Source: Solirubrobacteraceae bacterium (GTDB taxonomy: Bacteria > Actinomycetota > Thermoleophilia > Solirubrobacterales > Solirubrobacteraceae). From it: a stretch of 55,051 nucleotides of DNA. Position numbers and translations under genes: made by a program. Below the pieces are notes generated by a model. The model worked only from the letters and a program-made list of their open reading frames with translations, did no database searches and was not told the DNA's origin. The stretch spans positions 1-55,051 of the forward strand of contig JADGPO010000114.1 in assembly GCA_017882405.1 (NCBI GenBank). Reading direction: 5' to 3'. Positions 1-55,051 of this stretch are shown here, piece after piece. Position 1 is the first letter of the stretch. Every line of letters starts with the position of its first letter.

Positions 1-148
1 CTCGGGGGCCGGCCCGGCGCCCGGCGCCGCCGGGACAGGCCCGGCGCCCGGCCCGCAGGGGCCCGGTCAGCCGCCTGGGGAGGAACCCAAGCCAGGGGAG
101 GGAGGCCCCGCTCAGCGCAGCGGCCGTCTCTGGGTCCCAGGCCAATAG
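1..148 (+). CDS. C-terminal tail of a Pro/Gly/Ala-rich protein (5' truncated by the window edge)
   Basis: The frame starting at base 2 is open from the window edge to a TAG at 146-148 and gives 48 residues. It is rich in Pro, Gly and Ala, turns charged (a GEEPKPGEGG stretch) and ends in SGRLWVPGQ. Almost every codon has G or C in the third position, as in the real genes here. A disordered tail ending in a short hydrophobic motif is plausible for an actinobacterial protein, but no domain is visible and no family can be named. The other two + frames also run open for part of the segment, so this call rests mainly on codon pattern. Confidence 0.4.
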   Translation, partial: SGAGPAPGAAGTGPAPGPQGPGQPPGEEPKPGEGGPAQRSGRLWVPGQ

Positions 149-295
149 GTCCGATTGCTCGACGTAACTCGACCGGGCACGCTAGACTCGCGCCCGGCTT
201 CATGCCGGGGTCACCGCGTCTGGCGGCGGCCCCGTTTGCCGTTTGCAAGCGCAAATCCCGCGCTTCTCAACTAAGAGTTCCTCCGGAGGGCCTTC
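149..295 (+). promoter_or_regulatory. hppA upstream region: possible -10 box and leader hairpins
   Basis: This is the stretch between the upstream stop and hppA. TAGACT at 183-188 resembles a -10 box, but the nearest TTG hexamer (155-160) is 22 bases away, so the promoter call is weak. The presumed leader of about 100 nt has a hairpin CCCGGC-TTCAT-GCCGGG at about 193-209 and a small one TTTGC-AAGC-GCAAA near 242-256. A clear Shine-Dalgarno GGAGGG lies at 285-290, five bases before the TTG start of hppA. Confidence 0.3.
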
Positions 296-2353
296 TTGAC
301 TAGCTTTCTGACGCACCACGGCGTCCTGGTCGCGCTTGTGTGTGCGGCGGCCGCCATCGTTTACGGCGCCGCCACCTCGCGATCGTTGCTCGCCCTTTCA
401 CCAGGCAATGAGCGCATGCGCGCGATCTCGGCGGCCGTCCAGGAGGGCGCCTCCGCATATCTGAACCGGCAGTACACGACGATCGCCGCTGTCGGCGTCG
501 TGGTCTTCGTCGTGCTGATCCCGCTGCAGAACATCCGTGTGGCGATCGGCTTCTTGATCGGCGCCGGGCTGTCGGCGGCCGCCGGCTATGTCGGCATGAA
601 CGTGTCCGTGCGGGCCAATGCCCGCGTCGCGGAGGCCGCTCGCAGCGGCATCTCCAAGGCGCTCGACGTGGCCTTCCGCGGGGGCGCGGTGACCGGCATG
701 CTGGTCGTCGGACTTGCGCTCATCGGCGTGGCCGCGTACTACGGGATCCTCACCTGGATCGCCGGCGAGAGCACCCGCCACGCGGTCGACGCGCTGATCG
801 GCCTCGGCTTCGGTGGCTCGCTGATCTCCGTGTTCGCCCGCCTCGGCGGCGGCATCTTCACCAAGGGCGCCGACGTCGGCGCCGACCTCGTGGGCAAGAT
901 CGAGGCCGGCATCCCCGAGGACGACCCGCGCAACCCGGCCGTGATCGCCGACAACGTGGGCGACAACGTCGGCGACTGCGCCGGCATGGCGGCCGACCTG
1001 TTCGAGACCTACGCTGTGACCGCCGTGGCCGTGATGCTGCTGGGCGTGCTGACGTTCAGCCAGATCTCCGCCGTCGCGATCTACCCGCTGGTGCTGGGCG
1101 GCGTCTCGATCATCGCCTCGATCATCGGCACGTTCGCCGTCAAGTCCAAGAGCGGTAACGTCGAGCGCGCGCTCTACCAGGGCCTGCTTCTGTCGGGTGG
1201 CCTGGCCGCGCTGCTCTTCATCCCGGTCACCTACTGGCTGATGCACGGCCTCACCCTCACTGGCGGCGCCGCCGCGCCCAAGTGGTGGCACTTCTACCTG
1301 TGCGCACTGATCGGCCTGGGCGTGACCGCGCTGCTGTTCGTGATCACCGACTACTACACCTCGACGCGCTTCGCCCCGGTGAAGTCCACGGCGCGCGCCT
1401 CGCAGACCGGCCACGCGACCAACATCATTCAGGGCCTCGCCCGGGGCTACCAGGCCACCGCGCTGCCCGTGATCGTGCTCGCGCTGGGCATCTTCGGCGC
1501 CTGGAAGCTGGGCCACGGGATCTATGGCATCGGCGTCGCAGTCATGTCACAGCTGTCGCTGTGTGGCCTGATCGTCGCCCTGGACGCCTTCGGGCCGATC
1601 ACCGACAACGCCGGCGGCATTGCCGAGATGGCGGATCTGCCCGAGGAGGTTCGCAACATCACCGACCCGCTGGATGCGGTCGGCAACACCACCAAGGCGG
1701 TGACCAAGGGCTACGCCATCGGCTCCGCCGCGTTGGCCGCTCTGGTGCTGTTCAACGCCTTCGAGCAGGAGCTCGCCGCCACCAACCACGGCAAGCACAT
1801 CGACTTCACCATCGGCAACCCGCCGGTGCTGATCGGCCTGCTCGTCGGCGGCATGATGGTCTACCTGTTCGCGGCGCTCTCGATGGAGGCCGTCGGCCGC
1901 GCCGGCAGCGCCGTGGTCGAAGAGGTCCGGCGTCAGTTCCGCGAGCATCCGGGCATCATGGAGGGCACCGAGCAGCCCGAGTACGGCACCTGCGTGGACA
2001 TCGTCACCAAGTCCGCGCAGCGTGAGATGATCCTCCCGGCGCTGATTCCGATCGTGTTCACCGTGATCGTCGGCGTCATCAGCGTGGAAGCCCTCGGCGG
2101 GCTGCTGATCGGCGTGATCGTCGTCGGCGTCTTCATGGCCATTTCGATGACCGCCGGCGGTGGCGCCTGGGACAACGCCAAGAAGCTGATCGAGGACGGG
2201 GCGTTCGGTGGCAAGGGGTCCCAGGCTCATGCCGCGGCGGTCACCGGCGACACCGTCGGCGACCCGTACAAGGACACGGCCGGGCCGGCGATCAACCCGA
2301 TGATCAAGGTGGCGAACATCGTTGCCCTGCTCATCATTCCGCTGATTACGTGA
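296..2353 (+). CDS. hppA: Membrane-bound proton-translocating pyrophosphatase, K+-independent type
   Basis: The 685-aa integral membrane protein hydrolyses pyrophosphate and pumps H+ across the cytoplasmic membrane. Family hallmarks are present: a DVGADLVGK substrate motif, the acidic DNVGDNVGD loop, [12 protein letters not shown], and a C-terminal [14 protein letters not shown] segment. In [10 protein letters not shown], Lys467 and the following Thr match the signature of K+-independent H+-PPases; K+-dependent ones have Ala at the Lys position. The length is normal for the family and there are about 16 hydrophobic helices. The start is a TTG preceded by GGAGGG at a 5-base spacing. It appears monocistronic, followed by a long hairpin and then a transporter gene. 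Confidence 0.96.
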
Positions 2354-2364
2354 GCTCTTAGCTC

Positions 2365-2472
2365 GGGAGGGGGCTGCATGCCCCATCGGGCGACACCGCG
2401 TGGGATTGGCTGCGCTTCGGATGCGCGGCGAGGGTTCCGCGAGTGTCGTCGATGGAGCATGCAGCCCCTCCT
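2365..2472. repeat. Long imperfect hairpin (about 31 paired bases, 108 nt) between hppA and the DMT permease
   Basis: The left arm (2365-2400) and right arm (2437-2472) are nearly perfect reverse complements. The matching blocks are GGAGGGG, CTGCATGC, CCATCG, CGACAC and CGCG, interrupted only by one- or two-base bulges or mismatches. The roughly 36-nt apical part contains GCGC-TTCGGAT-GCGC. No T-run follows on either strand, so this is not a textbook intrinsic terminator. It may be a structured 3' end or attenuator of the hppA mRNA, a small RNA or a palindromic repeat element. The folding is read directly from the sequence; the function is unknown. Confidence 0.6.
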
Positions 2473-2575
2473 GTGCTTCGTTGGCGCGGTGCTGTTGGCG
2501 CTCGCTGTTCTGGGATGCCGGGGAGCCCGGGTGATCCACCGCTCCGGTCCCGGCGATCCGTAGGCTGCTCGTCAC

Positions 2576-3469
2576 ATGTCGCTCTCCGTCGAACTCGGAC
2601 TCGTCTTGGCGCTGCTCACCGCGTTCGGGTCGGTGGTCGGCTTCCTCTACAAGTTCCGAGGCGCGCGCGAGGCTGCGACGGTGGAACTGCGCCATCCGCT
2701 GCGCAGCACGGCGGAGCTGTTTCGCTCGCCTGTCTACGCCCTGGGGATCGTGATCGCGTTCGCGTCCTGGGGGGTGCACGTGGGAGCGCTGGCGCTGGCA
2801 CCGATCTCGCTCGTGCAGTCGGTCATCGCCGGCGGGCTCGTCCTGCTGACGGTCGTCGCCGACCGGCTGTTCGGGATCGAGGTGACCCGCCGCGAGCTGA
2901 TTGGCGTCGGCCTGACCGCCGCCGGCCTGGCCTTTCTGGCGGCCACGCTCAGCGGGGACGCGGGAAGCGCGCACTCGCGGTATCCGCCCGGCACGCTGGC
3001 GATCTTCATCGGCGCGGTGGGGGCGGCCGGCCTGGTCCTGTGCGTGCGGCCCAAGCGCCCCGCCTACCTGGCGGTCTCCGCGGGCCTGCTGTGGGCCGCG
3101 TCGGACACGTCGATCAAGGCGCTCAGCTCGCATCTGGGCCACCTCGGCTTCGGCGTGCTGATCCATCCGCTGGCGCTGGTGATCCTGGTGGCCTCGCTGG
3201 TCGGGCTGCTGATCTCCGCTCGCAGCCTGCAGCTGGGCGACGCCGTGCCGATGATCGCCCTCACCAGTGCGGCGGCCAACTTGACAACGATCGCCGCAGG
3301 GCCGATCGTCTTCGGCGAGCCCCTGCCCTCCAGCCGTCTCGGATTGGTGGTCCGGCTGCTGGCCTTCGCGCTCGTGATCGTCGCCGCTGCGCTCACACCT
3401 CCGCCGGCACCTCCCGAGGATCGCCCGGGTGCCGCCGCGCCGCCTCCATCTCTACGAACGGAACCCTGA
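2576..3469 (+). CDS. DMT-superfamily (EamA-like) multi-pass membrane transporter
   Basis: The 297-aa protein has about nine or ten hydrophobic helices arranged as two halves, as in drug/metabolite transporters, with a short proline-rich cytosolic tail. The first helix and the FLYKFRGAREA loop recall the subgroup close to NIPA-type Mg2+ transporters, but the substrate cannot be told from sequence. ATG at 2576 has no good Shine-Dalgarno. TAGGCT at 2561-2566 sits ten bases upstream, so a leaderless transcript is possible. It ends 35 bases before the first TrkA-like gene and may be read together with it. Confidence 0.8.
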   Translation: MSLSVELGLVLALLTAFGSVVGFLYKFRGAREAATVELRHPLRSTAELFRSPVYALGIVIAFASWGVHVGALALAPISLVQSVIAGGLVLLTVVADRLFGIEVTRRELIGVGLTAAGLAFLAATLSGDAGSAHSRYPPGTLAIFIGAVGAAGLVLCVRPKRPAYLAVSAGLLWAASDTSIKALSSHLGHLGFGVLIHPLALVILVASLVGLLISARSLQLGDAVPMIALTSAAANLTTIAAGPIVFGEPLPSSRLGLVVRLLAFALVIVAAALTPPPAPPEDRPGAAAPPPSLRTEP

Positions 3470-3504
3470 GTGCTCAGCGCAGGACAATGGCTAGAGTGGC
3501 GGGC

Positions 3505-3927
3505 ATGTTCATCCTGATCGTCGGCGCCGGACGCGTCGGATCCGCTGTCGCCAAGCGCGCACTGGAGGCGGGGCACGAGGTCTCGGTGCTCGATTCGGAC
3601 CCGCTCTCGCACGAGCGCCTGGACAAGGACCAGTCGACCAGCTGGGAGGACGCCGGCGGACGGTTCACCGTCGGCGCGGCACTCGAGGTCGACGGCCTGA
3701 TGGAGGCCGGGATCGAGGGCGCCGACGTGTTCATGGCCGCCACCAGCGGGGACAACACCAACCTGGTCATCGCCCAGCTGGCCCAGCGTCGCTTCAACGT
3801 GCCCCGGGTGGTCGTCCGGGTCGCCGATCCGGCGCGCGCCGCCTGGTACTCCGAGCAGGGTCTGCTGACGATCTGCCCTACCCAGCACGCGATCGACGAG
3901 GCCGAGCAGGTGGCGCTCTCGCCATGA
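3505..3927 (+). CDS. TrkA-N (RCK) domain K+ channel/transport regulatory protein, single domain
   Basis: The 140-aa protein opens with FILIVGAGRVGSAVAKRALE, a Rossmann GxGxxG nucleotide-binding motif, followed by an acidic residue after strand 2 (VLDSD). This matches an RCK N-terminal domain. It has no TrkA-C domain. Proteins of this type bind NAD(H) or ATP/ADP and gate Trk/Ktr-type K+ channels at the membrane. I chose ATG 3505 because the family begins at MFILIVGAG; an in-frame ATG at 3487 would add six residues. It lies 14 bases before a second TrkA gene, the paired arrangement usual in Actinobacteria (CeoB/CeoC type). No membrane TrkH/TrkG subunit is in the window. Confidence 0.85.
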   Translation: MFILIVGAGRVGSAVAKRALEAGHEVSVLDSDPLSHERLDKDQSTSWEDAGGRFTVGAALEVDGLMEAGIEGADVFMAATSGDNTNLVIAQLAQRRFNVPRVVVRVADPARAAWYSEQGLLTICPTQHAIDEAEQVALSP

Positions 3928-3941
3928 GGGGGACGCTCTAG

Positions 3942-4619
3942 ATGTACGTGATCATCGCCGGCGCCGGCAAGGTGGGATGGAACCTTGCCCGCGAGCTGAT
4001 CGCCAAGGACCGTGAGGTCACGCTGATCGAGTCCGACCACCGACGCTACCGGATCATCGAGGAGGAGCTCGAGCATGCCGCCCAGTACGGCGACGCCTCC
4101 GAGCTGTGGGTGCTCGAGCGCGCCGGGATCCAGCGTGCCGACCTCGTGATCGCCGTCACCGGTGACGACGAGGACAACATCCTGATCTGTCAGGTCGCCA
4201 AGGAGAAGTACGGCTGCGAGCGGATCGTCGCCCGCGTCAACAACCCGCGCAATCTCGACCACTTCAAGCTCCTCGGCATCCAGCCGGCAGTGTCGGCCAC
4301 CGACCTGATCCTGCGCCTGATCGAGCACGAGGTCCCCGAATACGGCCTCGTCCAGTTGCTCGCGCTGGAGGAGGAGCACCTGGAGATCATCGAGCTGGAG
4401 GTCGGGCACGGCTCCGCGGCCGCCGGCCAGCGGGTGAGCGACGTGGTGCTGCCCGACGGCTCGCTGATCATCTCGGTGCTGCGCGACGGCACGGGCTTCG
4501 TCCCCAAGGCCGACTCGGTGATCGAGGCCGGCGACCAGGTGCTGCTGATCCTCGACCCAGGGCTCGAGGGCGACATCACGCCGCGGTTCGCCAACGGCTC
4601 GGTCTCGGCAAGTAGCTAG
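3942..4619 (+). CDS. trkA: TrkA family K+ uptake regulatory protein (RCK_N + RCK_C)
   Basis: The 225-aa protein has a Rossmann RCK_N domain (MYVIIAGAGKVGWNLARELI, then LIESD) over residues 1-135 and a C-terminal RCK_C/TrkA-C domain over about 140-215, which ends the fold at VLLILDPGLEGD. It should be the cytosolic nucleotide-sensing subunit of a Trk/Ktr K+ transporter and probably assembles with the product of the preceding gene. It is 14 bases downstream of that gene and 12 bases upstream of the flavoprotein gene, which suggests one transcript. The downstream flavoprotein does not obviously relate to K+. Confidence 0.88.
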   Translation: MYVIIAGAGKVGWNLARELIAKDREVTLIESDHRRYRIIEEELEHAAQYGDASELWVLERAGIQRADLVIAVTGDDEDNILICQVAKEKYGCERIVARVNNPRNLDHFKLLGIQPAVSATDLILRLIEHEVPEYGLVQLLALEEEHLEIIELEVGHGSAAAGQRVSDVVLPDGSLIISVLRDGTGFVPKADSVIEAGDQVLLILDPGLEGDITPRFANGSVSASS

Positions 4620-4631
4620 GGTCGCCCACCA

Positions 4632-5870
4632 GTGGCCGATCGCGATGTCGAATACCTGCTGATCGGCGGCGGCCTGGCCAGCGGCAATTGCGCCGCCCAG
4701 TTGCGCAGAGCTGGCGCCGACGGATCGATCCTGCTGGTCGGTCGCGAGCCCGATCTGCCCTACGACCGCCCGCCGCTGTCCAAGGGCTACCTGCAGGGCA
4801 AGGAGTCCCGCGGAGACGCTCTGATGAAGGACGCCGGCTTCTACGAGGAGCAGAACATCGAGGTGCTGACGCGCACCTCGGCGATGAAGCTCGACCTGCA
4901 GGCGCGCACCGTCAAGCTGTCCAACAAGCAGGAGATCGGCTTCGGCCAGGCGCTGCTGGCTACCGGCGCCAACGTGCGGCGGCTGAACGTCGACGGCGCC
5001 GAGCTGGAGGGGATCCACTACCTGCGCACGTTCGGCAACAGCGACGCGATCCGCGAGGACGCGGCCGGCAAGCGGGTGGTGATGATCGGCGGCTCCTACA
5101 TCGCCTCCGAGGTCGCCGCCAGCCTCATCGAGCTGGGCAGCCAGTGCTCGATGGTGATGATGGAGCCGGTGGCGCTCAGCCGCAGCTTCGGCCCCGAGGC
5201 AGCCCGCTACTTTCACGACCTGCTGACCGCGCACGGGATCGAGATCCACGCCGAGGACGAGCTCGAGCGATTCGAGGGCGCGGACGGGCGCGTCACCAAG
5301 GTCGTGACCAAGAGCGGCCGGGAGCTCGAGGCCGACGCCGTCGTGATCGGCGTCGGCGTCAACCCGGATGTGATGCTCGCGCGCGGCGCTGGCCTGGAGC
5401 TGGGCGAGCGCGGCGGGATCGTCGTCGACTCCCAGCTGCAGACGGGCACGCCCGGCGTGTTCGCCGCCGGCGATGTCGCCGAATACGAGAGCGTGATCCA
5501 CGGCGGCCGGCGGATTCGCGTCGAGCACTGGGACGTCGCCTTCGGCCACGGCAAGACGGTGGCCCTCAACATGCTCGGCAAGGCGGTCGCTCACGACGCG
5601 GTCCCGTATTTCTTCTCCGATTTATCGAACTGGGCGGCGATCGAGTACGTCGGTCCCGCCTACGACTGGGACCGCGAGGTCGTCCGCGGCTCCCCGGACG
5701 AAGGCGCGTTCACCGTCTTCTACCTGCACGAGGGCCATCTGGCCGGCGCCCTGACCGCCGGGCGCTCCGACGACCTGCAGGCGGCTCGTCGCCTGATCGC
5801 CTCCGGGGCCGACGTCGGCGACCGCGTGGACGCGCTGGGCGACCTGTCGACCGATCTCGACGAGATCTAG
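4632..5870 (+). CDS. FAD/NAD(P)-dependent oxidoreductase, ferredoxin reductase-like
   Basis: The 412-aa flavoprotein of the pyridine nucleotide-disulfide class I fold starts at a GTG. An N-terminal FAD motif GGGLASGNCAAQLRRAG is followed by YDRPPLSKGYL, typical of rubredoxin/ferredoxin reductases of Rieske oxygenase systems. A second Rossmann motif (GGSYIASEVAA) near residue 155 binds NAD(P)H, and FAAGDVAEYE is the second FAD contact. No redox-active CxxC disulfide is present, unlike glutathione or thioredoxin reductases. The C-terminal domain resembles the ferredoxin-reductase/AIF type. Its electron acceptor is not encoded nearby, so the partner is unknown. The stop codon lies inside a short palindrome (5867-5881). 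Confidence 0.82.
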   Translation: MADRDVEYLLIGGGLASGNCAAQLRRAGADGSILLVGREPDLPYDRPPLSKGYLQGKESRGDALMKDAGFYEEQNIEVLTRTSAMKLDLQARTVKLSNKQEIGFGQALLATGANVRRLNVDGAELEGIHYLRTFGNSDAIREDAAGKRVVMIGGSYIASEVAASLIELGSQCSMVMMEPVALSRSFGPEAARYFHDLLTAHGIEIHAEDELERFEGADGRVTKVVTKSGRELEADAVVIGVGVNPDVMLARGAGLELGERGGIVVDSQLQTGTPGVFAAGDVAEYESVIHGGRRIRVEHWDVAFGHGKTVALNMLGKAVAHDAVPYFFSDLSNWAAIEYVGPAYDWDREVVRGSPDEGAFTVFYLHEGHLAGALTAGRSDDLQAARRLIASGADVGDRVDALGDLSTDLDEI

Positions 5871-5910
5871 TGGGCCACTAGCGGCCTGCCGCCCCCGGCC
5901 TCGCCTCTGA

Positions 5911-5981
5911 CTGCGGGGCAAGGACTCGAACCTTGATAACCAGCTCCAGAGGCTGGCGTCTTGCCATTAGACGACCCCGCA
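5911..5981 (-). tRNA. tRNA-Gln (anticodon CTG)
   Basis: On the - strand a full cloverleaf folds. The acceptor stem is TGCGGGG/CCCCGCA, the D-arm GTCT-AATGGCA-AGAC, the anticodon arm CCAGC-CTCTGGA-GCTGG with anticodon CTG (reads CAG), and the T-arm CAAGG-TTCGAGT-CCTTG. The U1-A72 pair at the end of the acceptor stem is a known tRNA-Gln identity element. The discriminator is G, and CCA is not encoded. TATGCT at 5992-5997 (read on -) is a likely -10 box about ten bases before the mature 5' end. The gene is isolated between convergent or unrelated protein genes. Confidence 0.95.
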
Positions 5982-6031
5982 CTGCCCCGAGAGCATAGCC
6001 AAGCGCTCACGCGATCTATCCGCCTCTGACG

Positions 6032-6045
6032 CGAACGTACGTTCG
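6032..6045. promoter_or_regulatory. 14-bp perfect palindrome upstream of dpgC (candidate operator)
   Basis: CGAACGTACGTTCG is a perfect 14-bp dyad in the non-coding stretch between the tRNA and the dpgC-like gene. Palindromes of this length with a CGTACG core are typical of TetR-type or similar dimeric regulators. A TATAGA box at 6109-6114 could be the -10 of the dpgC promoter, although the nearest TTG hexamer (6083-6088) is 20 bases upstream of it. No TetR gene is in the window, so the binding protein is unknown. Confidence 0.4.
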
Positions 6046-6175
6046 TGGCCCGACGGCGGCCGCGGTGGAGGACTCGGCCTGATTGCAGGTGTCGCTCCGT
6101 GTCGCCGCTATAGAGCCGAGCTTGGTCGACCGACCACATCGGGTTGCGGAGCCGCGATACCCACGCCGCGACAGC

Positions 6176-6230
6176 ATGCGAACGAGCGGTCGGGATGCGA
6201 ACGGGCGCGCGGGATGCGAGGATGCCGGGG
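6176..6230 (+). repeat. Tandem 19-bp direct repeats (about 2.8 copies) just upstream of dpgC
   Basis: ATGCGAACGAGCGGTCGGG (6176-6194) is followed directly by ATGCGAACGGGCGCGCGGG (6195-6213), 16 of 19 bases identical. A degenerate third copy starting ATGCGAGGATGCCGGGG (6214-6230) follows. The array ends three bases before the Shine-Dalgarno of the dpgC-like gene, in its presumed leader. The unit is close to two helical turns, so a regulator array or an RNA-level element is possible. Replication slippage is the trivial alternative. Confidence 0.55.
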
Positions 6231-6244
6231 GAGAGGGACGTGAG

Positions 6245-7636
6245 ATGACCGACACGATCCAACTGTCGCTCAACGACGTCGTGCGACGCGTTGGGCTGCC
6301 GGCCGACGAGCTCGACGCGTGGACGCCGCCCGCGCCGCCGGTGCCGGACGGCTTCCCGGTCGACGCTGCGGCCCTGAGCGCGTTCGTGGAGCGCGGGGTA
6401 GCCCTTCAGGATCGCCTGCCGGCGCTCGCCGAGCGTGAGGAGGACGAGCGGGCGGCCGCCGCGGCGATCGGCCAGGCCCTGACGGATGCCCGCGCGATCT
6501 TTCTGACCGTGCACGCCGGTGAGCTGTATGACCGGCTCACCCAGGCGCGGTCGCGGCACGTCCGCCTGGAGCAGATCGTCTACGACGCCGCCGAGGTGGT
6601 GCCCGGGCTGGTGCCCACGCGTCGGCAGATGGAGTCCGAGCGGGCCCTGGCGCTGGCCGAGAAGACCGGGCTGGAGCTCGCCCAGGGGCTGCTGGTGGAG
6701 CGGATCATGCTGCTGCCCGGACCGGGGATGCACCTGATCGAATCGATGCTGGCGCCGACGCCGGTGGCCCTTGAGCACCTGGCGCAATTGCGCTCGACGG
6801 GTACCGTGGACCTCGGCCCGGCGCGGGTCACGCGCCAGGGTCCCGCGGGCGTGGTGGAGCTGTGCAACCCGCGGGACCTCAATGCCGAGGACGACACCAC
6901 GCTCAACCTCACCGAGTCGGCCGTCGACCTGGTGCTGCTGGACCCCGAGATAGAGATCGGCGTGTTCCGCGGTGGGGTGGTCGAGCACCGCCGATATGCC
7001 GGCCAGCGGATCTTCGGTTCGGGGATCAACCTGACCCACCTGTACCGGGGGCAGATCGACTTCCTCTTCTATCTGATCCGCGACCTGGGCTACGTCAACA
7101 AGCTGTACCGCGGGCTGATCACGGACACCGATCCGCCCCGTGCTGTGGAAAAGCTGTGGATCGCCGCGGTGGAGATCTACGCGATCGGCGGCGGCTGCCA
7201 GCTGCTGCACGTGGTCGACCACGTGATCGCCACCCGCGGCTCCAAGCTGTACCTGCCGGCGCGCAAGGAGGGGATCATCCCCGGCGTCTCCAACCTGCGC
7301 CTGCCCCGGTCGGTCGGTGCCCGCGCCGCCCGCCAGGCGATCCTCTCCGGCCGGGAGTGGACGGCCGGCGACGCCGACGCGGAGTTGTTGATCGACGAGG
7401 TGGTGGAGCCGGGCGCGATGGACGAGGCGATCGCCGCGCGGGTGCAGGCGCTCACCAGCTCGGGACTGGTAAACGCGGCCGCCAATCGCCGGGCGCTGCG
7501 CGTCGGCGAGGAGCCGCTGGACATCTTCCGCCAGTACATCGCGCTGTACGCGCGCGAGCAGGCTGACTGCCATCTGTCAGAGGCGCTGGTGGCAAACCTC
7601 GAACGACACTGGAACGCCGCCAATCGCTCCGCCTGA
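6245..7636 (+). CDS. dpgC: DpgC-like cofactor-independent arylacetyl-CoA dioxygenase (crotonase superfamily)
   Basis: The 463-aa protein has a helical N-terminal region (residues about 1-190) and a crotonase-fold C-terminal half, as in (3,5-dihydroxyphenyl)acetyl-CoA 1,2-dioxygenase of vancomycin-type pathways. The block from EIYAIGGGCQLLHVVDHV through LPARKEGIIPG to NLRLPRSVGARAARQAIL is the DpgC-type active-site region. DpgC uses O2 without metal or flavin to turn an arylacetyl-CoA into an arylglyoxylate plus CoA. Start: ATG 6245 with GAGGG seven bases upstream; an in-frame extension to 6083 exists but crosses the tandem repeats. No other glycopeptide genes are near, and a paaK remnant follows directly, so a catabolic role on arylacetyl-CoA is more likely. 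The natural substrate is not known. Confidence 0.78.
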   Translation: MTDTIQLSLNDVVRRVGLPADELDAWTPPAPPVPDGFPVDAAALSAFVERGVALQDRLPALAEREEDERAAAAAIGQALTDARAIFLTVHAGELYDRLTQARSRHVRLEQIVYDAAEVVPGLVPTRRQMESERALALAEKTGLELAQGLLVERIMLLPGPGMHLIESMLAPTPVALEHLAQLRSTGTVDLGPARVTRQGPAGVVELCNPRDLNAEDDTTLNLTESAVDLVLLDPEIEIGVFRGGVVEHRRYAGQRIFGSGINLTHLYRGQIDFLFYLIRDLGYVNKLYRGLITDTDPPRAVEKLWIAAVEIYAIGGGCQLLHVVDHVIATRGSKLYLPARKEGIIPGVSNLRLPRSVGARAARQAILSGREWTAGDADAELLIDEVVEPGAMDEAIAARVQALTSSGLVNAAANRRALRVGEEPLDIFRQYIALYAREQADCHLSEALVANLERHWNAANRSA

Positions 7637-7637
7637 G

Positions 7638-7977
7638 CACCCGATCCGTGACGCCACGGAGACGCTCGCGCGCGAGCAGCTGAGCGAGCTGCAGCTGCAG
7701 CGACCGCCACGGCCTGCACGTCTCCGAGGACCACTTCCTCGTCGAGGTGATCGACCCGGACGGCGACCGACCAGTCGATCCGGGCGAGGAGGGCGAGCTG
7801 ACGTTCACCACGCTGACCAAGGAGGCGCTGCCGCTGCGCGATTCGCTGCGCGCACGGGCCGAGCATCAGCTGGGCGAGGAAACGGGGCTTCGCATCATCG
7901 TTGCCGTCCTCGACCCCGGCTCGTTGCCCCGCAGTGACGGTAAGGCCGTGCGGGTCGTCGACCGTCGCCCGCGCTAG
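7638..7977 (+). pseudogene. paaK: Phenylacetate-CoA ligase (paaK) remnant with large internal deletions
   Basis: Three pieces of one ligase are recognisable in order. IRDATETLAREQLSELQLQ (7644-7700) matches the PaaK N-terminus. In the next frame, DRHGLHVSEDHFLVEVID continues through DPGEEGELTFTTLTKEALPL (7702-7830) and matches the late adenylation domain. The end segment LRIIVAVLDPGSLPRSDGKAVRV (to TAG 7977) matches the extreme C-terminus. Most of the ATP-binding domain and about 100 residues before the C-terminus are missing, and a frame change separates pieces one and two. The product cannot be functional. It lies one base after the dpgC stop, suggesting a former dpgC-paaK operon in which the ligase supplied arylacetyl-CoA. 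Confidence 0.75.
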
Positions 7978-8003
7978 CGGCGGTTGGCGGCACCTCCGCC
8001 GCT
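7976..8003 (+). terminator. Hairpin after the paaK remnant, possible terminator
   Basis: AGCGGCGG (7976-7983) pairs with CCGCCGCT (7996-8003) across a 12-nt loop, starting at the paaK-remnant stop codon. No T-run follows, so it is at most an actinobacterial-style terminator lacking the U tail. It would end the dpgC transcript. Confidence 0.35.
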
Positions 8004-8094
8004 GCTGGCGCCCCTAGCTTGAAGCGAGCCACCGCGAGAGCCGCGCAAGCCACCGCAGACGTCGTCGGCAGGCCGGGCGGTCGAGGTGATCCCG

Positions 8095-8111
8095 AGCCGG
8101 CCGGGCCGGCT
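8095..8111 (-). terminator. GC palindrome directly after the MetE-like stop, possible terminator
   Basis: AGCCGGCC-G-GGCCGGCT is a perfect 17-nt dyad whose edge is two bases beyond the stop of the - strand MetE-like gene. As RNA it would fold into a short, strong hairpin. There is no U-tract. The 100 bases between it and the paaK remnant hold no recognisable gene, only two copies of AGCCACCGC. Confidence 0.35.
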
Positions 8112-8112
8112 G

Positions 8113-9243
8113 TCAGACCCCGCCGGAGGCTCGGCGCGCCCCTTCGCTGAGCGAGCGCAACTTGGCCCAGGTGATGTCGGGGTCGACGGCTCCGAAGCCG
8201 GCCCACGTCCCGAACCCGCAGTCGGTGCCGGCGATCACCCGGTCGGCGCCGACGATGTCGGCGTAGGTGCCGATGCGCTGGGCGACGAGCTCGGGGTGCT
8301 CGATGTAGTTGCTGGTGGAGTCGATCACCCCGGGGCAGAGGACCTTGTCTTCGGGGATGGTGGCATCGCGCCAGACAGCCCACTCGTGCTGGTGGCGCGG
8401 GTTTGCCGCCTCGAACAGGATCGTCCGGGGCTTGGCCCCAAGGACCGCGTCGATGATCCGCTCGAGCTCGATGTCCAGATGGTGGGGCCCCTCGTAGTTG
8501 CCCCAGCAGAGGTGCAAGCGGACCCTGTCGGCGGGGATCTCGCGCAGCGCGACGTTGATCGCCTCCACATGGCGCACCACGCTGGCCACAAATTCCTCGT
8601 CGGAGTTGTCGCGGTACATGATGTGGCGGCCCATCGCCAGGTCGGGCGCGTCGATCTGCAGCGACAGCCCGGCGGCGACGATCGCCTCGTACTCGACCTT
8701 CATCGCCTCGCCGATCGCGCTCAGGTACTCGTCGAGGTTGTCGTAGTGCTCGTTGGGTGCAAACAGGGCGACGATCCCCGGCGAGGGGGCGTTCATGAAC
8801 GCGCCGGCCACCGGCTGGCCCTCGATCGCCGCCTGCAGGTGGCGCAGATCGCGCTCCAGGGGCTCGGGACGTTCGTAATCGATCGGCCCGCGGCAGATCG
8901 GCCGCCGGTACGTATAGCCGGCCGGGCCCTCGGCCAGGCGGTCGCGGTAGCGCGGGTAGGCGTCGAGGTCTGCCGGGGTCGCGCGGGGGACGTCGCCGAC
9001 CTCGAAGCCGCTGAGCCGGTGGCGGATGTAGGTGGCGTAACCAATCTTGCCCATCTCCCCGTCGGAGACGAGGTCGATCCCCGCCTGCACCTGACGGGCC
9101 ACCCGGTCGCGCACCGCCCCGCTGATCACCCGGTCGTACTCGCCGGGATCGACCGCCTTGCCCTGGTCCTCGGCCCAGATCACGTCAACGACGTCCTGCG
9201 GGCGCGGCAACGAGCCGACGTGAGTGGTCAGAACGCGGGTCAC
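8113..9243 (-). CDS. MetE C-terminal-domain-like protein (cobalamin-independent methionine synthase II family)
   Basis: The 376-aa TIM-barrel protein resembles the catalytic C-terminal half of MetE. Zn ligands typical of this superfamily are visible: LHLCWGN (His-x-Cys) near residue 245 and GTDCGFGTW near residue 340. The N-terminal TTHVGSLPRPQD matches the start of stand-alone MetE-like proteins, which lack the folate-binding duplicate domain. The family moves methyl or alkyl groups onto thiols; relatives include methionine synthases and epoxyalkane:CoM transferase. The real substrate is unknown. The frame stays open 108 codons further upstream without homology; GTG 9243 is chosen because the conserved HVGSLPRP begins there. 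The 220 bases upstream (9244-9463) hold no gene I can recognise. Confidence 0.75.
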   Translation of the reverse strand: MTRVLTTHVGSLPRPQDVVDVIWAEDQGKAVDPGEYDRVISGAVRDRVARQVQAGIDLVSDGEMGKIGYATYIRHRLSGFEVGDVPRATPADLDAYPRYRDRLAEGPAGYTYRRPICRGPIDYERPEPLERDLRHLQAAIEGQPVAGAFMNAPSPGIVALFAPNEHYDNLDEYLSAIGEAMKVEYEAIVAAGLSLQIDAPDLAMGRHIMYRDNSDEEFVASVVRHVEAINVALREIPADRVRLHLCWGNYEGPHHLDIELERIIDAVLGAKPRTILFEAANPRHQHEWAVWRDATIPEDKVLCPGVIDSTSNYIEHPELVAQRIGTYADIVGADRVIAGTDCGFGTWAGFGAVDPDITWAKLRSLSEGARRASGGV

Positions 9244-9463
9244 CCGCCCGCCCACGCGTCGGCCGCCCCCGCGTTGGCCGACCCCGCGGGTGGCCAGGTT
9301 CCGCCGGGGCTGGGATACGTGAACGTCGGCACGTCGGTGCCCACCCAGAAGCTGCCCCGGCGGGAGGTTGTCGGTTCGCCGGACGGTACATGCCGAGCCA
9401 TCAGGATGGTCAACGCCGCACACCCAGTGGCCCGGCGGCCGAGAGCCCGCATCGCCGTTTCGG

Positions 9464-9631
9464 ATGTTCGACCGGCATCTGGTGGCGTTCCTGGAGCAGG
9501 GCGGCTGCCACGTCGAGCTGCTGCGCCTGGCCGACCACGGGGTCCATGGCAACAGCCACGGGATCATGCTCGAGCGAAATCACGCCAACGCGCTGGCGGC
9601 CCTCAGGAGCTGGGTCGCCGGCATCAGCTAG
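9464..9631 (+). pseudogene. C-terminal fragment of an alpha/beta-hydrolase
   Basis: Fifty-five residues from MFDRHLVAFLEQGGCHVELLR through LADHGVHGNSHGIMLERNHA to a terminal helix and stop resemble the last part of a serine hydrolase. The HGNSH-type motif would carry the catalytic His. No nucleophile elbow or earlier part of the fold is found upstream in any + frame, so this is a truncated remnant. It overlaps the 3' end of the AraC gene on the other strand by eight bases. Confidence 0.4.
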
Positions 9632-10649
9632 TGCCGACCGTCAGTGCCGTCTGCCTGATCTCCGAGGGGGTGGCGTTGAACTCGCGCTTGAACACGCGCG
9701 AGAAATGGGCGGCATCGCAGAACCCCCAACGGAAGGCGATGTCGGTGACCGACCCGCCGTTGGGCTGCTGGAGATCCTCCAGGCAGCGGGCCAGGCGCTC
9801 GGTGCGCACCAGCCCGGCCACCGACATCTCGGCGTCCTCGAACAGCGAATGCAGCGTGCGGACCGACATCGCGTAGGCGCACGCGATCGAGGGCGGGCCG
9901 AGCTGCGGGTCCTGGAGCTGGGTGCGCACGTACCGGCCGACCTCGGCGCGCATGGCGGCGCGGGAGGCGGCTCGGCTGGTGGGGAGGTTGGGCTCGACAG
10001 CGGCCCGCAGCAGCTCCAGCGCGGCGGTGGCGGCGGCGGCGGCGGCCGCGGGGTCCAGCTGGGGTTCGGCCACCAGCGCGTTCATGTAGCGGACAAGCAG
10101 CCGCGCCGTCGGACTGCCCTCCATCGACGGCAACGTGCCCATCGCTCCCAGGCGTGGGCAGACGGCGAGCACACGCTCGCGGGGGAACAGCAGGGTGCGC
10201 TTGTGAAACGGCTCGACGACCTCCACCTCGGTCGGCTGCAGACCGTCCCACAGCATCATGTCGCCGGGCCGCACCGCCAGCTCGCGCTGGCCCTCGCGCA
10301 CCAGCTCGACTCCGCGGCCCACGAACTGGAAGCCGAGCACGTCCTCGTGGCGCGACGCCGGCGGGCTGCCGATCACCGACTGCCCGCGGTGGCCCAGAAA
10401 CGGTGACGCCGCGCAGTCGAGCAGCATCAGGTCGCCGATTCGTCGCCGGGTGACGGCACCCACGAAGCTGCCGGTCGTCCGCCGCCCGGGGCGCACGTCG
10501 AACGCCAGGTGGGTCTCGGCCAGAATCCCCGACCAGGACCTCAACCGGCTCGCGGTGTCGGCGCCGCGGGCACCCCAGCGCTCCGGCGGCCAGGACATCG
10601 GGGCGGACGGCTCGTGCGCGATCGTCTCAGGTGGAGCCATAGCGTTCAT
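9624..10649 (-). CDS. AraC family transcriptional regulator
   Basis: The 341-aa protein has an N-terminal AraC-binding-like cupin domain (residues about 45-190, with LAVRPGDMMLWDGLQP) and a C-terminal two-HTH AraC domain ending in SVTDIAFRWGFCDAAHFSRVFKREF followed by PSEIRQ. This is the arrangement of regulators of aromatic and amine catabolism such as FeaR/NtdR types. A run of alanines (about 212-219) links the two parts. GAGGAG lies two bases before ATG 10649; a second ATG three codons later has a spacing of about 11, so the start is ambiguous. It is the third gene of the amidase-ligase-regulator set, 31 bases after the ligase, and probably controls that cluster or a neighbouring one. Confidence 0.85.
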   Translation of the reverse strand: MNAMAPPETIAHEPSAPMSWPPERWGARGADTASRLRSWSGILAETHLAFDVRPGRRTTGSFVGAVTRRRIGDLMLLDCAASPFLGHRGQSVIGSPPASRHEDVLGFQFVGRGVELVREGQRELAVRPGDMMLWDGLQPTEVEVVEPFHKRTLLFPRERVLAVCPRLGAMGTLPSMEGSPTARLLVRYMNALVAEPQLDPAAAAAAATAALELLRAAVEPNLPTSRAASRAAMRAEVGRYVRTQLQDPQLGPPSIACAYAMSVRTLHSLFEDAEMSVAGLVRTERLARCLEDLQQPNGGSVTDIAFRWGFCDAAHFSRVFKREFNATPSEIRQTALTVGTS

Positions 10650-10680
10650 CTCTCTCCTCGCGGCTCTTCGACTGGCATCT

Positions 10681-12654
10681 TTAGCTTATTGCAGCCCCTT
10701 CCCCCGAGCGCTTGGCCGCCAACGCCACGAACGAGTCCAGCGCGGCCGGGTCGGCCAGCGCGTCGCGACTGGCGACCCGCTCGGCGGCCTCTCCGAGCAG
10801 GATCCGCTTGACGGGCGACTCCAGCTTCTTGCCGGTCAGGGTCCGCGGGATCCCCCGCACGGCGACGATCTCGTCCGGGACGTGCCGCGGCGAGAGCTGG
10901 CCGCGCAGCGCTGACACCAGCCGACCGCGCAGCTCGTCGTCGAACTCGACCCCCGGGGCGGGCACCACGAACAACAGCAGCTCGCCGAGCCCGCCGGCGT
11001 CGTCCTCGAGGTGCACCACCAGCGAGTCGGTGAGCTCCGGGATGTCCTCCACGACGGCGTAGAACTCACCGGTTCCGAGCCGCACGCCGCCGCGGTTCAG
11101 CGTGGCGTCCGAGCGCCCGGAGAGCACGCAGCTGCCCCGCTCGCTGAACTGGATCCAGTCGCCCTGACGCCACACGCCCGGGTAGCGGTCGAAGTAGGAG
11201 GCGCGATAGCGCTCGCCGTCGGGGTCGTTCCAGAGCGCCACCGGCATCGACGGCAGCGGCTGGGTGATCACCAGCTCGCCCCGCTCGCCGATGACCTCGG
11301 CGCCCTCCTCGTCGAATGCCCGGGCGTCGACGCCCAGGCACGCGCCCGAGATCTCGCCTTCGTAGACCGGCGTGGCGAAGCTCCCGGAGACCAGGCCGGA
11401 GCAGACGTCGGTCCCGCCCGAGCCGTTGATGAGGAGGATGTCGGGCCCCAGCTGCTCGTAGATCCAGCGGTAGCCTTCGGCCGGCAGCGGCGAGCCGGCG
11501 GTGATGAGCGCCCGCAACTTCTCCAGACCGAACGCCTCGCGCAGATGCAGACCGGCCTTGCGACAGGCCATGATGAAGGGCGGGGACACGCCCAGGATGG
11601 TGGCCTCGTTGCGCTCGGCCAGGCGCCAGAGCTCACCCAGGTCCGGCCAGTTGGGGTCGCCATCGAGCATCACGATCGAGGAGCGCAGCAGCAGGCAGGA
11701 GACGAGCGCGTTCCACATCATCCAGGCGGTGGTGGTGAACCACTGCAGCCGCTGGCCGGGCTTGAGGTCCCACACCAGGCCCTGGCTCTTGAGGTGCTCG
11801 ACCAGCTGCCCGCCGTGGCCGTGGACGATCGCCTTGGGCAGGCCGGTGGCACCCGAGGAGAACAGCAAGTACAGCGGGTGGTGAAACGCGACCGGCGTGA
11901 ACTGAAGCGGAGCGTCCTCGCTCACCAGCTCAGACCAGCTCACGGCATCCGCGACCTCGGCCTCCCCATAGGGGATCGAGACCACGTGCTCCGCCGTCGG
12001 CAGCTGCGCCCGGATCGCCTCCACCTCGGCCCGCCGGTCGACGTAGCGGTTGCGAAAGCCGTAGCCGCCGACGGTCAGGAGCACCTTGGGCTCGATCTGG
12101 GCAAAGCGGGCGACGACGCTGCGGGCCCCGAACTCGGGAGCGCAGGCCGCCCAGACCGCGCCCAGGCTGGCCGTGGCGATGAACGCCACCAGCGTCTCGG
12201 GAATGTTCGGCAGGTAGGCGACGACCCGGTCGCCGGGCCCCACGCCGAGTCGCTCCAGGCCGGCGCGGGCGCGGGCGACCTGTTCGCGCAGATCGCCGAA
12301 CGTCAGCTCCTGCGGCGGGCGGGTCTGTGACTGCGCGAGGACCGCGACGCGGTCGCGATCCTCGTCGCGGCCGACCAGGTGCTCGGCGTAGTTCAGCTCC
12401 GCGCCGGTGAACCAACGCGCGCCGGGCATCCGCGGGTCGGCCAGCACGCGGTCGTAGCCGCGGTGGGCGCGGACCCCGAAGAAGTCCCAGACCGCCGCCC
12501 AGAAGCCCTCCAGGTCGGCGATCGACCACCGGCGCAGCGCCTCGTAGTCCGCGAAGTCGTGACCGCGCTCGTCGCGCATCCATTCCATGAAGCGGCCGAC
12601 CTCGGCGCTCTGACGCAGATCCTCCGGCGGCGTCCACAGGATGTCTCCGATCAT
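10681..12654 (-). CDS. Acetoacetate-CoA ligase family enzyme (possible aroylacetate-CoA ligase)
   Basis: The 657-aa acyl-adenylate-forming enzyme matches acetoacetyl-CoA synthetases in length and in its N-terminal extension (residues 1-100, including ARWFTGAELNYAEHL). ATP-binding motifs are LLFSSGATGLPKAIVHGHGG near residue 270 and INGSGGTDVCSG. The C-terminal catalytic lysine region is PRTLTGKKLESPVKRIL. The family forms CoA thioesters of beta-keto acids. It lies 16 bases after an amidase gene and 31 bases before an AraC regulator. The ketone-carboxylating operon at 32.4-39.4 kb would make a beta-keto acid, so a role on aroylacetate rather than acetoacetate is possible. Specificity cannot be read from sequence. 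Confidence 0.85.
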   Translation of the reverse strand: MIGDILWTPPEDLRQSAEVGRFMEWMRDERGHDFADYEALRRWSIADLEGFWAAVWDFFGVRAHRGYDRVLADPRMPGARWFTGAELNYAEHLVGRDEDRDRVAVLAQSQTRPPQELTFGDLREQVARARAGLERLGVGPGDRVVAYLPNIPETLVAFIATASLGAVWAACAPEFGARSVVARFAQIEPKVLLTVGGYGFRNRYVDRRAEVEAIRAQLPTAEHVVSIPYGEAEVADAVSWSELVSEDAPLQFTPVAFHHPLYLLFSSGATGLPKAIVHGHGGQLVEHLKSQGLVWDLKPGQRLQWFTTTAWMMWNALVSCLLLRSSIVMLDGDPNWPDLGELWRLAERNEATILGVSPPFIMACRKAGLHLREAFGLEKLRALITAGSPLPAEGYRWIYEQLGPDILLINGSGGTDVCSGLVSGSFATPVYEGEISGACLGVDARAFDEEGAEVIGERGELVITQPLPSMPVALWNDPDGERYRASYFDRYPGVWRQGDWIQFSERGSCVLSGRSDATLNRGGVRLGTGEFYAVVEDIPELTDSLVVHLEDDAGGLGELLLFVVPAPGVEFDDELRGRLVSALRGQLSPRHVPDEIVAVRGIPRTLTGKKLESPVKRILLGEAAERVASRDALADPAALDSFVALAAKRSGEGAAIS

Positions 12655-12670
12655 CTCCGCGTTTCGCTCC

Positions 12671-14143
12671 TCACTCGTGTGCTGGCGATTGCGATTCTGA
12701 CAGCGGCGGGGTCCAGTGAGGCACGCCCAACTCGTGCTCCTGCAGGTCGATCGCCGCCTGGATCATCTCGCTCTCGCCGCCGCGGCGCGCGATCAGCGAG
12801 ATGCCCGCGCTCCAGCCGACCGGCAGCGAAGCCACGGGCATCCCGGTCAGGTCCCACAGCGCCGTGAGCGCGATCATCGGATCGCCCGGACCGCCGGCGT
12901 GCCCGCGGTCATAGCCGGGCCCGCGGCCGTAGGGCTCGATCGGGAGCGTCGGCTCGAGCACCAGGTCGACGTCGTGCTCTTCCAGCCAGGCCTCCCAGGC
13001 CGCGGTCCCGGCCGCGCGACGCTGCTGGGCTTCGAGATAGCGCCCGGCGTCGGTGAATCTCTGCGCCGCCTCCACGAGCTCGGCGATCGCCGGCCGGTAG
13101 CGGTCATGGCGGTCCGCGTACACCCGGTGCTGGGCCCACACCTCGGTGAGCAGGATCACGCTCAGGTCCCCCCAGTCCAGATGCCACGGCGCGGCGAGGC
13201 TGATGACTCGCGCGCCCAGGCGCTCGCAGGCCGCGCGCGCAGCGTCCAGCGCATCCGCGATCGCCGGCTGCATCTCGGCACGCTCCGCCCGGTCGGTCAG
13301 GACGACGGTCAGACCCTCCAGGGGGCGTGGCCCGCCACCTGGGGCCTCGGGCAGTGGACCGAACGGCGCCGGCGGGGGAGCGAGCGGGTCGACCGGCGGG
13401 CCGCCGGCCGCCATCGCGGCCAGCAGCGCCGCGCAATCGGCGATCGTCCGCGCCATCGGACCGGGGTGGTCGAGGCTGGCGGCGAGCGGGATCACGCCGT
13501 CGAGCGGCAGGCGCCCGTGCGTCGGCTTGATCGCGCTCGTGCCGCAGCAGGCCGAAGGGATCCGCAGCGAGCCGCAGGTGTCAGAGCCCAGTGCGGCGGG
13601 CGTCATCCGCGCGGCCACCGCGGCGGCGCTGCCGCCGCTCGAGCCGCCGGCCACGCGATCCAGCGCCCACGGATTGCCGACCTGGTCGGTGGTGCCGCCG
13701 GCGGCGAACTCGTGCGTATGGGTGTGGCCCAGGAGCACCATCCCCTGCGCCTCCAGCCGGGCCCAGACGACGGCGTGCTGCGAGGCGACGTTGCCCTCCA
13801 GCACGGCGCTGGAGGCGGTCAGGGGCAGCCCGGCGACCCCGTAGAGGTCCTTGACACCGAGCGGAATCCCGCACATAGCCGGCGCGTCGTCACCCTCGCG
13901 TGCGCGGCGGGCGTCGGCGGCCCGGGCGGCCTCTCGGGCGCGGCCCTCGTAGACGCGCACCCAGGCGTTGATCGCCTGCGGCGAGCCGTCGAAGCTCGGT
14001 GCTCCGCCGTTGCGACGGGTGATCGCCGCCAGGCAGGCTTCGGTCAGCTCGAGCGCGGTGAGCCCTCCCTGCGCCAGCAAAGCGCGGGCGTCCAGCAGGC
14101 CCAGCTCGGCCGGGTCGGTGGCCAGCGCCGCAGCTTCGGTCAC
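12671..14143 (-). CDS. Amidase signature family hydrolase
   Basis: The 490-aa protein carries the amidase-signature Ser-cisSer-Lys triad: Lys98 in IPLGVKDLYG, cis-Ser168 in GGSSGGSAAAV and nucleophile Ser192 in SDTCGSLRIPS. The 24-residue distance between the two serines equals that in fatty acid amide hydrolase. Enzymes of this family hydrolyse linear amides, esters or Glu-tRNA amidation partners. No GatB/GatC genes are present, so a catabolic amidase is more likely than GatA. GTG 14143 has GGAGG a few bases upstream and overlaps the stop of a 13-codon upstream ORF. It is first in a three-gene - strand set with a CoA ligase and an AraC regulator. Confidence 0.85.
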   Translation of the reverse strand: MTEAAALATDPAELGLLDARALLAQGGLTALELTEACLAAITRRNGGAPSFDGSPQAINAWVRVYEGRAREAARAADARRAREGDDAPAMCGIPLGVKDLYGVAGLPLTASSAVLEGNVASQHAVVWARLEAQGMVLLGHTHTHEFAAGGTTDQVGNPWALDRVAGGSSGGSAAAVAARMTPAALGSDTCGSLRIPSACCGTSAIKPTHGRLPLDGVIPLAASLDHPGPMARTIADCAALLAAMAAGGPPVDPLAPPPAPFGPLPEAPGGGPRPLEGLTVVLTDRAERAEMQPAIADALDAARAACERLGARVISLAAPWHLDWGDLSVILLTEVWAQHRVYADRHDRYRPAIAELVEAAQRFTDAGRYLEAQQRRAAGTAAWEAWLEEHDVDLVLEPTLPIEPYGRGPGYDRGHAGGPGDPMIALTALWDLTGMPVASLPVGWSAGISLIARRGGESEMIQAAIDLQEHELGVPHWTPPLSESQSPAHE

Positions 14144-14181
14144 GCCGTCTCACCTCCGTCCTGCGGTCCCTTCAGCGGCAC
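14140..14181 (-). CDS. Candidate 13-aa upstream ORF, translationally coupled to the amidase
   Basis: On the - strand GAGGAG is followed seven bases later by GTG at 14181 and 13 codons (MPLKGPQDGGETA). Its TGA overlaps the amidase GTG as GTGA. The product has no recognisable property. The value of the call lies in the ribosome-binding site plus the stop/start overlap, which looks like translational coupling or a leader peptide. Chance is a real alternative for so short a frame. Confidence 0.3.
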   Translation of the reverse strand: MPLKGPQDGGETA

Positions 14182-14306
14182 GGCGTCTCTCCTCGCGGTT
14201 GCCTGGCATGCTCCCGGTCGCGCACCCTTCGTACGCATGGTGACCGGATGTTCTCAAAGCGTACGTGATAGCGTTGGCCTTCGGGAGAGCTTCCCGTGTA
14301 CCGCGG
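14182..14306. promoter_or_regulatory. Divergent amidase / benzoylformate decarboxylase control region with CGTACGC inverted repeat
   Basis: The region between the divergently read amidase and mdlC-like genes contains CGTACGC (14230-14236) and its reverse complement GCGTACG (14259-14265), centred 29 bases apart, about three helical turns. On the - strand TTGAGA followed after 17 bases by GTACGA could be a weak promoter. The spacing and location fit an operator for a dimeric regulator, perhaps the AraC protein encoded in the same cluster; this is inference. Confidence 0.35.
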
Positions 14307-15965
14307 ATGATCGACCATGCGCAAACCGCCGCCGTAAAACAGGCCGACGACCGCGAACGACCGGTCGCGGCCACGAAAACGGTGCGCGACGCCGTTTTCG
14401 ACGTGATGCGGCACCTGGGGATGACGACGATCTTCGGCAACCCCGGGTCGACGGAGATCCCGTTCTTGACCGGCCTGCCGGCCGACATACACTTCGTGCT
14501 GGGACTGCACGAGGGCTCCGTGGTGGGCATGGCGACCGGCTATGCGCTGGCTCGTAACGAGCCGGCGCTGGTCAACCTGCACACCGCCGCCGGGTTGGGC
14601 AACGCGATCAACGCGATCGCCAACGCCCGGGACTCCAGGGCCCCGCTGGTGGTGCTGGTCGGTCAGCAGGATCGCCGTCAGCTGGCCTATGAGCCGTTCC
14701 TCTCCGGCCGCGCGCTCGAGCGCCTGGCCGGTGAGTACCCCGTGTGGACGAGCCTGCCCTCGCGTCCCGAGGACGTCCCCGGGACGGTGGCGCGTGCCTA
14801 CAACGAGGCCCAGAGCCAGCGCGGCCCGGCGCTGGTGGTGGTGCCGATGGGCGACTGGCTGGTCGGGGCCGACGAGTACGCCGCCGGATGGCCGGAGCGC
14901 ACCGTGCGCGCCAAGCTGACCTCCGCCGCCGAGGTGGCCGAGCTGGCCGAGATGATCGAGCGAGCGCGCCGGCCGGCGCTGGTGGTCGGCCACGGCGCCG
15001 ACAGCAGCGATGCCTGGGAGGCGGTGATCGCGGTCGCCGAGCGGCTGTGCTGCCCCGTGTGGCAGGAGTCGTTCACGCGGCGCGCGGGCTTCCCCCAGGA
15101 TCATCCGCAGTTCGCCGGGCATCTGCCCTGGCAGCGCGCCGCGATGCGCCAGACGCTGGGGGCGCACGACCTGGTGGTGGCCGTCGGGACGAGCGCCTTC
15201 CGGCTGTATTTGCTCGACGACGACGGGCCGATGGTGCCCGCGGGCACGCGTGTGGCGGTGCTGACCGACGATCCCGCCGAGGCCCATCGCAGTCCCTGCT
15301 CGCTGGCGGTGGTGGCGCCGGTGGCATCCGCCTGCGCGGCGCTCGCCGAGCAGCTGGTTTCGCGTGACGACGAGCCGCCCGCGCCGCTGCGGCGCCCGCC
15401 GGCGGAGCCGCCGCCCGGGCCGGGGGAGACGCTGAAAGCGACCCACGTGCTCGACGCGCTCGCCGAGCGCCTGCCCTCGGAGGCGGTGCTGGTGGAGGAG
15501 ACTCCGTCCAGCCAGCCGGAGCTCTACCGGCGCGTGGCGGTGCGCTCGCCTGGGGGCTTCGTGGCCTGCGGCAACGGCGGGCTCGGCTTCGGCGTGGCCG
15601 GCTCGATCGGCCTGCGGATGGGCGACCCCAGCCGGCCGGTGGTGGCCGTGGTCGGCGACGGGTCCTCGATGTACGCCATCCAGGCGCTGTGGAGCGCCGC
15701 CCATTATGAGGTCGGCGTCCTGCTGATCGTGATGGCCAACGGCCGCTATGCCGTGATGGACAACCTGGCGCGCGCTGCGCAGGCGCCGGCCGCGTGGCCG
15801 GCGTTCGGCTCGATCGACATCGCCGGCATCGCGCGCTGCCTGGGTTGCCCGGCGATCAACGTCTCCACCCACGAGGAGCTGATCGGCACCTTCGACGAGG
15901 TGCTGCCGGGCCTGGCGGAGCGCCGCGAACCGCTTCTCGTCGAAGTGGCGCTCGGCTGCTCCTAG
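14307..15965 (+). CDS. mdlC: Benzoylformate decarboxylase-like ThDP enzyme (paralogue 1)
   Basis: The 552-aa ThDP-dependent enzyme has the three-domain fold of 2-oxoacid decarboxylases. Motifs matching benzoylformate decarboxylase are IFGNPGST (active-site Ser), LHEGSVVGMATGYA (ThDP-activating Glu), NLHTAAGLGNAI (active-site His) and FPQDHPQFAGHLP (second His). The cofactor motif runs from VVGDGSSMYAIQALW to VMANGRYAV. It should decarboxylate an arylglyoxylate to an aromatic aldehyde. Similarity to the second copy at 46.9 kb is clear but distant. ATG 14307 is chosen, though GTG 14265 is in frame and the conserved part only begins at TVRDAVFDVM. It is divergent from the amidase set and would use the product expected from the DpgC-like enzyme. 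Confidence 0.85.
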   Translation: MIDHAQTAAVKQADDRERPVAATKTVRDAVFDVMRHLGMTTIFGNPGSTEIPFLTGLPADIHFVLGLHEGSVVGMATGYALARNEPALVNLHTAAGLGNAINAIANARDSRAPLVVLVGQQDRRQLAYEPFLSGRALERLAGEYPVWTSLPSRPEDVPGTVARAYNEAQSQRGPALVVVPMGDWLVGADEYAAGWPERTVRAKLTSAAEVAELAEMIERARRPALVVGHGADSSDAWEAVIAVAERLCCPVWQESFTRRAGFPQDHPQFAGHLPWQRAAMRQTLGAHDLVVAVGTSAFRLYLLDDDGPMVPAGTRVAVLTDDPAEAHRSPCSLAVVAPVASACAALAEQLVSRDDEPPAPLRRPPAEPPPGPGETLKATHVLDALAERLPSEAVLVEETPSSQPELYRRVAVRSPGGFVACGNGGLGFGVAGSIGLRMGDPSRPVVAVVGDGSSMYAIQALWSAAHYEVGVLLIVMANGRYAVMDNLARAAQAPAAWPAFGSIDIAGIARCLGCPAINVSTHEELIGTFDEVLPGLAERREPLLVEVALGCS

Positions 15966-15970
15966 CCCCT

Positions 15971-16209
15971 GTGCCGACCCGTCCGGCGCGTCGGCAGATC
16001 GTCATCCTCGCCGTGCTCTCGGCGTTCGGCCCGCTGTCGCTGGACATGTACCTGCCGGGGCTCCCTCGATGACCCGCGAGCTGCATGTGCACGCTGCTGG
16101 TGGTCGTCACCCACGCCGGCCTGGGCTGGCTGCTGGTCTGCTTCTTCGCGCTGCTGGCCTCCAACGGGATCGTCCTGCCCAACGGCACCGCGGCGGCGAT
16201 GGGCGGCGG
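15971..16209 (+). pseudogene. Bcr/CflA-type MFS drug transporter remnant
   Basis: GTG 15971 opens a frame whose 33 residues end in ILAVLSAFGPLSLDMYLPGL, the conserved first helix and loop of Bcr/CflA transporters, then stops at 16072. In another frame at 16095-16190, LLVCFFALLASNGIVLPNGT and the alanines after it match the helix-plus-LPN motif found about 300 residues later in the same family. Everything between has been lost. It fills the gap between two convergent genes. Codon use resembles that of its neighbours. Confidence 0.6.
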
Positions 16210-17730
16210 TCAGGACCCTCGAACAACCACCCGAGCGTCAGCCGAGCGTGCGGCGAAGTAGCCGTGCTCGCCCGAGCTCAGGTACGCCGCCAGCCGACTG
16301 GCCAGCGACATGATCGTCAGCGACGGGTTGACCGAGAGCGTGCACGGCACTGCCGAGCCGTCGCCCACGAACAGGCGGCGGACGTCATGACTTTCTCCAT
16401 GGGAGTCGAGCACCGACCGGGCAGGGTCGGAGCCCATCCGGCAGCCGCCCTGGACATGGGTCGAGAGCACCCCGGTCTGCAGCACACGCTTGGCCCCGGA
16501 GGCCTCCAGCACGTCGCGGGCGAACCGCAGCGAGTTGTCGATCCGCTCCTGCTCGAGCTCTGACCACTGAAACGAGTAGCGGTCGTGGCCGCTCTCGTCG
16601 ACCCACGCGACGCCATGGTTCTCGTCGGAGACCATCGTCAGCACGCCGGTGAAGTACCGGTAGCGCTTGAGCATCTGCGACAACTCGTCGCCCCACAGGG
16701 GCACGCCCTGCTCGTCGCACAGCGCGGTGGCGAAGCCGATCGGGTCCTGGATCGTGGACGCCTCGACCACGAACCCGCCGTCCTCGTCACGCTGGTGCTT
16801 CATGCAGTGCGAGGTGATGGGGTAGACCATGTGGGCGTCCTGGACCTCGTCGAACAGGCCCTCCACCAGGCGCGCGGGATGAAAGCCCACGTGCCGGCCG
16901 ATCAGCTGGGAGCTGGGCGAGCCGCCGGCTGCGTCGCGCACGCCCGAGCGGATCAGCAGCTGCGGGGTGGCCAGCGTCCCGGCCGCCACCACCACGACGT
17001 CGGCCTCCACCGCGCGCGGCACCCCGGCGGCATCCAGGTACTCGACGCCGCTGGCCTCGGGCCCGTCGCCGTGGTCGGCGATCAGCACGCGTTGCACCAG
17101 ACAACCGGCGCGCAGCTCCAGCCGTCCCTCGGCCCACGGCGGGTGGATGTAGGTGTTCATGGTGGACTTGCCGGCGTTGGTCGGGCATCCCTGCAGGCAC
17201 GATCCGCAGCGCATGCAGTTGGCGTCGGTATAGGAGATCACCGGCTGGAGCTCGGCTTCCAGCGCCTCAAAGCCCGGAACCACGGTCTTGACGCACTGCT
17301 GCCAGTCAGTGCGCTCGCGCACCCCTAGCCGCTGCTCGACGCGCTCGATGTGGGCCCGCAAATCGCTCTCGCAGAACGGCTCGCCGCTCTCGCCGAGCAG
17401 GCCGGCGGCCGCGTGCCACTTGGCGTAGTCCTGGTCGGTGGGGCGCAGCGCGACCTTGGTGTTGATCGTCGTGGTGCCGCCCACGGCACGGCCGCGGAAC
17501 AGGATCAGCGGCGGGTGGGCGGGATCCGATTCGCCGGCGGGCTCGGCGAACGCGGGCGGCCACCACAGCTCGTGACTGGCGTGCGCCTCCCAGCGGGTGA
17601 AGTCGGCCGCCGTGCGATGGGGGCCGGCCTCCAACAGCAGCACGCTGGCCCCGTCGTCGGCCAGCTCGCCGGCGATCACGCCGCCCCCGGCGCCCGAGCC
17701 GACCACCACCACGTTGAAGCGCTCGCTCAT
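16210..17730 (-). CDS. GMC oxidoreductase with C-x2-C-x2-C-x3-C cysteine cluster (large subunit)
   Basis: The 506-aa FAD enzyme has an N-terminal dinucleotide motif VVVGSGAGGGVIAGELA and, at residues 172-182, NCMRCGSCLQGCPTNAGKS, a ferredoxin-like four-cysteine motif. That motif is found in a subset of GMC enzymes related to gluconate 2-dehydrogenase and long-chain alcohol oxidases. The C-terminal GMC signature is CRMGSDP plus VNPSLTIMSLASRLA. It probably oxidises an alcohol and passes electrons on through a partner. Its start overlaps by four bases the stop of a subunit-3-like gene, so the two probably form a complex. It is the last gene of the ten-gene importer/oxidase operon. Confidence 0.83.
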   Translation of the reverse strand: MSERFNVVVVGSGAGGGVIAGELADDGASVLLLEAGPHRTAADFTRWEAHASHELWWPPAFAEPAGESDPAHPPLILFRGRAVGGTTTINTKVALRPTDQDYAKWHAAAGLLGESGEPFCESDLRAHIERVEQRLGVRERTDWQQCVKTVVPGFEALEAELQPVISYTDANCMRCGSCLQGCPTNAGKSTMNTYIHPPWAEGRLELRAGCLVQRVLIADHGDGPEASGVEYLDAAGVPRAVEADVVVVAAGTLATPQLLIRSGVRDAAGGSPSSQLIGRHVGFHPARLVEGLFDEVQDAHMVYPITSHCMKHQRDEDGGFVVEASTIQDPIGFATALCDEQGVPLWGDELSQMLKRYRYFTGVLTMVSDENHGVAWVDESGHDRYSFQWSELEQERIDNSLRFARDVLEASGAKRVLQTGVLSTHVQGGCRMGSDPARSVLDSHGESHDVRRLFVGDGSAVPCTLSVNPSLTIMSLASRLAAYLSSGEHGYFAARSADARVVVRGS

Positions 17731-18101
17731 TCTCCAACCCCCAGGTAGGACCAGTCCTTGTTCAGGCGCGCCGCCAGCGGCGGCGAGAAGCCGATCTCCT
17801 GCCAGGCCCCCGGGCCGTCGGCCCCCGGCGCGACGAAGTCCGAGTAGAAGGCCTCGCAGGCCAGCGCACGCACCAGCTGGAAGGCGGGGGAGAGCGCGTG
17901 CTCGGCCAGGGCGTCGCGCCCGTGCTCGGACGGTGCGGCCAGCTCGTCGAAGGCGCCCAGCGCGTCGTCGCGGGTCGCGTCGGGCATCCGGGCCAGCAGC
18001 GCGTCGACGTACACCTCGGCGCCGACGCGGGCGCAGCCGGGGACGATCAGCTCGCACACCGTGCGGACCGAGGCCGCCCGGGTCTCGTCGAGGACGTGCA
18101 T
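17727..18101 (-). CDS. Gluconate 2-dehydrogenase subunit 3-like small subunit
   Basis: The 124-aa acidic helical protein begins HVLDETRAASVRTVCELIVP, the usual opening of gluconate 2-dehydrogenase subunit 3 family proteins (the small partner of flavin dehydrogenases). No Tat signal is visible, unlike many family members, so the complex may be cytosolic. The stop overlaps the large-subunit start by four bases. Its own ATG at 18101 shares one base with the stop of the preceding GMC gene. Its function is inferred from family and context. Confidence 0.7.
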   Translation of the reverse strand: MHVLDETRAASVRTVCELIVPGCARVGAEVYVDALLARMPDATRDDALGAFDELAAPSEHGRDALAEHALSPAFQLVRALACEAFYSDFVAPGADGPGAWQEIGFSPPLAARLNKDWSYLGVGE

Positions 18102-19684
18102 CACGCCACCTCGGCCGTCGTGCGGGCGCTGCGGCCGGCGCCGATCAGGTCGGCGGCGCGCTCGGCGATCATGATCGTCGGGGCGTTGGTGTTGCCGCGG
18201 GTGATCTCGGGCATCACCGAGGCGTCGATCACGCGCAGGCCATCGCAGCCGTAGACGCGCAGCTCGGAGTCGACCACCGAGCCCATCGCACAGGTGGACG
18301 TGGGGTGGTAGACGCTCTGGCCGGCCCGCCGGGCAAAGGCCAGCAGGTCCTCGTCGGAATCCGAGTCGGGGACGCTGAACGGCTCGCGCTCGACCGCCCG
18401 CAGCGGCGGCTGGGCGGCGATCTCCATGGCGATCCTGATCCCCGCCAGCATGCTGGCGCGGTCCTCCTCGGTCGTGAGGAAGTTGCACAGCACCCGCGGC
18501 TTTGAGTCCGGCAGCGGGCTGCGGAGCATCACCCGGCCGCGGGAGGTCGGCTTGATCACCACGGGGCCGAAGCAGTATCCGTGGTCCGACGGGGCCGTCA
18601 GCCCCTCGTCGAAGAACATCGAGGGCGCGAAGTGGAACTCCACGTCGGGCGCGTCGACCCCGGCGCGGGCGCGGAAGAAGCCGGCCGCCTCGGGAATGTT
18701 GGAGGTCAGCGGGCCGCGGCCCTCGTCCTGGAGCAGGGCGAAGTTCTCGGGCGTGGTGGCCATGAACAGCGAGGGCTCATCGGTCAGGTAGTTGACCTGG
18801 GCCATGCAGTGGTCCTGCAGCCCGTGACCGACCGGCAGCGCCTCGCGGATCTCGATCGCCAGGGGCGCCAACTGGTCCTCGGGGCCGATCCCCGAGAGCA
18901 TCAGCAGCACCGGCGACTGGTACGCGCCGGCGGCCAGCAGCACCTCGCGCTCGGCGCGGATCGTCTGCACCCGGCCGTCGCGCGAGATCTCCACGCCGAT
19001 CGCCCGGGAGCCCTCGAACACGATCCGCAAGGCCATCGCGCGGGTGATCACCTCCAGGTTCTCGCGCTCGGCGGCGGGGCGCAGGAAGGCGTCGGCGGTG
19101 CTGCAGCGCAGGCCCTCGCGCTGGGTCAGCTGGAAGCGCCCCACGCCCTCCTGGCGCGCGCCGTTGAAGTCCGGGTTGTGCTCGTGGCCGGCGTAACGCG
19201 CGGCCTCCAGCATCGTGTCGACGAGCGGATGCATCGAGCGGCTCTCCGAGACGGCCATCGGCCCCTCGGCGCCGTGGTAGGCGCTCTCGCCGCGCTCGTT
19301 GTGCTCCGAGCGCTTGAAGTACGGCAGTACCTCGTCATAGGACCAGCCGGCGTGGCCGGCCGCCGCCCACGCGTCGTAGTCGGCCCGGTTGCCGCGGACG
19401 TAGATCATCGCGTTGATCGAGCTGCAACCGCCGAGCATCTTCCCGCGCGGGAGGTACAGCCGGCGGTTGTCCAGTCCGGGCTCGCGCTCGCCCAGAAGGT
19501 CCCAGTCCAGGTTGGACTTGAACAGCGCCGGGAACGCCGCCGGTACGTGGATCTCGGGCTGGGTGTCCTCGCCGCCGGCCTCCAGCAGGGCCACCCGCAC
19601 ATCGGGGTCCTCGCTCAGCCGAGCCGCCAGCACGCAGCCGGCCGATCCCGCTCCGACCACCACGTAGTCGAACTGCTCACGCAT
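18101..19684 (-). CDS. GMC family oxidoreductase, choline dehydrogenase-like
   Basis: The 527-aa FAD enzyme starts DYVVVGAGSAGCVLAARLSE with the second strand acid in LLEAGG. It continues with the GMC signature GKMLGGCSSINAMIYVRGN and ends with the catalytic His460 in SVYHPTSTCAMG and Asn498/Asn500 in RGNTNAPTIMIAERAADLI. This is the typical layout of BetA-like alcohol dehydrogenases and aryl-alcohol or polyethylene-glycol oxidising relatives. HpvZ of Sphingobium SYK-6, which oxidises a lignin-derived hydroxyketone, also belongs to the GMC family, but specificity cannot be assigned here. It overlaps the upstream zinc alcohol dehydrogenase gene by eight bases. Confidence 0.88.
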   Translation of the reverse strand: MREQFDYVVVGAGSAGCVLAARLSEDPDVRVALLEAGGEDTQPEIHVPAAFPALFKSNLDWDLLGEREPGLDNRRLYLPRGKMLGGCSSINAMIYVRGNRADYDAWAAAGHAGWSYDEVLPYFKRSEHNERGESAYHGAEGPMAVSESRSMHPLVDTMLEAARYAGHEHNPDFNGARQEGVGRFQLTQREGLRCSTADAFLRPAAERENLEVITRAMALRIVFEGSRAIGVEISRDGRVQTIRAEREVLLAAGAYQSPVLLMLSGIGPEDQLAPLAIEIREALPVGHGLQDHCMAQVNYLTDEPSLFMATTPENFALLQDEGRGPLTSNIPEAAGFFRARAGVDAPDVEFHFAPSMFFDEGLTAPSDHGYCFGPVVIKPTSRGRVMLRSPLPDSKPRVLCNFLTTEEDRASMLAGIRIAMEIAAQPPLRAVEREPFSVPDSDSDEDLLAFARRAGQSVYHPTSTCAMGSVVDSELRVYGCDGLRVIDASVMPEITRGNTNAPTIMIAERAADLIGAGRSARTTAEVA

Positions 19685-20711
19685 CCCGGATCACCACCTT
19701 CATCACCTCGGTTGGGTTGCTCATGGCAAAGCTGAGCGCCTCGGGGGCCTGCGCGAGCGCGAACTCGTGGCTGACCAGCCGGGCCACCGCCTCGGGGTTG
19801 CGCTCCACCACGCCCACCGCCTCGGCGAAGTCATCGCGAGTGCAGCAGCAGACGCCCAGTACGTCGATCTCCTTCTCGGTGAGGCTGCCGATCCGCAGGG
19901 AGACATCGTGGGTCGACATCCCCACCTGGACGGCCCGCCCGGCCGAGGCGACCATGTCGACCATCGCCCGCACCGCCACCGGCACGCCGGTGGCGTCGAC
20001 GGCGACCGCCGGTCCGCCGTCACCCGACCAATCGCGCGCGGCCGCGACCACCTGATCGGCGTCGGTCCACGGCACGGTGTCGGCGCCGAGTGCCGCTGCC
20101 AGCTCCAAGCGTCCGGGCTGCAGGTCCACCATCAGAACCTCGGCGCCCAGCTCGCGGGCGACCAGGCACGCACACTGGCCGATCGGCCCGGCGCCGAGGA
20201 CGACGACCCGCTCGCCGGCCGCGATCCGGCCCCGGCGCACGGCGCGCACGGCAATCGACACGGGCTCGACCAGCGCCGCCAGCGCCGCGTCGTCAGCGCG
20301 GATCGGGAACACCTGGTCCTGCCCGATCGACAGTCGCTCCTGCAGGCCCCCATCGAGGTGGATCCCGATCAGCTGGAAGTTGACGCAGGCATTGGGGCGC
20401 CCGATGCTGCAGGGGTAGCAGCGCCCGCAGGCATGGATCGGCAGAAGCGCCACGCGCTGGCCGACGTGCAGCTCGTCCCGGGGGTCGGGACCCAGCGCGA
20501 TGATCGTGGCCCCCACCTCGTGGCCCTGGACGCGGGGGAACTGCGAGCCACCGGCGGCGTCCGACAGCTCCCCGGAGAAGAAGTGATAGTCCGAGCCGCA
20601 GATCCCGACCGCCTCGGGTGCCACCAGCACTTCAAGAGGGCCGGGCTCGCCCGGGTCGGGCCGGTCGACCAGGCTCATCGAGCCCACCCGCTCGGTGACC
20701 GCGGCCTGCAT
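19677..20711 (-). CDS. Zinc-dependent alcohol dehydrogenase (MDR superfamily)
   Basis: The 344-aa protein has catalytic-zinc ligands in VGICGSDYHFF and VQGHEVG and four structural-zinc cysteines in CGRCYPCSIGRPNAC. The NAD(P) site is VVVLGAGPIGQCACLVARE with Asp at the end of the next strand (MVDLQPG), which favours NAD. It resembles threonine/sorbitol dehydrogenase-type members. The ORF runs open for another 164 codons upstream, but that part overlaps the VOC gene; ATG 20711 is where homology begins. It is two bases downstream of the VOC gene. It probably oxidises a side-chain alcohol taken up or made within this operon. Confidence 0.88.
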   Translation of the reverse strand: MQAAVTERVGSMSLVDRPDPGEPGPLEVLVAPEAVGICGSDYHFFSGELSDAAGGSQFPRVQGHEVGATIIALGPDPRDELHVGQRVALLPIHACGRCYPCSIGRPNACVNFQLIGIHLDGGLQERLSIGQDQVFPIRADDAALAALVEPVSIAVRAVRRGRIAAGERVVVLGAGPIGQCACLVARELGAEVLMVDLQPGRLELAAALGADTVPWTDADQVVAAARDWSGDGGPAVAVDATGVPVAVRAMVDMVASAGRAVQVGMSTHDVSLRIGSLTEKEIDVLGVCCCTRDDFAEAVGVVERNPEAVARLVSHEFALAQAPEALSFAMSNPTEVMKVVIRDA

Positions 20712-20713
20712 CT

Positions 20714-21145
20714 TCAGTCCGAGACCTCGGCTGCGGGGACGTTGATCTCGATCCGGGCCCCGTCCGGATCGGAGAAGAACAGCTGACGCGGGCCGCCGCC
20801 TGGAACGTCGTTGCGGACCGGTCGCACGCCGCAGCGCTCCAGCCGCTCGCAGACGCTGTCGTAGTCCGAGGCGACGAACGCGACATGGTCGACGGGCCCG
20901 GGCCCGCCCGTCCGCTCGGGGACGTCGAGGCCCAGCGTGCGCGCGTGGGTGCGGTACGAGCTGCGGTCGGCGACGTGCAGGCAGGGACGCTCGGCGGCGT
21001 AGAGCCAGAAGCCTGCGAACTCCAAAGGCGGGCGCCGGCCGGCCCGCAGGCCGAGGGCGCCCTCGTAGAACTCTCGGGAGCGCTCGATGTCGTCGCTGAG
21101 CACGAGCACGTGGTGCAGCGCGCTGACGCCGGGCTCGCCGCTCAT
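20714..21145 (-). CDS. VOC (glyoxalase/extradiol dioxygenase fold) family protein
   Basis: The 143-aa protein has two beta-alpha-beta-beta-beta modules: ALHHVLVLSDDIERSREFYE at the start and VDHVAFVASDYDSVCERL in the middle, ending FFSDPDGARIEINVP. His12, His in VDHVAF and Glu in RIEI are the expected metal ligands. This fold includes glyoxalase I, extradiol dioxygenases and epimerases. A single two-module domain is too short for a classical extradiol dioxygenase, so the reaction is open. It overlaps livF by four bases and precedes the alcohol dehydrogenase. Confidence 0.8.
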   Translation of the reverse strand: MSGEPGVSALHHVLVLSDDIERSREFYEGALGLRAGRRPPLEFAGFWLYAAERPCLHVADRSSYRTHARTLGLDVPERTGGPGPVDHVAFVASDYDSVCERLERCGVRPVRNDVPGGGPRQLFFSDPDGARIEINVPAAEVSD

Positions 21146-21924
21146 CCGCTGGTCGGCAGGCTCTCGCTGGGTGCCCCGGGGGGCACCGCCGGGACGTCGC
21201 CACCTCCCCGCAGGAGGTAGGCGGAGTGCAGCAGGTCGGGCTTCTCGCGCAGCTCCTGGGCGGTGCCCGAGTACTGGATCCGTCCGCCCTCCATCACGTA
21301 GACGCGGTTGGCGAGCCCCAGCGCGACGGCCGCGAACTGCTCGATCAAGAGCACCCCGATGCCCGCCTCGGTGAGGGTGCGGATCGTCGGGATCAGTCGC
21401 TGGACGACCACCGGCGCCAGTCCCAGCGAAAGCTCGTCGATGATCACGAACTTCGGCTCGGAGACCAGCGCCTGGGCGAGGACGACCATCTGCTGCTCGC
21501 CGCCGGAGAGCGCACGCGCCTGGGTGGAGAGGCGCTTCTGGAGCTCGGGAAACATCTCCAGGGCGCGCTTGCGTCCCGCGGTGGCCTGGCTGCCCTTGAG
21601 GGTGTAGGTGGCGATCTTGAGGTTGTCCTCCACGGTGAGCTCAGCGAGCAGCCGGCGGCCCTCGGGAACGATCGCCAGGCCGGCACGGCGGATGCGCTCT
21701 GGCCGGCGACCGGCGAGCTCACGATCGCCGAGCTTGACCGAGCCCGCCTTCATCGCCAGGACGCCCCCCACGGCCAGGACCATGCTGGACTTGCCCGCGC
21801 CGTTGGGTCCGAGCAGGGCGGTCACCTCGCCGGGCGTGACCTCGATCGTGACCCCGCGCACGACATCGCGCGCTCCGCGGGCGACCGTCAGGCCGGCCAG
21901 GCTCAGGTTCTCGTCGCCGCTCAC
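21142..21924 (-). CDS. livF: Liv-type ABC transporter ATP-binding protein
   Basis: The 260-aa ATPase has Walker A GPNGAGKSS, signature LSGGEQQM, Walker B FVIIDELSLGLAP (Leu replacing the usual Pro after Glu) and switch His replaced by Gln in LLIEQF, a LivF trait. It energises import by the permeases encoded upstream. GTG 21924 has GGAGG eight bases before it; an in-frame ATG at 21969 would add 15 residues without homology. The window's Liv set is complete (binding protein, two permeases, two ATPases). Relatives import branched-chain amino acids, and many actinobacterial versions import aromatic acids. Confidence 0.88.
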   Translation of the reverse strand: MSGDENLSLAGLTVARGARDVVRGVTIEVTPGEVTALLGPNGAGKSSMVLAVGGVLAMKAGSVKLGDRELAGRRPERIRRAGLAIVPEGRRLLAELTVEDNLKIATYTLKGSQATAGRKRALEMFPELQKRLSTQARALSGGEQQMVVLAQALVSEPKFVIIDELSLGLAPVVVQRLIPTIRTLTEAGIGVLLIEQFAAVALGLANRVYVMEGGRIQYSGTAQELREKPDLLHSAYLLRGGGDVPAVPPGAPSESLPTSG

Positions 21925-22036
21925 GCGGATCGCCTCCGCTCGGCCGCGAGCCTGCCGCCCGCTCGGCATCCAGCCTCGCCTGACCGGGCGTCGCTCGCGT
22001 CATCCAGCTGCCTCGCCTGTATGTCGGCGGCGTGAG

Positions 22037-22762
22037 TCATCCTGCTGCGGCGACCTCCTCGGTGCCGAGGTAGGCCCGCACCACGTTGGGATCGCGCAGC
22101 ACCTGCTCGGTGGGGCCGGAGGCGATCAGCTTGCCGAAGTCCAGCACGGCGGTGACGCCGCAGCAAGACGAGACGAGGCTCATGTCGTGGTCGACGAGGA
22201 TCGTCATCCCACCGGTGCGCTCGGGAATGCCCTTGATCACCTCGCCCATGTGGGCCGTCTCCTCGTCGGGCAAGCCGGCCGCTGGCTCGTCGAGCAGCAC
22301 CAGACGCGGCTTGCCGACGACGGCCCGAGCCAGCTCGACCAGGCGGCGATCCCCGGCTCCCAGCGTGCGCACCTTGAGGTAGGCGACCTGCTCCAGACCG
22401 ACCAGCGAGATCGCCTCCAGCACGTCCGAGCGCCGCTCGCTGCCGATGAGCTTGGAATGCTCGTGGACAATCCCGACGTTGTCGAACACCGACAGGTTCT
22501 CGATCGCCTGCTCGGTCTGGAAGGTCCGGTGCACCCCCCAGCGGGCGCGGCGGAAATGGGGCATCGAGAGCAGGTTGTCGCCGAACGCCGTCACGGTGCC
22601 CGCGCTCGGCCGCACGAAGCCCGAGAGCACGTTGAAGAACGTCGTCTTGCCGGCGCCGTTGGGCCCGATTAACCCGCACGTGCCCGGGTCGAACTTGACC
22701 GCCATATCGTCCAGCGAGGTGACCCCGCCGAAGCGCACGGTGAGCCCCGAGACCTCGATCAC
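22037..22762 (-). CDS. livG: Liv-type ABC transporter ATP-binding protein, unusual signature motif
   Basis: The 241-aa ATPase pairs with LivF. Walker A is GPNGAGKTT, Walker B LVLLDEPAAGLP and the switch His is in LVDHDM. The ABC signature, normally LSxGQ, reads LGAGDRRLVELARAV, keeping only the second Gly and the following Arg-rich helix. Such drift is tolerated in some LivG proteins but is worth noting. VHRTFQTEQAI is the Q-loop. It overlaps livM by four bases (ATGA) and is separated from livF by about 110 bases, the largest internal gap in the operon. Confidence 0.87.
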   Translation of the reverse strand: MIEVSGLTVRFGGVTSLDDMAVKFDPGTCGLIGPNGAGKTTFFNVLSGFVRPSAGTVTAFGDNLLSMPHFRRARWGVHRTFQTEQAIENLSVFDNVGIVHEHSKLIGSERRSDVLEAISLVGLEQVAYLKVRTLGAGDRRLVELARAVVGKPRLVLLDEPAAGLPDEETAHMGEVIKGIPERTGGMTILVDHDMSLVSSCCGVTAVLDFGKLIASGPTEQVLRDPNVVRAYLGTEEVAAAG

Positions 22763-23847
22763 GATGCCTCCCCCGCGCTGGCAGCCGCTCGTCGCCGGTT
22801 GCGGCCGGTCACGAATCCGAACAGGCGGGCCAGGTCACGCGGCAGCTGATCGGCGATTCCGGTGGGGGCGGTCGTCAGCACCTGCAGGACGCCGACCCCG
22901 AACAGGATCGTCAGCCAGTCGGGCGCGACCCCGATGTCGTTGAGCACGGCGGGCAGGAGCGAGAACAGCAGACCGGCGACGACCGCGCCCCACAGGTTGT
23001 AGGCGCCGCCCATCAGGACCACCGCCAGCAGCGTGATCGAGTCCTGGGTCTGGACGTTGATCGAGTAGAGGTAGCGTTCCGCGCCCGCCAGCAGCCCGCC
23101 GGCCACGCCGGTGACGAACGAGGCCAGCGCGAACGCCCACAGCTTGTACAGCGTGGTGTTGATCCCGGCAGCCAGCGCCGCCGGCTCGGACTGGCGGATC
23201 GCGGCCCAGGCGCGCCCGGGCCGCGTACGCAGGTGCACCAGCACGAGGAGGAACATCAGCGCCGCGACGATCACTGCGTAGCGGAAGAAGGCGGGGTCGC
23301 TGGTGGCGATCCCGGGGCGCCGGATCGCCGGGATGTGCACGAGCGCGCCGTTGTAGCCGCTGAAGCCGTTCCCGCCGTTGGGGAAGTTCAGGGTCGCGAG
23401 CACGACGGTGATCGCGCCGGCCAGCATCAGCGTGATGAGCGCGAGGTACAGCCCGCGCATCCGCAGCGCCGGCAGGCCGACCAGAGTGCCCAGCATCATC
23501 GTGATCAGACCGGAGGCCAGCAGCACCAGCTCGTAGGGCAGCGAGGTGCCGAACAGCAGCCGTGCCGCCACCCAGGCGCCGATCGCCAGGACCGCCGCCT
23601 GGCCCAGCGAGACCAGGCCGACCCTGCCCACGAGGACGCCGAGACCGAGCGCCACGATCGCGTAGACGGCCACCTGCGTCATCGCGTCGACGTAGTAGTT
23701 GTTGAGGATCTGCGGCAGCGCGACGAGCACGATCAGCAGCAGGACCGCCGTGACGGCGGTCGTGACCATGTCGCCGCGCGCGAAGCGCGGTGGCGCGGAG
23801 GGCGGCGAGTCCGAGCGCGTCGTGCTCTGAAGCTCGGCGGTGCTCAT
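22759..23847 (-). CDS. livM: Liv-type ABC transporter permease
   Basis: The 362-aa membrane protein has about nine or ten helices and a cytosolic N-terminal tail of 30 residues. Family features include VGRVGLVSLGQAAVLAIGAW in the first third and the coupling-helix region AWAAIRQSEPAALAAGINTT. It ends with a basic tail (GRNRRRAAAS). It forms the membrane channel with the livH product, whose stop is two bases upstream. The EAA-like loop is well preserved, suggesting a functional importer. Confidence 0.9.
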   Translation of the reverse strand: MSTAELQSTTRSDSPPSAPPRFARGDMVTTAVTAVLLLIVLVALPQILNNYYVDAMTQVAVYAIVALGLGVLVGRVGLVSLGQAAVLAIGAWVAARLLFGTSLPYELVLLASGLITMMLGTLVGLPALRMRGLYLALITLMLAGAITVVLATLNFPNGGNGFSGYNGALVHIPAIRRPGIATSDPAFFRYAVIVAALMFLLVLVHLRTRPGRAWAAIRQSEPAALAAGINTTLYKLWAFALASFVTGVAGGLLAGAERYLYSINVQTQDSITLLAVVLMGGAYNLWGAVVAGLLFSLLPAVLNDIGVAPDWLTILFGVGVLQVLTTAPTGIADQLPRDLARLFGFVTGRNRRRAAASAGEAS

Positions 23848-23849
23848 CC

Positions 23850-24776
23850 TCAGAACTCCTGGCGCGCCAGCGACAGGGTGCGCTTGCGATTGAGGATCAG
23901 CAGCGCGACCGCCGCGAGCACGAACGGAGTCATGTCCCGGTAGCTGGAGAGCGAGGCGATCGGCGTCAGCAGCGCGGACACGAGGCCGATGACGATCGCG
24001 GCCACGAACGTGACCCAGATCGAGCTCAGCTGCGCGATCAGGGCGGCTGACAGCGAGGAGATGACCAGGAAGGTGAGGGTCGTCGCGTCAAGGGCGACGA
24101 GGTCGCCGAGCAGGATCCCCGCCACTCCGGACAGTACTCCGCACCCGAACCACGCGTTGGCCTCGACGCGCCGCACCGGCACGCCCAGGGTGGCCGTGAT
24201 CTCACGGTCGTTGGCCATCGCCCGCATCGCCGTCCCGAGCTTCGAATAACGCAGGAACACGGTGGTGACGACCGTGAGCACGACCCCGATCGCCAGGGCG
24301 ATCACGTCGGTCGTAGTCACCTGGACCTGGCCGATCATGAAGCCGTGGTTGTCGGTCGGCAGCGTGATCGTCCGCGAGGCGCCGCCGCCCGACGTCCACA
24401 GCAGGTCCATCACCCCCAGCAGGATCAGTGTCAATCCCAGAGTGGCGGTGGCCTTCACCAGGGGATCGCGCCCCGCGAGGGGTCGCCCGAACATCATCCC
24501 GTAGGCCAGCGTAATCACGCCGCCGAACAGGACGCACACCAGATAGGCCAACCACTGGTTCATCCCGGAGTGGTTGATGAGCTGCCATGCGATCAGGGCA
24601 CCAAACGCGCCCACCGCACCGAACGACAGGTTCAGGACCCCCGTCGTCCGGTACAGCACGATCATGCCCACGCCGGAGAGGGCATAGACCCCTCCGAGCG
24701 CCAGGCCCGTGACGACAAACGACTGCTCCAACGACCAGCTGGGCAACGAGAGTGCCAGGTGGAGTAGTGGATGCAT
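23850..24776 (-). CDS. livH: Liv-type ABC transporter permease
   Basis: The 308-aa membrane protein has eight or so helices. It includes GGVYALSGVGMIVLYRTTGV near the N-terminus and MRAMANDREITATLGVPVRR, the LivH coupling loop that docks on the ATPases. It follows the binding-protein gene by 42 bases and is two bases ahead of livM. Length and motifs are normal for the family. Confidence 0.9.
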   Translation of the reverse strand: MHPLLHLALSLPSWSLEQSFVVTGLALGGVYALSGVGMIVLYRTTGVLNLSFGAVGAFGALIAWQLINHSGMNQWLAYLVCVLFGGVITLAYGMMFGRPLAGRDPLVKATATLGLTLILLGVMDLLWTSGGGASRTITLPTDNHGFMIGQVQVTTTDVIALAIGVVLTVVTTVFLRYSKLGTAMRAMANDREITATLGVPVRRVEANAWFGCGVLSGVAGILLGDLVALDATTLTFLVISSLSAALIAQLSSIWVTFVAAIVIGLVSALLTPIASLSSYRDMTPFVLAAVALLILNRKRTLSLARQEF

Positions 24777-24818
24777 GTCCGTTCAGCGTCCCGATCGCAT
24801 GGTTGCTCGGCCCGGCGG

Positions 24819-26159
24819 CTAGTTCGGCGTGATCCCCGCCGCCTTGGCCGCCGCGTGATACTGCGCGATCTGCGGGTCAGACGACGGAATCGCCGTGCAG
24901 CCCCGCGCGGTAACCATCTTGCCGCCCGAGGGGGTCGTTGTGTAGTCGGCGTTGTTGGGGATGTGCAGCGACACCTTGCCGTACGTCCACGGCTGGCAGA
25001 GCATCTCGGTCTTGTAGCTCTTGATCCCGACGATCGCGGCGTTGACGCTCTTGGTCGTGTACGGACCCTTGACCTTCTCCAGCGCCTGGGTCAGGAACTT
25101 GCCCAGGACGAAGCCCATCTGGCTGAACGAGCCGATACCGCCGGCCACGCTCTTGCCGTACTTGGCGAGGATCGCCTTGTACAGCTGCATCTCCGGGCCG
25201 TTGTGGTCGTCGGGCGCGGTCAGCTCGGCATTGACGAACAGCTTGTGGTCCCACTTCGGTCCCAGCGCCTTGGCCAGGAAGTCGGTGTTGCACGGCGTTG
25301 AGCAGCCCCACGACTTCACCTTATCCTCGACTCCGAGCTTCTGGGCGGCCTGCAGGATCAGCAGCGCCTCGGGCGGCGTGAAGTTCAGCACCACCGATCC
25401 GGTTGGGCCGGCCGCGTTGACGAGGTTGATCGCCACCGAGCTGGCGTCGGTGATTGGCACGTTCTCGGTCATCGTGGTGATCGGGACGCCCGCCGCCTTG
25501 GCGACGGCCGTCGGACCGCCGGCGATGTAGCCGGTGCCCGGGACGTTGGACTGCACGAACACGATCTTCTTGGCGTGCTGCTGGCTCAGGGCGTACTCCA
25601 CGGCGCCGTCGGAGCTGTAACGCGGCCCCATGTTGACGGCGGCGCTGTTCGGCGTCGACCAGCACTCCGGAGCGATCCCGGCGTCCATCTCGTAGATCCC
25701 CAGCTGCTTCCAGTAGGCCTGGTCGATCGTGCACTCCAGCAGGTCGAAGACGCCGTCGATGGCGACGACGTGGTCGCTCTGGATCAGCTTCTTGGCCGCT
25801 GCTGCGATCTGCGACGGCTGCGTCTGGTCCAGCTGCACGAACAGCTTGAGCGGGTGGCCGTTGACGCCACCGTTGTCGTTGACGCAGCTGAAGTAGGCCT
25901 GAATCATGTTCGGGCCGTCGGTGAAGTCGGTCCCCGGCTGGTGGGTGTCGATCGTGCCGATGTTGATCGGCGTGCCCGTGGCCTTGACCCCGGGCTTCGT
26001 TCCGCACTTGGAGGTGTCGACCGACCCGCTGCTGCTCCCTCCGCCGCTGCTGCTCGATGCCGAGGTCGTAGCGCCTCCGCTGCTCGACTTGCTGCTGCTA
26101 CCGCAGCCTGCCAGCGCCACGAGCGCGAGCGCCGCAATGAATAGAAGGGCGAATCGCAT
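24819..26159 (-). CDS. Liv-type ABC transporter substrate-binding lipoprotein
   Basis: The 446-aa protein starts with a lipoprotein signal (hydrophobic core FALLFIAALALVALAGC, lipobox LAGC with Cys19), then a Ser/Gly-rich linker and a type I periplasmic binding fold beginning INIGTIDTHQPGTDF. Five or more further cysteines (for example CTIDQ, PECWS, CSTPCN, LCQPW) suggest disulfides in the exported domain. It captures the operon's substrate outside the cell. I chose ATG 26159; GTG 26186 is in frame, has a stronger GGAGAGGAG site and would extend the n-region by nine residues. It is the first gene of a ten-gene operon under a promoter that overlaps a GntR-type operator. Confidence 0.87.
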   Translation of the reverse strand: MRFALLFIAALALVALAGCGSSSKSSSGGATTSASSSSGGGSSSGSVDTSKCGTKPGVKATGTPINIGTIDTHQPGTDFTDGPNMIQAYFSCVNDNGGVNGHPLKLFVQLDQTQPSQIAAAAKKLIQSDHVVAIDGVFDLLECTIDQAYWKQLGIYEMDAGIAPECWSTPNSAAVNMGPRYSSDGAVEYALSQQHAKKIVFVQSNVPGTGYIAGGPTAVAKAAGVPITTMTENVPITDASSVAINLVNAAGPTGSVVLNFTPPEALLILQAAQKLGVEDKVKSWGCSTPCNTDFLAKALGPKWDHKLFVNAELTAPDDHNGPEMQLYKAILAKYGKSVAGGIGSFSQMGFVLGKFLTQALEKVKGPYTTKSVNAAIVGIKSYKTEMLCQPWTYGKVSLHIPNNADYTTTPSGGKMVTARGCTAIPSSDPQIAQYHAAAKAAGITPN

Positions 26160-26247
26160 CCGCGCCCTCGCGTGGTAATTGCTCACCGACCGTCTCCTCT
26201 CCGAAGCTGTGCCGATCCGGCCCCGAGATCCGCTCGAAGCCGGGGGC

Positions 26248-26276
26248 ATACTAGTTGGGCGCTCAGCTGCATGCAA
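26248..26276 (-). promoter_or_regulatory. Promoter of the importer/oxidase operon, -35 inside operator arm 1
   Basis: On the - strand TTGCAT (26276-26271) and TAGTAT (26253-26248) are separated by exactly 17 bases, a good sigma-70-type promoter. The -35 is part of GCTGCATGCAA (26266-26276), one arm of an 11-bp perfect inverted repeat whose other arm is at 26330-26340. Each arm is itself nearly palindromic (TGCATGCA), the kind of site bound by GntR/FCD dimers. Confidence 0.65.
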
Positions 26277-26329
26277 GAACGAGCTAACACTGCCGCAATC
26301 ATGACCTTTTGCGGCCGATCGAGGGATGG

Positions 26330-26358
26330 TTGCATGCAGCCCGTCGGGGAATTAGACT
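26330..26358 (+). promoter_or_regulatory. Promoter of gntR, -35 inside operator arm 2
   Basis: TTGCAT (26330-26335), a 17-base spacer and TAGACT (26353-26358) form a promoter reading toward gntR, with a leader of about 60 nt. The -35 lies in TTGCATGCAGC (26330-26340), the exact reverse complement of arm 1, with 64 bases between corresponding ends (about six helical turns). The arrangement predicts that the GntR protein represses its own gene and the divergent operon together. Confidence 0.65.
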
Positions 26359-26424
26359 GCCCGCGCTCTCAGGCGCCCCGGCGGCTAGGTATCTGCGGAC
26401 GGGCGCCGAGGCGCGGCGAATGTC

Positions 26425-27186
26425 GTGGCCAGGCCAGCGCACCCCACCCACATCACCAAGGCGGTCCTGCGCCTGCGTGAACTGATCTTCAACGGTGAGT
26501 TCTCGCCGGGCGAGCGGATGTCCGAGTTGCCGCTGGTGGAGGTGCTGGGGGTCTCGCGCACGCCGCTGCGCCTGGCCCTGGCCGAGCTGGAGCACGAGGG
26601 GCTGCTCAGGGGCCTGCCCGGCGGGGGCTACGTGGTGCGCGAGTTCACCCAGGGCGACGTCCGCGACGCGATCGAGCTGCGCGGCGTGCTGGAGGGGACG
26701 GCCGCGCGCTTCGCCGCCGAGCGCGGTGCCACGGCGCGTGACCTCAACGCCCTGCGCGCGACCAACGAGACGATCCGCAAGCTCGTGCTGCGGGGCGACT
26801 ATGAGTCCTTCGAGCGGTACGTCCAGCTCAACGAGAGCTTTCACGCCCGGCTGATGAAGATGGCGCACAGCCCGCTGCTCGAGCGGGCGGTCGAGGGCAT
26901 CGTCTCGCTGCCGTTCGCCCGCGCGAGCGCGTTCGTGCTGGCCGACTCGGAGCTGTCGATCTCCCGCGACCTGGTGATCGTGGGCCACCTCCACCACACC
27001 AACCTGATCGAGGCGATCGAGCGCCGTCAGGGCGCTCGGGCCGAGGCGCTGGCCCGCGAGCACGCGCGGCTGGCGCTCACCCACCTGGAGATCGTCGTCG
27101 ACAATCACCGAGACGAGCTCAACCGCGTGCCCGGGGGGTCGCTGATCGCGCTTGCAGACTCCGAGCCCGAACCCGAACCCGCCTGA
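26425..27186 (+). CDS. GntR family transcriptional regulator, FCD subfamily
   Basis: The 253-aa protein has an N-terminal winged helix-turn-helix (residues 12-75, with LVEVLGVSRTPLRLALAELE as the recognition region and GYVVREF as the wing) and a C-terminal all-helical FCD domain. Metal or ligand contacts are suggested by NESFHARLMKMAHSP and the later His residues in VGHLHHTN. FCD regulators respond to small carboxylates or CoA-derived catabolites. It starts at GTG 26425, is divergent from the ten-gene importer/oxidase operon, and is convergent with the E1 operon, ending 14 bases from it. Its likely sites are the TGCATGCA repeats upstream. Confidence 0.9.
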   Translation: MARPAHPTHITKAVLRLRELIFNGEFSPGERMSELPLVEVLGVSRTPLRLALAELEHEGLLRGLPGGGYVVREFTQGDVRDAIELRGVLEGTAARFAAERGATARDLNALRATNETIRKLVLRGDYESFERYVQLNESFHARLMKMAHSPLLERAVEGIVSLPFARASAFVLADSELSISRDLVIVGHLHHTNLIEAIERRQGARAEALAREHARLALTHLEIVVDNHRDELNRVPGGSLIALADSEPEPEPA

Positions 27187-27200
27187 GCTGCCGCCGGCCG

Positions 27201-28229
27201 TCATGACCCCGGCCGCTCGCTGATGGCCACGGGCTCGACGACGTCGGCCCACTGCACGGCCAGCTTCGCCGCTGAGTACACGTCGTCGGCATCGGGCCGG
27301 TAGGCGTCCTCCAGCGCCGGGCTGAGCGGCACCGGCGTGAACGGCGCGCCGACGCGCTGGATCGGTGCCTCCAGGTAGTCGAAGGCGGCGTCCTGCAGCT
27401 CGGCGGCCAGCTCGGCGCCGAACCCGCCCGCGCGAACCGCCTCGTGGGCCACGACGGCGCGTCCGGTGCGCCGCAGCGAGTCGGCGATCGGCTCCAGGTC
27501 GAGCGGCACGAGCGTGCGCGGGTCCATGACCTCGGCCTCGATGCCCTCCGTGGACAGCCGGTCGGCGGCCTCCAGCGCATCGCCCACCAGCCGGCCGAGG
27601 GCGACGATTGTCACGTCAGAGCCGCGGCGCAGGATGTGCGCACGCCCGATCGGGATCGACTCGCGGTCGTCGGGATCCTCGGGCGCCTCCTCGCGACGGA
27701 AGTACAGCGACTTGTTCTCGACGAACACGACCGGGTTGGGGTCGGCGATCGCGGAGGCCAACAGCCCGGCCGCGTCGGCGGCGCTTGAGGGCATCACGAC
27801 CTTGAGTCCGGGCACGTGCGTCAGCCACGCCTCCAGGCTCTGGGAGTGCTGGGCGGCGGCGCGCCCGCCCGAGCCGCCCTGCGTGCGCAGCACGAGGGGC
27901 ACCGACAGCTGACCGCCGGACATGAAGTGCGCCTTGGCGGCCTGGTTGACGAGCTGGTCCAGGGCGAGGGTGACGAAGTCGATGAACATGATCTCCACCA
28001 CCGGGCGCCAGCCCGCCTGAGCGGCCCCGATCGCCACGCCGCACACCGCGCCCTCGCTGATCGGCGTGTTGAGCACCCGATCGCGCCCGAACTCCTCCGA
28101 CAGCCCCAGCGTGGCCTGGTAGGGACCCCCCTCGGCGACGTCCTCGCCGAGCACGATCACTCGCTCGTCGGCGCGCATCGCCCGCGCCAGCGCCCCGTTG
28201 ATCTCCTTGACGAACGTGGTCTGCGCCAT
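27201..28229 (-). CDS. 2-oxoacid dehydrogenase E1 beta subunit-like (second pair)
   Basis: The 342-aa protein matches the beta subunit of pyruvate/acetoin-type dehydrogenase E1. VIVLGEDVAEGGPYQATLGL and TPISEGAVCGVAIGAAQAG hold the ThDP-activating Glu region; the C-terminal domain contains EVMDPRTLVPLDLEPI. It forms an alpha2beta2 enzyme with the product of the gene five bases upstream. It is the last gene of an operon with two E1 pairs and no lipoyl E2 or E3. Compared with the first pair the active-site region is conserved but sequence is clearly diverged, so substrates may differ. Confidence 0.87.
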   Translation of the reverse strand: MAQTTFVKEINGALARAMRADERVIVLGEDVAEGGPYQATLGLSEEFGRDRVLNTPISEGAVCGVAIGAAQAGWRPVVEIMFIDFVTLALDQLVNQAAKAHFMSGGQLSVPLVLRTQGGSGGRAAAQHSQSLEAWLTHVPGLKVVMPSSAADAAGLLASAIADPNPVVFVENKSLYFRREEAPEDPDDRESIPIGRAHILRRGSDVTIVALGRLVGDALEAADRLSTEGIEAEVMDPRTLVPLDLEPIADSLRRTGRAVVAHEAVRAGGFGAELAAELQDAAFDYLEAPIQRVGAPFTPVPLSPALEDAYRPDADDVYSAAKLAVQWADVVEPVAISERPGS

Positions 28230-28234
28230 CGCCG

Positions 28235-29233
28235 TCAGGCCTCGGTGGCCGCGTAGACCAGCTCGGCAGCCTCGCGCTCGGAGAGCGGCGGGCTGTCACG
28301 GCCGAAGGCCACGGCGTCCTCCACCTCGGCACAGGCATCGTCGGCGATCGCCTTGGCGTCGTCGCGGCGCAGCCAGCGCCGTTTGACCGCTAGGCGCTCG
28401 AGGCCGACGATCGGGTCGAGCTTGGCCCACTCGGAGTCGGCCAGAGCCTCGCGATAGGCCTGTGGGTCGCCCTCGTAGTGGCCGCGGAAGCGGTGCGTGC
28501 TGCACTCCATGAGCAGCGGCCCCTGACCGTCGCGAGCCCGTTGCACGAATTCTCCGGCGGTGCTGTACAGCGCTCCCACGTCCGAGCCGTCCACGATCCG
28601 GCGCTCGAACCCGTAGGGCGCCACCACGTCGCACACCGACTCCACCCGGGTGTGGGCCGAGCGCGGCGTGAACTCGGCCATCCCGTTGTTCTCGCAGACA
28701 AAGACGAGCGGCAGCTCCCACAGGGCGGCCAGGTTGACGGTCTCGTGGAAGTGGCCGGCCTGAACGGCGCCGTCGCCGAAGAACACCACGGTCACGCGGT
28801 CAGAGCCGCTGAGCTTGGTGCTCAGCGCGTCGCCGGCCGCCATCGGCAGGTTGCCGCCCACCACGCCGGTGGCCCCCATCAGCCCGTGCGCGGTGTCGAC
28901 CAGGTGCATCGAGCCGCCCAGCCCGCGGCACAGCCCGTCGGCGCGGCCCATCAGCTCGGCCATCGTCTCCTTCATGGGGGCGCCCTTGGCCAGCGCGTGG
29001 CCATGCGCACGGTGGCCGCTGTAGACGGCGTCGTCGTCGCCCAGGTGGGCGCACACGCCGGCCGCCACGCCCTCGGAGCCGATGCTGAGGTGGATCAGCC
29101 CGTGGACCTGCAACGTGCGGTAGAGCTGGGCGACGCGCTCCTCGAAGCAGCGGATGCGCCACATCGTCTCAAGCAGTGCCCGTGCCGCACTCTTGTCGAG
29201 CGCGGCTGCGGGCGCGCGGGAACCGCGGGCCAT
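28235..29233 (-). CDS. 2-oxoacid dehydrogenase E1 alpha subunit-like (second pair)
   Basis: The 332-aa ThDP-binding alpha subunit has the cofactor motif running from FFGDGAVQAGHFHETVNLAA to CENNGM. The N-terminal RIRCFEERVAQLY and GSMHLVDTAHGLMGATGVVG are typical of E1 alpha of pyruvate/acetoin complexes. The loop that is phosphorylated in mitochondrial enzymes is not conserved. It lies ten bases after the first-pair beta gene and five bases before its own beta partner. The N-terminus (MARGSRAPAAALDKS) is short, so no extra domain is present. Confidence 0.87.
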   Translation of the reverse strand: MARGSRAPAAALDKSAARALLETMWRIRCFEERVAQLYRTLQVHGLIHLSIGSEGVAAGVCAHLGDDDAVYSGHRAHGHALAKGAPMKETMAELMGRADGLCRGLGGSMHLVDTAHGLMGATGVVGGNLPMAAGDALSTKLSGSDRVTVVFFGDGAVQAGHFHETVNLAALWELPLVFVCENNGMAEFTPRSAHTRVESVCDVVAPYGFERRIVDGSDVGALYSTAGEFVQRARDGQGPLLMECSTHRFRGHYEGDPQAYREALADSEWAKLDPIVGLERLAVKRRWLRRDDAKAIADDACAEVEDAVAFGRDSPPLSEREAAELVYAATEA

Positions 29234-29243
29234 GGGGGTGCGG

Positions 29244-30224
29244 CTAAACCGTGACCGGCGCGGTGCCCAGGACCTCGCGGACGGCTCCGGCGATCTTGTT
29301 CTCGTCGGGCAGCACGTAGGCCTCCATCGGCTCGCTGTAGGGGACGGTGGCGTCCAGCGCGGTCACCTGCTTGATCGGCGCCTTGAGCGACGAGAAGCCA
29401 TGCTCGGCGATCTCGCCGGCGATGATGTTCGAGGAGGCGGCGTGACGCGGGGCCTGGTCGACGAGTACAGCATGCCCGGTCTTCTCCACCGAGGTGAGGA
29501 TCGCCGGGATGTCGAGCGGCTGCAATGTTCGCGGGTCGACGACCTCGGCGTCGATGCCCTCGCCCGCCAACTGCTCGGCCGCCTGCAACGCCTTGCCGAC
29601 CGTCCAGCCCGTGGCCACGATGGTGACATCGGCGCCCGGCCGGCGGATCGCCGCCTCGCCCAGGGGCACGAGGTACTCGCCCTCGGGCACGTCGCCGTGC
29701 TCCAGCACGAGCAGGTAGTGGATGAGGTAGAGGACGGGGTTGTCGTCGCGGATGGCCGAGGCGAACAGGCCCTTGGCGTCGGCGGCCGTCGACGGGAGCA
29801 CGATCTTCAGCCCCGGGATGCCACAGAACATGTTGTAGATGGAGCCGGTGTGCTGCCCGGCCCACCCGGCGGTGAACCCGTATCCGGCCTTGAGCACCAG
29901 TGGGACCTTGACGCGCCCACCGCTCATGTAGCGCAGGCGCGGGGCCTCGTTGACGACCTGGTTCATCGCGACCAGCATGAACTCGGCCATGAGCAGCTCC
30001 ACGACCGGCCGATAGCCGGCCAGCGCCGCGCCCACGGCCATGCCGATCTCGGCCGTCTCGGAGATCGGGCTCACCCGGACCCGGTCTGACCCGAAGGCCT
30101 GACGCCACTTGTCGTCCTCCGAGGGGGCGACGTCCTGGCCGTAGAAGAGGACGGTCTCGTCCCGTGCCATCTCCAGGTGGAGCGCCTCCTCGACCGCCGC
30201 GATATAGGGGATCTCACGTGCCAT
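29244..30224 (-). CDS. 2-oxoacid dehydrogenase E1 beta subunit-like (first pair)
   Basis: The 326-aa E1 beta has FYGQDVAPSEDDKWRQAFG, then SPISETAEIGMAVGAALAG around the catalytic Glu, and EVVDPRTLQPLDIPAI in the C-terminal domain. The second-position acid in GQDV replaces the usual GEDV. A Shine-Dalgarno GAGG lies before ATG 30224. It is ten bases downstream of its alpha partner and ten bases upstream of the second alpha gene. It should act with the 30.2-31.3 kb product in ThDP-dependent decarboxylation or C-C cleavage. Confidence 0.87.
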   Translation of the reverse strand: MAREIPYIAAVEEALHLEMARDETVLFYGQDVAPSEDDKWRQAFGSDRVRVSPISETAEIGMAVGAALAGYRPVVELLMAEFMLVAMNQVVNEAPRLRYMSGGRVKVPLVLKAGYGFTAGWAGQHTGSIYNMFCGIPGLKIVLPSTAADAKGLFASAIRDDNPVLYLIHYLLVLEHGDVPEGEYLVPLGEAAIRRPGADVTIVATGWTVGKALQAAEQLAGEGIDAEVVDPRTLQPLDIPAILTSVEKTGHAVLVDQAPRHAASSNIIAGEIAEHGFSSLKAPIKQVTALDATVPYSEPMEAYVLPDENKIAGAVREVLGTAPVTV

Positions 30225-30234
30225 TTCGGCCTCC

Positions 30235-31278
30235 TCAGGCGTAGACGTATTTGGTGGCCGCTTCCGGCTCCGGGAACGGGCTGTCGAGCCCGAACTGGAC
30301 GGCCGCCTCCATCTCGTCGCGGGCCTCCCGGGCGATCTGATCGGCGTCCTGCGTACTCAGCGTGCCCTGCTCGACGAGGCGCGCACGGAAGCGCGGCACG
30401 GGGTCGCCCCGCTTGGCGGCCTCGTACTCCCCGCGGTTGCCGAACACCGTGATCGCCTCGTGCTCGGGGTAATGGAGCGGCACGCCGGGCGGCGCGATGA
30501 GGTTGCCGTGAGCCGACAGGCGGTAGACCTTGGACTCGACCAGGGTGGGACCCTCGCCGCCCCGCGCCCGGGCCACCGCTGCGCCGACCGTCTCGTACAC
30601 GGCGACGGGGTCGCCGCCGTCGACGGTGACGCCGGGCATGCTGTAGGCCGTGGCCTTGATCGACAACGGCTCGCCGGCGGCCGCGTTGGCGTCCTCCTGG
30701 TCCGAACGCGTGGCCACGTTGTAGTTGTTGTTCTCCATCACGTAGACGATCGGCAGCTTCCACAGCGAGGCGAGGTTGAGCGACTCGTGAAAGGCGCCCT
30801 GCTTGGAGGCGCCGTCGCCGAAGAAGCACAGGACGACCTGGCCCTGCTTTCGGATCTGTGCGGCGAGGGCCACGCCCGTGGCCTGGGGGATGCCCTGGCC
30901 GACGATCCCCGAGGTGCCCATGAAGCCCCGCTCGGGATCGACGAGGTGCATCGAACCGCCGTAACCGCCGCACAGCCCGTCGGCGCGGCCATAGATCTCG
31001 GCCATGATCGCCTTGGTGTCGGTGCCCAGGGCGATCGGATAGCCGTGGCAGCGATAGGTGGCCATCAGCTGGTCGGAGTCCTCAAGGGTGGCCAGCGAGC
31101 CGACGATCGAGGCCTCGGCGCCGTCGGCGAGATGGGTGTGCCCGCGGATCACGCCGGGGTGCTCCTCGAACGTCCGCTTGACGCGCTCCTCGAACTCCCG
31201 GATGCGCATCATCTGGCGCAGGATCCAGGTCAGGCGCTCGCTGTCGAGCTCCGGCATCGTCGTCTGGGTGCTGGTCAA
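30235..31278 (-). CDS. 2-oxoacid dehydrogenase E1 alpha subunit-like (first pair)
   Basis: The 347-aa alpha subunit has the ThDP motif from FFGDGASKQGAFHESLNLAS to MENNNYN and the entry region RGHTHLADGAEASIVGSLAT. TTG 31278 is chosen because GGAG lies seven bases upstream; the first in-frame ATG (31257) has no ribosome-binding site and would remove seven residues. The longer ORF upstream overlaps the isomerase gene without homology. It is closest to acetoin/pyruvate-type E1 alpha. With no E2 in the operon it may work with a distant E2 or without one. Confidence 0.87.
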   Translation of the reverse strand: MTSTQTTMPELDSERLTWILRQMMRIREFEERVKRTFEEHPGVIRGHTHLADGAEASIVGSLATLEDSDQLMATYRCHGYPIALGTDTKAIMAEIYGRADGLCGGYGGSMHLVDPERGFMGTSGIVGQGIPQATGVALAAQIRKQGQVVLCFFGDGASKQGAFHESLNLASLWKLPIVYVMENNNYNVATRSDQEDANAAAGEPLSIKATAYSMPGVTVDGGDPVAVYETVGAAVARARGGEGPTLVESKVYRLSAHGNLIAPPGVPLHYPEHEAITVFGNRGEYEAAKRGDPVPRFRARLVEQGTLSTQDADQIAREARDEMEAAVQFGLDSPFPEPEAATKYVYA

Positions 31279-31292
31279 CTCAGGACTCCTCT

Positions 31293-32162
31293 CTATGCGG
31301 CCGCGGGCGCGAACTGCGCGGCGGTCGTCTCGTAGGCTCGCTCGAACTCCTGCTCGATCGGCAGGGCGCGCAGCGCCGCGGAGAGCACCTCCACGCCCCA
31401 CGGGCCCTCGTAGCCGGCTTGGAGGCAGGCCTGGACGTAGCCGGGGATGTCGAACTCTCCTTCGCCGGGAAGGTGGCGATGGTTGACGACCTCGTCGATC
31501 GCGTCCTCCATGTCCTCGAAGCGGCCGTCCGAGAGCTCCACCCAGGACAGGTACTCCTGCGGGATCCGGCTCATTCCCTGCGGCGGGATCCCCAGCTTGC
31601 TCATGTGCCAGGTGTCGATCGCGAGGCCCCCGTTGGGGCGTGCGGCGCCCTGCACCAGCTCCAGCGCGGTGTCCAACGTGTGGACGTTGACGTCGAAGGG
31701 CATGAACTCGTAGACGATCTGCGCGTCGGTGTGGTTGGCCGCGTCATCGCACAGCGCGGCGAACTCCTCGGCCAGGCGCTCGAGCTCGCAGGGCGTGCCC
31801 GGGATGTTGCCGACCTTGATGTGGTGCGCGCCGAAGGCGGCCGCCGTGTCGAACAGCAGCCGGCGGCGCTGGTCTGACTCCGAGCGCTGAGGGGTGCCGC
31901 GCTCGGCGAAGAAGTCGGCCAGGAACTCGACCTCCAGGTGGCGAAGGCCGGCGTCGTCGAAGATCTGCTTCATCTCCGCCAGCGTTCGTGTCTGCAGCTG
32001 GTGCTCGGTGTCGGCGTGCCACAGGCCGATCCCCTTGAAGCCGACCCGCGCGGCGTGGGCGCAGCGATCGCGCCAGTCGAAGGTGCTCCACTCACGGCCG
32101 AAGTGCACTTCGACCGGTCCCGCGCTGGTCCAATAGAGGTCCAGCAGCTCAAGCTCGCCCAT
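31293..32162 (-). CDS. Sugar phosphate isomerase/epimerase family TIM-barrel protein
   Basis: The 289-aa protein belongs to the xylose isomerase-like/AP endonuclease 2 fold family. Metal ligands are visible as Glu in VYEFMPFD, Asp and His in AIDTWHMS, His in HRHLPGEGEFD and Glu in WGVEVLS. Members isomerise or cleave sugars, inositols or hydroxypyruvate, and some act on aromatic ring-cleavage acids, so the reaction is open. ATG 32162 has GAAGGAG upstream. It is the first gene of the E1 operon, 14 bases before the first alpha gene, with the dyad at 32284-32324 upstream of it. Confidence 0.78.
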   Translation of the reverse strand: MGELELLDLYWTSAGPVEVHFGREWSTFDWRDRCAHAARVGFKGIGLWHADTEHQLQTRTLAEMKQIFDDAGLRHLEVEFLADFFAERGTPQRSESDQRRRLLFDTAAAFGAHHIKVGNIPGTPCELERLAEEFAALCDDAANHTDAQIVYEFMPFDVNVHTLDTALELVQGAARPNGGLAIDTWHMSKLGIPPQGMSRIPQEYLSWVELSDGRFEDMEDAIDEVVNHRHLPGEGEFDIPGYVQACLQAGYEGPWGVEVLSAALRALPIEQEFERAYETTAAQFAPAAA

Positions 32163-32283
32163 CGACGCTCCTTCTGCTCATGGCGGCGATTCAGGGCAAC
32201 GTACCGCCACGCTCCATCGCCGTCCAGTCATCGCGCGCAGCCCTTCTTGCCGATCAGCGCGCCGGCGAGGCACGGGCGGACGA

Positions 32284-32324
32284 TTGGGTGAAATGGCTCG
32301 ATATATTGGGCCAATTTCACCCAA
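32284..32324. promoter_or_regulatory. Dyad operator between the E1 operon and the ketone-carboxylation operon
   Basis: TTGGGTGAAA-TGG (32284-32296) and CCAATTTCACCCAA (32311-32324) are reverse complements apart from one extra base, flanking the AT-rich core CTCGATATATTGGG. This is the only strong dyad in the 269-bp divergent region, and the AT core is exceptional in this GC-rich DNA. The core offers TATATT (+) and TATATC (-) as possible -10 boxes, although no good -35 sits at the right distance. The remaining 32163-32431 sequence shows only the Shine-Dalgarno GGAGAG near 32418. Confidence 0.55.
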
Positions 32325-32431
32325 CCGGTGCTCGGGCGACGATCCGCATTGTTCGCTGTGGCGACTAGCCGCGGCCGGCAGCCCGCCGTATTGTGCGCAG
32401 CGAAGGGATTCTTGAGAGGAGAGCTTGAGGC

Positions 32432-34258
32432 GTGACGCCCGACCACGATCTGTCGTTCCCCAACCCGTACTCGGTCGCCACGCCCGAGGGGTGCGAGGGC
32501 TGGGAGGAGATGTACCCCTACTACGCGCTGTTCGACGAGCGACGGCGCGAGACCGACGAGAACCGCTTCTGGTTCTGGAACTCGATGCACTTCCCTATCC
32601 CGATGCCGGCGTTCGACGTGATCTGCATCGACTCCCCGTATCAGGCGGTGGGGGCGTGGCAGAACCGGGTGTTCGCCGTCCCGCCGGCGATGGGGATCGA
32701 CTACCGGGCGGTCAACGGCTACATCTACATCTCCGGCAACCCCGTCACCGATCCCGACAAGATCGCCGAGCGGGCGGGCTTCTTCGAGAAGCGCGCCGCC
32801 TACTACTACGAGAACTGGTCCGAGCTCTACGAGAAGTGGCGCACCAAGATGGAGGCGCTGATCGCCGAGCTGGGAGAGCTGCAGGTTCCCGAGCTGCCCG
32901 AGTACGAGCCCGACGAGGTGGCCTTCGGCGAGGACCGCAACACGGCGGTCTACGAGGTGCTGGACGCCTACGGACGCTGCCTGCGGCTGGGCGATCTGAT
33001 GTGGCAGCACCACTTCGAGTTCCTGCTGCTGGGGTACGGCGCCTACTCCACGTTCGCAGACCTGTGCAAGTCAGAGCTTCCCGACATCCCCGATCAGCAC
33101 ATCGCGCAGATGGTGGCCGGCATCGACGTCCTGTTGTTCCGCCCCGACGCCGAGCTGCGCCGCCTGGCCGCGCTGGCGATCGAGACAGAGGTCGACGGCG
33201 CGTTCGTGGAGGGCCGCACACCCGCCGAGATCGATGCCGAGCTCGCCGAGTCGGAGGCGGGGCGGTCCTGGTTGGAGGAGCTGGAGCGCGTCAAGGACCC
33301 GTGGTTCAACATGGCCACCGGCGACGGCCTGACCCACTACTACCGCAGTTGGCTCGACGATCCGAGCATCCCGTACGCGTCGTTGATCGGCCACGTGGCG
33401 GCGCAGCGCAACGGTCAGCCGGCGGAGCCGCCCACGGAGGAGATCGCGCGCGAGCGCGACCGCCTGGCCGAGGGCTATGCGGCGTTGCTGCCCGACGAAA
33501 CGCGCGGTGCCTGGAACGATCTGCTGGCGCTCTCGCGGACGGTGTTCCCCTACGTGGAGGAGCACAAGTTCTACTGCGACTACTGGTTTCTCACGCGCTG
33601 GTGGAACAAGATCCGCGAGTTCGGGGGGCTGCTGGCCCGCCACCGCTTCCTGGACGACGGCGACGACATCTTCCACCTCTCACGCCACGAGGTCGCCTCG
33701 GCGCTGGACGAGCTGGTGCTGACCTGGGCCACCGGCGGCCAGGCGCTGGGACCGATGCACTGGCCGCCGATCGCCGCTCGGCGCAAGGAGCTGCTGGAGC
33801 GCCTGGGCCGCTGGACCCCGCCGCCGGCGCTGGGAGTCGCGCCCGAGGCGGTCAACGACCCGATGACGATCATGCTGTGGGGGGTCACCACCGAGCGGGT
33901 GCGGGAGTGGGCTCGTCAGCAGGAGGGCGGCTCCGAGCTCAAGGGCGCCGCCGCCTCGCCCGGCGTGGTGGAGGGGCCCGCGCGGGTCGTGCGGTCGGTT
34001 ACCGAGCTGGCCGACGTGCGCGACGGCGAGATCCTGGTGTGCGGCGCGACCTCGCCCGCCTGGGCGCCGATCTTCAACAAGATCAAGGCCACGGTCACCG
34101 ACGTCGGTGGCGTGATGTCGCACGCGGCGATCGTGTGCCGCGAGTACGGCCTGCCCGCCGTGGTCGGCACGGGGCGGGCGACGTCGGAGATCCGCACCGG
34201 ACAGGCGATCCGCGTTGACGGCTCCACCGGGGTGGTCACGCTGCTGCAGGACGAGTGA
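32432..34258 (+). CDS. Phenylphosphate synthase alpha-like phosphotransferase subunit (acetovanillone kinase-type, PEP-utilising mobile domain)
   Basis: The 608-aa protein resembles the large subunit of phenylphosphate synthase. The long N-terminal substrate part (GWEEMYPYYALFDERRRE, then WFWNSMHFPIPMPAFD) is followed by a PEP-utiliser mobile domain carrying phospho-accepting His564 in TDVGGVMSHAAIVCREYG. It should pass phosphate from its ATP-binding partner to a phenolic hydroxyl. In Rhodococcus HpeHI, a kinase of this type phosphorylates acetovanillone and 4-hydroxyacetophenone. The biotin carboxylase genes that follow, instead of UbiD-type carboxylase genes, point to that pathway rather than phenol carboxylation. 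GTG 32432 is used; the stop shares a base with the next ATG. Confidence 0.83.
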   Translation: MTPDHDLSFPNPYSVATPEGCEGWEEMYPYYALFDERRRETDENRFWFWNSMHFPIPMPAFDVICIDSPYQAVGAWQNRVFAVPPAMGIDYRAVNGYIYISGNPVTDPDKIAERAGFFEKRAAYYYENWSELYEKWRTKMEALIAELGELQVPELPEYEPDEVAFGEDRNTAVYEVLDAYGRCLRLGDLMWQHHFEFLLLGYGAYSTFADLCKSELPDIPDQHIAQMVAGIDVLLFRPDAELRRLAALAIETEVDGAFVEGRTPAEIDAELAESEAGRSWLEELERVKDPWFNMATGDGLTHYYRSWLDDPSIPYASLIGHVAAQRNGQPAEPPTEEIARERDRLAEGYAALLPDETRGAWNDLLALSRTVFPYVEEHKFYCDYWFLTRWWNKIREFGGLLARHRFLDDGDDIFHLSRHEVASALDELVLTWATGGQALGPMHWPPIAARRKELLERLGRWTPPPALGVAPEAVNDPMTIMLWGVTTERVREWARQQEGGSELKGAAASPGVVEGPARVVRSVTELADVRDGEILVCGATSPAWAPIFNKIKATVTDVGGVMSHAAIVCREYGLPAVVGTGRATSEIRTGQAIRVDGSTGVVTLLQDE

Positions 34259-35304
34259 TGGGCGCCGGCCACCTCCGTGCGCTCGGCGATCTGCGCGCCG
34301 CCGACGGCGGTGCCTTCGGCGGCAAGAGCGCCGGCCTGGGCGAGCTGCTCGGAGCCGGCATTCCGGTCCCGCCGGGGTTCGCGCTGCCGGCCGCGGCGTT
34401 CACGGAGTTCGTCGCCGGTGCCGGGCTGGAGGACGTGATCGCGGAGCTCCTGGCCGGCGCAGGCGAGGACGTCGACGGCCTGTACGCCGCCGCACAGCGA
34501 ATCGGGGAGGTGATCGGCGCCGCCGAGATGCCTCCCGCGCTCGCCTCCGAGGTGACGGCGCGCTACACGGAGCTCGCCGGCGGCGACTCGCCCGTGGCGG
34601 TGCGCTCCAGCGCGCTGGGCGAGGACAGTGCCGAGGCGACCTTCGCCGGTCAGCAGGAGACGATCCTGTGGGTGCGTGGCGCCGACGGGGTGGTCGATGC
34701 CGTCCAGGCCTGCTGGGCCAGTCTCTACAGCGCCGAGGCGATCAGCTACCGCCGCCGGCTCGGAGGCGACTCCGGCGCGCCCGCCCCGGCGATGGGGGTC
34801 ACCGTGCAGCAGATGGTCGACGCCGCCGTGTCCGGCGTGATGTTCACCTGCAATCCGGTGAGCGGCGACCGCAGCATGGTGGCGATCAACGCGGGCTGGG
34901 GGCTGGGCCTGGCCGTCGTCGGCGGTGAGGTCACCCCGGATGACCACCTGGTCTCCAAGATCACCGGCGAGGTGGTGCGCGAGACGATCGCCGACAAGCA
35001 GGTCCAATACGTGCCGGCGCCCGGTGGCCACGGCACGGAGCGCGTCGCGGTCGACGACGAGTGGCGGCGAAAGCGCTGCCTGGACGAGCCGGCCCTGGCC
35101 GCTCTGGTCGAGCTCGCGCGTCGTGTGGAGGGCCACTTCGGCTCATCCCAGGACGTCGAGTGGGCCGTCGACGCGGACGGGGAGCTGTTCGTGCTGCAGT
35201 CGCGGCCGGTCACCGGGCTTCACGAGCGCCCCGCCGCACCCCGGCCGTCCTCTGCGATGGCGTTGGTGATGGGCACGTTCGGCGCCGACCGGCAGAAGGG
35301 CTGA
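34258..35304 (+). CDS. Phenylphosphate synthase beta-like ATP-binding subunit (PEP synthase N-terminal domain)
   Basis: The 348-aa protein equals the ATP-grasp nucleotide-binding part of PEP synthase/pyruvate phosphate dikinase. FGGKSAGLGELLGAGIPVPP, SPVAVRSSALGEDSAEATFA, VSGVMFTCNPVSGD and LFVLQSRPVTG are the expected blocks. ATP is split into AMP, phosphate and a phosphoryl group that is carried to the His of the partner encoded upstream. The kinase is therefore divided over two genes, as in phenylphosphate synthase and the Hpe/Acv acetovanillone kinases. ATG 34258 overlaps the previous stop, and its own TGA overlaps the BCCP start. Confidence 0.83.
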   Translation: MGAGHLRALGDLRAADGGAFGGKSAGLGELLGAGIPVPPGFALPAAAFTEFVAGAGLEDVIAELLAGAGEDVDGLYAAAQRIGEVIGAAEMPPALASEVTARYTELAGGDSPVAVRSSALGEDSAEATFAGQQETILWVRGADGVVDAVQACWASLYSAEAISYRRRLGGDSGAPAPAMGVTVQQMVDAAVSGVMFTCNPVSGDRSMVAINAGWGLGLAVVGGEVTPDDHLVSKITGEVVRETIADKQVQYVPAPGGHGTERVAVDDEWRRKRCLDEPALAALVELARRVEGHFGSSQDVEWAVDADGELFVLQSRPVTGLHERPAAPRPSSAMALVMGTFGADRQKG

Positions 35305-35771
35305 TGGGCCTCACCAATGACGACGTCCGGGAGATTTTGCGGATCGTCGACGAATCCGATGTCGACGAGCTGCGGATCGAGACCGACGGATTCTCGCTCC
35401 ATGTGCTGCGAAGGGCGGCGGGCGGCGGTGTCAGCGCCGAGCCTCTTGAACAGCCTCGAGGAGCCCCGGCGCCGACACCCCCGCTCGCCGCGCCTGAGCC
35501 CGACCTCGCTCGACAGCCATCCGACCCCGGGACCGTCGTGGTCCCGTCGCCGATGCTGGGGACCTTCTACCGCGCGGAGGCGCCCGGGTCGGCGCCGTTC
35601 GTGGAGGTGGGATCGACGGTGGATCCCGACAGCACGGTGTGCATCATCGAGGTGATGAAGATGATGAACTCGGTTGCCGCCGGGATCTCCGGGACGGTCG
35701 TCGAGGTATGCGCGGACAACGGCGAGCTGGTCGAGTACGGCGAGCCGCTGATCCGGGTCCGCTCGGCGTGA
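35304..35771 (+). CDS. accB: Biotin carboxyl carrier protein of an acyl/ketone carboxylase
   Basis: The 155-aa protein has a short N-terminal helical part (VREILRIVDESDVDELRIE, as in AccB), a Pro/Ala linker (50-75) and a biotinyl domain. Lys119 in CIIEVMKMMNSV is the biotinylation site. It has the overall form of the acetyl-CoA carboxylase carrier, but the operon gives it a biotin carboxylase and a pyruvate/oxaloacetate-type carboxyltransferase instead of AccA/AccD. In the Hpe pathway the three-part enzyme HpeCBA has this make-up. It overlaps both neighbours (TGATG before, GTGA after). Confidence 0.9.
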   Translation: MGLTNDDVREILRIVDESDVDELRIETDGFSLHVLRRAAGGGVSAEPLEQPRGAPAPTPPLAAPEPDLARQPSDPGTVVVPSPMLGTFYRAEAPGSAPFVEVGSTVDPDSTVCIIEVMKMMNSVAAGISGTVVEVCADNGELVEYGEPLIRVRSA

Positions 35772-37099
35772 GGCGCGTGATGATCCCCAACCGCGGCGAG
35801 GTCGCCGTGCGGATCGTGTACGCCTGCCGGGAGCTTGACCTGGAGTGCGTGGTCGGGGCCTCGGAGGCCGATCTCGACGGGATGGCCGCCCGGCTGGCCG
35901 ACCGGGCGGTGTGCCTGGGCCCGGCCCCCGCTCGCGACAGCTACCTGCGCCCCGAGGTCGTCGTGCAGGCCGCCGTCGGCACGGGCTGCGATGCGATCCA
36001 CCCCGGCTACGGCTTCCTCTCCGAGAGCCCGCGACTGGCGGCGCTGGCGCGCGAGGCCGGGCTGACCTTCGTGGGCCCGTCGGTGGAGACGATCGAGCTG
36101 GCCGGCGACAAGCTGGCGGCCCGGGCGGCGGCGCGGCGCGCCGGTGTTCCGGTTCTGCCGGGGGGCGAGGCGCCATCGCCGGAGCGCGCCCGCGAGCTGG
36201 CCGCCGAGATCGGCTACCCGCTGCTGGTCAAGGCGGCCGGCGGCGGGGGAGGGCGAGGGATCAAGCGCGTCGACGACGCGGCCCAGTTGGACGAGCTGCT
36301 GTCACTGGCGCGCCGCGAGGCGGGGTCGGCGTTCGCCGACGACCGCGTCTACCTGGAGCGCCTGGTGAGCCCGGCTCGCCACGTCGAGGTGCAGATCGCG
36401 GGCGACGAGCACGGCGCCCTTGTCCACCTCGGCGAGCGCGACTGCTCGGTGCAGCGTCGCTATCAGAAGGTGGTGGAGGAGGCGCCCGCGCCCGCGCTGG
36501 CGCCGGAGACGCGGGCGACGTTGCTGGACTCCGCCATCGCGCTCGCCGGGGAGCTCGGATATCGCAACCTGGGGACCGTGGAGTTCGTCGTCGATCCCGA
36601 CACGGGAGAGCCGTTCTTCCTCGAGGTCAACTGCCGGATCCAGGTCGAGCATCCGGTCACCGAGGCCGTCTGCGGCCGGGACCTGGTGGTCATGCAATTA
36701 CGGATCGCCGATCGGCGGCCGCTGGGCTTCTCCCAGGACGAGGTCCGCTTCTCCGGGCACGCGGTCGAGTGCCGCCTGAACGCCGAGGACCCCACGCGCG
36801 GCTTCGCCCCGTCGCCGGGGATCCTGGAGATCTTCGCGTTGCCCGAGCGGCACGGGCTGCGGGTCGACACGCACTGTGGCGCCGGAGCGGCCGTGCCTCC
36901 CTATTACGACTCGCTGCTGGCCAAGCTGATCGCCCACGGCGAGGATCGAGGCCGGGCGATCGACATCCTGATCGACGCGCTGGAGGATACCGATGTGGAG
37001 GGCGTGGAGACCAACCGCACGCTGCTCATCAGCGTGCTCGGCCACCCGGACTTCCAGGCGGTCCGCGTGACCACCGATTGGCTGGAGCGGACGCTCTAG
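35768..37099 (+). CDS. accC: Biotin carboxylase subunit
   Basis: The 443-aa ATP-grasp enzyme carboxylates biotin on the carrier with bicarbonate and ATP. VMIPNRGEVAVRIVYACREL opens the protein, and IHPGYGFLSESP, KAAGGGGGRGIKRV and EVNCRIQVEHPVTEAV are canonical. The start is GTG 35768 in GTGA, overlapping the BCCP stop by four bases. The frame is open further upstream but overlaps the BCCP gene. IPNRGE instead of IANRGE is a small family variation. It works with the genes on either side. Confidence 0.93.
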   Translation: MRRVMIPNRGEVAVRIVYACRELDLECVVGASEADLDGMAARLADRAVCLGPAPARDSYLRPEVVVQAAVGTGCDAIHPGYGFLSESPRLAALAREAGLTFVGPSVETIELAGDKLAARAAARRAGVPVLPGGEAPSPERARELAAEIGYPLLVKAAGGGGGRGIKRVDDAAQLDELLSLARREAGSAFADDRVYLERLVSPARHVEVQIAGDEHGALVHLGERDCSVQRRYQKVVEEAPAPALAPETRATLLDSAIALAGELGYRNLGTVEFVVDPDTGEPFFLEVNCRIQVEHPVTEAVCGRDLVVMQLRIADRRPLGFSQDEVRFSGHAVECRLNAEDPTRGFAPSPGILEIFALPERHGLRVDTHCGAGAAVPPYYDSLLAKLIAHGEDRGRAIDILIDALEDTDVEGVETNRTLLISVLGHPDFQAVRVTTDWLERTL

Positions 37100-37110
37100 C
37101 TAGTGGCCCG

Positions 37111-38604
37111 ATGAGCCGAGAGATCCAGTTCATCGACACCACCACGCGCGACGGCAACCAGAGCCTGTGGGGCGCCACCGGCCTGACCACCCCGGATGTG
37201 CTGGCGATCGCGCCCGTGCTGGACGAGGTCGGCTACCACGCCCTGGACTTCACCTCCAGCACCCACATGGCGGTCTCGGTGCGCTTCCACCAGGAGGACC
37301 CGTGGGAGCGGATCCGCCGTGTCAGCGCGGCGATGCCCGATACGCCGCTGGGAATGATCACGCCCGGGATGCGGTTCATCTCCTGGGTGCCCGCCGGAGC
37401 GGACGTGATGCGCCTCGCCTTCCGGCTGGTCGCTCGCAACGGGATTCGCCGGCTGAAGATCGCCGATCCCTCCAACGATCCGGCTCGGATCCGGCGGCTG
37501 GCCGCCATGGCCCGGCAGGAGGGGATCGAGGAGATCGTCATCGGGCTGACCTACTCGATCAGCGCCGTTCACACCCACGCCTATTACGCCGAGCGGGCGG
37601 CCGCGCTCGCCGACTGCGCCGACATGGACCGGATGTACCTCAAGGACCCGGGCGGGCTGCTCACCCCCGATGCGGTGCGCGAGCTGGCGCCGCCCCTGCT
37701 GGCCGCCGCCGGCGAGCGGCCGCTGGAGCTGCACAGCCACTGCACGATCGGACTGGCGCCACTGGTCTACGTGGAGGGGGTGCAGGCCGGCTTCGGGGTG
37801 GTCCACACCGCCTCGGGTCCGCTGGCGCGCGGCACCTCGCAGCCGGAGGTGGTCTCCACGGCGCACAACCTGGAGGCCTCCGGCTACGCGCACGGGCTGG
37901 ACCTGGAGCGCCAGGCGGTCGTCTCGGAGCACTTTGACGAGATCGCCCGGGCCAAGGGCCTGCCGGCGGGCGCCCCGCGGGAGTTCGACGCGGCCTACTA
38001 CTGCCACCAGCTGCCGGGCGGGATGGTGACCACCACCCGGCGGATGCTCCAGGAGCTCCGTCGCCCCGAGCTGTTCGATGCCGTGCTGAAGGAGGTCACG
38101 CGGGTGCGGGCCGAGATGGGATATCCGATCATCGTCACGCCCGTGTCGCAGTTCATCGCCAGCCAGGCGGCGCACAACGTGATCGACGGCGAGCGGTGGC
38201 GAAGCGTCTCGGACGAGACGGTGCGCTACTTCCTCGGCCATTACGGCGAACCGCCGGCTCCCGTCGACCAGCAGATCGCCGACCGCGTGCTCGCCCGGCC
38301 GCAGGCCGCCAAGCTCGGTGAGCTTCAGCCGCTCACCCTGGAGGGCGCGCGCGAGCGCTTCGGCCGGCGGATCTCCGAGGAGGAGCTGCTGCTGCGCCTG
38401 ACGATGCCGGCCGAGCAGGTGGACGCGATGATCGCCGCCCGCGACGAGCAGGACGGGAGTGGCTGGGCGGGCGGGACCGTTTCCGCCGCCCGGCCCGGCC
38501 GCTCGCCGCTGGTCACGCTGCTGTCAGAGCTGCAGCGGCGCGAGTCGGTCACCAGCGCGGAGGTCGTCTCGGGCGAGGACCGCGTGGTGTGGCGCCGTGG
38601 TTGA
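37111..38604 (+). CDS. Biotin-dependent carboxyltransferase (transcarboxylase 5S/pyruvate carboxylase-like), probable aryl-ketone carboxylase subunit
   Basis: The 497-aa protein has a DRE-TIM metallolyase barrel: FIDTTTRDGNQSLWG at residues 7-21, the lysine motif RMYLKDPGGLLTPD, and metal-binding ELHSHCTIGLAP. Then comes the conserved carboxyltransferase tail with the YPIIVTPVSQFIASQA block. Relatives move CO2 from biotin to pyruvate. Here the kinase genes upstream and the phosphatase downstream suggest the acceptor is the methyl group of a 4-phospho-acetophenone, as shown for HpeCBA. ATG 37111 lies 11 bases after the biotin carboxylase stop. No biotin domain is fused to its end. Confidence 0.87.
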   Translation: MSREIQFIDTTTRDGNQSLWGATGLTTPDVLAIAPVLDEVGYHALDFTSSTHMAVSVRFHQEDPWERIRRVSAAMPDTPLGMITPGMRFISWVPAGADVMRLAFRLVARNGIRRLKIADPSNDPARIRRLAAMARQEGIEEIVIGLTYSISAVHTHAYYAERAAALADCADMDRMYLKDPGGLLTPDAVRELAPPLLAAAGERPLELHSHCTIGLAPLVYVEGVQAGFGVVHTASGPLARGTSQPEVVSTAHNLEASGYAHGLDLERQAVVSEHFDEIARAKGLPAGAPREFDAAYYCHQLPGGMVTTTRRMLQELRRPELFDAVLKEVTRVRAEMGYPIIVTPVSQFIASQAAHNVIDGERWRSVSDETVRYFLGHYGEPPAPVDQQIADRVLARPQAAKLGELQPLTLEGARERFGRRISEEELLLRLTMPAEQVDAMIAARDEQDGSGWAGGTVSAARPGRSPLVTLLSELQRRESVTSAEVVSGEDRVVWRRG

Positions 38605-39403
38605 CCTGGGCGACGTGCGCGGGTTCGTGTTCGACATCGACGGGACGCTCCTGCACCGCGGGCCTGACGGCCGCGGCCGCCCCCAGCCGGGGGCGGTGGA
38701 GGTGCTGGCGCGCATCCGCGCCGCCGGCAAGCGGGTGGCGCTGTTCACCAACGGCAGCCACGTGCCCTCGGCGCGGATCGCCGAGGGGCTGCGCGAGAAC
38801 GGCCTGCCGGTCTCAGATGACGAGCTGATCACCCCGGTCGACAGCGCGACCACCTACCTGCTCGCCCACCACCGCGACGATCCGACGCTGCTGTTCGCCT
38901 CCGAGGCCGTCCGCGAGCACATGGCCGCCCGGGGGGTGCGCCTGGCCGCCGGAGAGGACGCGAAGACCATCTTCGTGGCTCATCGCCAGCAGGTCGACAT
39001 GGACGACCTGGACCGCGCGGCGCGTGCGGTCGTCGCCGGGTCCCCGCTGTACACCGGCAGCTACGTGCGCGGCTACGCCGGCGCCCACGGCATGATCTTC
39101 AGCCGCAACTCGATGATCGCCGCCGCGATCGCCAAGGTCACCGGTGCCCGCCCGCGGGTGCTGGGCAAGCCCTCGCGCCCCGCCGTTGCCGAGCTGCGCC
39201 ACCGCCTCGGAATCCCCACCGCCGAGCTGGCGGTGATCGGGGACGACCTCGGCATGGACGTGGCCCTCGGCCGCATGGGCGGATCGCGCACCGTCCTGGT
39301 GCGCAGCGGGATCAGCGGCCAGATCGACCTGACGCAGGTAGCCGCTCGCCGCCGGCCCGACGCCGCGGTGGACGGCGTCGCCGACCTGCTCGACTGGATC
39401 TGA
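38597..39403 (+). CDS. HAD superfamily (class IIA, NagD-like) phosphatase, probable aroylacetate-phosphate phosphatase
   Basis: The 268-aa protein has HAD motif 1 FVFDIDGTLLHRG, motif 2 VALFTNGS, motif 3 Lys in LGKPSRP and motif 4 VIGDDLGMDVALG, with a class II cap between motifs 2 and 3. This is the NagD/4-nitrophenylphosphatase type. GTG 38597 overlaps the carboxyltransferase stop by eight bases, binding it to this operon. In the Hpe pathway the phosphatase HpeD removes the phenolic phosphate after carboxylation; this gene is the natural candidate for that step. It ends eight bases from the convergent molybdenum hydroxylase gene. Confidence 0.83.
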   Translation: MVDLGDVRGFVFDIDGTLLHRGPDGRGRPQPGAVEVLARIRAAGKRVALFTNGSHVPSARIAEGLRENGLPVSDDELITPVDSATTYLLAHHRDDPTLLFASEAVREHMAARGVRLAAGEDAKTIFVAHRQQVDMDDLDRAARAVVAGSPLYTGSYVRGYAGAHGMIFSRNSMIAAAIAKVTGARPRVLGKPSRPAVAELRHRLGIPTAELAVIGDDLGMDVALGRMGGSRTVLVRSGISGQIDLTQVAARRRPDAAVDGVADLLDWI

Positions 39404-39411
39404 CGCAGCCG

Positions 39412-41682
39412 CTAGCCGCCGGCCTCCACGATCGCGCGCCAGATGTTCTCGCCGTTGGCGGGCATGCCCACGTGACGGACCCCGAGGTGCGCCAACGCGT
39501 CGATCACCGCGTTGTGCACCGCAGGCGTGGCGCCGATCGTGCCCGACTCCCCGATCCCCTTGGCGCCCAGCGGGTTGACCGGCGTGGGGGTCTCCATCAC
39601 GACCCGCTCGAACGACGGCATCTCCACCGCCGAGGGGATGCAGTAGGTAACGAGGTCTGAGTGCTGGGGGTTGCCCACGGAGTCGTAGCGAACCTCCTCG
39701 TAGAGCGCCTGCGCGATTCCTGCGGCCAGGCCCCCGTGCACCTGGCCCTCGGCGACCATCGGGTTGATGATCGTGCCCGCGTCGTCGCAGGCGACCATCC
39801 TCACCAGTCGCACCGAGCCGGTGTCCGCGTCGACCTCGACGACCGCGACGTGGGCGCCGAACGGGAACGTCGGCTGCTCGGGCTTGAAGTCGGTCTCCGC
39901 GCTCAGCTCTGCCAGCCGGCCGTCGGACTGCAGCCGGTCGGCTAGCTCGGCCCAGGCGAGCGCCGGCTCGGGCCCGCCGGTGACATGGAAGCTCCCCGAG
40001 TCGAGGTCAAGCACCATGTCCTCGGGGCTGGCCTCCAGCGCGTCGGCGGCCAGCTGCTTGGCACGCTCCACCAGGATCTCGGATGCCTGGCCGGCGGCGG
40101 CGCCGCCGATCTGGGTCGACTTGGAGCCGTAGGTGCCGGTGCCGCGCGGCACCCGGTCGGTGTCGCCGGCGATCACCTGGATCTTCTCCGCGTCCAGTCC
40201 GGTCCGCTGGGAGACGATCTGGGCGAACGTCGTCTCGTGGCCCTGGCCGTGGGAGAACGAGCCCGTGCGCACGATCGCTCCGCCGTCCTCGGTGATCTCC
40301 ACGGCGCCGAACTCGCCCTCGCCGATCCCGTTGGTGATCTCCACGTACACGCTCAGCCCGATGCCCAGCAGCGTGCGCGAGCCGTCGGCCCGGCGCTGCT
40401 TCTGCTGGCGGCGCAGATCCTCGTAGCCGGCCTGCTCCAGCGCCCGCTCCAGGGCCCCGGCGTAGTCGCCGACGTCGTACTTGGTGCCGGCGGCGGTGGT
40501 GAACGGGAACGCGTCGGCGGCGATGAAGTTGCGCCGCCGGAGCTCGGCGGGATCCAGCCCGGCCTCGGCGGCGAACATGTCGATCGCCCGCTCGATCATC
40601 TGACTGGCCTCCGGCCGCCCGGCGCCGCGCACCGGCCCCGTGGGGGTGGTGTTGGAGACCACCGCGGTGATGTCGACCTCGATCTTCGGGATGTCGTAGA
40701 CGCCGCTGGACATCATCTGGGTGAGGACGGCCAGGAACGCGCCGAGGCCGGGATAGGCGCCCGAGTCCTGGAGGATCTTGCATCGCAGCGCCTGGAGCTT
40801 GCCGTCGGCGGTGCCGCCGAGCTCGAAGTCGATCCACTGGGCGCGGCCGTGGTGCATGGCCACCATGTGCTCGCTGCGCGTCTCGGTCCAGCGGACGGTC
40901 CGGCCGGTCTTGCGGGCCAGCCAGCCCATCAGGATGTCCTCGACGTCGATGCCCTTGCCGCCGAAGCCGCCGCCGACGTCGGGCGCGATCACGCGAACCT
41001 GCTCGGGCTCGAGGCCCAGTGCCTGTCCGAGTACCGCCTTGTCCTGATGCGGGGTCTGGGTGGAGAGCCAGATCGTGAGCTTGCCGTCCTGAAACTCGGC
41101 GACCGTCGCGCGCGGCTCGATCGGGAGGGCGAGCAGACGCGGGCTCTCGTTGGATCCGGAGATGACGATCTCGCAATCGGCCAGCAGCCCGTCGTCGGGA
41201 TCCTGCGCGGGGATCCGCAGGCAGGTGTTGGACTCGGCGGGGCCGAACAGCAGCACCTCGTCGGTGGCTGCCTTGCGGACGTCGGTCACGACGGGCAGCG
41301 ATTCGTACTCCACGAACACCATCTCGGCGGCGTCGACCGACGCGTCGCGGGACTCGGCCAGCACGACGGCCACGATCTCGCCGGCGAAGCGCACCTTGTC
41401 GGAGGCGATCGCCGGCCGGTACATGCTCTCGTGGACCTGCAGCATCGGCGGGGGAGGACTGGGCGGTAGGCCGATATCGTCAGCGGTGAACACCTGCACG
41501 CCGGGCAGCGCGCGGGCCTCGCCGGCGTCGATCGAGGTGATCCGGCCGTGGGCCACGTGAGAGCGCACGAACGTCACGAACAGCGCGTCCTGCGCGCGCT
41601 GGTCGTCGACGTAGCGCCCCTGTCCGAGGAGAAAGCGTGGGTCCTCGCGGCGGCGAATCCTCTGTCCGATTCCGGTGGGCAT
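39412..41682 (-). CDS. Xanthine dehydrogenase/CoxL family molybdopterin-binding large subunit (orphan)
   Basis: The 756-aa protein shows the fold of the large subunit of molybdenum hydroxylases. RREDPRFLLGQGRYVDD starts the domain, VRVIAPDVGGGFGGKG binds molybdopterin, and Glu712 in GAKGIGESGTIGATPAV is the catalytic base. The active-site loop reads GPVRGAGRPEA, close to form II CoxL-like enzymes and lacking the AYxCSFR motif of true CO dehydrogenase. No FAD (medium) or 2Fe-2S (small) subunit gene is next to it. It probably oxidises an aldehyde or N-heterocycle. The stop of the crotonase gene is 16 bases upstream. Confidence 0.87.
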   Translation of the reverse strand: MPTGIGQRIRRREDPRFLLGQGRYVDDQRAQDALFVTFVRSHVAHGRITSIDAGEARALPGVQVFTADDIGLPPSPPPPMLQVHESMYRPAIASDKVRFAGEIVAVVLAESRDASVDAAEMVFVEYESLPVVTDVRKAATDEVLLFGPAESNTCLRIPAQDPDDGLLADCEIVISGSNESPRLLALPIEPRATVAEFQDGKLTIWLSTQTPHQDKAVLGQALGLEPEQVRVIAPDVGGGFGGKGIDVEDILMGWLARKTGRTVRWTETRSEHMVAMHHGRAQWIDFELGGTADGKLQALRCKILQDSGAYPGLGAFLAVLTQMMSSGVYDIPKIEVDITAVVSNTTPTGPVRGAGRPEASQMIERAIDMFAAEAGLDPAELRRRNFIAADAFPFTTAAGTKYDVGDYAGALERALEQAGYEDLRRQQKQRRADGSRTLLGIGLSVYVEITNGIGEGEFGAVEITEDGGAIVRTGSFSHGQGHETTFAQIVSQRTGLDAEKIQVIAGDTDRVPRGTGTYGSKSTQIGGAAAGQASEILVERAKQLAADALEASPEDMVLDLDSGSFHVTGGPEPALAWAELADRLQSDGRLAELSAETDFKPEQPTFPFGAHVAVVEVDADTGSVRLVRMVACDDAGTIINPMVAEGQVHGGLAAGIAQALYEEVRYDSVGNPQHSDLVTYCIPSAVEMPSFERVVMETPTPVNPLGAKGIGESGTIGATPAVHNAVIDALAHLGVRHVGMPANGENIWRAIVEAGG

Positions 41683-41698
41683 GGGCGGACGTCCTTTC

Positions 41699-42496
41699 CT
41701 AGGGGTCGACGAACTCGGCCGGTTGATGGGAGAAGCCGGCCGCCGCGGCGGCCAGCTGGTTGGGCGAGCCGATCAGGCCCAGCTGGAGCTCGGCCTCCAG
41801 CGCGAGGGTGTCCTGCGCAGCCGCGGTCCAGGACTCGTCGAGCAGCCGCTTGGCGCCGCGGACGGCGTCCGGGGAGCGGGCGGCGATCTCGTCCGCGAGC
41901 TCGCGGGCGGCCGCGAGCGGATCCTCGCTCACCCGCGTCACCACCCCCAGCCGCTGGGCCTCGGCGCCGTCGAACACGCGGCCGGTGAAGGTCAGCTCCT
42001 TGGCCACGTCGATCCCGACCAGCCGCGGTAGCGCGCGGGTGATCGACATGTCGGGGATCAGGCCCCATTTGACCTCCATCACCGACAGGCGGGCGTCCGG
42101 GGCGGCGATCCGGATGTCGGCGCCGAGCGCGATCTGCAGCCCGCCGCCGAAGCAGTTGCCGTGCAGGGCGGCGATCACCGGCATCGGCAGGGTTCTCCAG
42201 TCGTGGGCCGAGCGCTGAAAGTAGTTGGGCACCTCGTCGCGGATCCGGTCGGTCAGGCCCGCCGGGCCGCCGCCGGACTGCATGATGCTCACGACATCCA
42301 GGCCCGAGCAGAAGCTGGGCCCGTCGCCGTGCAGGACCACTGCGCGTACCCCCGGCTCAGAGCGGAGCCGCTCGGCGGCGGCGATGATCTGATCGAACAT
42401 CGCCACGTCCAGCGCGTTGTGCTTTTCGGGACGCGTGAGCGTGACCACGGCGACGTGGTCGGAGATTTCGATCCGGACACGCTCGGGCTCGGTCAT
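41699..42496 (-). CDS. Enoyl-CoA hydratase/isomerase (crotonase) family protein
   Basis: The 265-aa crotonase-fold protein has the LTRPEKHNALDVAMFD N-terminus, an oxyanion hole from GDGPSFCSGLDVVS and HGNCFGGGLQIALGADIRI, and the C-terminal helices. Active-site acids appear in SVMEVKWGLIPD, where hydratases often have two Glu; the pattern is nearer to dienoyl-CoA isomerases or related enzymes. It acts on an acyl-CoA, possibly in side-chain or ring-cleavage product oxidation. The frame continues upstream over the MOSC gene without homology; ATG 42496 is the start. It lies ten bases after the MOSC stop. Confidence 0.87.
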   Translation of the reverse strand: MTEPERVRIEISDHVAVVTLTRPEKHNALDVAMFDQIIAAAERLRSEPGVRAVVLHGDGPSFCSGLDVVSIMQSGGGPAGLTDRIRDEVPNYFQRSAHDWRTLPMPVIAALHGNCFGGGLQIALGADIRIAAPDARLSVMEVKWGLIPDMSITRALPRLVGIDVAKELTFTGRVFDGAEAQRLGVVTRVSEDPLAAARELADEIAARSPDAVRGAKRLLDESWTAAAQDTLALEAELQLGLIGSPNQLAAAAAGFSHQPAEFVDP

Positions 42497-42506
42497 GGTG
42501 CGGACA

Positions 42507-43283
42507 CTAAACGTCTGCGACCTCGACGGCGTCGCCGACCCGCACGACGCCGCCCTGCAGGACCTCACCGTAGATCCCGAAGGGCAGCGGCTCGGTGCTC
42601 TGCATCTCGCCGCGGTAATCGCGCAGGATGTCCAGCGTCGGCAGATCGACGTCGCCGGTCTCGGCGTTGCGCGACGTGACCAGGCAGCGTCCGATGTTCC
42701 CGCGCATCCGCAACGTCGCCTCGCCGACCCGCACCCGGCGCCCGATCCAGCCGTCCTCCGCGTGAGCGGATACACCGTCGACCTCGATCAGCATCCGAAA
42801 GCGCCGCGTGTCGACCGCGTCGCGCTCGGCGACCTCGGCGAGCCGGTGCAGCGATGAACGGGAGATGATCGAGGTCGCCCCCGCGCGGCCGCGGTCGGCC
42901 CCGATCTCCGGAGCGACCAGCGCCAACGGCTGGTCGAAGTGCGCCGACAACGCCGCCGACCAGGGGCCGTGCAGCTCCCGTGCCGGGCGCTGGCGGGAGA
43001 GGAACCGCGTCTGCAGGACCTCGCCGTACTCCACGGTGCCCGCCACGCGCACGCCGTCGGGGAAGCGCAGCTCGAGCGTGCCGGCGTCGGGGTCGTAGCG
43101 GGGCACGATCGCGTGCAGCTCGCCCAGCCGCTTGGCGTTGACCATCGAGCCGCGTTCGTCGATCAGGTAGAAGGCGCGGTTGCCGCGGGCGCCCCGCTCG
43201 TCCAGCTCGATCGTCTCGACGGACTCCAAACGCATGCCCTTGACCGGTGTCGTCGCCAGCGCGCAGACGGTGATGGCCGTCAT
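42507..43283 (-). CDS. MOSC domain-containing protein
   Basis: The 258-aa protein has an N-terminal MOSC beta-barrel domain (ALATTPVKGMRLESVETIEL) and a C-terminal MOSC domain with the conserved cysteine in GRCLVTSRNAETGDVD. MOSC proteins bind molybdenum cofactor or carry sulfur, for example mARC-type reductases and YiiM/YcbX. Its position one gene away from a molybdenum hydroxylase subunit may be meaningful, for cofactor sulfuration or an independent Mo reductase. ATG 43283 overlaps the ABC exporter stop by four bases. Confidence 0.85.
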   Translation of the reverse strand: MTAITVCALATTPVKGMRLESVETIELDERGARGNRAFYLIDERGSMVNAKRLGELHAIVPRYDPDAGTLELRFPDGVRVAGTVEYGEVLQTRFLSRQRPARELHGPWSAALSAHFDQPLALVAPEIGADRGRAGATSIISRSSLHRLAEVAERDAVDTRRFRMLIEVDGVSAHAEDGWIGRRVRVGEATLRMRGNIGRCLVTSRNAETGDVDLPTLDILRDYRGEMQSTEPLPFGIYGEVLQGGVVRVGDAVEVADV

Positions 43284-45076
43284 GCCGCGGCCTGCTCGGC
43301 CCAGTCGCGGTACAGCTCCCAATAGCGGCCGCCCATGTCCAGCAGCTCCTGGTGGGTGCCCTGCTCGACGATCTCGCCGTACTCCATGACGAGGATCCGG
43401 GCGGCGTTGCGGATCGTCGACAGCCGGTGGGCGATCACGATCGAGGTGCGGCCGGCGACCAGCCGGCGCAGCCCCTCCTCGATCAGACTCTCGGTGTGCA
43501 CATCGACGTTGGCGGTGGCCTCGTCGAGCACCAGGATCCGCGGGTCGGCGACCAGGGCGCGGGCGAAGGCCACCAGCTGGCGCTGACCGGCCGACAGCTG
43601 GACCCCGCGCTCGCCGACCTGGGTGTCGTAGCCGTGCTCGAGCGCCATGATGAAGTCGTCGGCGCCGACGGCGCGGGCTGCCTCACGGACCTGGCTGTCG
43701 GTGGCGTCGCGGCGGCCGAAGGAGAGGTTCTCCCGGACGGTGCCGCTGAACAGGAAGCCCTCCTGCGGCACCATGCCCATCTGCGAGCGAAGCGATTGTG
43801 CGGTCACCGAGCGCAGGTCGTGGCCGTCGACGAGCACCGCTCCCTCCGTCGGGTCATAGAAGCGCGCCACCAGCTTGGCGAACGTCGACTTGCCCGCGCC
43901 GGTCTCACCGACCAGGGCGATCGTCTGCCCGGGGACGATGTGCAGGTCGATGTCGCGCAATGCCCAGGCGCCGTCAGGGTCGGACCCGTACTGGAACGAG
44001 ACGCCGCGGAACTCCAGCTCGCCGGCGATCCGCGGCAGCTCGACGGCGTCCGGGGCGTCGACGAGCTCCGGCTGCTCGTCGAGCAGGCCGAAGATCTTGT
44101 CCAGCGCCGCCATCCCCGACTGGTAGGTCGTGTAGAGCTGGGAGAGCTGCTGGATCGGATCGAAGAAGTTGTTCAGGGCGGCGATGAAGGCGAACACCAC
44201 GCCCGTCGAGGTGTGGCCGTTGATCGCCTCCAGCCCGCCGACAAGCAGGATCTCGACCGTCACGAGCGCCGACAGCAGCTCCACCGCCGGGAAGTAGGCG
44301 GCGTTGAGCTTGACCGTCACCATGTTCGCCTCGCGGTTGTCCTCGTTGAGCTTGCCGAACTCGTCGATGTGACGCTGCTCCTGCCCGAACGATCGCACCA
44401 CCCGGATCCCCGAGAGCGTCTCGGCGAGGTAGGCGGTGATGGTGGCGATCTTCTCGCGCGTGAAGCGGTAGGCGTCGGCCGAGGCGATCCGGAAGACGAG
44501 CGCGCCGACGAACAGGACGGGCAGCGCCAGGAACGTCAGCAGCGCCAGGTGGAAGTCGAGCACGAGCAGGATGGCCACCACACCGAAGAGCGTCAGGCTC
44601 GACTGGATCAGCGTGGCCAGCCCGTCCTCCACGAGCTGGTCCAGGGCCTCAACGTCGTTGGTCATGCGGCTGATCAGCCAGCCGGCGCGGTTGCGCGAGT
44701 AGAAGCCGATCGAAAGCGACTGCAGGTGGGCGAACAGCTTCAGCCGCAGGTCACGCAGCGCCCGCTGGCCGACCCAGCCCACCAGATAGGTCTGCGCGTA
44801 CGTGCACAGGCCGTACACGACGGCCGAGATCAGGAACACGACCACCACGACGTCCAGCACACCCGTGTCGTGGTGGCGAATGCCCTGGTCGATGGCCACC
44901 TTGGCCAGCGGCGCGGGAGCTAGTGCGGCGGCGGTCGCCAGCACCAGCGAGGCGAACATCGCCAGCACCCGCCAGCGGTACGGCGCCAGGATCTCGGCCA
45001 GGCCGCGCAACTTGCGCCCGCGTCCGCCGGTCTGGCGCAGGCGCCGCCGCAGTTCGGAATAGGAGAGCACGCTCAC
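43280..45076 (-). CDS. ABC exporter half-transporter with consensus catalytic site
   Basis: The 598-aa protein has a six-helix transmembrane domain (residues about 30-330) fused to an ATPase. Walker A is GETGAGKST, the signature LSAGQRQLVAFARAL, Walker B ILVLDEATANVD with catalytic Glu, and the switch His is in VIAHRLSTI. It overlaps the second half-transporter by four bases. The two NBDs are not equivalent (see the partner), so they should form an asymmetric heterodimer of the TM287/288 or BmrCD kind, exporting lipids, peptides or drugs. Confidence 0.92.
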   Translation of the reverse strand: MSVLSYSELRRRLRQTGGRGRKLRGLAEILAPYRWRVLAMFASLVLATAAALAPAPLAKVAIDQGIRHHDTGVLDVVVVVFLISAVVYGLCTYAQTYLVGWVGQRALRDLRLKLFAHLQSLSIGFYSRNRAGWLISRMTNDVEALDQLVEDGLATLIQSSLTLFGVVAILLVLDFHLALLTFLALPVLFVGALVFRIASADAYRFTREKIATITAYLAETLSGIRVVRSFGQEQRHIDEFGKLNEDNREANMVTVKLNAAYFPAVELLSALVTVEILLVGGLEAINGHTSTGVVFAFIAALNNFFDPIQQLSQLYTTYQSGMAALDKIFGLLDEQPELVDAPDAVELPRIAGELEFRGVSFQYGSDPDGAWALRDIDLHIVPGQTIALVGETGAGKSTFAKLVARFYDPTEGAVLVDGHDLRSVTAQSLRSQMGMVPQEGFLFSGTVRENLSFGRRDATDSQVREAARAVGADDFIMALEHGYDTQVGERGVQLSAGQRQLVAFARALVADPRILVLDEATANVDVHTESLIEEGLRRLVAGRTSIVIAHRLSTIRNAARILVMEYGEIVEQGTHQELLDMGGRYWELYRDWAEQAAA

Positions 45077-46845
45077 AGGAGGGCGGGTGGGACGAGTTCA
45101 GGCGTCTTGCGCGTGAGGAAGACCTGGTCGGGGAGACCTTGGGCGACGATCTCGCGATACAGCTCGGAGCTCTGCAGCAGCTCATCGTGCGAGCCGTCGG
45201 CGACCACCCGGCCGGCCTCCAGCACCACGATCCGGTCGGCCAGCGCGATCGTGGACAGGCGGTGGGCGATCACGAACGTGGTGCGATCGACCATCACCTC
45301 CTGGAGCGCATTCTTTATTTCAGACTCTGTGGAAGCATCCACGGACGAGGTGGCGTCGTCGAGCACCAGGATCCGCGGCTCGGCGAGGATCGCCCGGGCG
45401 ATGGCGATCCGCTGGCGCTGGCCCCCGGACAAGGTGAGTCCGCGCTCGCCGATCATCGTGTCGTAGCCCTTGGGCAGGCGCTCGACGAAGCCGTCGGCCT
45501 GCGCGGCGACGGCGGCGCGCTGCACCTCCTCGCGGCTGGCGTCGCCGCGGGCGTAGGCGATGTTGTCGTGCACAGTGGCCGAGAACAGGAAGGGATCGTC
45601 GGTGACCACGGCCAGCTCGCGCCGCAGGCTGTCCAGCTGCACCGAGCGCACGTCGGCGCCGTCGATGAGGACAGCCCCGGTGCTCACCTCGTACAGCCGC
45701 GGCAGCAGCGACACCAGCGCCGACTTACCCGAGCCCATGGCGCCGACGAGGGCGACCGTCTGGCCGGCGGGCACATCGAGGTTGACATCCGACAGCGCCG
45801 GGGTGATGCCGCCCTCGAAGGTCAGCCCGACGCCTTCAAAGCGCACGTGCCCGTTACCCTGGGGCAGCGGCGGCGCGTCGGGCGCGTTGACGATCGTCGG
45901 CTCGCGGTCGAGGATCTGGAAGATCCGCGCTCCCGAGGCGGTCGAGCGCTGGGCGGCGCCGAGCATGTAGCCGAGCGTGCGCATCGGCGAGATCAGGATC
46001 AGCAGGTAGGCGTAGAAAGCGGTGAACGCGCCGACCGAGAGCGTGCCGTGGATCACCTGGCGCCCGCCGAAGAGCAGGATCGCCGCCAAGCCCAGATTGG
46101 GTAGGAAGCTGATCATCGGCGTGTAGAACGCCTGGATGCGGGTGGCGTAGACCTGCTGCTCGAACACTCGCTCGGTGGAGTTCTCGAAGCGCTCGTACTG
46201 ACGTGCCTCCTGCGCGAAGGCCTTGACCACCCGGACGCCGGAGACGTTCTCCTCGGTGTCGGCGGTCAGCTCGGCGATCCGCTGCTGGGCCTCCTGCATC
46301 GCCGGCTTTGACTTGTGGCCGTAGCGGTGGGCGATCAGCACCACGAAGGGGACGGGCGCCAGCGAGATCGCCGCCAGCCCCGGTTGCAGCGCGAACATCG
46401 CCACCGCCGCCAGCAGGATCGTGACCAGCGACTGGGCGATGAAGATCAGCCCGTAGCCGAGGAAGAAGCGCACCGACTGCAGGTCGACGGTGGCCCGCGA
46501 CAGCAGCTGGCCGGTCTGCTGGCGGTCGAAGAACGACAGCTCGAGGCGCTGCATGTGGTTGTACAGCGCCGTGCGCAGATCCATCTCCACGCCCAGTGAC
46601 ACCTGGCCCGCGACCAGCCTGCGCAGCACGCTGAGCACCAGCCGGATGAGTCCGGCGCCCAAGATGGCCAGTGCCAGCAGCAGCAGCTCGTGGTGATGGC
46701 GGGCGCGGACCGCGTTGATCGCCAGGCCGGTCAGGTAGGGGATCAGGACGGTGCCGGCGAGCGCTCCTCCGGCGAGCACGAACGACCAGATGACCCCACG
46801 TCGGTAGGGTCCGAGGAAGCCGAGCAGTCGCCGAAAAGTGGACAC
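45073..46845 (-). CDS. ABC exporter half-transporter with degenerate Walker B (DD)
   Basis: The 590-aa half-transporter has TM helices in residues about 20-310, then an NBD with Walker A GAMGSGKSA, signature LSGGQRQRIAIARAI and Walker B ILVLDDATSSVD. The catalytic Glu is replaced by Asp, the known mark of the degenerate site in heterodimeric exporters. GTG 46845 is chosen; the ORF runs upstream to 46998 but crosses into the divergent promoter. TATACT lies seven bases before the GTG and no Shine-Dalgarno is present, which indicates a leaderless mRNA. It is first in a chain of five - strand genes ending with the Mo hydroxylase subunit. Confidence 0.9.
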   Translation of the reverse strand: MSTFRRLLGFLGPYRRGVIWSFVLAGGALAGTVLIPYLTGLAINAVRARHHHELLLLALAILGAGLIRLVLSVLRRLVAGQVSLGVEMDLRTALYNHMQRLELSFFDRQQTGQLLSRATVDLQSVRFFLGYGLIFIAQSLVTILLAAVAMFALQPGLAAISLAPVPFVVLIAHRYGHKSKPAMQEAQQRIAELTADTEENVSGVRVVKAFAQEARQYERFENSTERVFEQQVYATRIQAFYTPMISFLPNLGLAAILLFGGRQVIHGTLSVGAFTAFYAYLLILISPMRTLGYMLGAAQRSTASGARIFQILDREPTIVNAPDAPPLPQGNGHVRFEGVGLTFEGGITPALSDVNLDVPAGQTVALVGAMGSGKSALVSLLPRLYEVSTGAVLIDGADVRSVQLDSLRRELAVVTDDPFLFSATVHDNIAYARGDASREEVQRAAVAAQADGFVERLPKGYDTMIGERGLTLSGGQRQRIAIARAILAEPRILVLDDATSSVDASTESEIKNALQEVMVDRTTFVIAHRLSTIALADRIVVLEAGRVVADGSHDELLQSSELYREIVAQGLPDQVFLTRKTPELVPPALL

Positions 46846-46930
46846 TTCAGAAAGTATAGTTGGGTTCCGCTTACTCCTTTGGACCGCCGCCGGCCCCGAC
46901 CGCCACCACCCCCGAGGAGGAGCCGGCCAC
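46845..46930. promoter_or_regulatory. Divergent promoter region with overlapping -10 boxes
   Basis: AAGTATAGT at 46852-46860 contains TATAGT on + (46855-46860) and TATACT on - (46858-46853), so the two -10 hexamers overlap by four bases. The - box is seven bases from the GTG of the ABC gene (leaderless); the + box leaves about 64 nt of leader for mdlC 2. A GAGGAGGAG Shine-Dalgarno stands ten bases before ATG 46931. No strong -35 is seen on either side. Only one polymerase could occupy the site at a time. Confidence 0.5.
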
Positions 46931-48541
46931 ATGACCACCGTCCGGGAAGCCACGTTCGAGCTGTTCCGCGCCCACGGGATGACGACGATCTTCGGCAATC
47001 CCGGCTCGACCGAGCTTCCGATGCTCGCCGACTTCCCGGAGGACTTCAGCTACGTCCTCGGCCTGCAGGAGCTCGTCGTCGTGGGCATGGCCGACGGCTA
47101 CGCCCAGGCCACCGGGCGCCCCGCGCACGTCAACCTGCACACCGCCCCGGGGGTGGGGAACGCCATCGGCGGGATCTTCAACGCCCACGCCAACAAGTCC
47201 CCGTTGGTGATCACTGCCGGCCAGCAGGTGCGCGCCCAGATCACGATCGAGGCCAACCTGACCAACCGCGATGCGATCGTCACGCCCAGGCCCTACGTCA
47301 AGTACAGCCACGAGCCGCCGCGCGCCCAGGACGTACCCGGCGCACTGGCCCGGGCGATCGCGCACGCCTCGCTGCCGCCGCGCGGACCCGCATTCGTGTC
47401 GATCCCGATGGACGACTGGACCCAGGAGGGCGACGCCGACCGCTCCGAGCCGGCCATCGCCCGCCGTCTCAACGGCCGCGCCGCACCTGACCCCGACGCT
47501 CTGGCGGAGCTGGCCGCCCGGCTGGGCGCCGCCGCCTCGCCCGTGCTGGTCGCCGGCCCCGACGTCGATGCCTCCGGCGGCTGGGACCATGCGGTGGCGC
47601 TGGCCGAGAAGCAGCGCCTGCCGGTGTGGGCCCCGCCCGCCACCGGCGGCTCGCGGATCGGCTTCCCCGAACGCCACCCGAACTTCATGGGCGTCCTGCC
47701 GCCCGCGATCGGGCCGCTGGCGGAGGTGCTCAAGGAGCACGACCTGGTGCTGGTCGTCGGCTCCTCGGTGTTCGCCTACTACCCGTACATCCCGGGGCCG
47801 CTGCTGGGCCCTGACACCGCGCTCGTCGCGATCACGTCCGATCCCGGCGACGCGGCGCGCGCGCCGATGGGCGACGCGATCGTGGGCGATGTCGGCCTCG
47901 CCCTGGAGCGCCTGGTCGAGCTGGTGCCCGAGTCCGACCGAGTGGCGCCGGCGCCCCGGCCCGAGCCCGGCGATCCTCCGGCGGCCGATCCGCCGGACCG
48001 CCTGAGCGGCTCACAGGCGATGGCGGCGCTCGCCGCCGCCTGGCCGTCGGACGGGATCGCGGTGCTGGAGGCGCCCTCGTCCACGATGTCGCTGCGCAAC
48101 CGGCTGCGGCTGTCATCGCCGGGCAGCTACTACTTCGGCGCCAGCGGCGGCCTCGGGTTCGGGATAGCGGCGGCCGTGGGGGTGCAGCTGGCCCAGCCCG
48201 AGCGCCCCGTGGTGTGCGTGCTCGGCGAGGGCTCGGCCCAGTACGGGATAACCGCGCTGTGGAGCGCCGTCGCCTACCGGCTGCCCGTGACCTTCCTGGT
48301 GCTGCGCAACGACGAGTACGCGATCCTCAAGTGGTTCGCGATGCTCGAGCAGGTGTCGGGTGCGCCCGGACTCGACCTGCCCGCTCTCGACGTCGCCGCC
48401 GTGGCGCGCGCCTACGGAATGGACGCTCGCGAGGTCGGCGACCCCGATGAGCTGACCGAGACCCTGCGCCAGGCGATCGCGGCCGACGACGGGCCGCGGC
48501 TGGTGCAGGTGCCGGTGGCGCCCGGTATGTGGATGGAGTAG
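46931..48541 (+). CDS. mdlC: Benzoylformate decarboxylase-like ThDP enzyme (paralogue 2)
   Basis: The 536-aa three-domain ThDP enzyme has TTIFGNPGSTELPML (active-site Ser), GLQELVVVGMADGYAQ (Glu), NLHTAPGVGNAIGG (His) and GFPERHPNFMGVLPP (second His), all as in benzoylformate decarboxylase. The metal motif reads VLGEGSAQYGITALW, with Glu in place of the usual Asp of GDGS, and continues LVLRNDEYAILKWFA. The Glu variant may still bind Mg2+. Expected reaction: arylglyoxylate to aryl aldehyde and CO2. It has a good ribosome-binding site, and the next small gene overlaps its stop. Confidence 0.85.
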   Translation: MTTVREATFELFRAHGMTTIFGNPGSTELPMLADFPEDFSYVLGLQELVVVGMADGYAQATGRPAHVNLHTAPGVGNAIGGIFNAHANKSPLVITAGQQVRAQITIEANLTNRDAIVTPRPYVKYSHEPPRAQDVPGALARAIAHASLPPRGPAFVSIPMDDWTQEGDADRSEPAIARRLNGRAAPDPDALAELAARLGAAASPVLVAGPDVDASGGWDHAVALAEKQRLPVWAPPATGGSRIGFPERHPNFMGVLPPAIGPLAEVLKEHDLVLVVGSSVFAYYPYIPGPLLGPDTALVAITSDPGDAARAPMGDAIVGDVGLALERLVELVPESDRVAPAPRPEPGDPPAADPPDRLSGSQAMAALAAAWPSDGIAVLEAPSSTMSLRNRLRLSSPGSYYFGASGGLGFGIAAAVGVQLAQPERPVVCVLGEGSAQYGITALWSAVAYRLPVTFLVLRNDEYAILKWFAMLEQVSGAPGLDLPALDVAAVARAYGMDAREVGDPDELTETLRQAIAADDGPRLVQVPVAPGMWME

Positions 48542-48738
48542 TGGCCACGGGGGCCGGTCTGTGTGACTCCTGCCGCCACCAGCAAGTGGTGCGCAACACC
48601 CGCGGGTCGGTGTTCTCGCTGTGCCGGCGCTCGCGCGACGAGCCCGAGCGCTATCCCCGCTACCCGCGCGTGCCGGTGCTGCGGTGCCGCGGCTACGAGA
48701 AGGCGGTCACTGCGCCGGAAGCGGAGCCAGGACCATGA
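48541..48738 (+). CDS. Small Cys4 protein of unknown function
   Basis: The 65-aa basic protein starts at GTG 48541, sharing one base with the mdlC stop. Cysteines at 8, 11, 28 and 49 (LCDSC, SLC, LRC) could bind one zinc. The central part VVRNTRGSVFSLCRRS and the end RYPRYPRVPVLRCRGYE look like a small protein I have seen recurring in high-GC Actinobacteria without known function. Its last 32 bases overlap the 3' end of the convergent membrane-protein gene. Codon pattern is coding-like. Confidence 0.7.
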   Translation: MATGAGLCDSCRHQQVVRNTRGSVFSLCRRSRDEPERYPRYPRVPVLRCRGYEKAVTAPEAEPGP

Positions 48739-49654
48739 GGCTGGAGCCGTCCTGGGCCTGCTGCAGCTGCTCGGAGAAGAGCCCCCGGGAGGTCGCCTGC
48801 GCGACCAGGTTGGCCTCGGGCGCCTTGGGCATCTGGGCCACGGTGGGCGGCTGCTGCTCGGGCAGGATCAGTTCGACCGGGTGGTCGAGCAGCGGCGCCA
48901 GCTCCTGACGCTGGAACAGCACGGCGATGTCGACCGGCTTGGCGGACGAGGAGGCGTCGCTGGTCGGAAGGGTCTTGGACAGCCTGCTGGTGGCCTGGCT
49001 GTGCCCGGGCGGCAGCACGGCGAGGACGTTGTCGGTGCCGCCGAGGTACTTGAACGTGTACAGGGCGAGCTCCAGAGCCTCGCGTCGCAGCAGCAGCAGG
49101 CGGTCGGTCGACGGCGCGCCGGTGCCGATCGAGCAGTTCTTGCCGCCGATCCCGCACAGGTTGTAGGCGACCGTGTTGCCGCCCAGCAGCCGCACCTGAC
49201 TGGAGGCGGCGTTGGGGCGCACCGCCACCTGCAGCCCACTCTGGGCGCTGGCGCTCGTCCCGTTGGCCTGCGCCTGGCCCGCCGCCTGCTGGGCCGCCGA
49301 GCTCTCCAGGTTGACGACGGTGACCACGTCCAGCTGATCGGCCGCCGAGATCCGGTAGTTGGGGGCGAGGTAGTCGGCGATCTCGCGCGCGCCCTGGGAG
49401 CCCTTGTCGGTCGGCTTCCACAGCGACCAGGGGAGCGTCGACTGCGATCCGCCGCGACCCTGCGAGGCGATCACCACCGCGGCGATCACCGCCGCCACGG
49501 CCAGCCCGCCCAGGATCACGATCGCCGCGCGAAAGCGGGGGGTGTGGGGGGAGCGGGCCGCACCTGCCCAGCGGCGGCGGGAGGACTTGGAGTGCTGCGC
49601 GGCCGCGGCCGCCGGTTGCTCGGTGGCCTGGGGGATCGCGGGAGCGTCGTTCAT
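48707..49654 (-). CDS. Single-pass membrane-anchored protein of unknown function
   Basis: The 315-aa protein has an Ala/Gln-rich cytosolic N-terminus, basic SSRRRW stretch, one transmembrane helix (residues about 43-64, AAIVILGGLAVAAVIAAVVI) and a 245-residue extracellular part rich in Ser, Gln and Ala. Two cysteines (LCGIGGKNCSIG) are seven residues apart and may form a disulfide. No known domain is visible. The start overlaps the stop of the FtsH-like gene by four bases, so the two are co-translated and the protein may be a partner or regulator of that protease. Confidence 0.65.
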   Translation of the reverse strand: MNDAPAIPQATEQPAAAAAQHSKSSRRRWAGAARSPHTPRFRAAIVILGGLAVAAVIAAVVIASQGRGGSQSTLPWSLWKPTDKGSQGAREIADYLAPNYRISAADQLDVVTVVNLESSAAQQAAGQAQANGTSASAQSGLQVAVRPNAASSQVRLLGGNTVAYNLCGIGGKNCSIGTGAPSTDRLLLLRREALELALYTFKYLGGTDNVLAVLPPGHSQATSRLSKTLPTSDASSSAKPVDIAVLFQRQELAPLLDHPVELILPEQQPPTVAQMPKAPEANLVAQATSRGLFSEQLQQAQDGSSLMVLAPLPAQ

Positions 49655-52080
49655 ACCGTGGGCCAGGTGGCCGGGTCCGTCAGGTCGAGCGCCGGGCGCC
49701 GAAGGTCCACCGAGTTCAGCAGCTCGCCGACCTCGTCACCGTAGATCTCCTTGCGCTCCACGAGGGCCTCGGCGATCTTCTCCAGCCCCTCGCGGTTGGC
49801 GTCCATCAACGCGTACGCGGTGATGTACGCCTGACCGAGGACCTGTGCGGCGGCCCGCTTCTTGTCCGGGCTGCCGAGCACTGCGCCGATCGGGTTGTCG
49901 CCCAGCAGGCCTGGGCTGCCGGCGCGGTTCATGATCGTCGAGCCGATCCGCTCCAGGCGCCTGAGCACCGCTTCGTGCTGTTCGTCCAGCTCCAGGCTGC
50001 CGCCGAGGTGCACGGGCTCGGGACCCATCGCCCACATGCCGACCATCGCGGCGGCCGTGGCAGTTGCCGACTGGACGTCTCCGCCCACGCCCTGGGAGTT
50101 CTCGCCGTAGAAGACGTGCTCGGCGGCCATCGCCCCCAACGTCATCACCAACTCACCCATCACGCGGCCGCGAAAATGCGAGAAACGCTCGTCCTTCTCC
50201 ATGCTCTGGTAGTGACCGAGGGACCCGCCGCGCTTGCGAATCGACAGGCGGGTGGAGAGCACGTCCTTCTCCAGGAAGATGTGACCGGCGGCGGCGTGCC
50301 CGGCCTCGTGGATGGCGACCGCGCGCGTCTCCTCCTGGATGTACTCGATGTTCTGCGCGGTGCCCGTCTCCACCGTGGTCATCGCCTCGACGATGTCCTC
50401 CCAGGCGAAGCGGCGCCGGCCCTCGGTGTGGGCGATCGTCAGCGCCATCGAGCAGCACTGCTCGATCATCGACGGCGAGTAGCCGTTGGTGATCCGCGCC
50501 AGCTCGTCGCGCCGGCGGTCGGTGTCGAGATCGGGCTCGTGGTCGACCTTGGCCAGGTACAGGTCGAGGATGTCCAGCCGGTCGTCCTTGGTGGGCGTGC
50601 GAAACCAGATGTGGCGGCCCATCCGGCCGGGGCGGGTGAGCGCCGGATCGAGCACGCTGATCGGCACGTTGCAGGCGCCGATGAAGTAGATCTGCTCCTG
50701 GCGCGGCTTGGGCGTGCGCAGACGCAGGCGCAGCTTGCCGATCCGATGCGGAATGAAGAACATCGCGTCCATGAACGTGTTGACGCGGTTGGTGATCACC
50801 TTGCGCATCAGCGGCGGCTCGTCGATGCCGTCCATGACGATCAGCAGCTGGTTCAGCGCCATCCCGCCGCCCATCCCGCCGCCCATCCCGAAGCCCGGGT
50901 AGAGGCGCTGGATCCGCTCGGTCGCCCGGGCTGTGAACGTCCCGTAGCCGGTCGCCGGAGACTCGGCGCGCTGGGCGAACAGCTTCTCGCGCCACGCGCG
51001 CGACTCGACGATCAGGTCGCCCGAGGAGGTCAGCGCGCCCTGCGGTCCGTAGAAGCAGAAGTCGTGGATCGAGGTGGGCTCGGAACCCATGGGTGGGTGG
51101 GATCCGAGTCCCCCCTGCAGCGCCTGGCGTCGCATCCCCACGGCGTCGATCTCGTCGATGAACACGATGCACTGATCGCCCCACTTGGCCGCCAGCTTGC
51201 GGGCCTTGCGGGCGAGGAACTGGACGGTGATCGCGTCCATGCCGATGAACATGCCGGCGAAGCCCGACCCCGGGATGGTGACGAACGGGCAGTTGAAGTT
51301 GGTGGCGATCGCCTTGGAGATCATCGTCTTGCCGGTGCCGGGCGCGCCCAGGAACAGCAGCCCGCGCTCGCGCTTGCCGCCGGCCTTCTCGAACTCCTCG
51401 CCGGACTGCCACAGCGTGATCACGCGCGTGATCTCCTCCTTGGCCTCCGCCTGGCCGCGGACGTCGTCGATCTTCACGCCCCAGCGGGCGTCGCCGGGCT
51501 CGTAGCCGCGGATCTGGCGGACCGCGAAGAACAGGAACGGTCCGAAGAAGATCGCGAAGTTCACGAAGAACAGCATTGGCAGCTGGATGAACACCAGCGC
51601 CAGCTGGGGCAGCGAGTCGGGCGGGAAGATCTGGCGCAGGCCCGAGAACGGGTCAAAGAACGACGAGCTGACGCCCGAGAATGAGAACAGCACCTGGCAC
51701 AGGGCCAGCAGCGCCAGCACGGCGCCCGCGAAGATCGGCAGCCGGCGAAATGTACCTCGCCAGAACCAGTAGCGCCGCCGGGCGACGATGTCGGCCTCCT
51801 TGAGGCGCTGGTCGGCGCCGTACAGACTGGGGGAGGGGATCAGCTTGCGGGTGATCACCTCCACCAGCCCGCGGAACACGATCACCGCCACCGCGGCCAC
51901 GATCAGCGCCGCCAGCAGGCTGAAGTGCTCTGAGTCGAACAGGACCAGGAAGAACGCCGGAGTGGTCAGCAGCGCGACGAACGTCGCGGCGCGCGTCAGC
52001 CGCTTCCACTCCTGAGCCAGCGCCGAGGCGTGCTCGTTGATCGGTCCCGCCATACGCGGAGTCTCTTCTGCGTACGCCAT
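49651..52080 (-). CDS. FtsH-like membrane AAA+ zinc metalloprotease with insertions in the ATPase domain
   Basis: The 809-aa protein has four hydrophobic segments (about 33-47, 52-72, 114-136, 160-187), an AAA+ domain with Walker A GAPGTGKT (245-252), Walker B IVFIDEID (305-312), and a second-region arginine in LTRPGRMGRH. The M41 peptidase has HEAGH at 591-595 and the third ligand Asp in GVGGDVQSAT. Compared with FtsH there are about 75 extra residues between Walker B and LNQLLIVMDGID (about 317-408, with GMGGGMGGGM) and about 35 more before IYFIGACN. The aromatic pore loop is FIG. A second ATG (52053) is possible as start. It overlaps the membrane-protein gene downstream. Confidence 0.83.
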   Translation of the reverse strand: MAYAEETPRMAGPINEHASALAQEWKRLTRAATFVALLTTPAFFLVLFDSEHFSLLAALIVAAVAVIVFRGLVEVITRKLIPSPSLYGADQRLKEADIVARRRYWFWRGTFRRLPIFAGAVLALLALCQVLFSFSGVSSSFFDPFSGLRQIFPPDSLPQLALVFIQLPMLFFVNFAIFFGPFLFFAVRQIRGYEPGDARWGVKIDDVRGQAEAKEEITRVITLWQSGEEFEKAGGKRERGLLFLGAPGTGKTMISKAIATNFNCPFVTIPGSGFAGMFIGMDAITVQFLARKARKLAAKWGDQCIVFIDEIDAVGMRRQALQGGLGSHPPMGSEPTSIHDFCFYGPQGALTSSGDLIVESRAWREKLFAQRAESPATGYGTFTARATERIQRLYPGFGMGGGMGGGMALNQLLIVMDGIDEPPLMRKVITNRVNTFMDAMFFIPHRIGKLRLRLRTPKPRQEQIYFIGACNVPISVLDPALTRPGRMGRHIWFRTPTKDDRLDILDLYLAKVDHEPDLDTDRRRDELARITNGYSPSMIEQCCSMALTIAHTEGRRRFAWEDIVEAMTTVETGTAQNIEYIQEETRAVAIHEAGHAAAGHIFLEKDVLSTRLSIRKRGGSLGHYQSMEKDERFSHFRGRVMGELVMTLGAMAAEHVFYGENSQGVGGDVQSATATAAAMVGMWAMGPEPVHLGGSLELDEQHEAVLRRLERIGSTIMNRAGSPGLLGDNPIGAVLGSPDKKRAAAQVLGQAYITAYALMDANREGLEKIAEALVERKEIYGDEVGELLNSVDLRRPALDLTDPATWPTV

Positions 52081-52129
52081 TGCTTGCGGATCAGGATCTC
52101 CAGCGCGAGCGTCTCGGGCTCGCGGGCGG

Positions 52130-53605
52130 TCAACCGTCGAGATTCACGGCCACGTACTTGGTCTCGAGATATTCCTCGATCCCCTCGTAGCCCCCTTCAC
52201 GACCGAAGCCGGACTGCTTGACGCCGCCGAACGGCGCCTGGGCGTTGGAGACGATGCCCTGGTTGAGGCCGATCATGCCGGTCTCGAGCTTCTCGCACAC
52301 GCGCAGCGCGCGCTCGAGGTCCTTGGTGAATACGTAGGCGACCAGGCCGTACTGGGTGTTGTTGGCGGCGGCGATCGCCTCATCCTCGTCGGCGAAGCCC
52401 TTGACCGGGGCCACCGGCCCGAAGATCTCCTCCTGCAGCAGTTCGGCGTCGTCGGGAATCTCGGTGAGCACGGTCGGGTTGTAGAAGTAGCCGGCGCCGT
52501 CGCGTGACTGACCGCCGACCACCGCGCGGGCACCTCGGCCGATCGCGTCCTGCACGAGGTCTGAGACCTTGGTGCGCTGGGTGTTGTCGATCAGCGGACC
52601 GACGTCGGTGTCGTCCTGCACCCCGCGACCGAGCCTCAGGGCGCCCATCTTGGCGGCTAGCTTGGAGGCGAACTCGTCGACGACCGAGCCGGCCACATGG
52701 AAGCGGTTGGCCGACGTGCAGGCCTCGCCCATATTGCGCATCTTGGCGATCATCGCCCCCTCGACTGCGGCGTCGACATCCGCATCGTCGAAGACGAGGA
52801 AGGGAGCGTTGCCGCCGAGCTCCATGCTCAGTCGCAGGAGCGTCTCGGACGCCTGGGACATGAGCTTTCGTCCGACTTCGGTCGACCCCGTGAACGACAG
52901 CTTGCGCAGGCGCGAATCGGCGATCAACGGTCCGGTCGTCTCACTCGACGACGAGGCGGTGATCAGGTTGAGCACCCCGCCCGGCAGCCCCGCCTCCTCC
53001 AGGATGCTGGCCAGCATCAGCATCGACAACGGCGTCTGTTGCGCGGGCTTGACGACCATCGTGCAGCCGGCGGCGATCGCCGGGCCGACCTTGCGCGTTC
53101 CCATCGCCATGGGGAAGTTCCAGGGGGTGATCATCAGACACGGCCCGACGGGCTGCTTCATCGTCAGCACCCGGCCGGCGCCGTTGGCCGCTACGGCATA
53201 GCGGCCGTCGATCCGCACCGCCTCCTCCGAGAACCAGCGGAAGAACTCCGCGGCGTACGCGATCTCGGCCTGCGACTCCTTGATCGTCTTGCCCATCTCC
53301 AGGGTCATAAGCACCGCCAGATCGTCCTTGCGCTCGGTGATCAGCTCGAACGCGCGGCGCAGGATCTCGCCTCGGTCGCGCGGGGCCATCGCTGCGAACT
53401 CGGGCCCGGCGTCCACGGCGGCGTCCAGCGCCGCCTTGGCGTCCTCCACGGACGCATCGGCAACGTCACACAGCGGCTCGGCCGTGGAGGGATCCTCCAC
53501 CGAGAGCGTGCCCTTGGCACCGTCGCGCCATTGCCCGCCGATGTACAGCTGCTTGGGGACCCGCTCGACGACTTGCTGCTCTTGGGAGGCGGTGATTGTG
53601 CTCAT
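52130..53605 (-). CDS. gabD: Aldehyde dehydrogenase, succinate-semialdehyde dehydrogenase-like
   Basis: The 491-aa NAD(P)-dependent enzyme has ITPWNFPMAMGTRKVGPAIA, FTGSTEVGRKL, the general base Glu in SMELGGNAPFLV and nucleophile Cys in GEACTSANRF, followed by the C-terminal FGGVKQSGFGREGG. These are close to GabD-type succinate-semialdehyde dehydrogenases. In this window it might also take the aryl aldehydes expected from the decarboxylases, though it lies in another transcription unit. ATG 53605 has TAGGTT about seven bases upstream, so a leaderless start is possible. The FtsH-like gene begins 49 bases downstream. Confidence 0.88.
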   Translation of the reverse strand: MSTITASQEQQVVERVPKQLYIGGQWRDGAKGTLSVEDPSTAEPLCDVADASVEDAKAALDAAVDAGPEFAAMAPRDRGEILRRAFELITERKDDLAVLMTLEMGKTIKESQAEIAYAAEFFRWFSEEAVRIDGRYAVAANGAGRVLTMKQPVGPCLMITPWNFPMAMGTRKVGPAIAAGCTMVVKPAQQTPLSMLMLASILEEAGLPGGVLNLITASSSSETTGPLIADSRLRKLSFTGSTEVGRKLMSQASETLLRLSMELGGNAPFLVFDDADVDAAVEGAMIAKMRNMGEACTSANRFHVAGSVVDEFASKLAAKMGALRLGRGVQDDTDVGPLIDNTQRTKVSDLVQDAIGRGARAVVGGQSRDGAGYFYNPTVLTEIPDDAELLQEEIFGPVAPVKGFADEDEAIAAANNTQYGLVAYVFTKDLERALRVCEKLETGMIGLNQGIVSNAQAPFGGVKQSGFGREGGYEGIEEYLETKYVAVNLDG

Positions 53606-53623
53606 GCCCTGAACCTACTACCC

Positions 53624-53657
53624 GCGGCCGGCCGCCGGTAAAGCGACGGCCGGCCGC
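53624..53657 (-). terminator. Strong GC hairpin after lon, probable terminator
   Basis: GCGGCCGGCCG (53624-53634) and CGGCCGGCCGC (53647-53657) form a perfect 11-bp stem with a 12-nt loop in the 69-bp gap between lon and the aldehyde dehydrogenase gene, both on -. No U-run follows. Position and strength suggest it ends the lon transcript, as U-less terminators do in Actinobacteria. Confidence 0.55.
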
Positions 53658-53674
53658 GTTGCAACGTAGGGCGC

Positions 53675-55051
<1,377 letters not shown>

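Follow-up and report, generated by a model that had tools for sequence, protein, structure and literature searches.

The analyzed stretch of DNA, here called the window (55,051 nucleotides from a Solirubrobacteraceae bacterium), contains six adjacent genes that, judging from their sequences, probably form a module of the Hpe/Acv type, acting on a 4-hydroxyaryl methyl ketone by the reactions proposed below. This assignment follows from the grouping of the kinase with HpeH and not with CreH or PpsA, and from the lack of the LLRGQN motif in the carboxyltransferase.

Organization of the operon

All six frames are open within 32432-39403 of the forward strand:

32432..34258, + strand: HpeH-like dikinase subunit (H; substrate-binding and swivel domains), 608 aa, GTG start, phospho-His564
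34258..35304, + strand: HpeI-like ATP-grasp subunit (I), ATG start, in-frame GTG at 34255, PF01326
35304..35771, + strand: biotin carboxyl carrier protein (BCCP), Lys119 in EVMKM, TIGR00531
35780..37099, + strand: biotin carboxylase subunit (BC), ATG start, alternative GTG start at 35768, PF00289, PF02786, PF02785
37111..38604, + strand: carboxyltransferase (CT), 5S-type, predicted phospho-aryl-ketone type from PF02436, motifs and tree
38597..39403, + strand: HAD-IIA phosphatase, HpeD-like, TIGR01460, HAD motifs

Neighboring genes share 1 or 8 bases or else are separated by gaps of 8 and 11 bases; with the GTG start of BC, the 8-base gap to BCCP becomes a 4-base overlap. The catalytic motifs are intact across the encoded proteins. 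Orthologs of all six, with 51-85% identity, occur in the same order in five loci (L039, L127, L132, L135 and L137), which argues that the operon is not a chance arrangement. The first-pass annotation had described a six-gene kinase/carboxylase/phosphatase operon with His564 and Lys119; the open frames, tight spacing and family matches bear this out, and both residues were found in place, within TDVGGVMSH and EVMKM, respectively.

Kinase subunits

Comparison of H with curated models yielded 880 bits for NCBIfam NF006153 (PRK08296 subfamily, cut-off 578), as against 118 bits for the RPH model (cut-off 999) and 108 bits for the PRK06464 PEP synthase model (cut-off 598), with only the swivel domain matched in the latter two. 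On these scores, identification of H as a rifampin phosphotransferase or a PEP synthase was rejected; its predicted fold is nearest to rifampin phosphotransferase, which denotes the same fold class only. The swivel motif with His564 fits the pattern T/SxxGGxxxH with Met two positions before the His, given in excerpts of PMC12167813 as a mark of two-component dikinases. For I, the best solved structure is 9GOJ (2.1e-73), the crystal structure of HpeI (PMC12167813).

H exhibits 48% identity to HpeH of Rhodococcus JS3073, about 46-47% to Azoarcus PpsA, 49% to a Thermomicrobium kinase and 40% to the R. ruber CreH-type kinase; with identities of 35-55% between the operon and the Rhodococcus proteins, and H about as near to PpsA and the Thermomicrobium kinase as to HpeH, the substrate cannot be read off from these values. 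In a midpoint-rooted tree of 59 rows, the window's H falls into a 48-row clade (97/94) with Rhodococcus HpeH, many members of which stand beside a CT-type carboxylase, and the CreH-type and PpsA rows lie outside. As far as sequence can tell, the check named beforehand, on whether the kinase belongs with rifampin phosphotransferases or PEP synthases, came out on the HpeH side, by the model scores and the grouping with HpeH. Exceptions were found in both directions: L130 has a carboxylase-linked kinase that does not join the 48-row clade but is placed next to PpsA, with long branches (83/22); conversely, CT is also encoded at the loci of eight of the nine CreH-type rows, and in seven of these no other H was seen. 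Judged from the tree and the gene neighborhoods, the clade of a kinase is no clean guide to its role.

The identities to PpsA and to the CreH-type kinase could be taken to make H/I a phenylphosphate synthase, or a CreHI enzyme acting on phenol or 4-cresol, with the carboxylase as an unrelated neighbor. We consider this highly unlikely, since Azoarcus PpsC and PpcA (the alpha subunit of phenylphosphate carboxylase) give no match in the window, the CreH-type and PpsA rows are placed outside the window's clade (L130 and the CreH-type/CT loci excepted), and an H with 64% identity or more occurs in 15 of 18 CT-positive genomes of the order, but in only one of the 214 others. No P450 domain, the neighbor of CreHI, was detected among the window proteins scanned, which represent part of the ORFs.

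Carboxylase and phosphatase

BCCP scores 132 bits against TIGR00531 (cut-off 115.2), and BC carries the EVNCRIQVEHPVTE and GGGGRGI motifs. CT keeps RDGNQS, LKDPGG and LHSHC, but the pyruvate-type LLRGQN is replaced by ITPGMR; the Arg of LLRGQN, which we take to be pyruvate-binding, is Pro or Thr in all 12 CT-family rows and is kept in all three pyruvate/oxaloacetate-type chains aligned. None of the NCBIfam models listed for pyruvate carboxylase or oxaloacetate decarboxylase gives CT a score that reaches its curated cut-off, the values being 307.9 bits at best against 402 (PRK09282) and 277.2 against 756.5 in the pyruvate carboxylase B/OadA test. With the Arg replaced as well, identification of CT as pyruvate carboxylase B or OadA was rejected. 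In the CT tree, 76 of the 84 rows form one clade (100/100), apart from eight other carboxyltransferases of the order. Models, motif and tree alike thus place the predicted carboxylase outside the pyruvate/oxaloacetate type, as had been anticipated. Database labels suggest a different picture, in that relatives of CT are called "oxaloacetate decarboxylase alpha subunit" and those of H "pyruvate,water dikinase", as would suit a central-metabolism operon pairing a PEP-synthase-like enzyme with pyruvate carboxylase or oxaloacetate decarboxylase; given the replaced Arg and the low scores of CT and of H against the respective models, such an operon is extremely improbable.

In its signature stretches, CT matches the enzymes of Rhodococcus and the sphingomonads. 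The HAD phosphatase scores 102.3 bits against TIGR01460 (cut-off 100.15) and exhibits 35% identity to the Rhodococcus JS3073 protein.

Phylogenetic distribution

Among the matches listed (120 relatives, the window's own included), identity is at least 77% for CT and at least 82% for H. The named near relatives of CT among them, P0012 (92%), P0041, P0046 and P0048, are Solirubrobacteraceae MAGs, which agrees with the earlier suggestion of a deep-branching actinobacterium. The gene set had also been called rare, and this does not hold: CT is present in 18 of 232 genomes of Solirubrobacterales, and a CT relative is encoded in at least 575 of 591 scanned stretches. A host other than Rhodococcus was correctly proposed but is not a novelty among actinobacteria, as excerpts of PMC9618137 already report Actinomadura macra, and we found operon-type loci in five further genera (Streptomyces, Geodermatophilus, Modestobacter, Arthrobacter and Sphaerisporangium).

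Two loci (L128 and L131) possess a second H-CT-HAD set devoid of adjoining I, BCCP and BC, with altered CT motifs. Such second sets suggest that members of the group may vary in the substrates they accept.

Genomic neighborhood

The remainder of the window contains the following features:

6245..7636, + strand: DpgC homolog, predicted cofactor-free arylacetyl-CoA dioxygenase
7614..7977, + strand: remnant of a PaaK-like phenylacetate-CoA ligase (tblastn pieces of a 438-aa protein, the first weak, E 0.065)
9624..10649, - strand: AraC-family regulator, syntenic in L127, L132, L142 and L168-L170
10681..12654, - strand: acetoacetate-CoA-ligase-like protein, candidate HpeE, TIGR01217 742 bits (cut-off 520.9)
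14307..15965, + strand: benzoylformate-decarboxylase-like ThDP enzyme, NF005485 497.4 bits (cut-off 493)
16210..20711, - strand: two GMC oxidoreductases flanking a small protein, and a Zn alcohol dehydrogenase, syntenic in L178
21142..26249, - strand: branched-chain-type ABC uptake system (two ATPases, two permeases, binding protein)
26425..27186, + strand: GntR/FCD regulator, syntenic in L166, L167 and L178
27201..31278, - strand: two E1 beta/alpha pairs of the 2-oxoacid/acetoin dehydrogenase type
31293..32162, - strand: xylose-isomerase-like TIM-barrel protein, divergent from the operon, PF01261, syntenic in L127, L132 and L141

The ABC uptake system is syntenic in L166, L167 and L178, and both E1 pairs recur in L127 and one pair in those portions of L132 and L141 that were retrieved; no lipoyl E2 was found among the window proteins scanned. 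In relatives the AraC-family regulator stands beside the operon, the acetoacetyl-CoA-synthetase-like (AACS) genes or the DpgC genes. This conserved synteny substantiates the earlier view of an operon embedded in a larger aromatic-degradation island. Gene content, gene order, intact motifs, family membership and conservation of the island are all directly observed.

Proposed pathway and substrate

In the proposed route the HpeI-like protein would take a phosphoryl group from ATP, and His564 on the swivel of the HpeH-like protein would pass it to the phenolic OH of the 4-hydroxyaryl methyl ketone. Once phosphorylated, the ketone would be carboxylated at its methyl carbon by the BCCP/BC/CT enzyme, and dephosphorylation by the HAD enzyme would leave an acid of the 4-hydroxybenzoylacetate type. 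The acetoacetyl-CoA-synthetase-like protein (10681-12654) is predicted to form its CoA ester, from which an HpeF-type hydrolase, for which no gene was seen in the window, would release 4-hydroxybenzoate and acetyl-CoA for the PobA/Pca route. We infer all these reactions; those of the GD02 Hpe enzymes have been measured, according to excerpts of PMC9618137 and PMC12167813.

The pathway needs partners outside 32432-39403. The candidate HpeE (42% identity to HpeE of Rhodococcus JS3073) lies about 20 kb from the operon; a homolog directly follows the HAD gene in L127 and L136, and one is present at E <= 1e-150 in all 15 relatives examined. For HpeF, tblastn gives no match (E <= 1e-4) anywhere in the 55 kb of the window, but a homolog is found in 14 of the 15 relatives and, across the order, in 16 of 18 genomes with CT versus 18 of 214 without it; in G002 it shares an island with the operon and a benzoylformate decarboxylase. 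This co-occurrence is not specific, because CouO, which acts in coumarate breakdown, shares 95% identity with HpeF (excerpts of PMC9618137). HpeE and HpeF are part of the operon in its eight-gene form alone (hpeHICBADEF).

PcaH is above its cut-off in 14 of the 15 relatives and a PobA-like protein reaches at least 490 bits in 13 (above its cut-off in only two), but VanA was found in only two, a scarcity that may reflect incomplete MAGs or another demethylase. From this complement of HpeE, HpeF, PobA-like protein and PcaH with little VanA, we infer 4-hydroxyacetophenone as the likeliest, and main, substrate. The first-pass assignment to the acetovanillone/4-hydroxyacetophenone pathway stands as regards gene content, order and families, and acetovanillone becomes the less likely of its two substrates.

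The same chemistry might instead serve another 4-hydroxyaryl ketone, supplied to the module by the GMC oxidases and E1 pairs, e.g. a hydroxypropiophenone or a different ketone from lignin side chains. The GMC oxidases, Zn alcohol dehydrogenase, two E1 pairs and TIM-barrel protein are conserved beside the operon, the 16 kb surrounding the Rhodococcus operon (L001) showed no homologs of the E1 pairs or the TIM-barrel protein, and the CT motifs of the second sets in L128 and L131 are altered; the window's own CT, however, has the Rhodococcus and sphingomonad signature stretches. We regard another ketone as a serious possibility, though not the favored one.

A possible second arm

The protein encoded at 6245..7636 matches DpgC (2np9) over residues 31-440 (phmmer, 7.4e-91). 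With 399.6 bits against the NF042432 equivalog cut-off of 530 it was rejected as a DpgC equivalog and is termed here a homolog only. It keeps the residues aligned to E189, H222, R254 and Q299 of DpgC, presumably catalytic, in the numbering offset that we assume. The homolog is encoded within about 5 kb of CT in seven loci of six genomes, and in relatives it is paired with a PaaK that is longer than the window's.

Tentatively, the island may be a two-armed funnel to 4-hydroxybenzoate, in which phospho-ketone carboxylation is joined by an arm of PaaK, DpgC-like enzyme and decarboxylase. The PaaK-type ligase would make an arylacetyl-CoA, the DpgC-like cofactor-free dioxygenase would turn it with O2 into an arylglyoxylate, and the benzoylformate-decarboxylase-like enzyme would yield an aldehyde, to be oxidized by a dehydrogenase to the benzoate. 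In a bolder form, the DpgC-like enzyme of some genomes may oxidatively cleave the aroylacetyl-CoA of the Hpe arm, replacing HpeF; the window fits this form, as it retains the DpgC homolog, a remnant of PaaK and, within its 55 kb, no HpeF. We found no description of the second arm in the open-access literature, and it looks like the new part here, the phospho-ketone route being of a known kind.

Comparison with known systems

The Hpe-type route appears as a recurrent trait of Solirubrobacterales, and the more than 100 close database relatives of CT suggest that the few strains tested for growth probably understate how widespread the turnover of hydroxyacetophenones is. The distant enzyme variants may be of use in lignin bioconversion.

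The Hpe system of Rhodococcus rhodochrous GD02 (hpeHICBADEF) likewise comprises a two-component kinase, a three-component biotin carboxylase and a HAD phosphatase, and its HpeE has a homolog in the window. We made this comparison through the JS3073 plasmid copy, with GD02 sequence entering only via HpeI 9GOJ, which JS3073 HpeI matches over 366 aa with about nine differences. The JS3073 plasmid operon has the same order as the window, H-I-BCCP-BC-CT-HAD, at identities of 35-55%. Unlike in Rhodococcus, the candidate HpeE of the window is 20 kb away from the operon, no HpeF is seen in the window, and the surroundings include AraC and GntR regulators, E1 pairs, GMC oxidases and the DpgC-like protein. 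The acvABCDEF operon of Sphingobium lignivorans SYK-6, compared by its description in excerpts of PMC13101465, resembles the window in having six genes without E and F; in most sphingomonad loci fetched, a Tm-1-like single-component kinase takes the place of the window's H/I type. Aromatoleum aromaticum EbN1 Xcc, as described in excerpts of PMC9618137, combines a homologous carboxylase with clustered HpeHI-like kinase genes but, unlike the route proposed here, serves an anaerobic ethylphenol route. CreHI and PpsAB are homologous two-component dikinases with different partners (a P450 in L004 and the Ppc carboxylase in L003, respectively). Finally, DpgC itself belongs to glycopeptide antibiotic biosynthesis, whereas its homolog in the window is found among genes of catabolic type and is PaaK-paired in relatives; this conserved pair, if its proposed role is true, would bring a cofactor-free oxygenase of antibiotic biosynthesis into aromatic catabolism.

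The operon and its kinase

All six genes that the first-pass annotation placed at 32432-39403 (+ strand) are intact and tightly spaced, and both residues singled out there, His564 in the swivel motif of the kinase subunit H and Lys119 of BCCP, are present. Their reading as an Hpe-type set, which would phosphorylate the phenol of an aryl methyl ketone, carboxylate the ketone and remove the phosphate, finds support, as far as enzyme families go, in family scores, motifs and trees; the substrate side we infer.

Genes of the operon (32432-39403), in order
H, + strand, 608 aa, HpeH-like kinase subunit; NCBIfam NF006153, 880 bits against a cut-off of 578; His564 in TDVGGVMSH
I, + strand, HpeI-like kinase subunit; PF01326
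BCCP, + strand; Lys119
BC, + strand; three biotin-carboxylase domains
CT, + strand, carboxyltransferase; PF02436
HAD, + strand, last gene of the operon; HAD-IIA hydrolase

When the fold predicted for H (mean pLDDT 86) is compared with solved structures, its six best matches are all rifampin phosphotransferase (TM 0.61 by query length and 18% identity to 5fbt), an enzyme that HpeH likewise resembles in structure according to the HpeHI paper (PMC12167813). In a midpoint-rooted tree of 59 kinase sequences, the protein from the window falls with Rhodococcus HpeH and others, many of them adjoining this carboxylase, in a clade of 48 (97/94), and there within a Solirubrobacterales clade of 22 (100/100). 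Rifampin phosphotransferase and PEP synthase are rejected as readings of the kinase on family scores (118 bits against a cut-off of 999 and 108 against 598, respectively). Phenylphosphate synthase is rejected as well, since Azoarcus PpsA lies outside the clade and the 55-kb window has no homolog of Azoarcus PpsC or PpcA, and so is CreHI, since the nine CreH-type sequences also fall outside. Two findings make this separation less clear-cut. The kinase from the full six-gene operon of another member of the order (G082, L130) is placed outside the clade of 48, beside PpsA, on long branches (83/22).

Eight of the nine CreH-type sequences come from loci that hold CT (L014, L015, L016, L018, L034, L035, L040, L044), so these kinases may serve the ketone route in CT loci without another H, as is the case in view for all but L016. 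In those seven, the CreH-type H lies several kb from CT or downstream of it.

An inverted repeat, TGGGTGAAA...TTTCACCCA (32285-32323), in the divergent promoter region upstream of the operon was considered as a possible operator and dropped as evidence, being unconserved: it is absent from the upstream regions of seven relatives, and across 12 fetched loci a single half-site was found (L169). Just downstream of the operon and convergent to it is a lone molybdenum-hydroxylase large subunit (39412-41682, - strand), whose ortholog adjoins AACS, the acetoacetate-CoA-ligase-like candidate HpeE, in L132 and L168.

The carboxyltransferase and its distribution

The CT tree, built from 84 of 110 sequences (those omitted being chiefly duplicates from genomes fetched twice, along with some sphingomonads), unites 76 in one clade (100/100) and leaves eight other carboxyltransferases of the same order outside. 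The metal and carbamate motifs of CT are kept. At the LLRGQN site, which three pyruvate/oxaloacetate-type chains retain, the corresponding residues are x[T/G][T/P]G[M/L]R in all 12 family sequences aligned; the Arg thus lost presumably binds pyruvate. In the portions of the literature available to us, the only account of pyruvate-binding residues was a passage on Thr882. Pyruvate carboxylase is rejected as a reading of CT on the separate clade and the replaced motif.

Relatives of CT occupy at least 575 stretches in GTDB species genomes. Counted by eye among 80 loci kept, many on short contigs, H precedes CT in the same orientation in 25, and 32 have a Tm-1-like kinase instead. The latter kinase accompanies the carboxylase and phosphatase in Pseudomonas putida YC-AE1, Sphingobium yanoikuyae YC-JY1 and S. 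bisphenolivorans YL23 (L006, L008, L066), strains that we take to degrade bisphenol A; bisphenol A degradation yields 4-hydroxyacetophenone.

In Solirubrobacterales, CT of the window's group occurs in 18 of 232 genomes (one, G129, with a 158-residue piece), after removal of eight of 26 raw matches whose best identity was 36-39% (G040, G041, G044, G045, G048, G160, G162, G176). H at 64% identity or more was found in 16, of which 15 are shared with the CT-positive set. The order is clearly a stronghold of the operon, and the rarity originally attributed to this gene content does not hold there. Two publications report complete syntenous hpe clusters in four further genomes (PMC9618137) and clustering of kinase and carboxylase in 52 of 836 cases (PMC13101465), counts from different collections that are not directly comparable with ours.

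Partial sets also occur: H-CT-HAD in L128 and L131, with no I, BCCP or BC alongside and the CT variant RDGDQS, and H-I-CT-HAD in L129 and L140, with no BCCP or BC alongside. Because G001 and G124 additionally possess fuller operons, such sets may share subunits in trans.

Genomic neighborhood and lower pathway

On contig C449 of a relative (G002), an HpeF homolog is followed by a benzoylformate decarboxylase, one gene, two GMC oxidoreductases, a Zn-ADH, one gene and an ABC uptake system; then come GntR, E1 beta/alpha twice, a xylose-isomerase-like TIM barrel and one gene; and finally H-I-BCCP-BC-CT-HAD, AACS, AraC, PaaK and DpgC. Nearly the same set occupies 6245-39403 of the window, with the differences that AACS (10681-12654, - strand) and AraC lie about 20 kb upstream of H and that PaaK is represented only by pieces. 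In L132 and L141 the TIM barrel and one E1 pair adjoin H, and L166 and L167 have the ABC/GntR/AraC/DpgC/PaaK/GMC/TIM/E1 part with no operon alongside; labels in relatives are best BLAST matches, on gene calls from a simple GC-frame script that missed some genes (e.g. TIM in L127, DpgC in L165). The larger aromatic island proposed around the operon is conserved, nearly whole in G002 and in part in these four loci.

The two E1 beta/alpha pairs of the window (27201-31278, - strand), of the 2-oxoacid/acetoin dehydrogenase type, stand side by side and are conserved beside the operon; no lipoyl E2 for them was found among the window proteins scanned. A second benzoylformate-decarboxylase-like ThDP enzyme (46838-48541, + strand) reaches 666 bits (cut-off 493).

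In a set of 15 relatives that carry the operon, AACS is present in all, HpeF (the beta-ketoacyl-CoA hydrolase) and PcaH above its cut-off in 14 each, a PobA-like protein of at least 490 bits in 13 (above the curated cut-off in only two), and VanA in two. HpeF shares one contig with the PobA-like protein, PcaH and benzoylformate decarboxylase in L179, and stands alongside AACS, AraC and PaaK in L180. Across the order, HpeF occurs in 16 of 18 CT-positive versus 18 of 214 CT-negative genomes; Fisher tests of co-occurrence ignore genome relatedness and MAG incompleteness, and their values are not true probabilities. The co-occurring lower-pathway genes point to 4-hydroxybenzoate as the product of the route, which would make 4-hydroxyacetophenone its likeliest substrate. 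Breakdown of coumarate could also account for the presence of HpeF.

The DpgC homolog and a putative second arm

The protein encoded at 6245-7636 (+ strand) matches DpgC structures (E 7.4e-91) and keeps the residues aligned to E189, H222, R254 and Q299, for which we assume a functional role; the parts of publications available to us yielded no account of DpgC active-site residues. It scores below the DpgC equivalog cut-off; it is a DpgC homolog, predicted from sequence to act as a cofactor-free arylacetyl-CoA dioxygenase. A 229-aa ORF on the opposite strand (7177-7866, -) was dropped as a conserved gene, its matches having come from the DpgC homolog.

DpgC homologs occur in 19 of the 232 genomes, 11 of them CT-positive, and are no more than about 5 kb from CT at seven loci of six genomes (G001, G002 twice, G118, G119, G124, G129); in G003 (L169) DpgC lies near an operon-type HAD at a contig end. 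A PaaK-like ligase adjoins DpgC in all loci read except L171 and L174, where the contigs end. In the window, the PaaK-like gene is reduced, by deletion or misassembly, to short matching pieces (7614-7977).

No HpeF homolog was seen in the 55-kb window, and the DpgC-like protein could be read as standing in for HpeF. Two observations weaken this reading: of the 11 genomes that have CT together with DpgC, 10 own HpeF too (the exception being G003), in G002 within the same island, and PaaK-DpgC pairs exist in four genomes that lack a CT match (L172, L173, L175, L177). The joint occurrence of PaaK, DpgC and benzoylformate decarboxylases suggests an arylacetate arm, which would join the ketone arm at 4-hydroxybenzoate. 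Listings of open-access papers revealed no published arylacetate route with this combination. The operon is of a known kind; the DpgC neighbor, its function predicted only, is the interesting part.

Comparison with the hpe operon of Rhodococcus

Our Rhodococcus reference is the plasmid copy of strain JS3073 (L001), GD02 being represented only by the HpeI sequence (9GOJ); the JS3073 HpeI matches this crystallized protein along its full 366 residues, differing at about nine positions as counted by eye. In PMC9618137, Table 1 lists HpeB as carboxyltransferase (49.3 kDa) and HpeA as biotin carboxylase (57.4 kDa). These masses fit JS3073 BC (463 aa, 49.5 kDa) and CT (527 aa, 57.5 kDa), respectively, so HpeA and HpeB may carry each other's label in the table. 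The JS3073 operon reads H, I, BCCP, BC, CT, HAD, acetoacetyl-CoA-synthetase-like gene, amidohydrolase; its first six genes are identical in order to those of the window, with protein identities of 48% (H), 41% (I), 55% over 84 residues (BCCP), 48% (BC), 48% (CT) and 35% (HAD).
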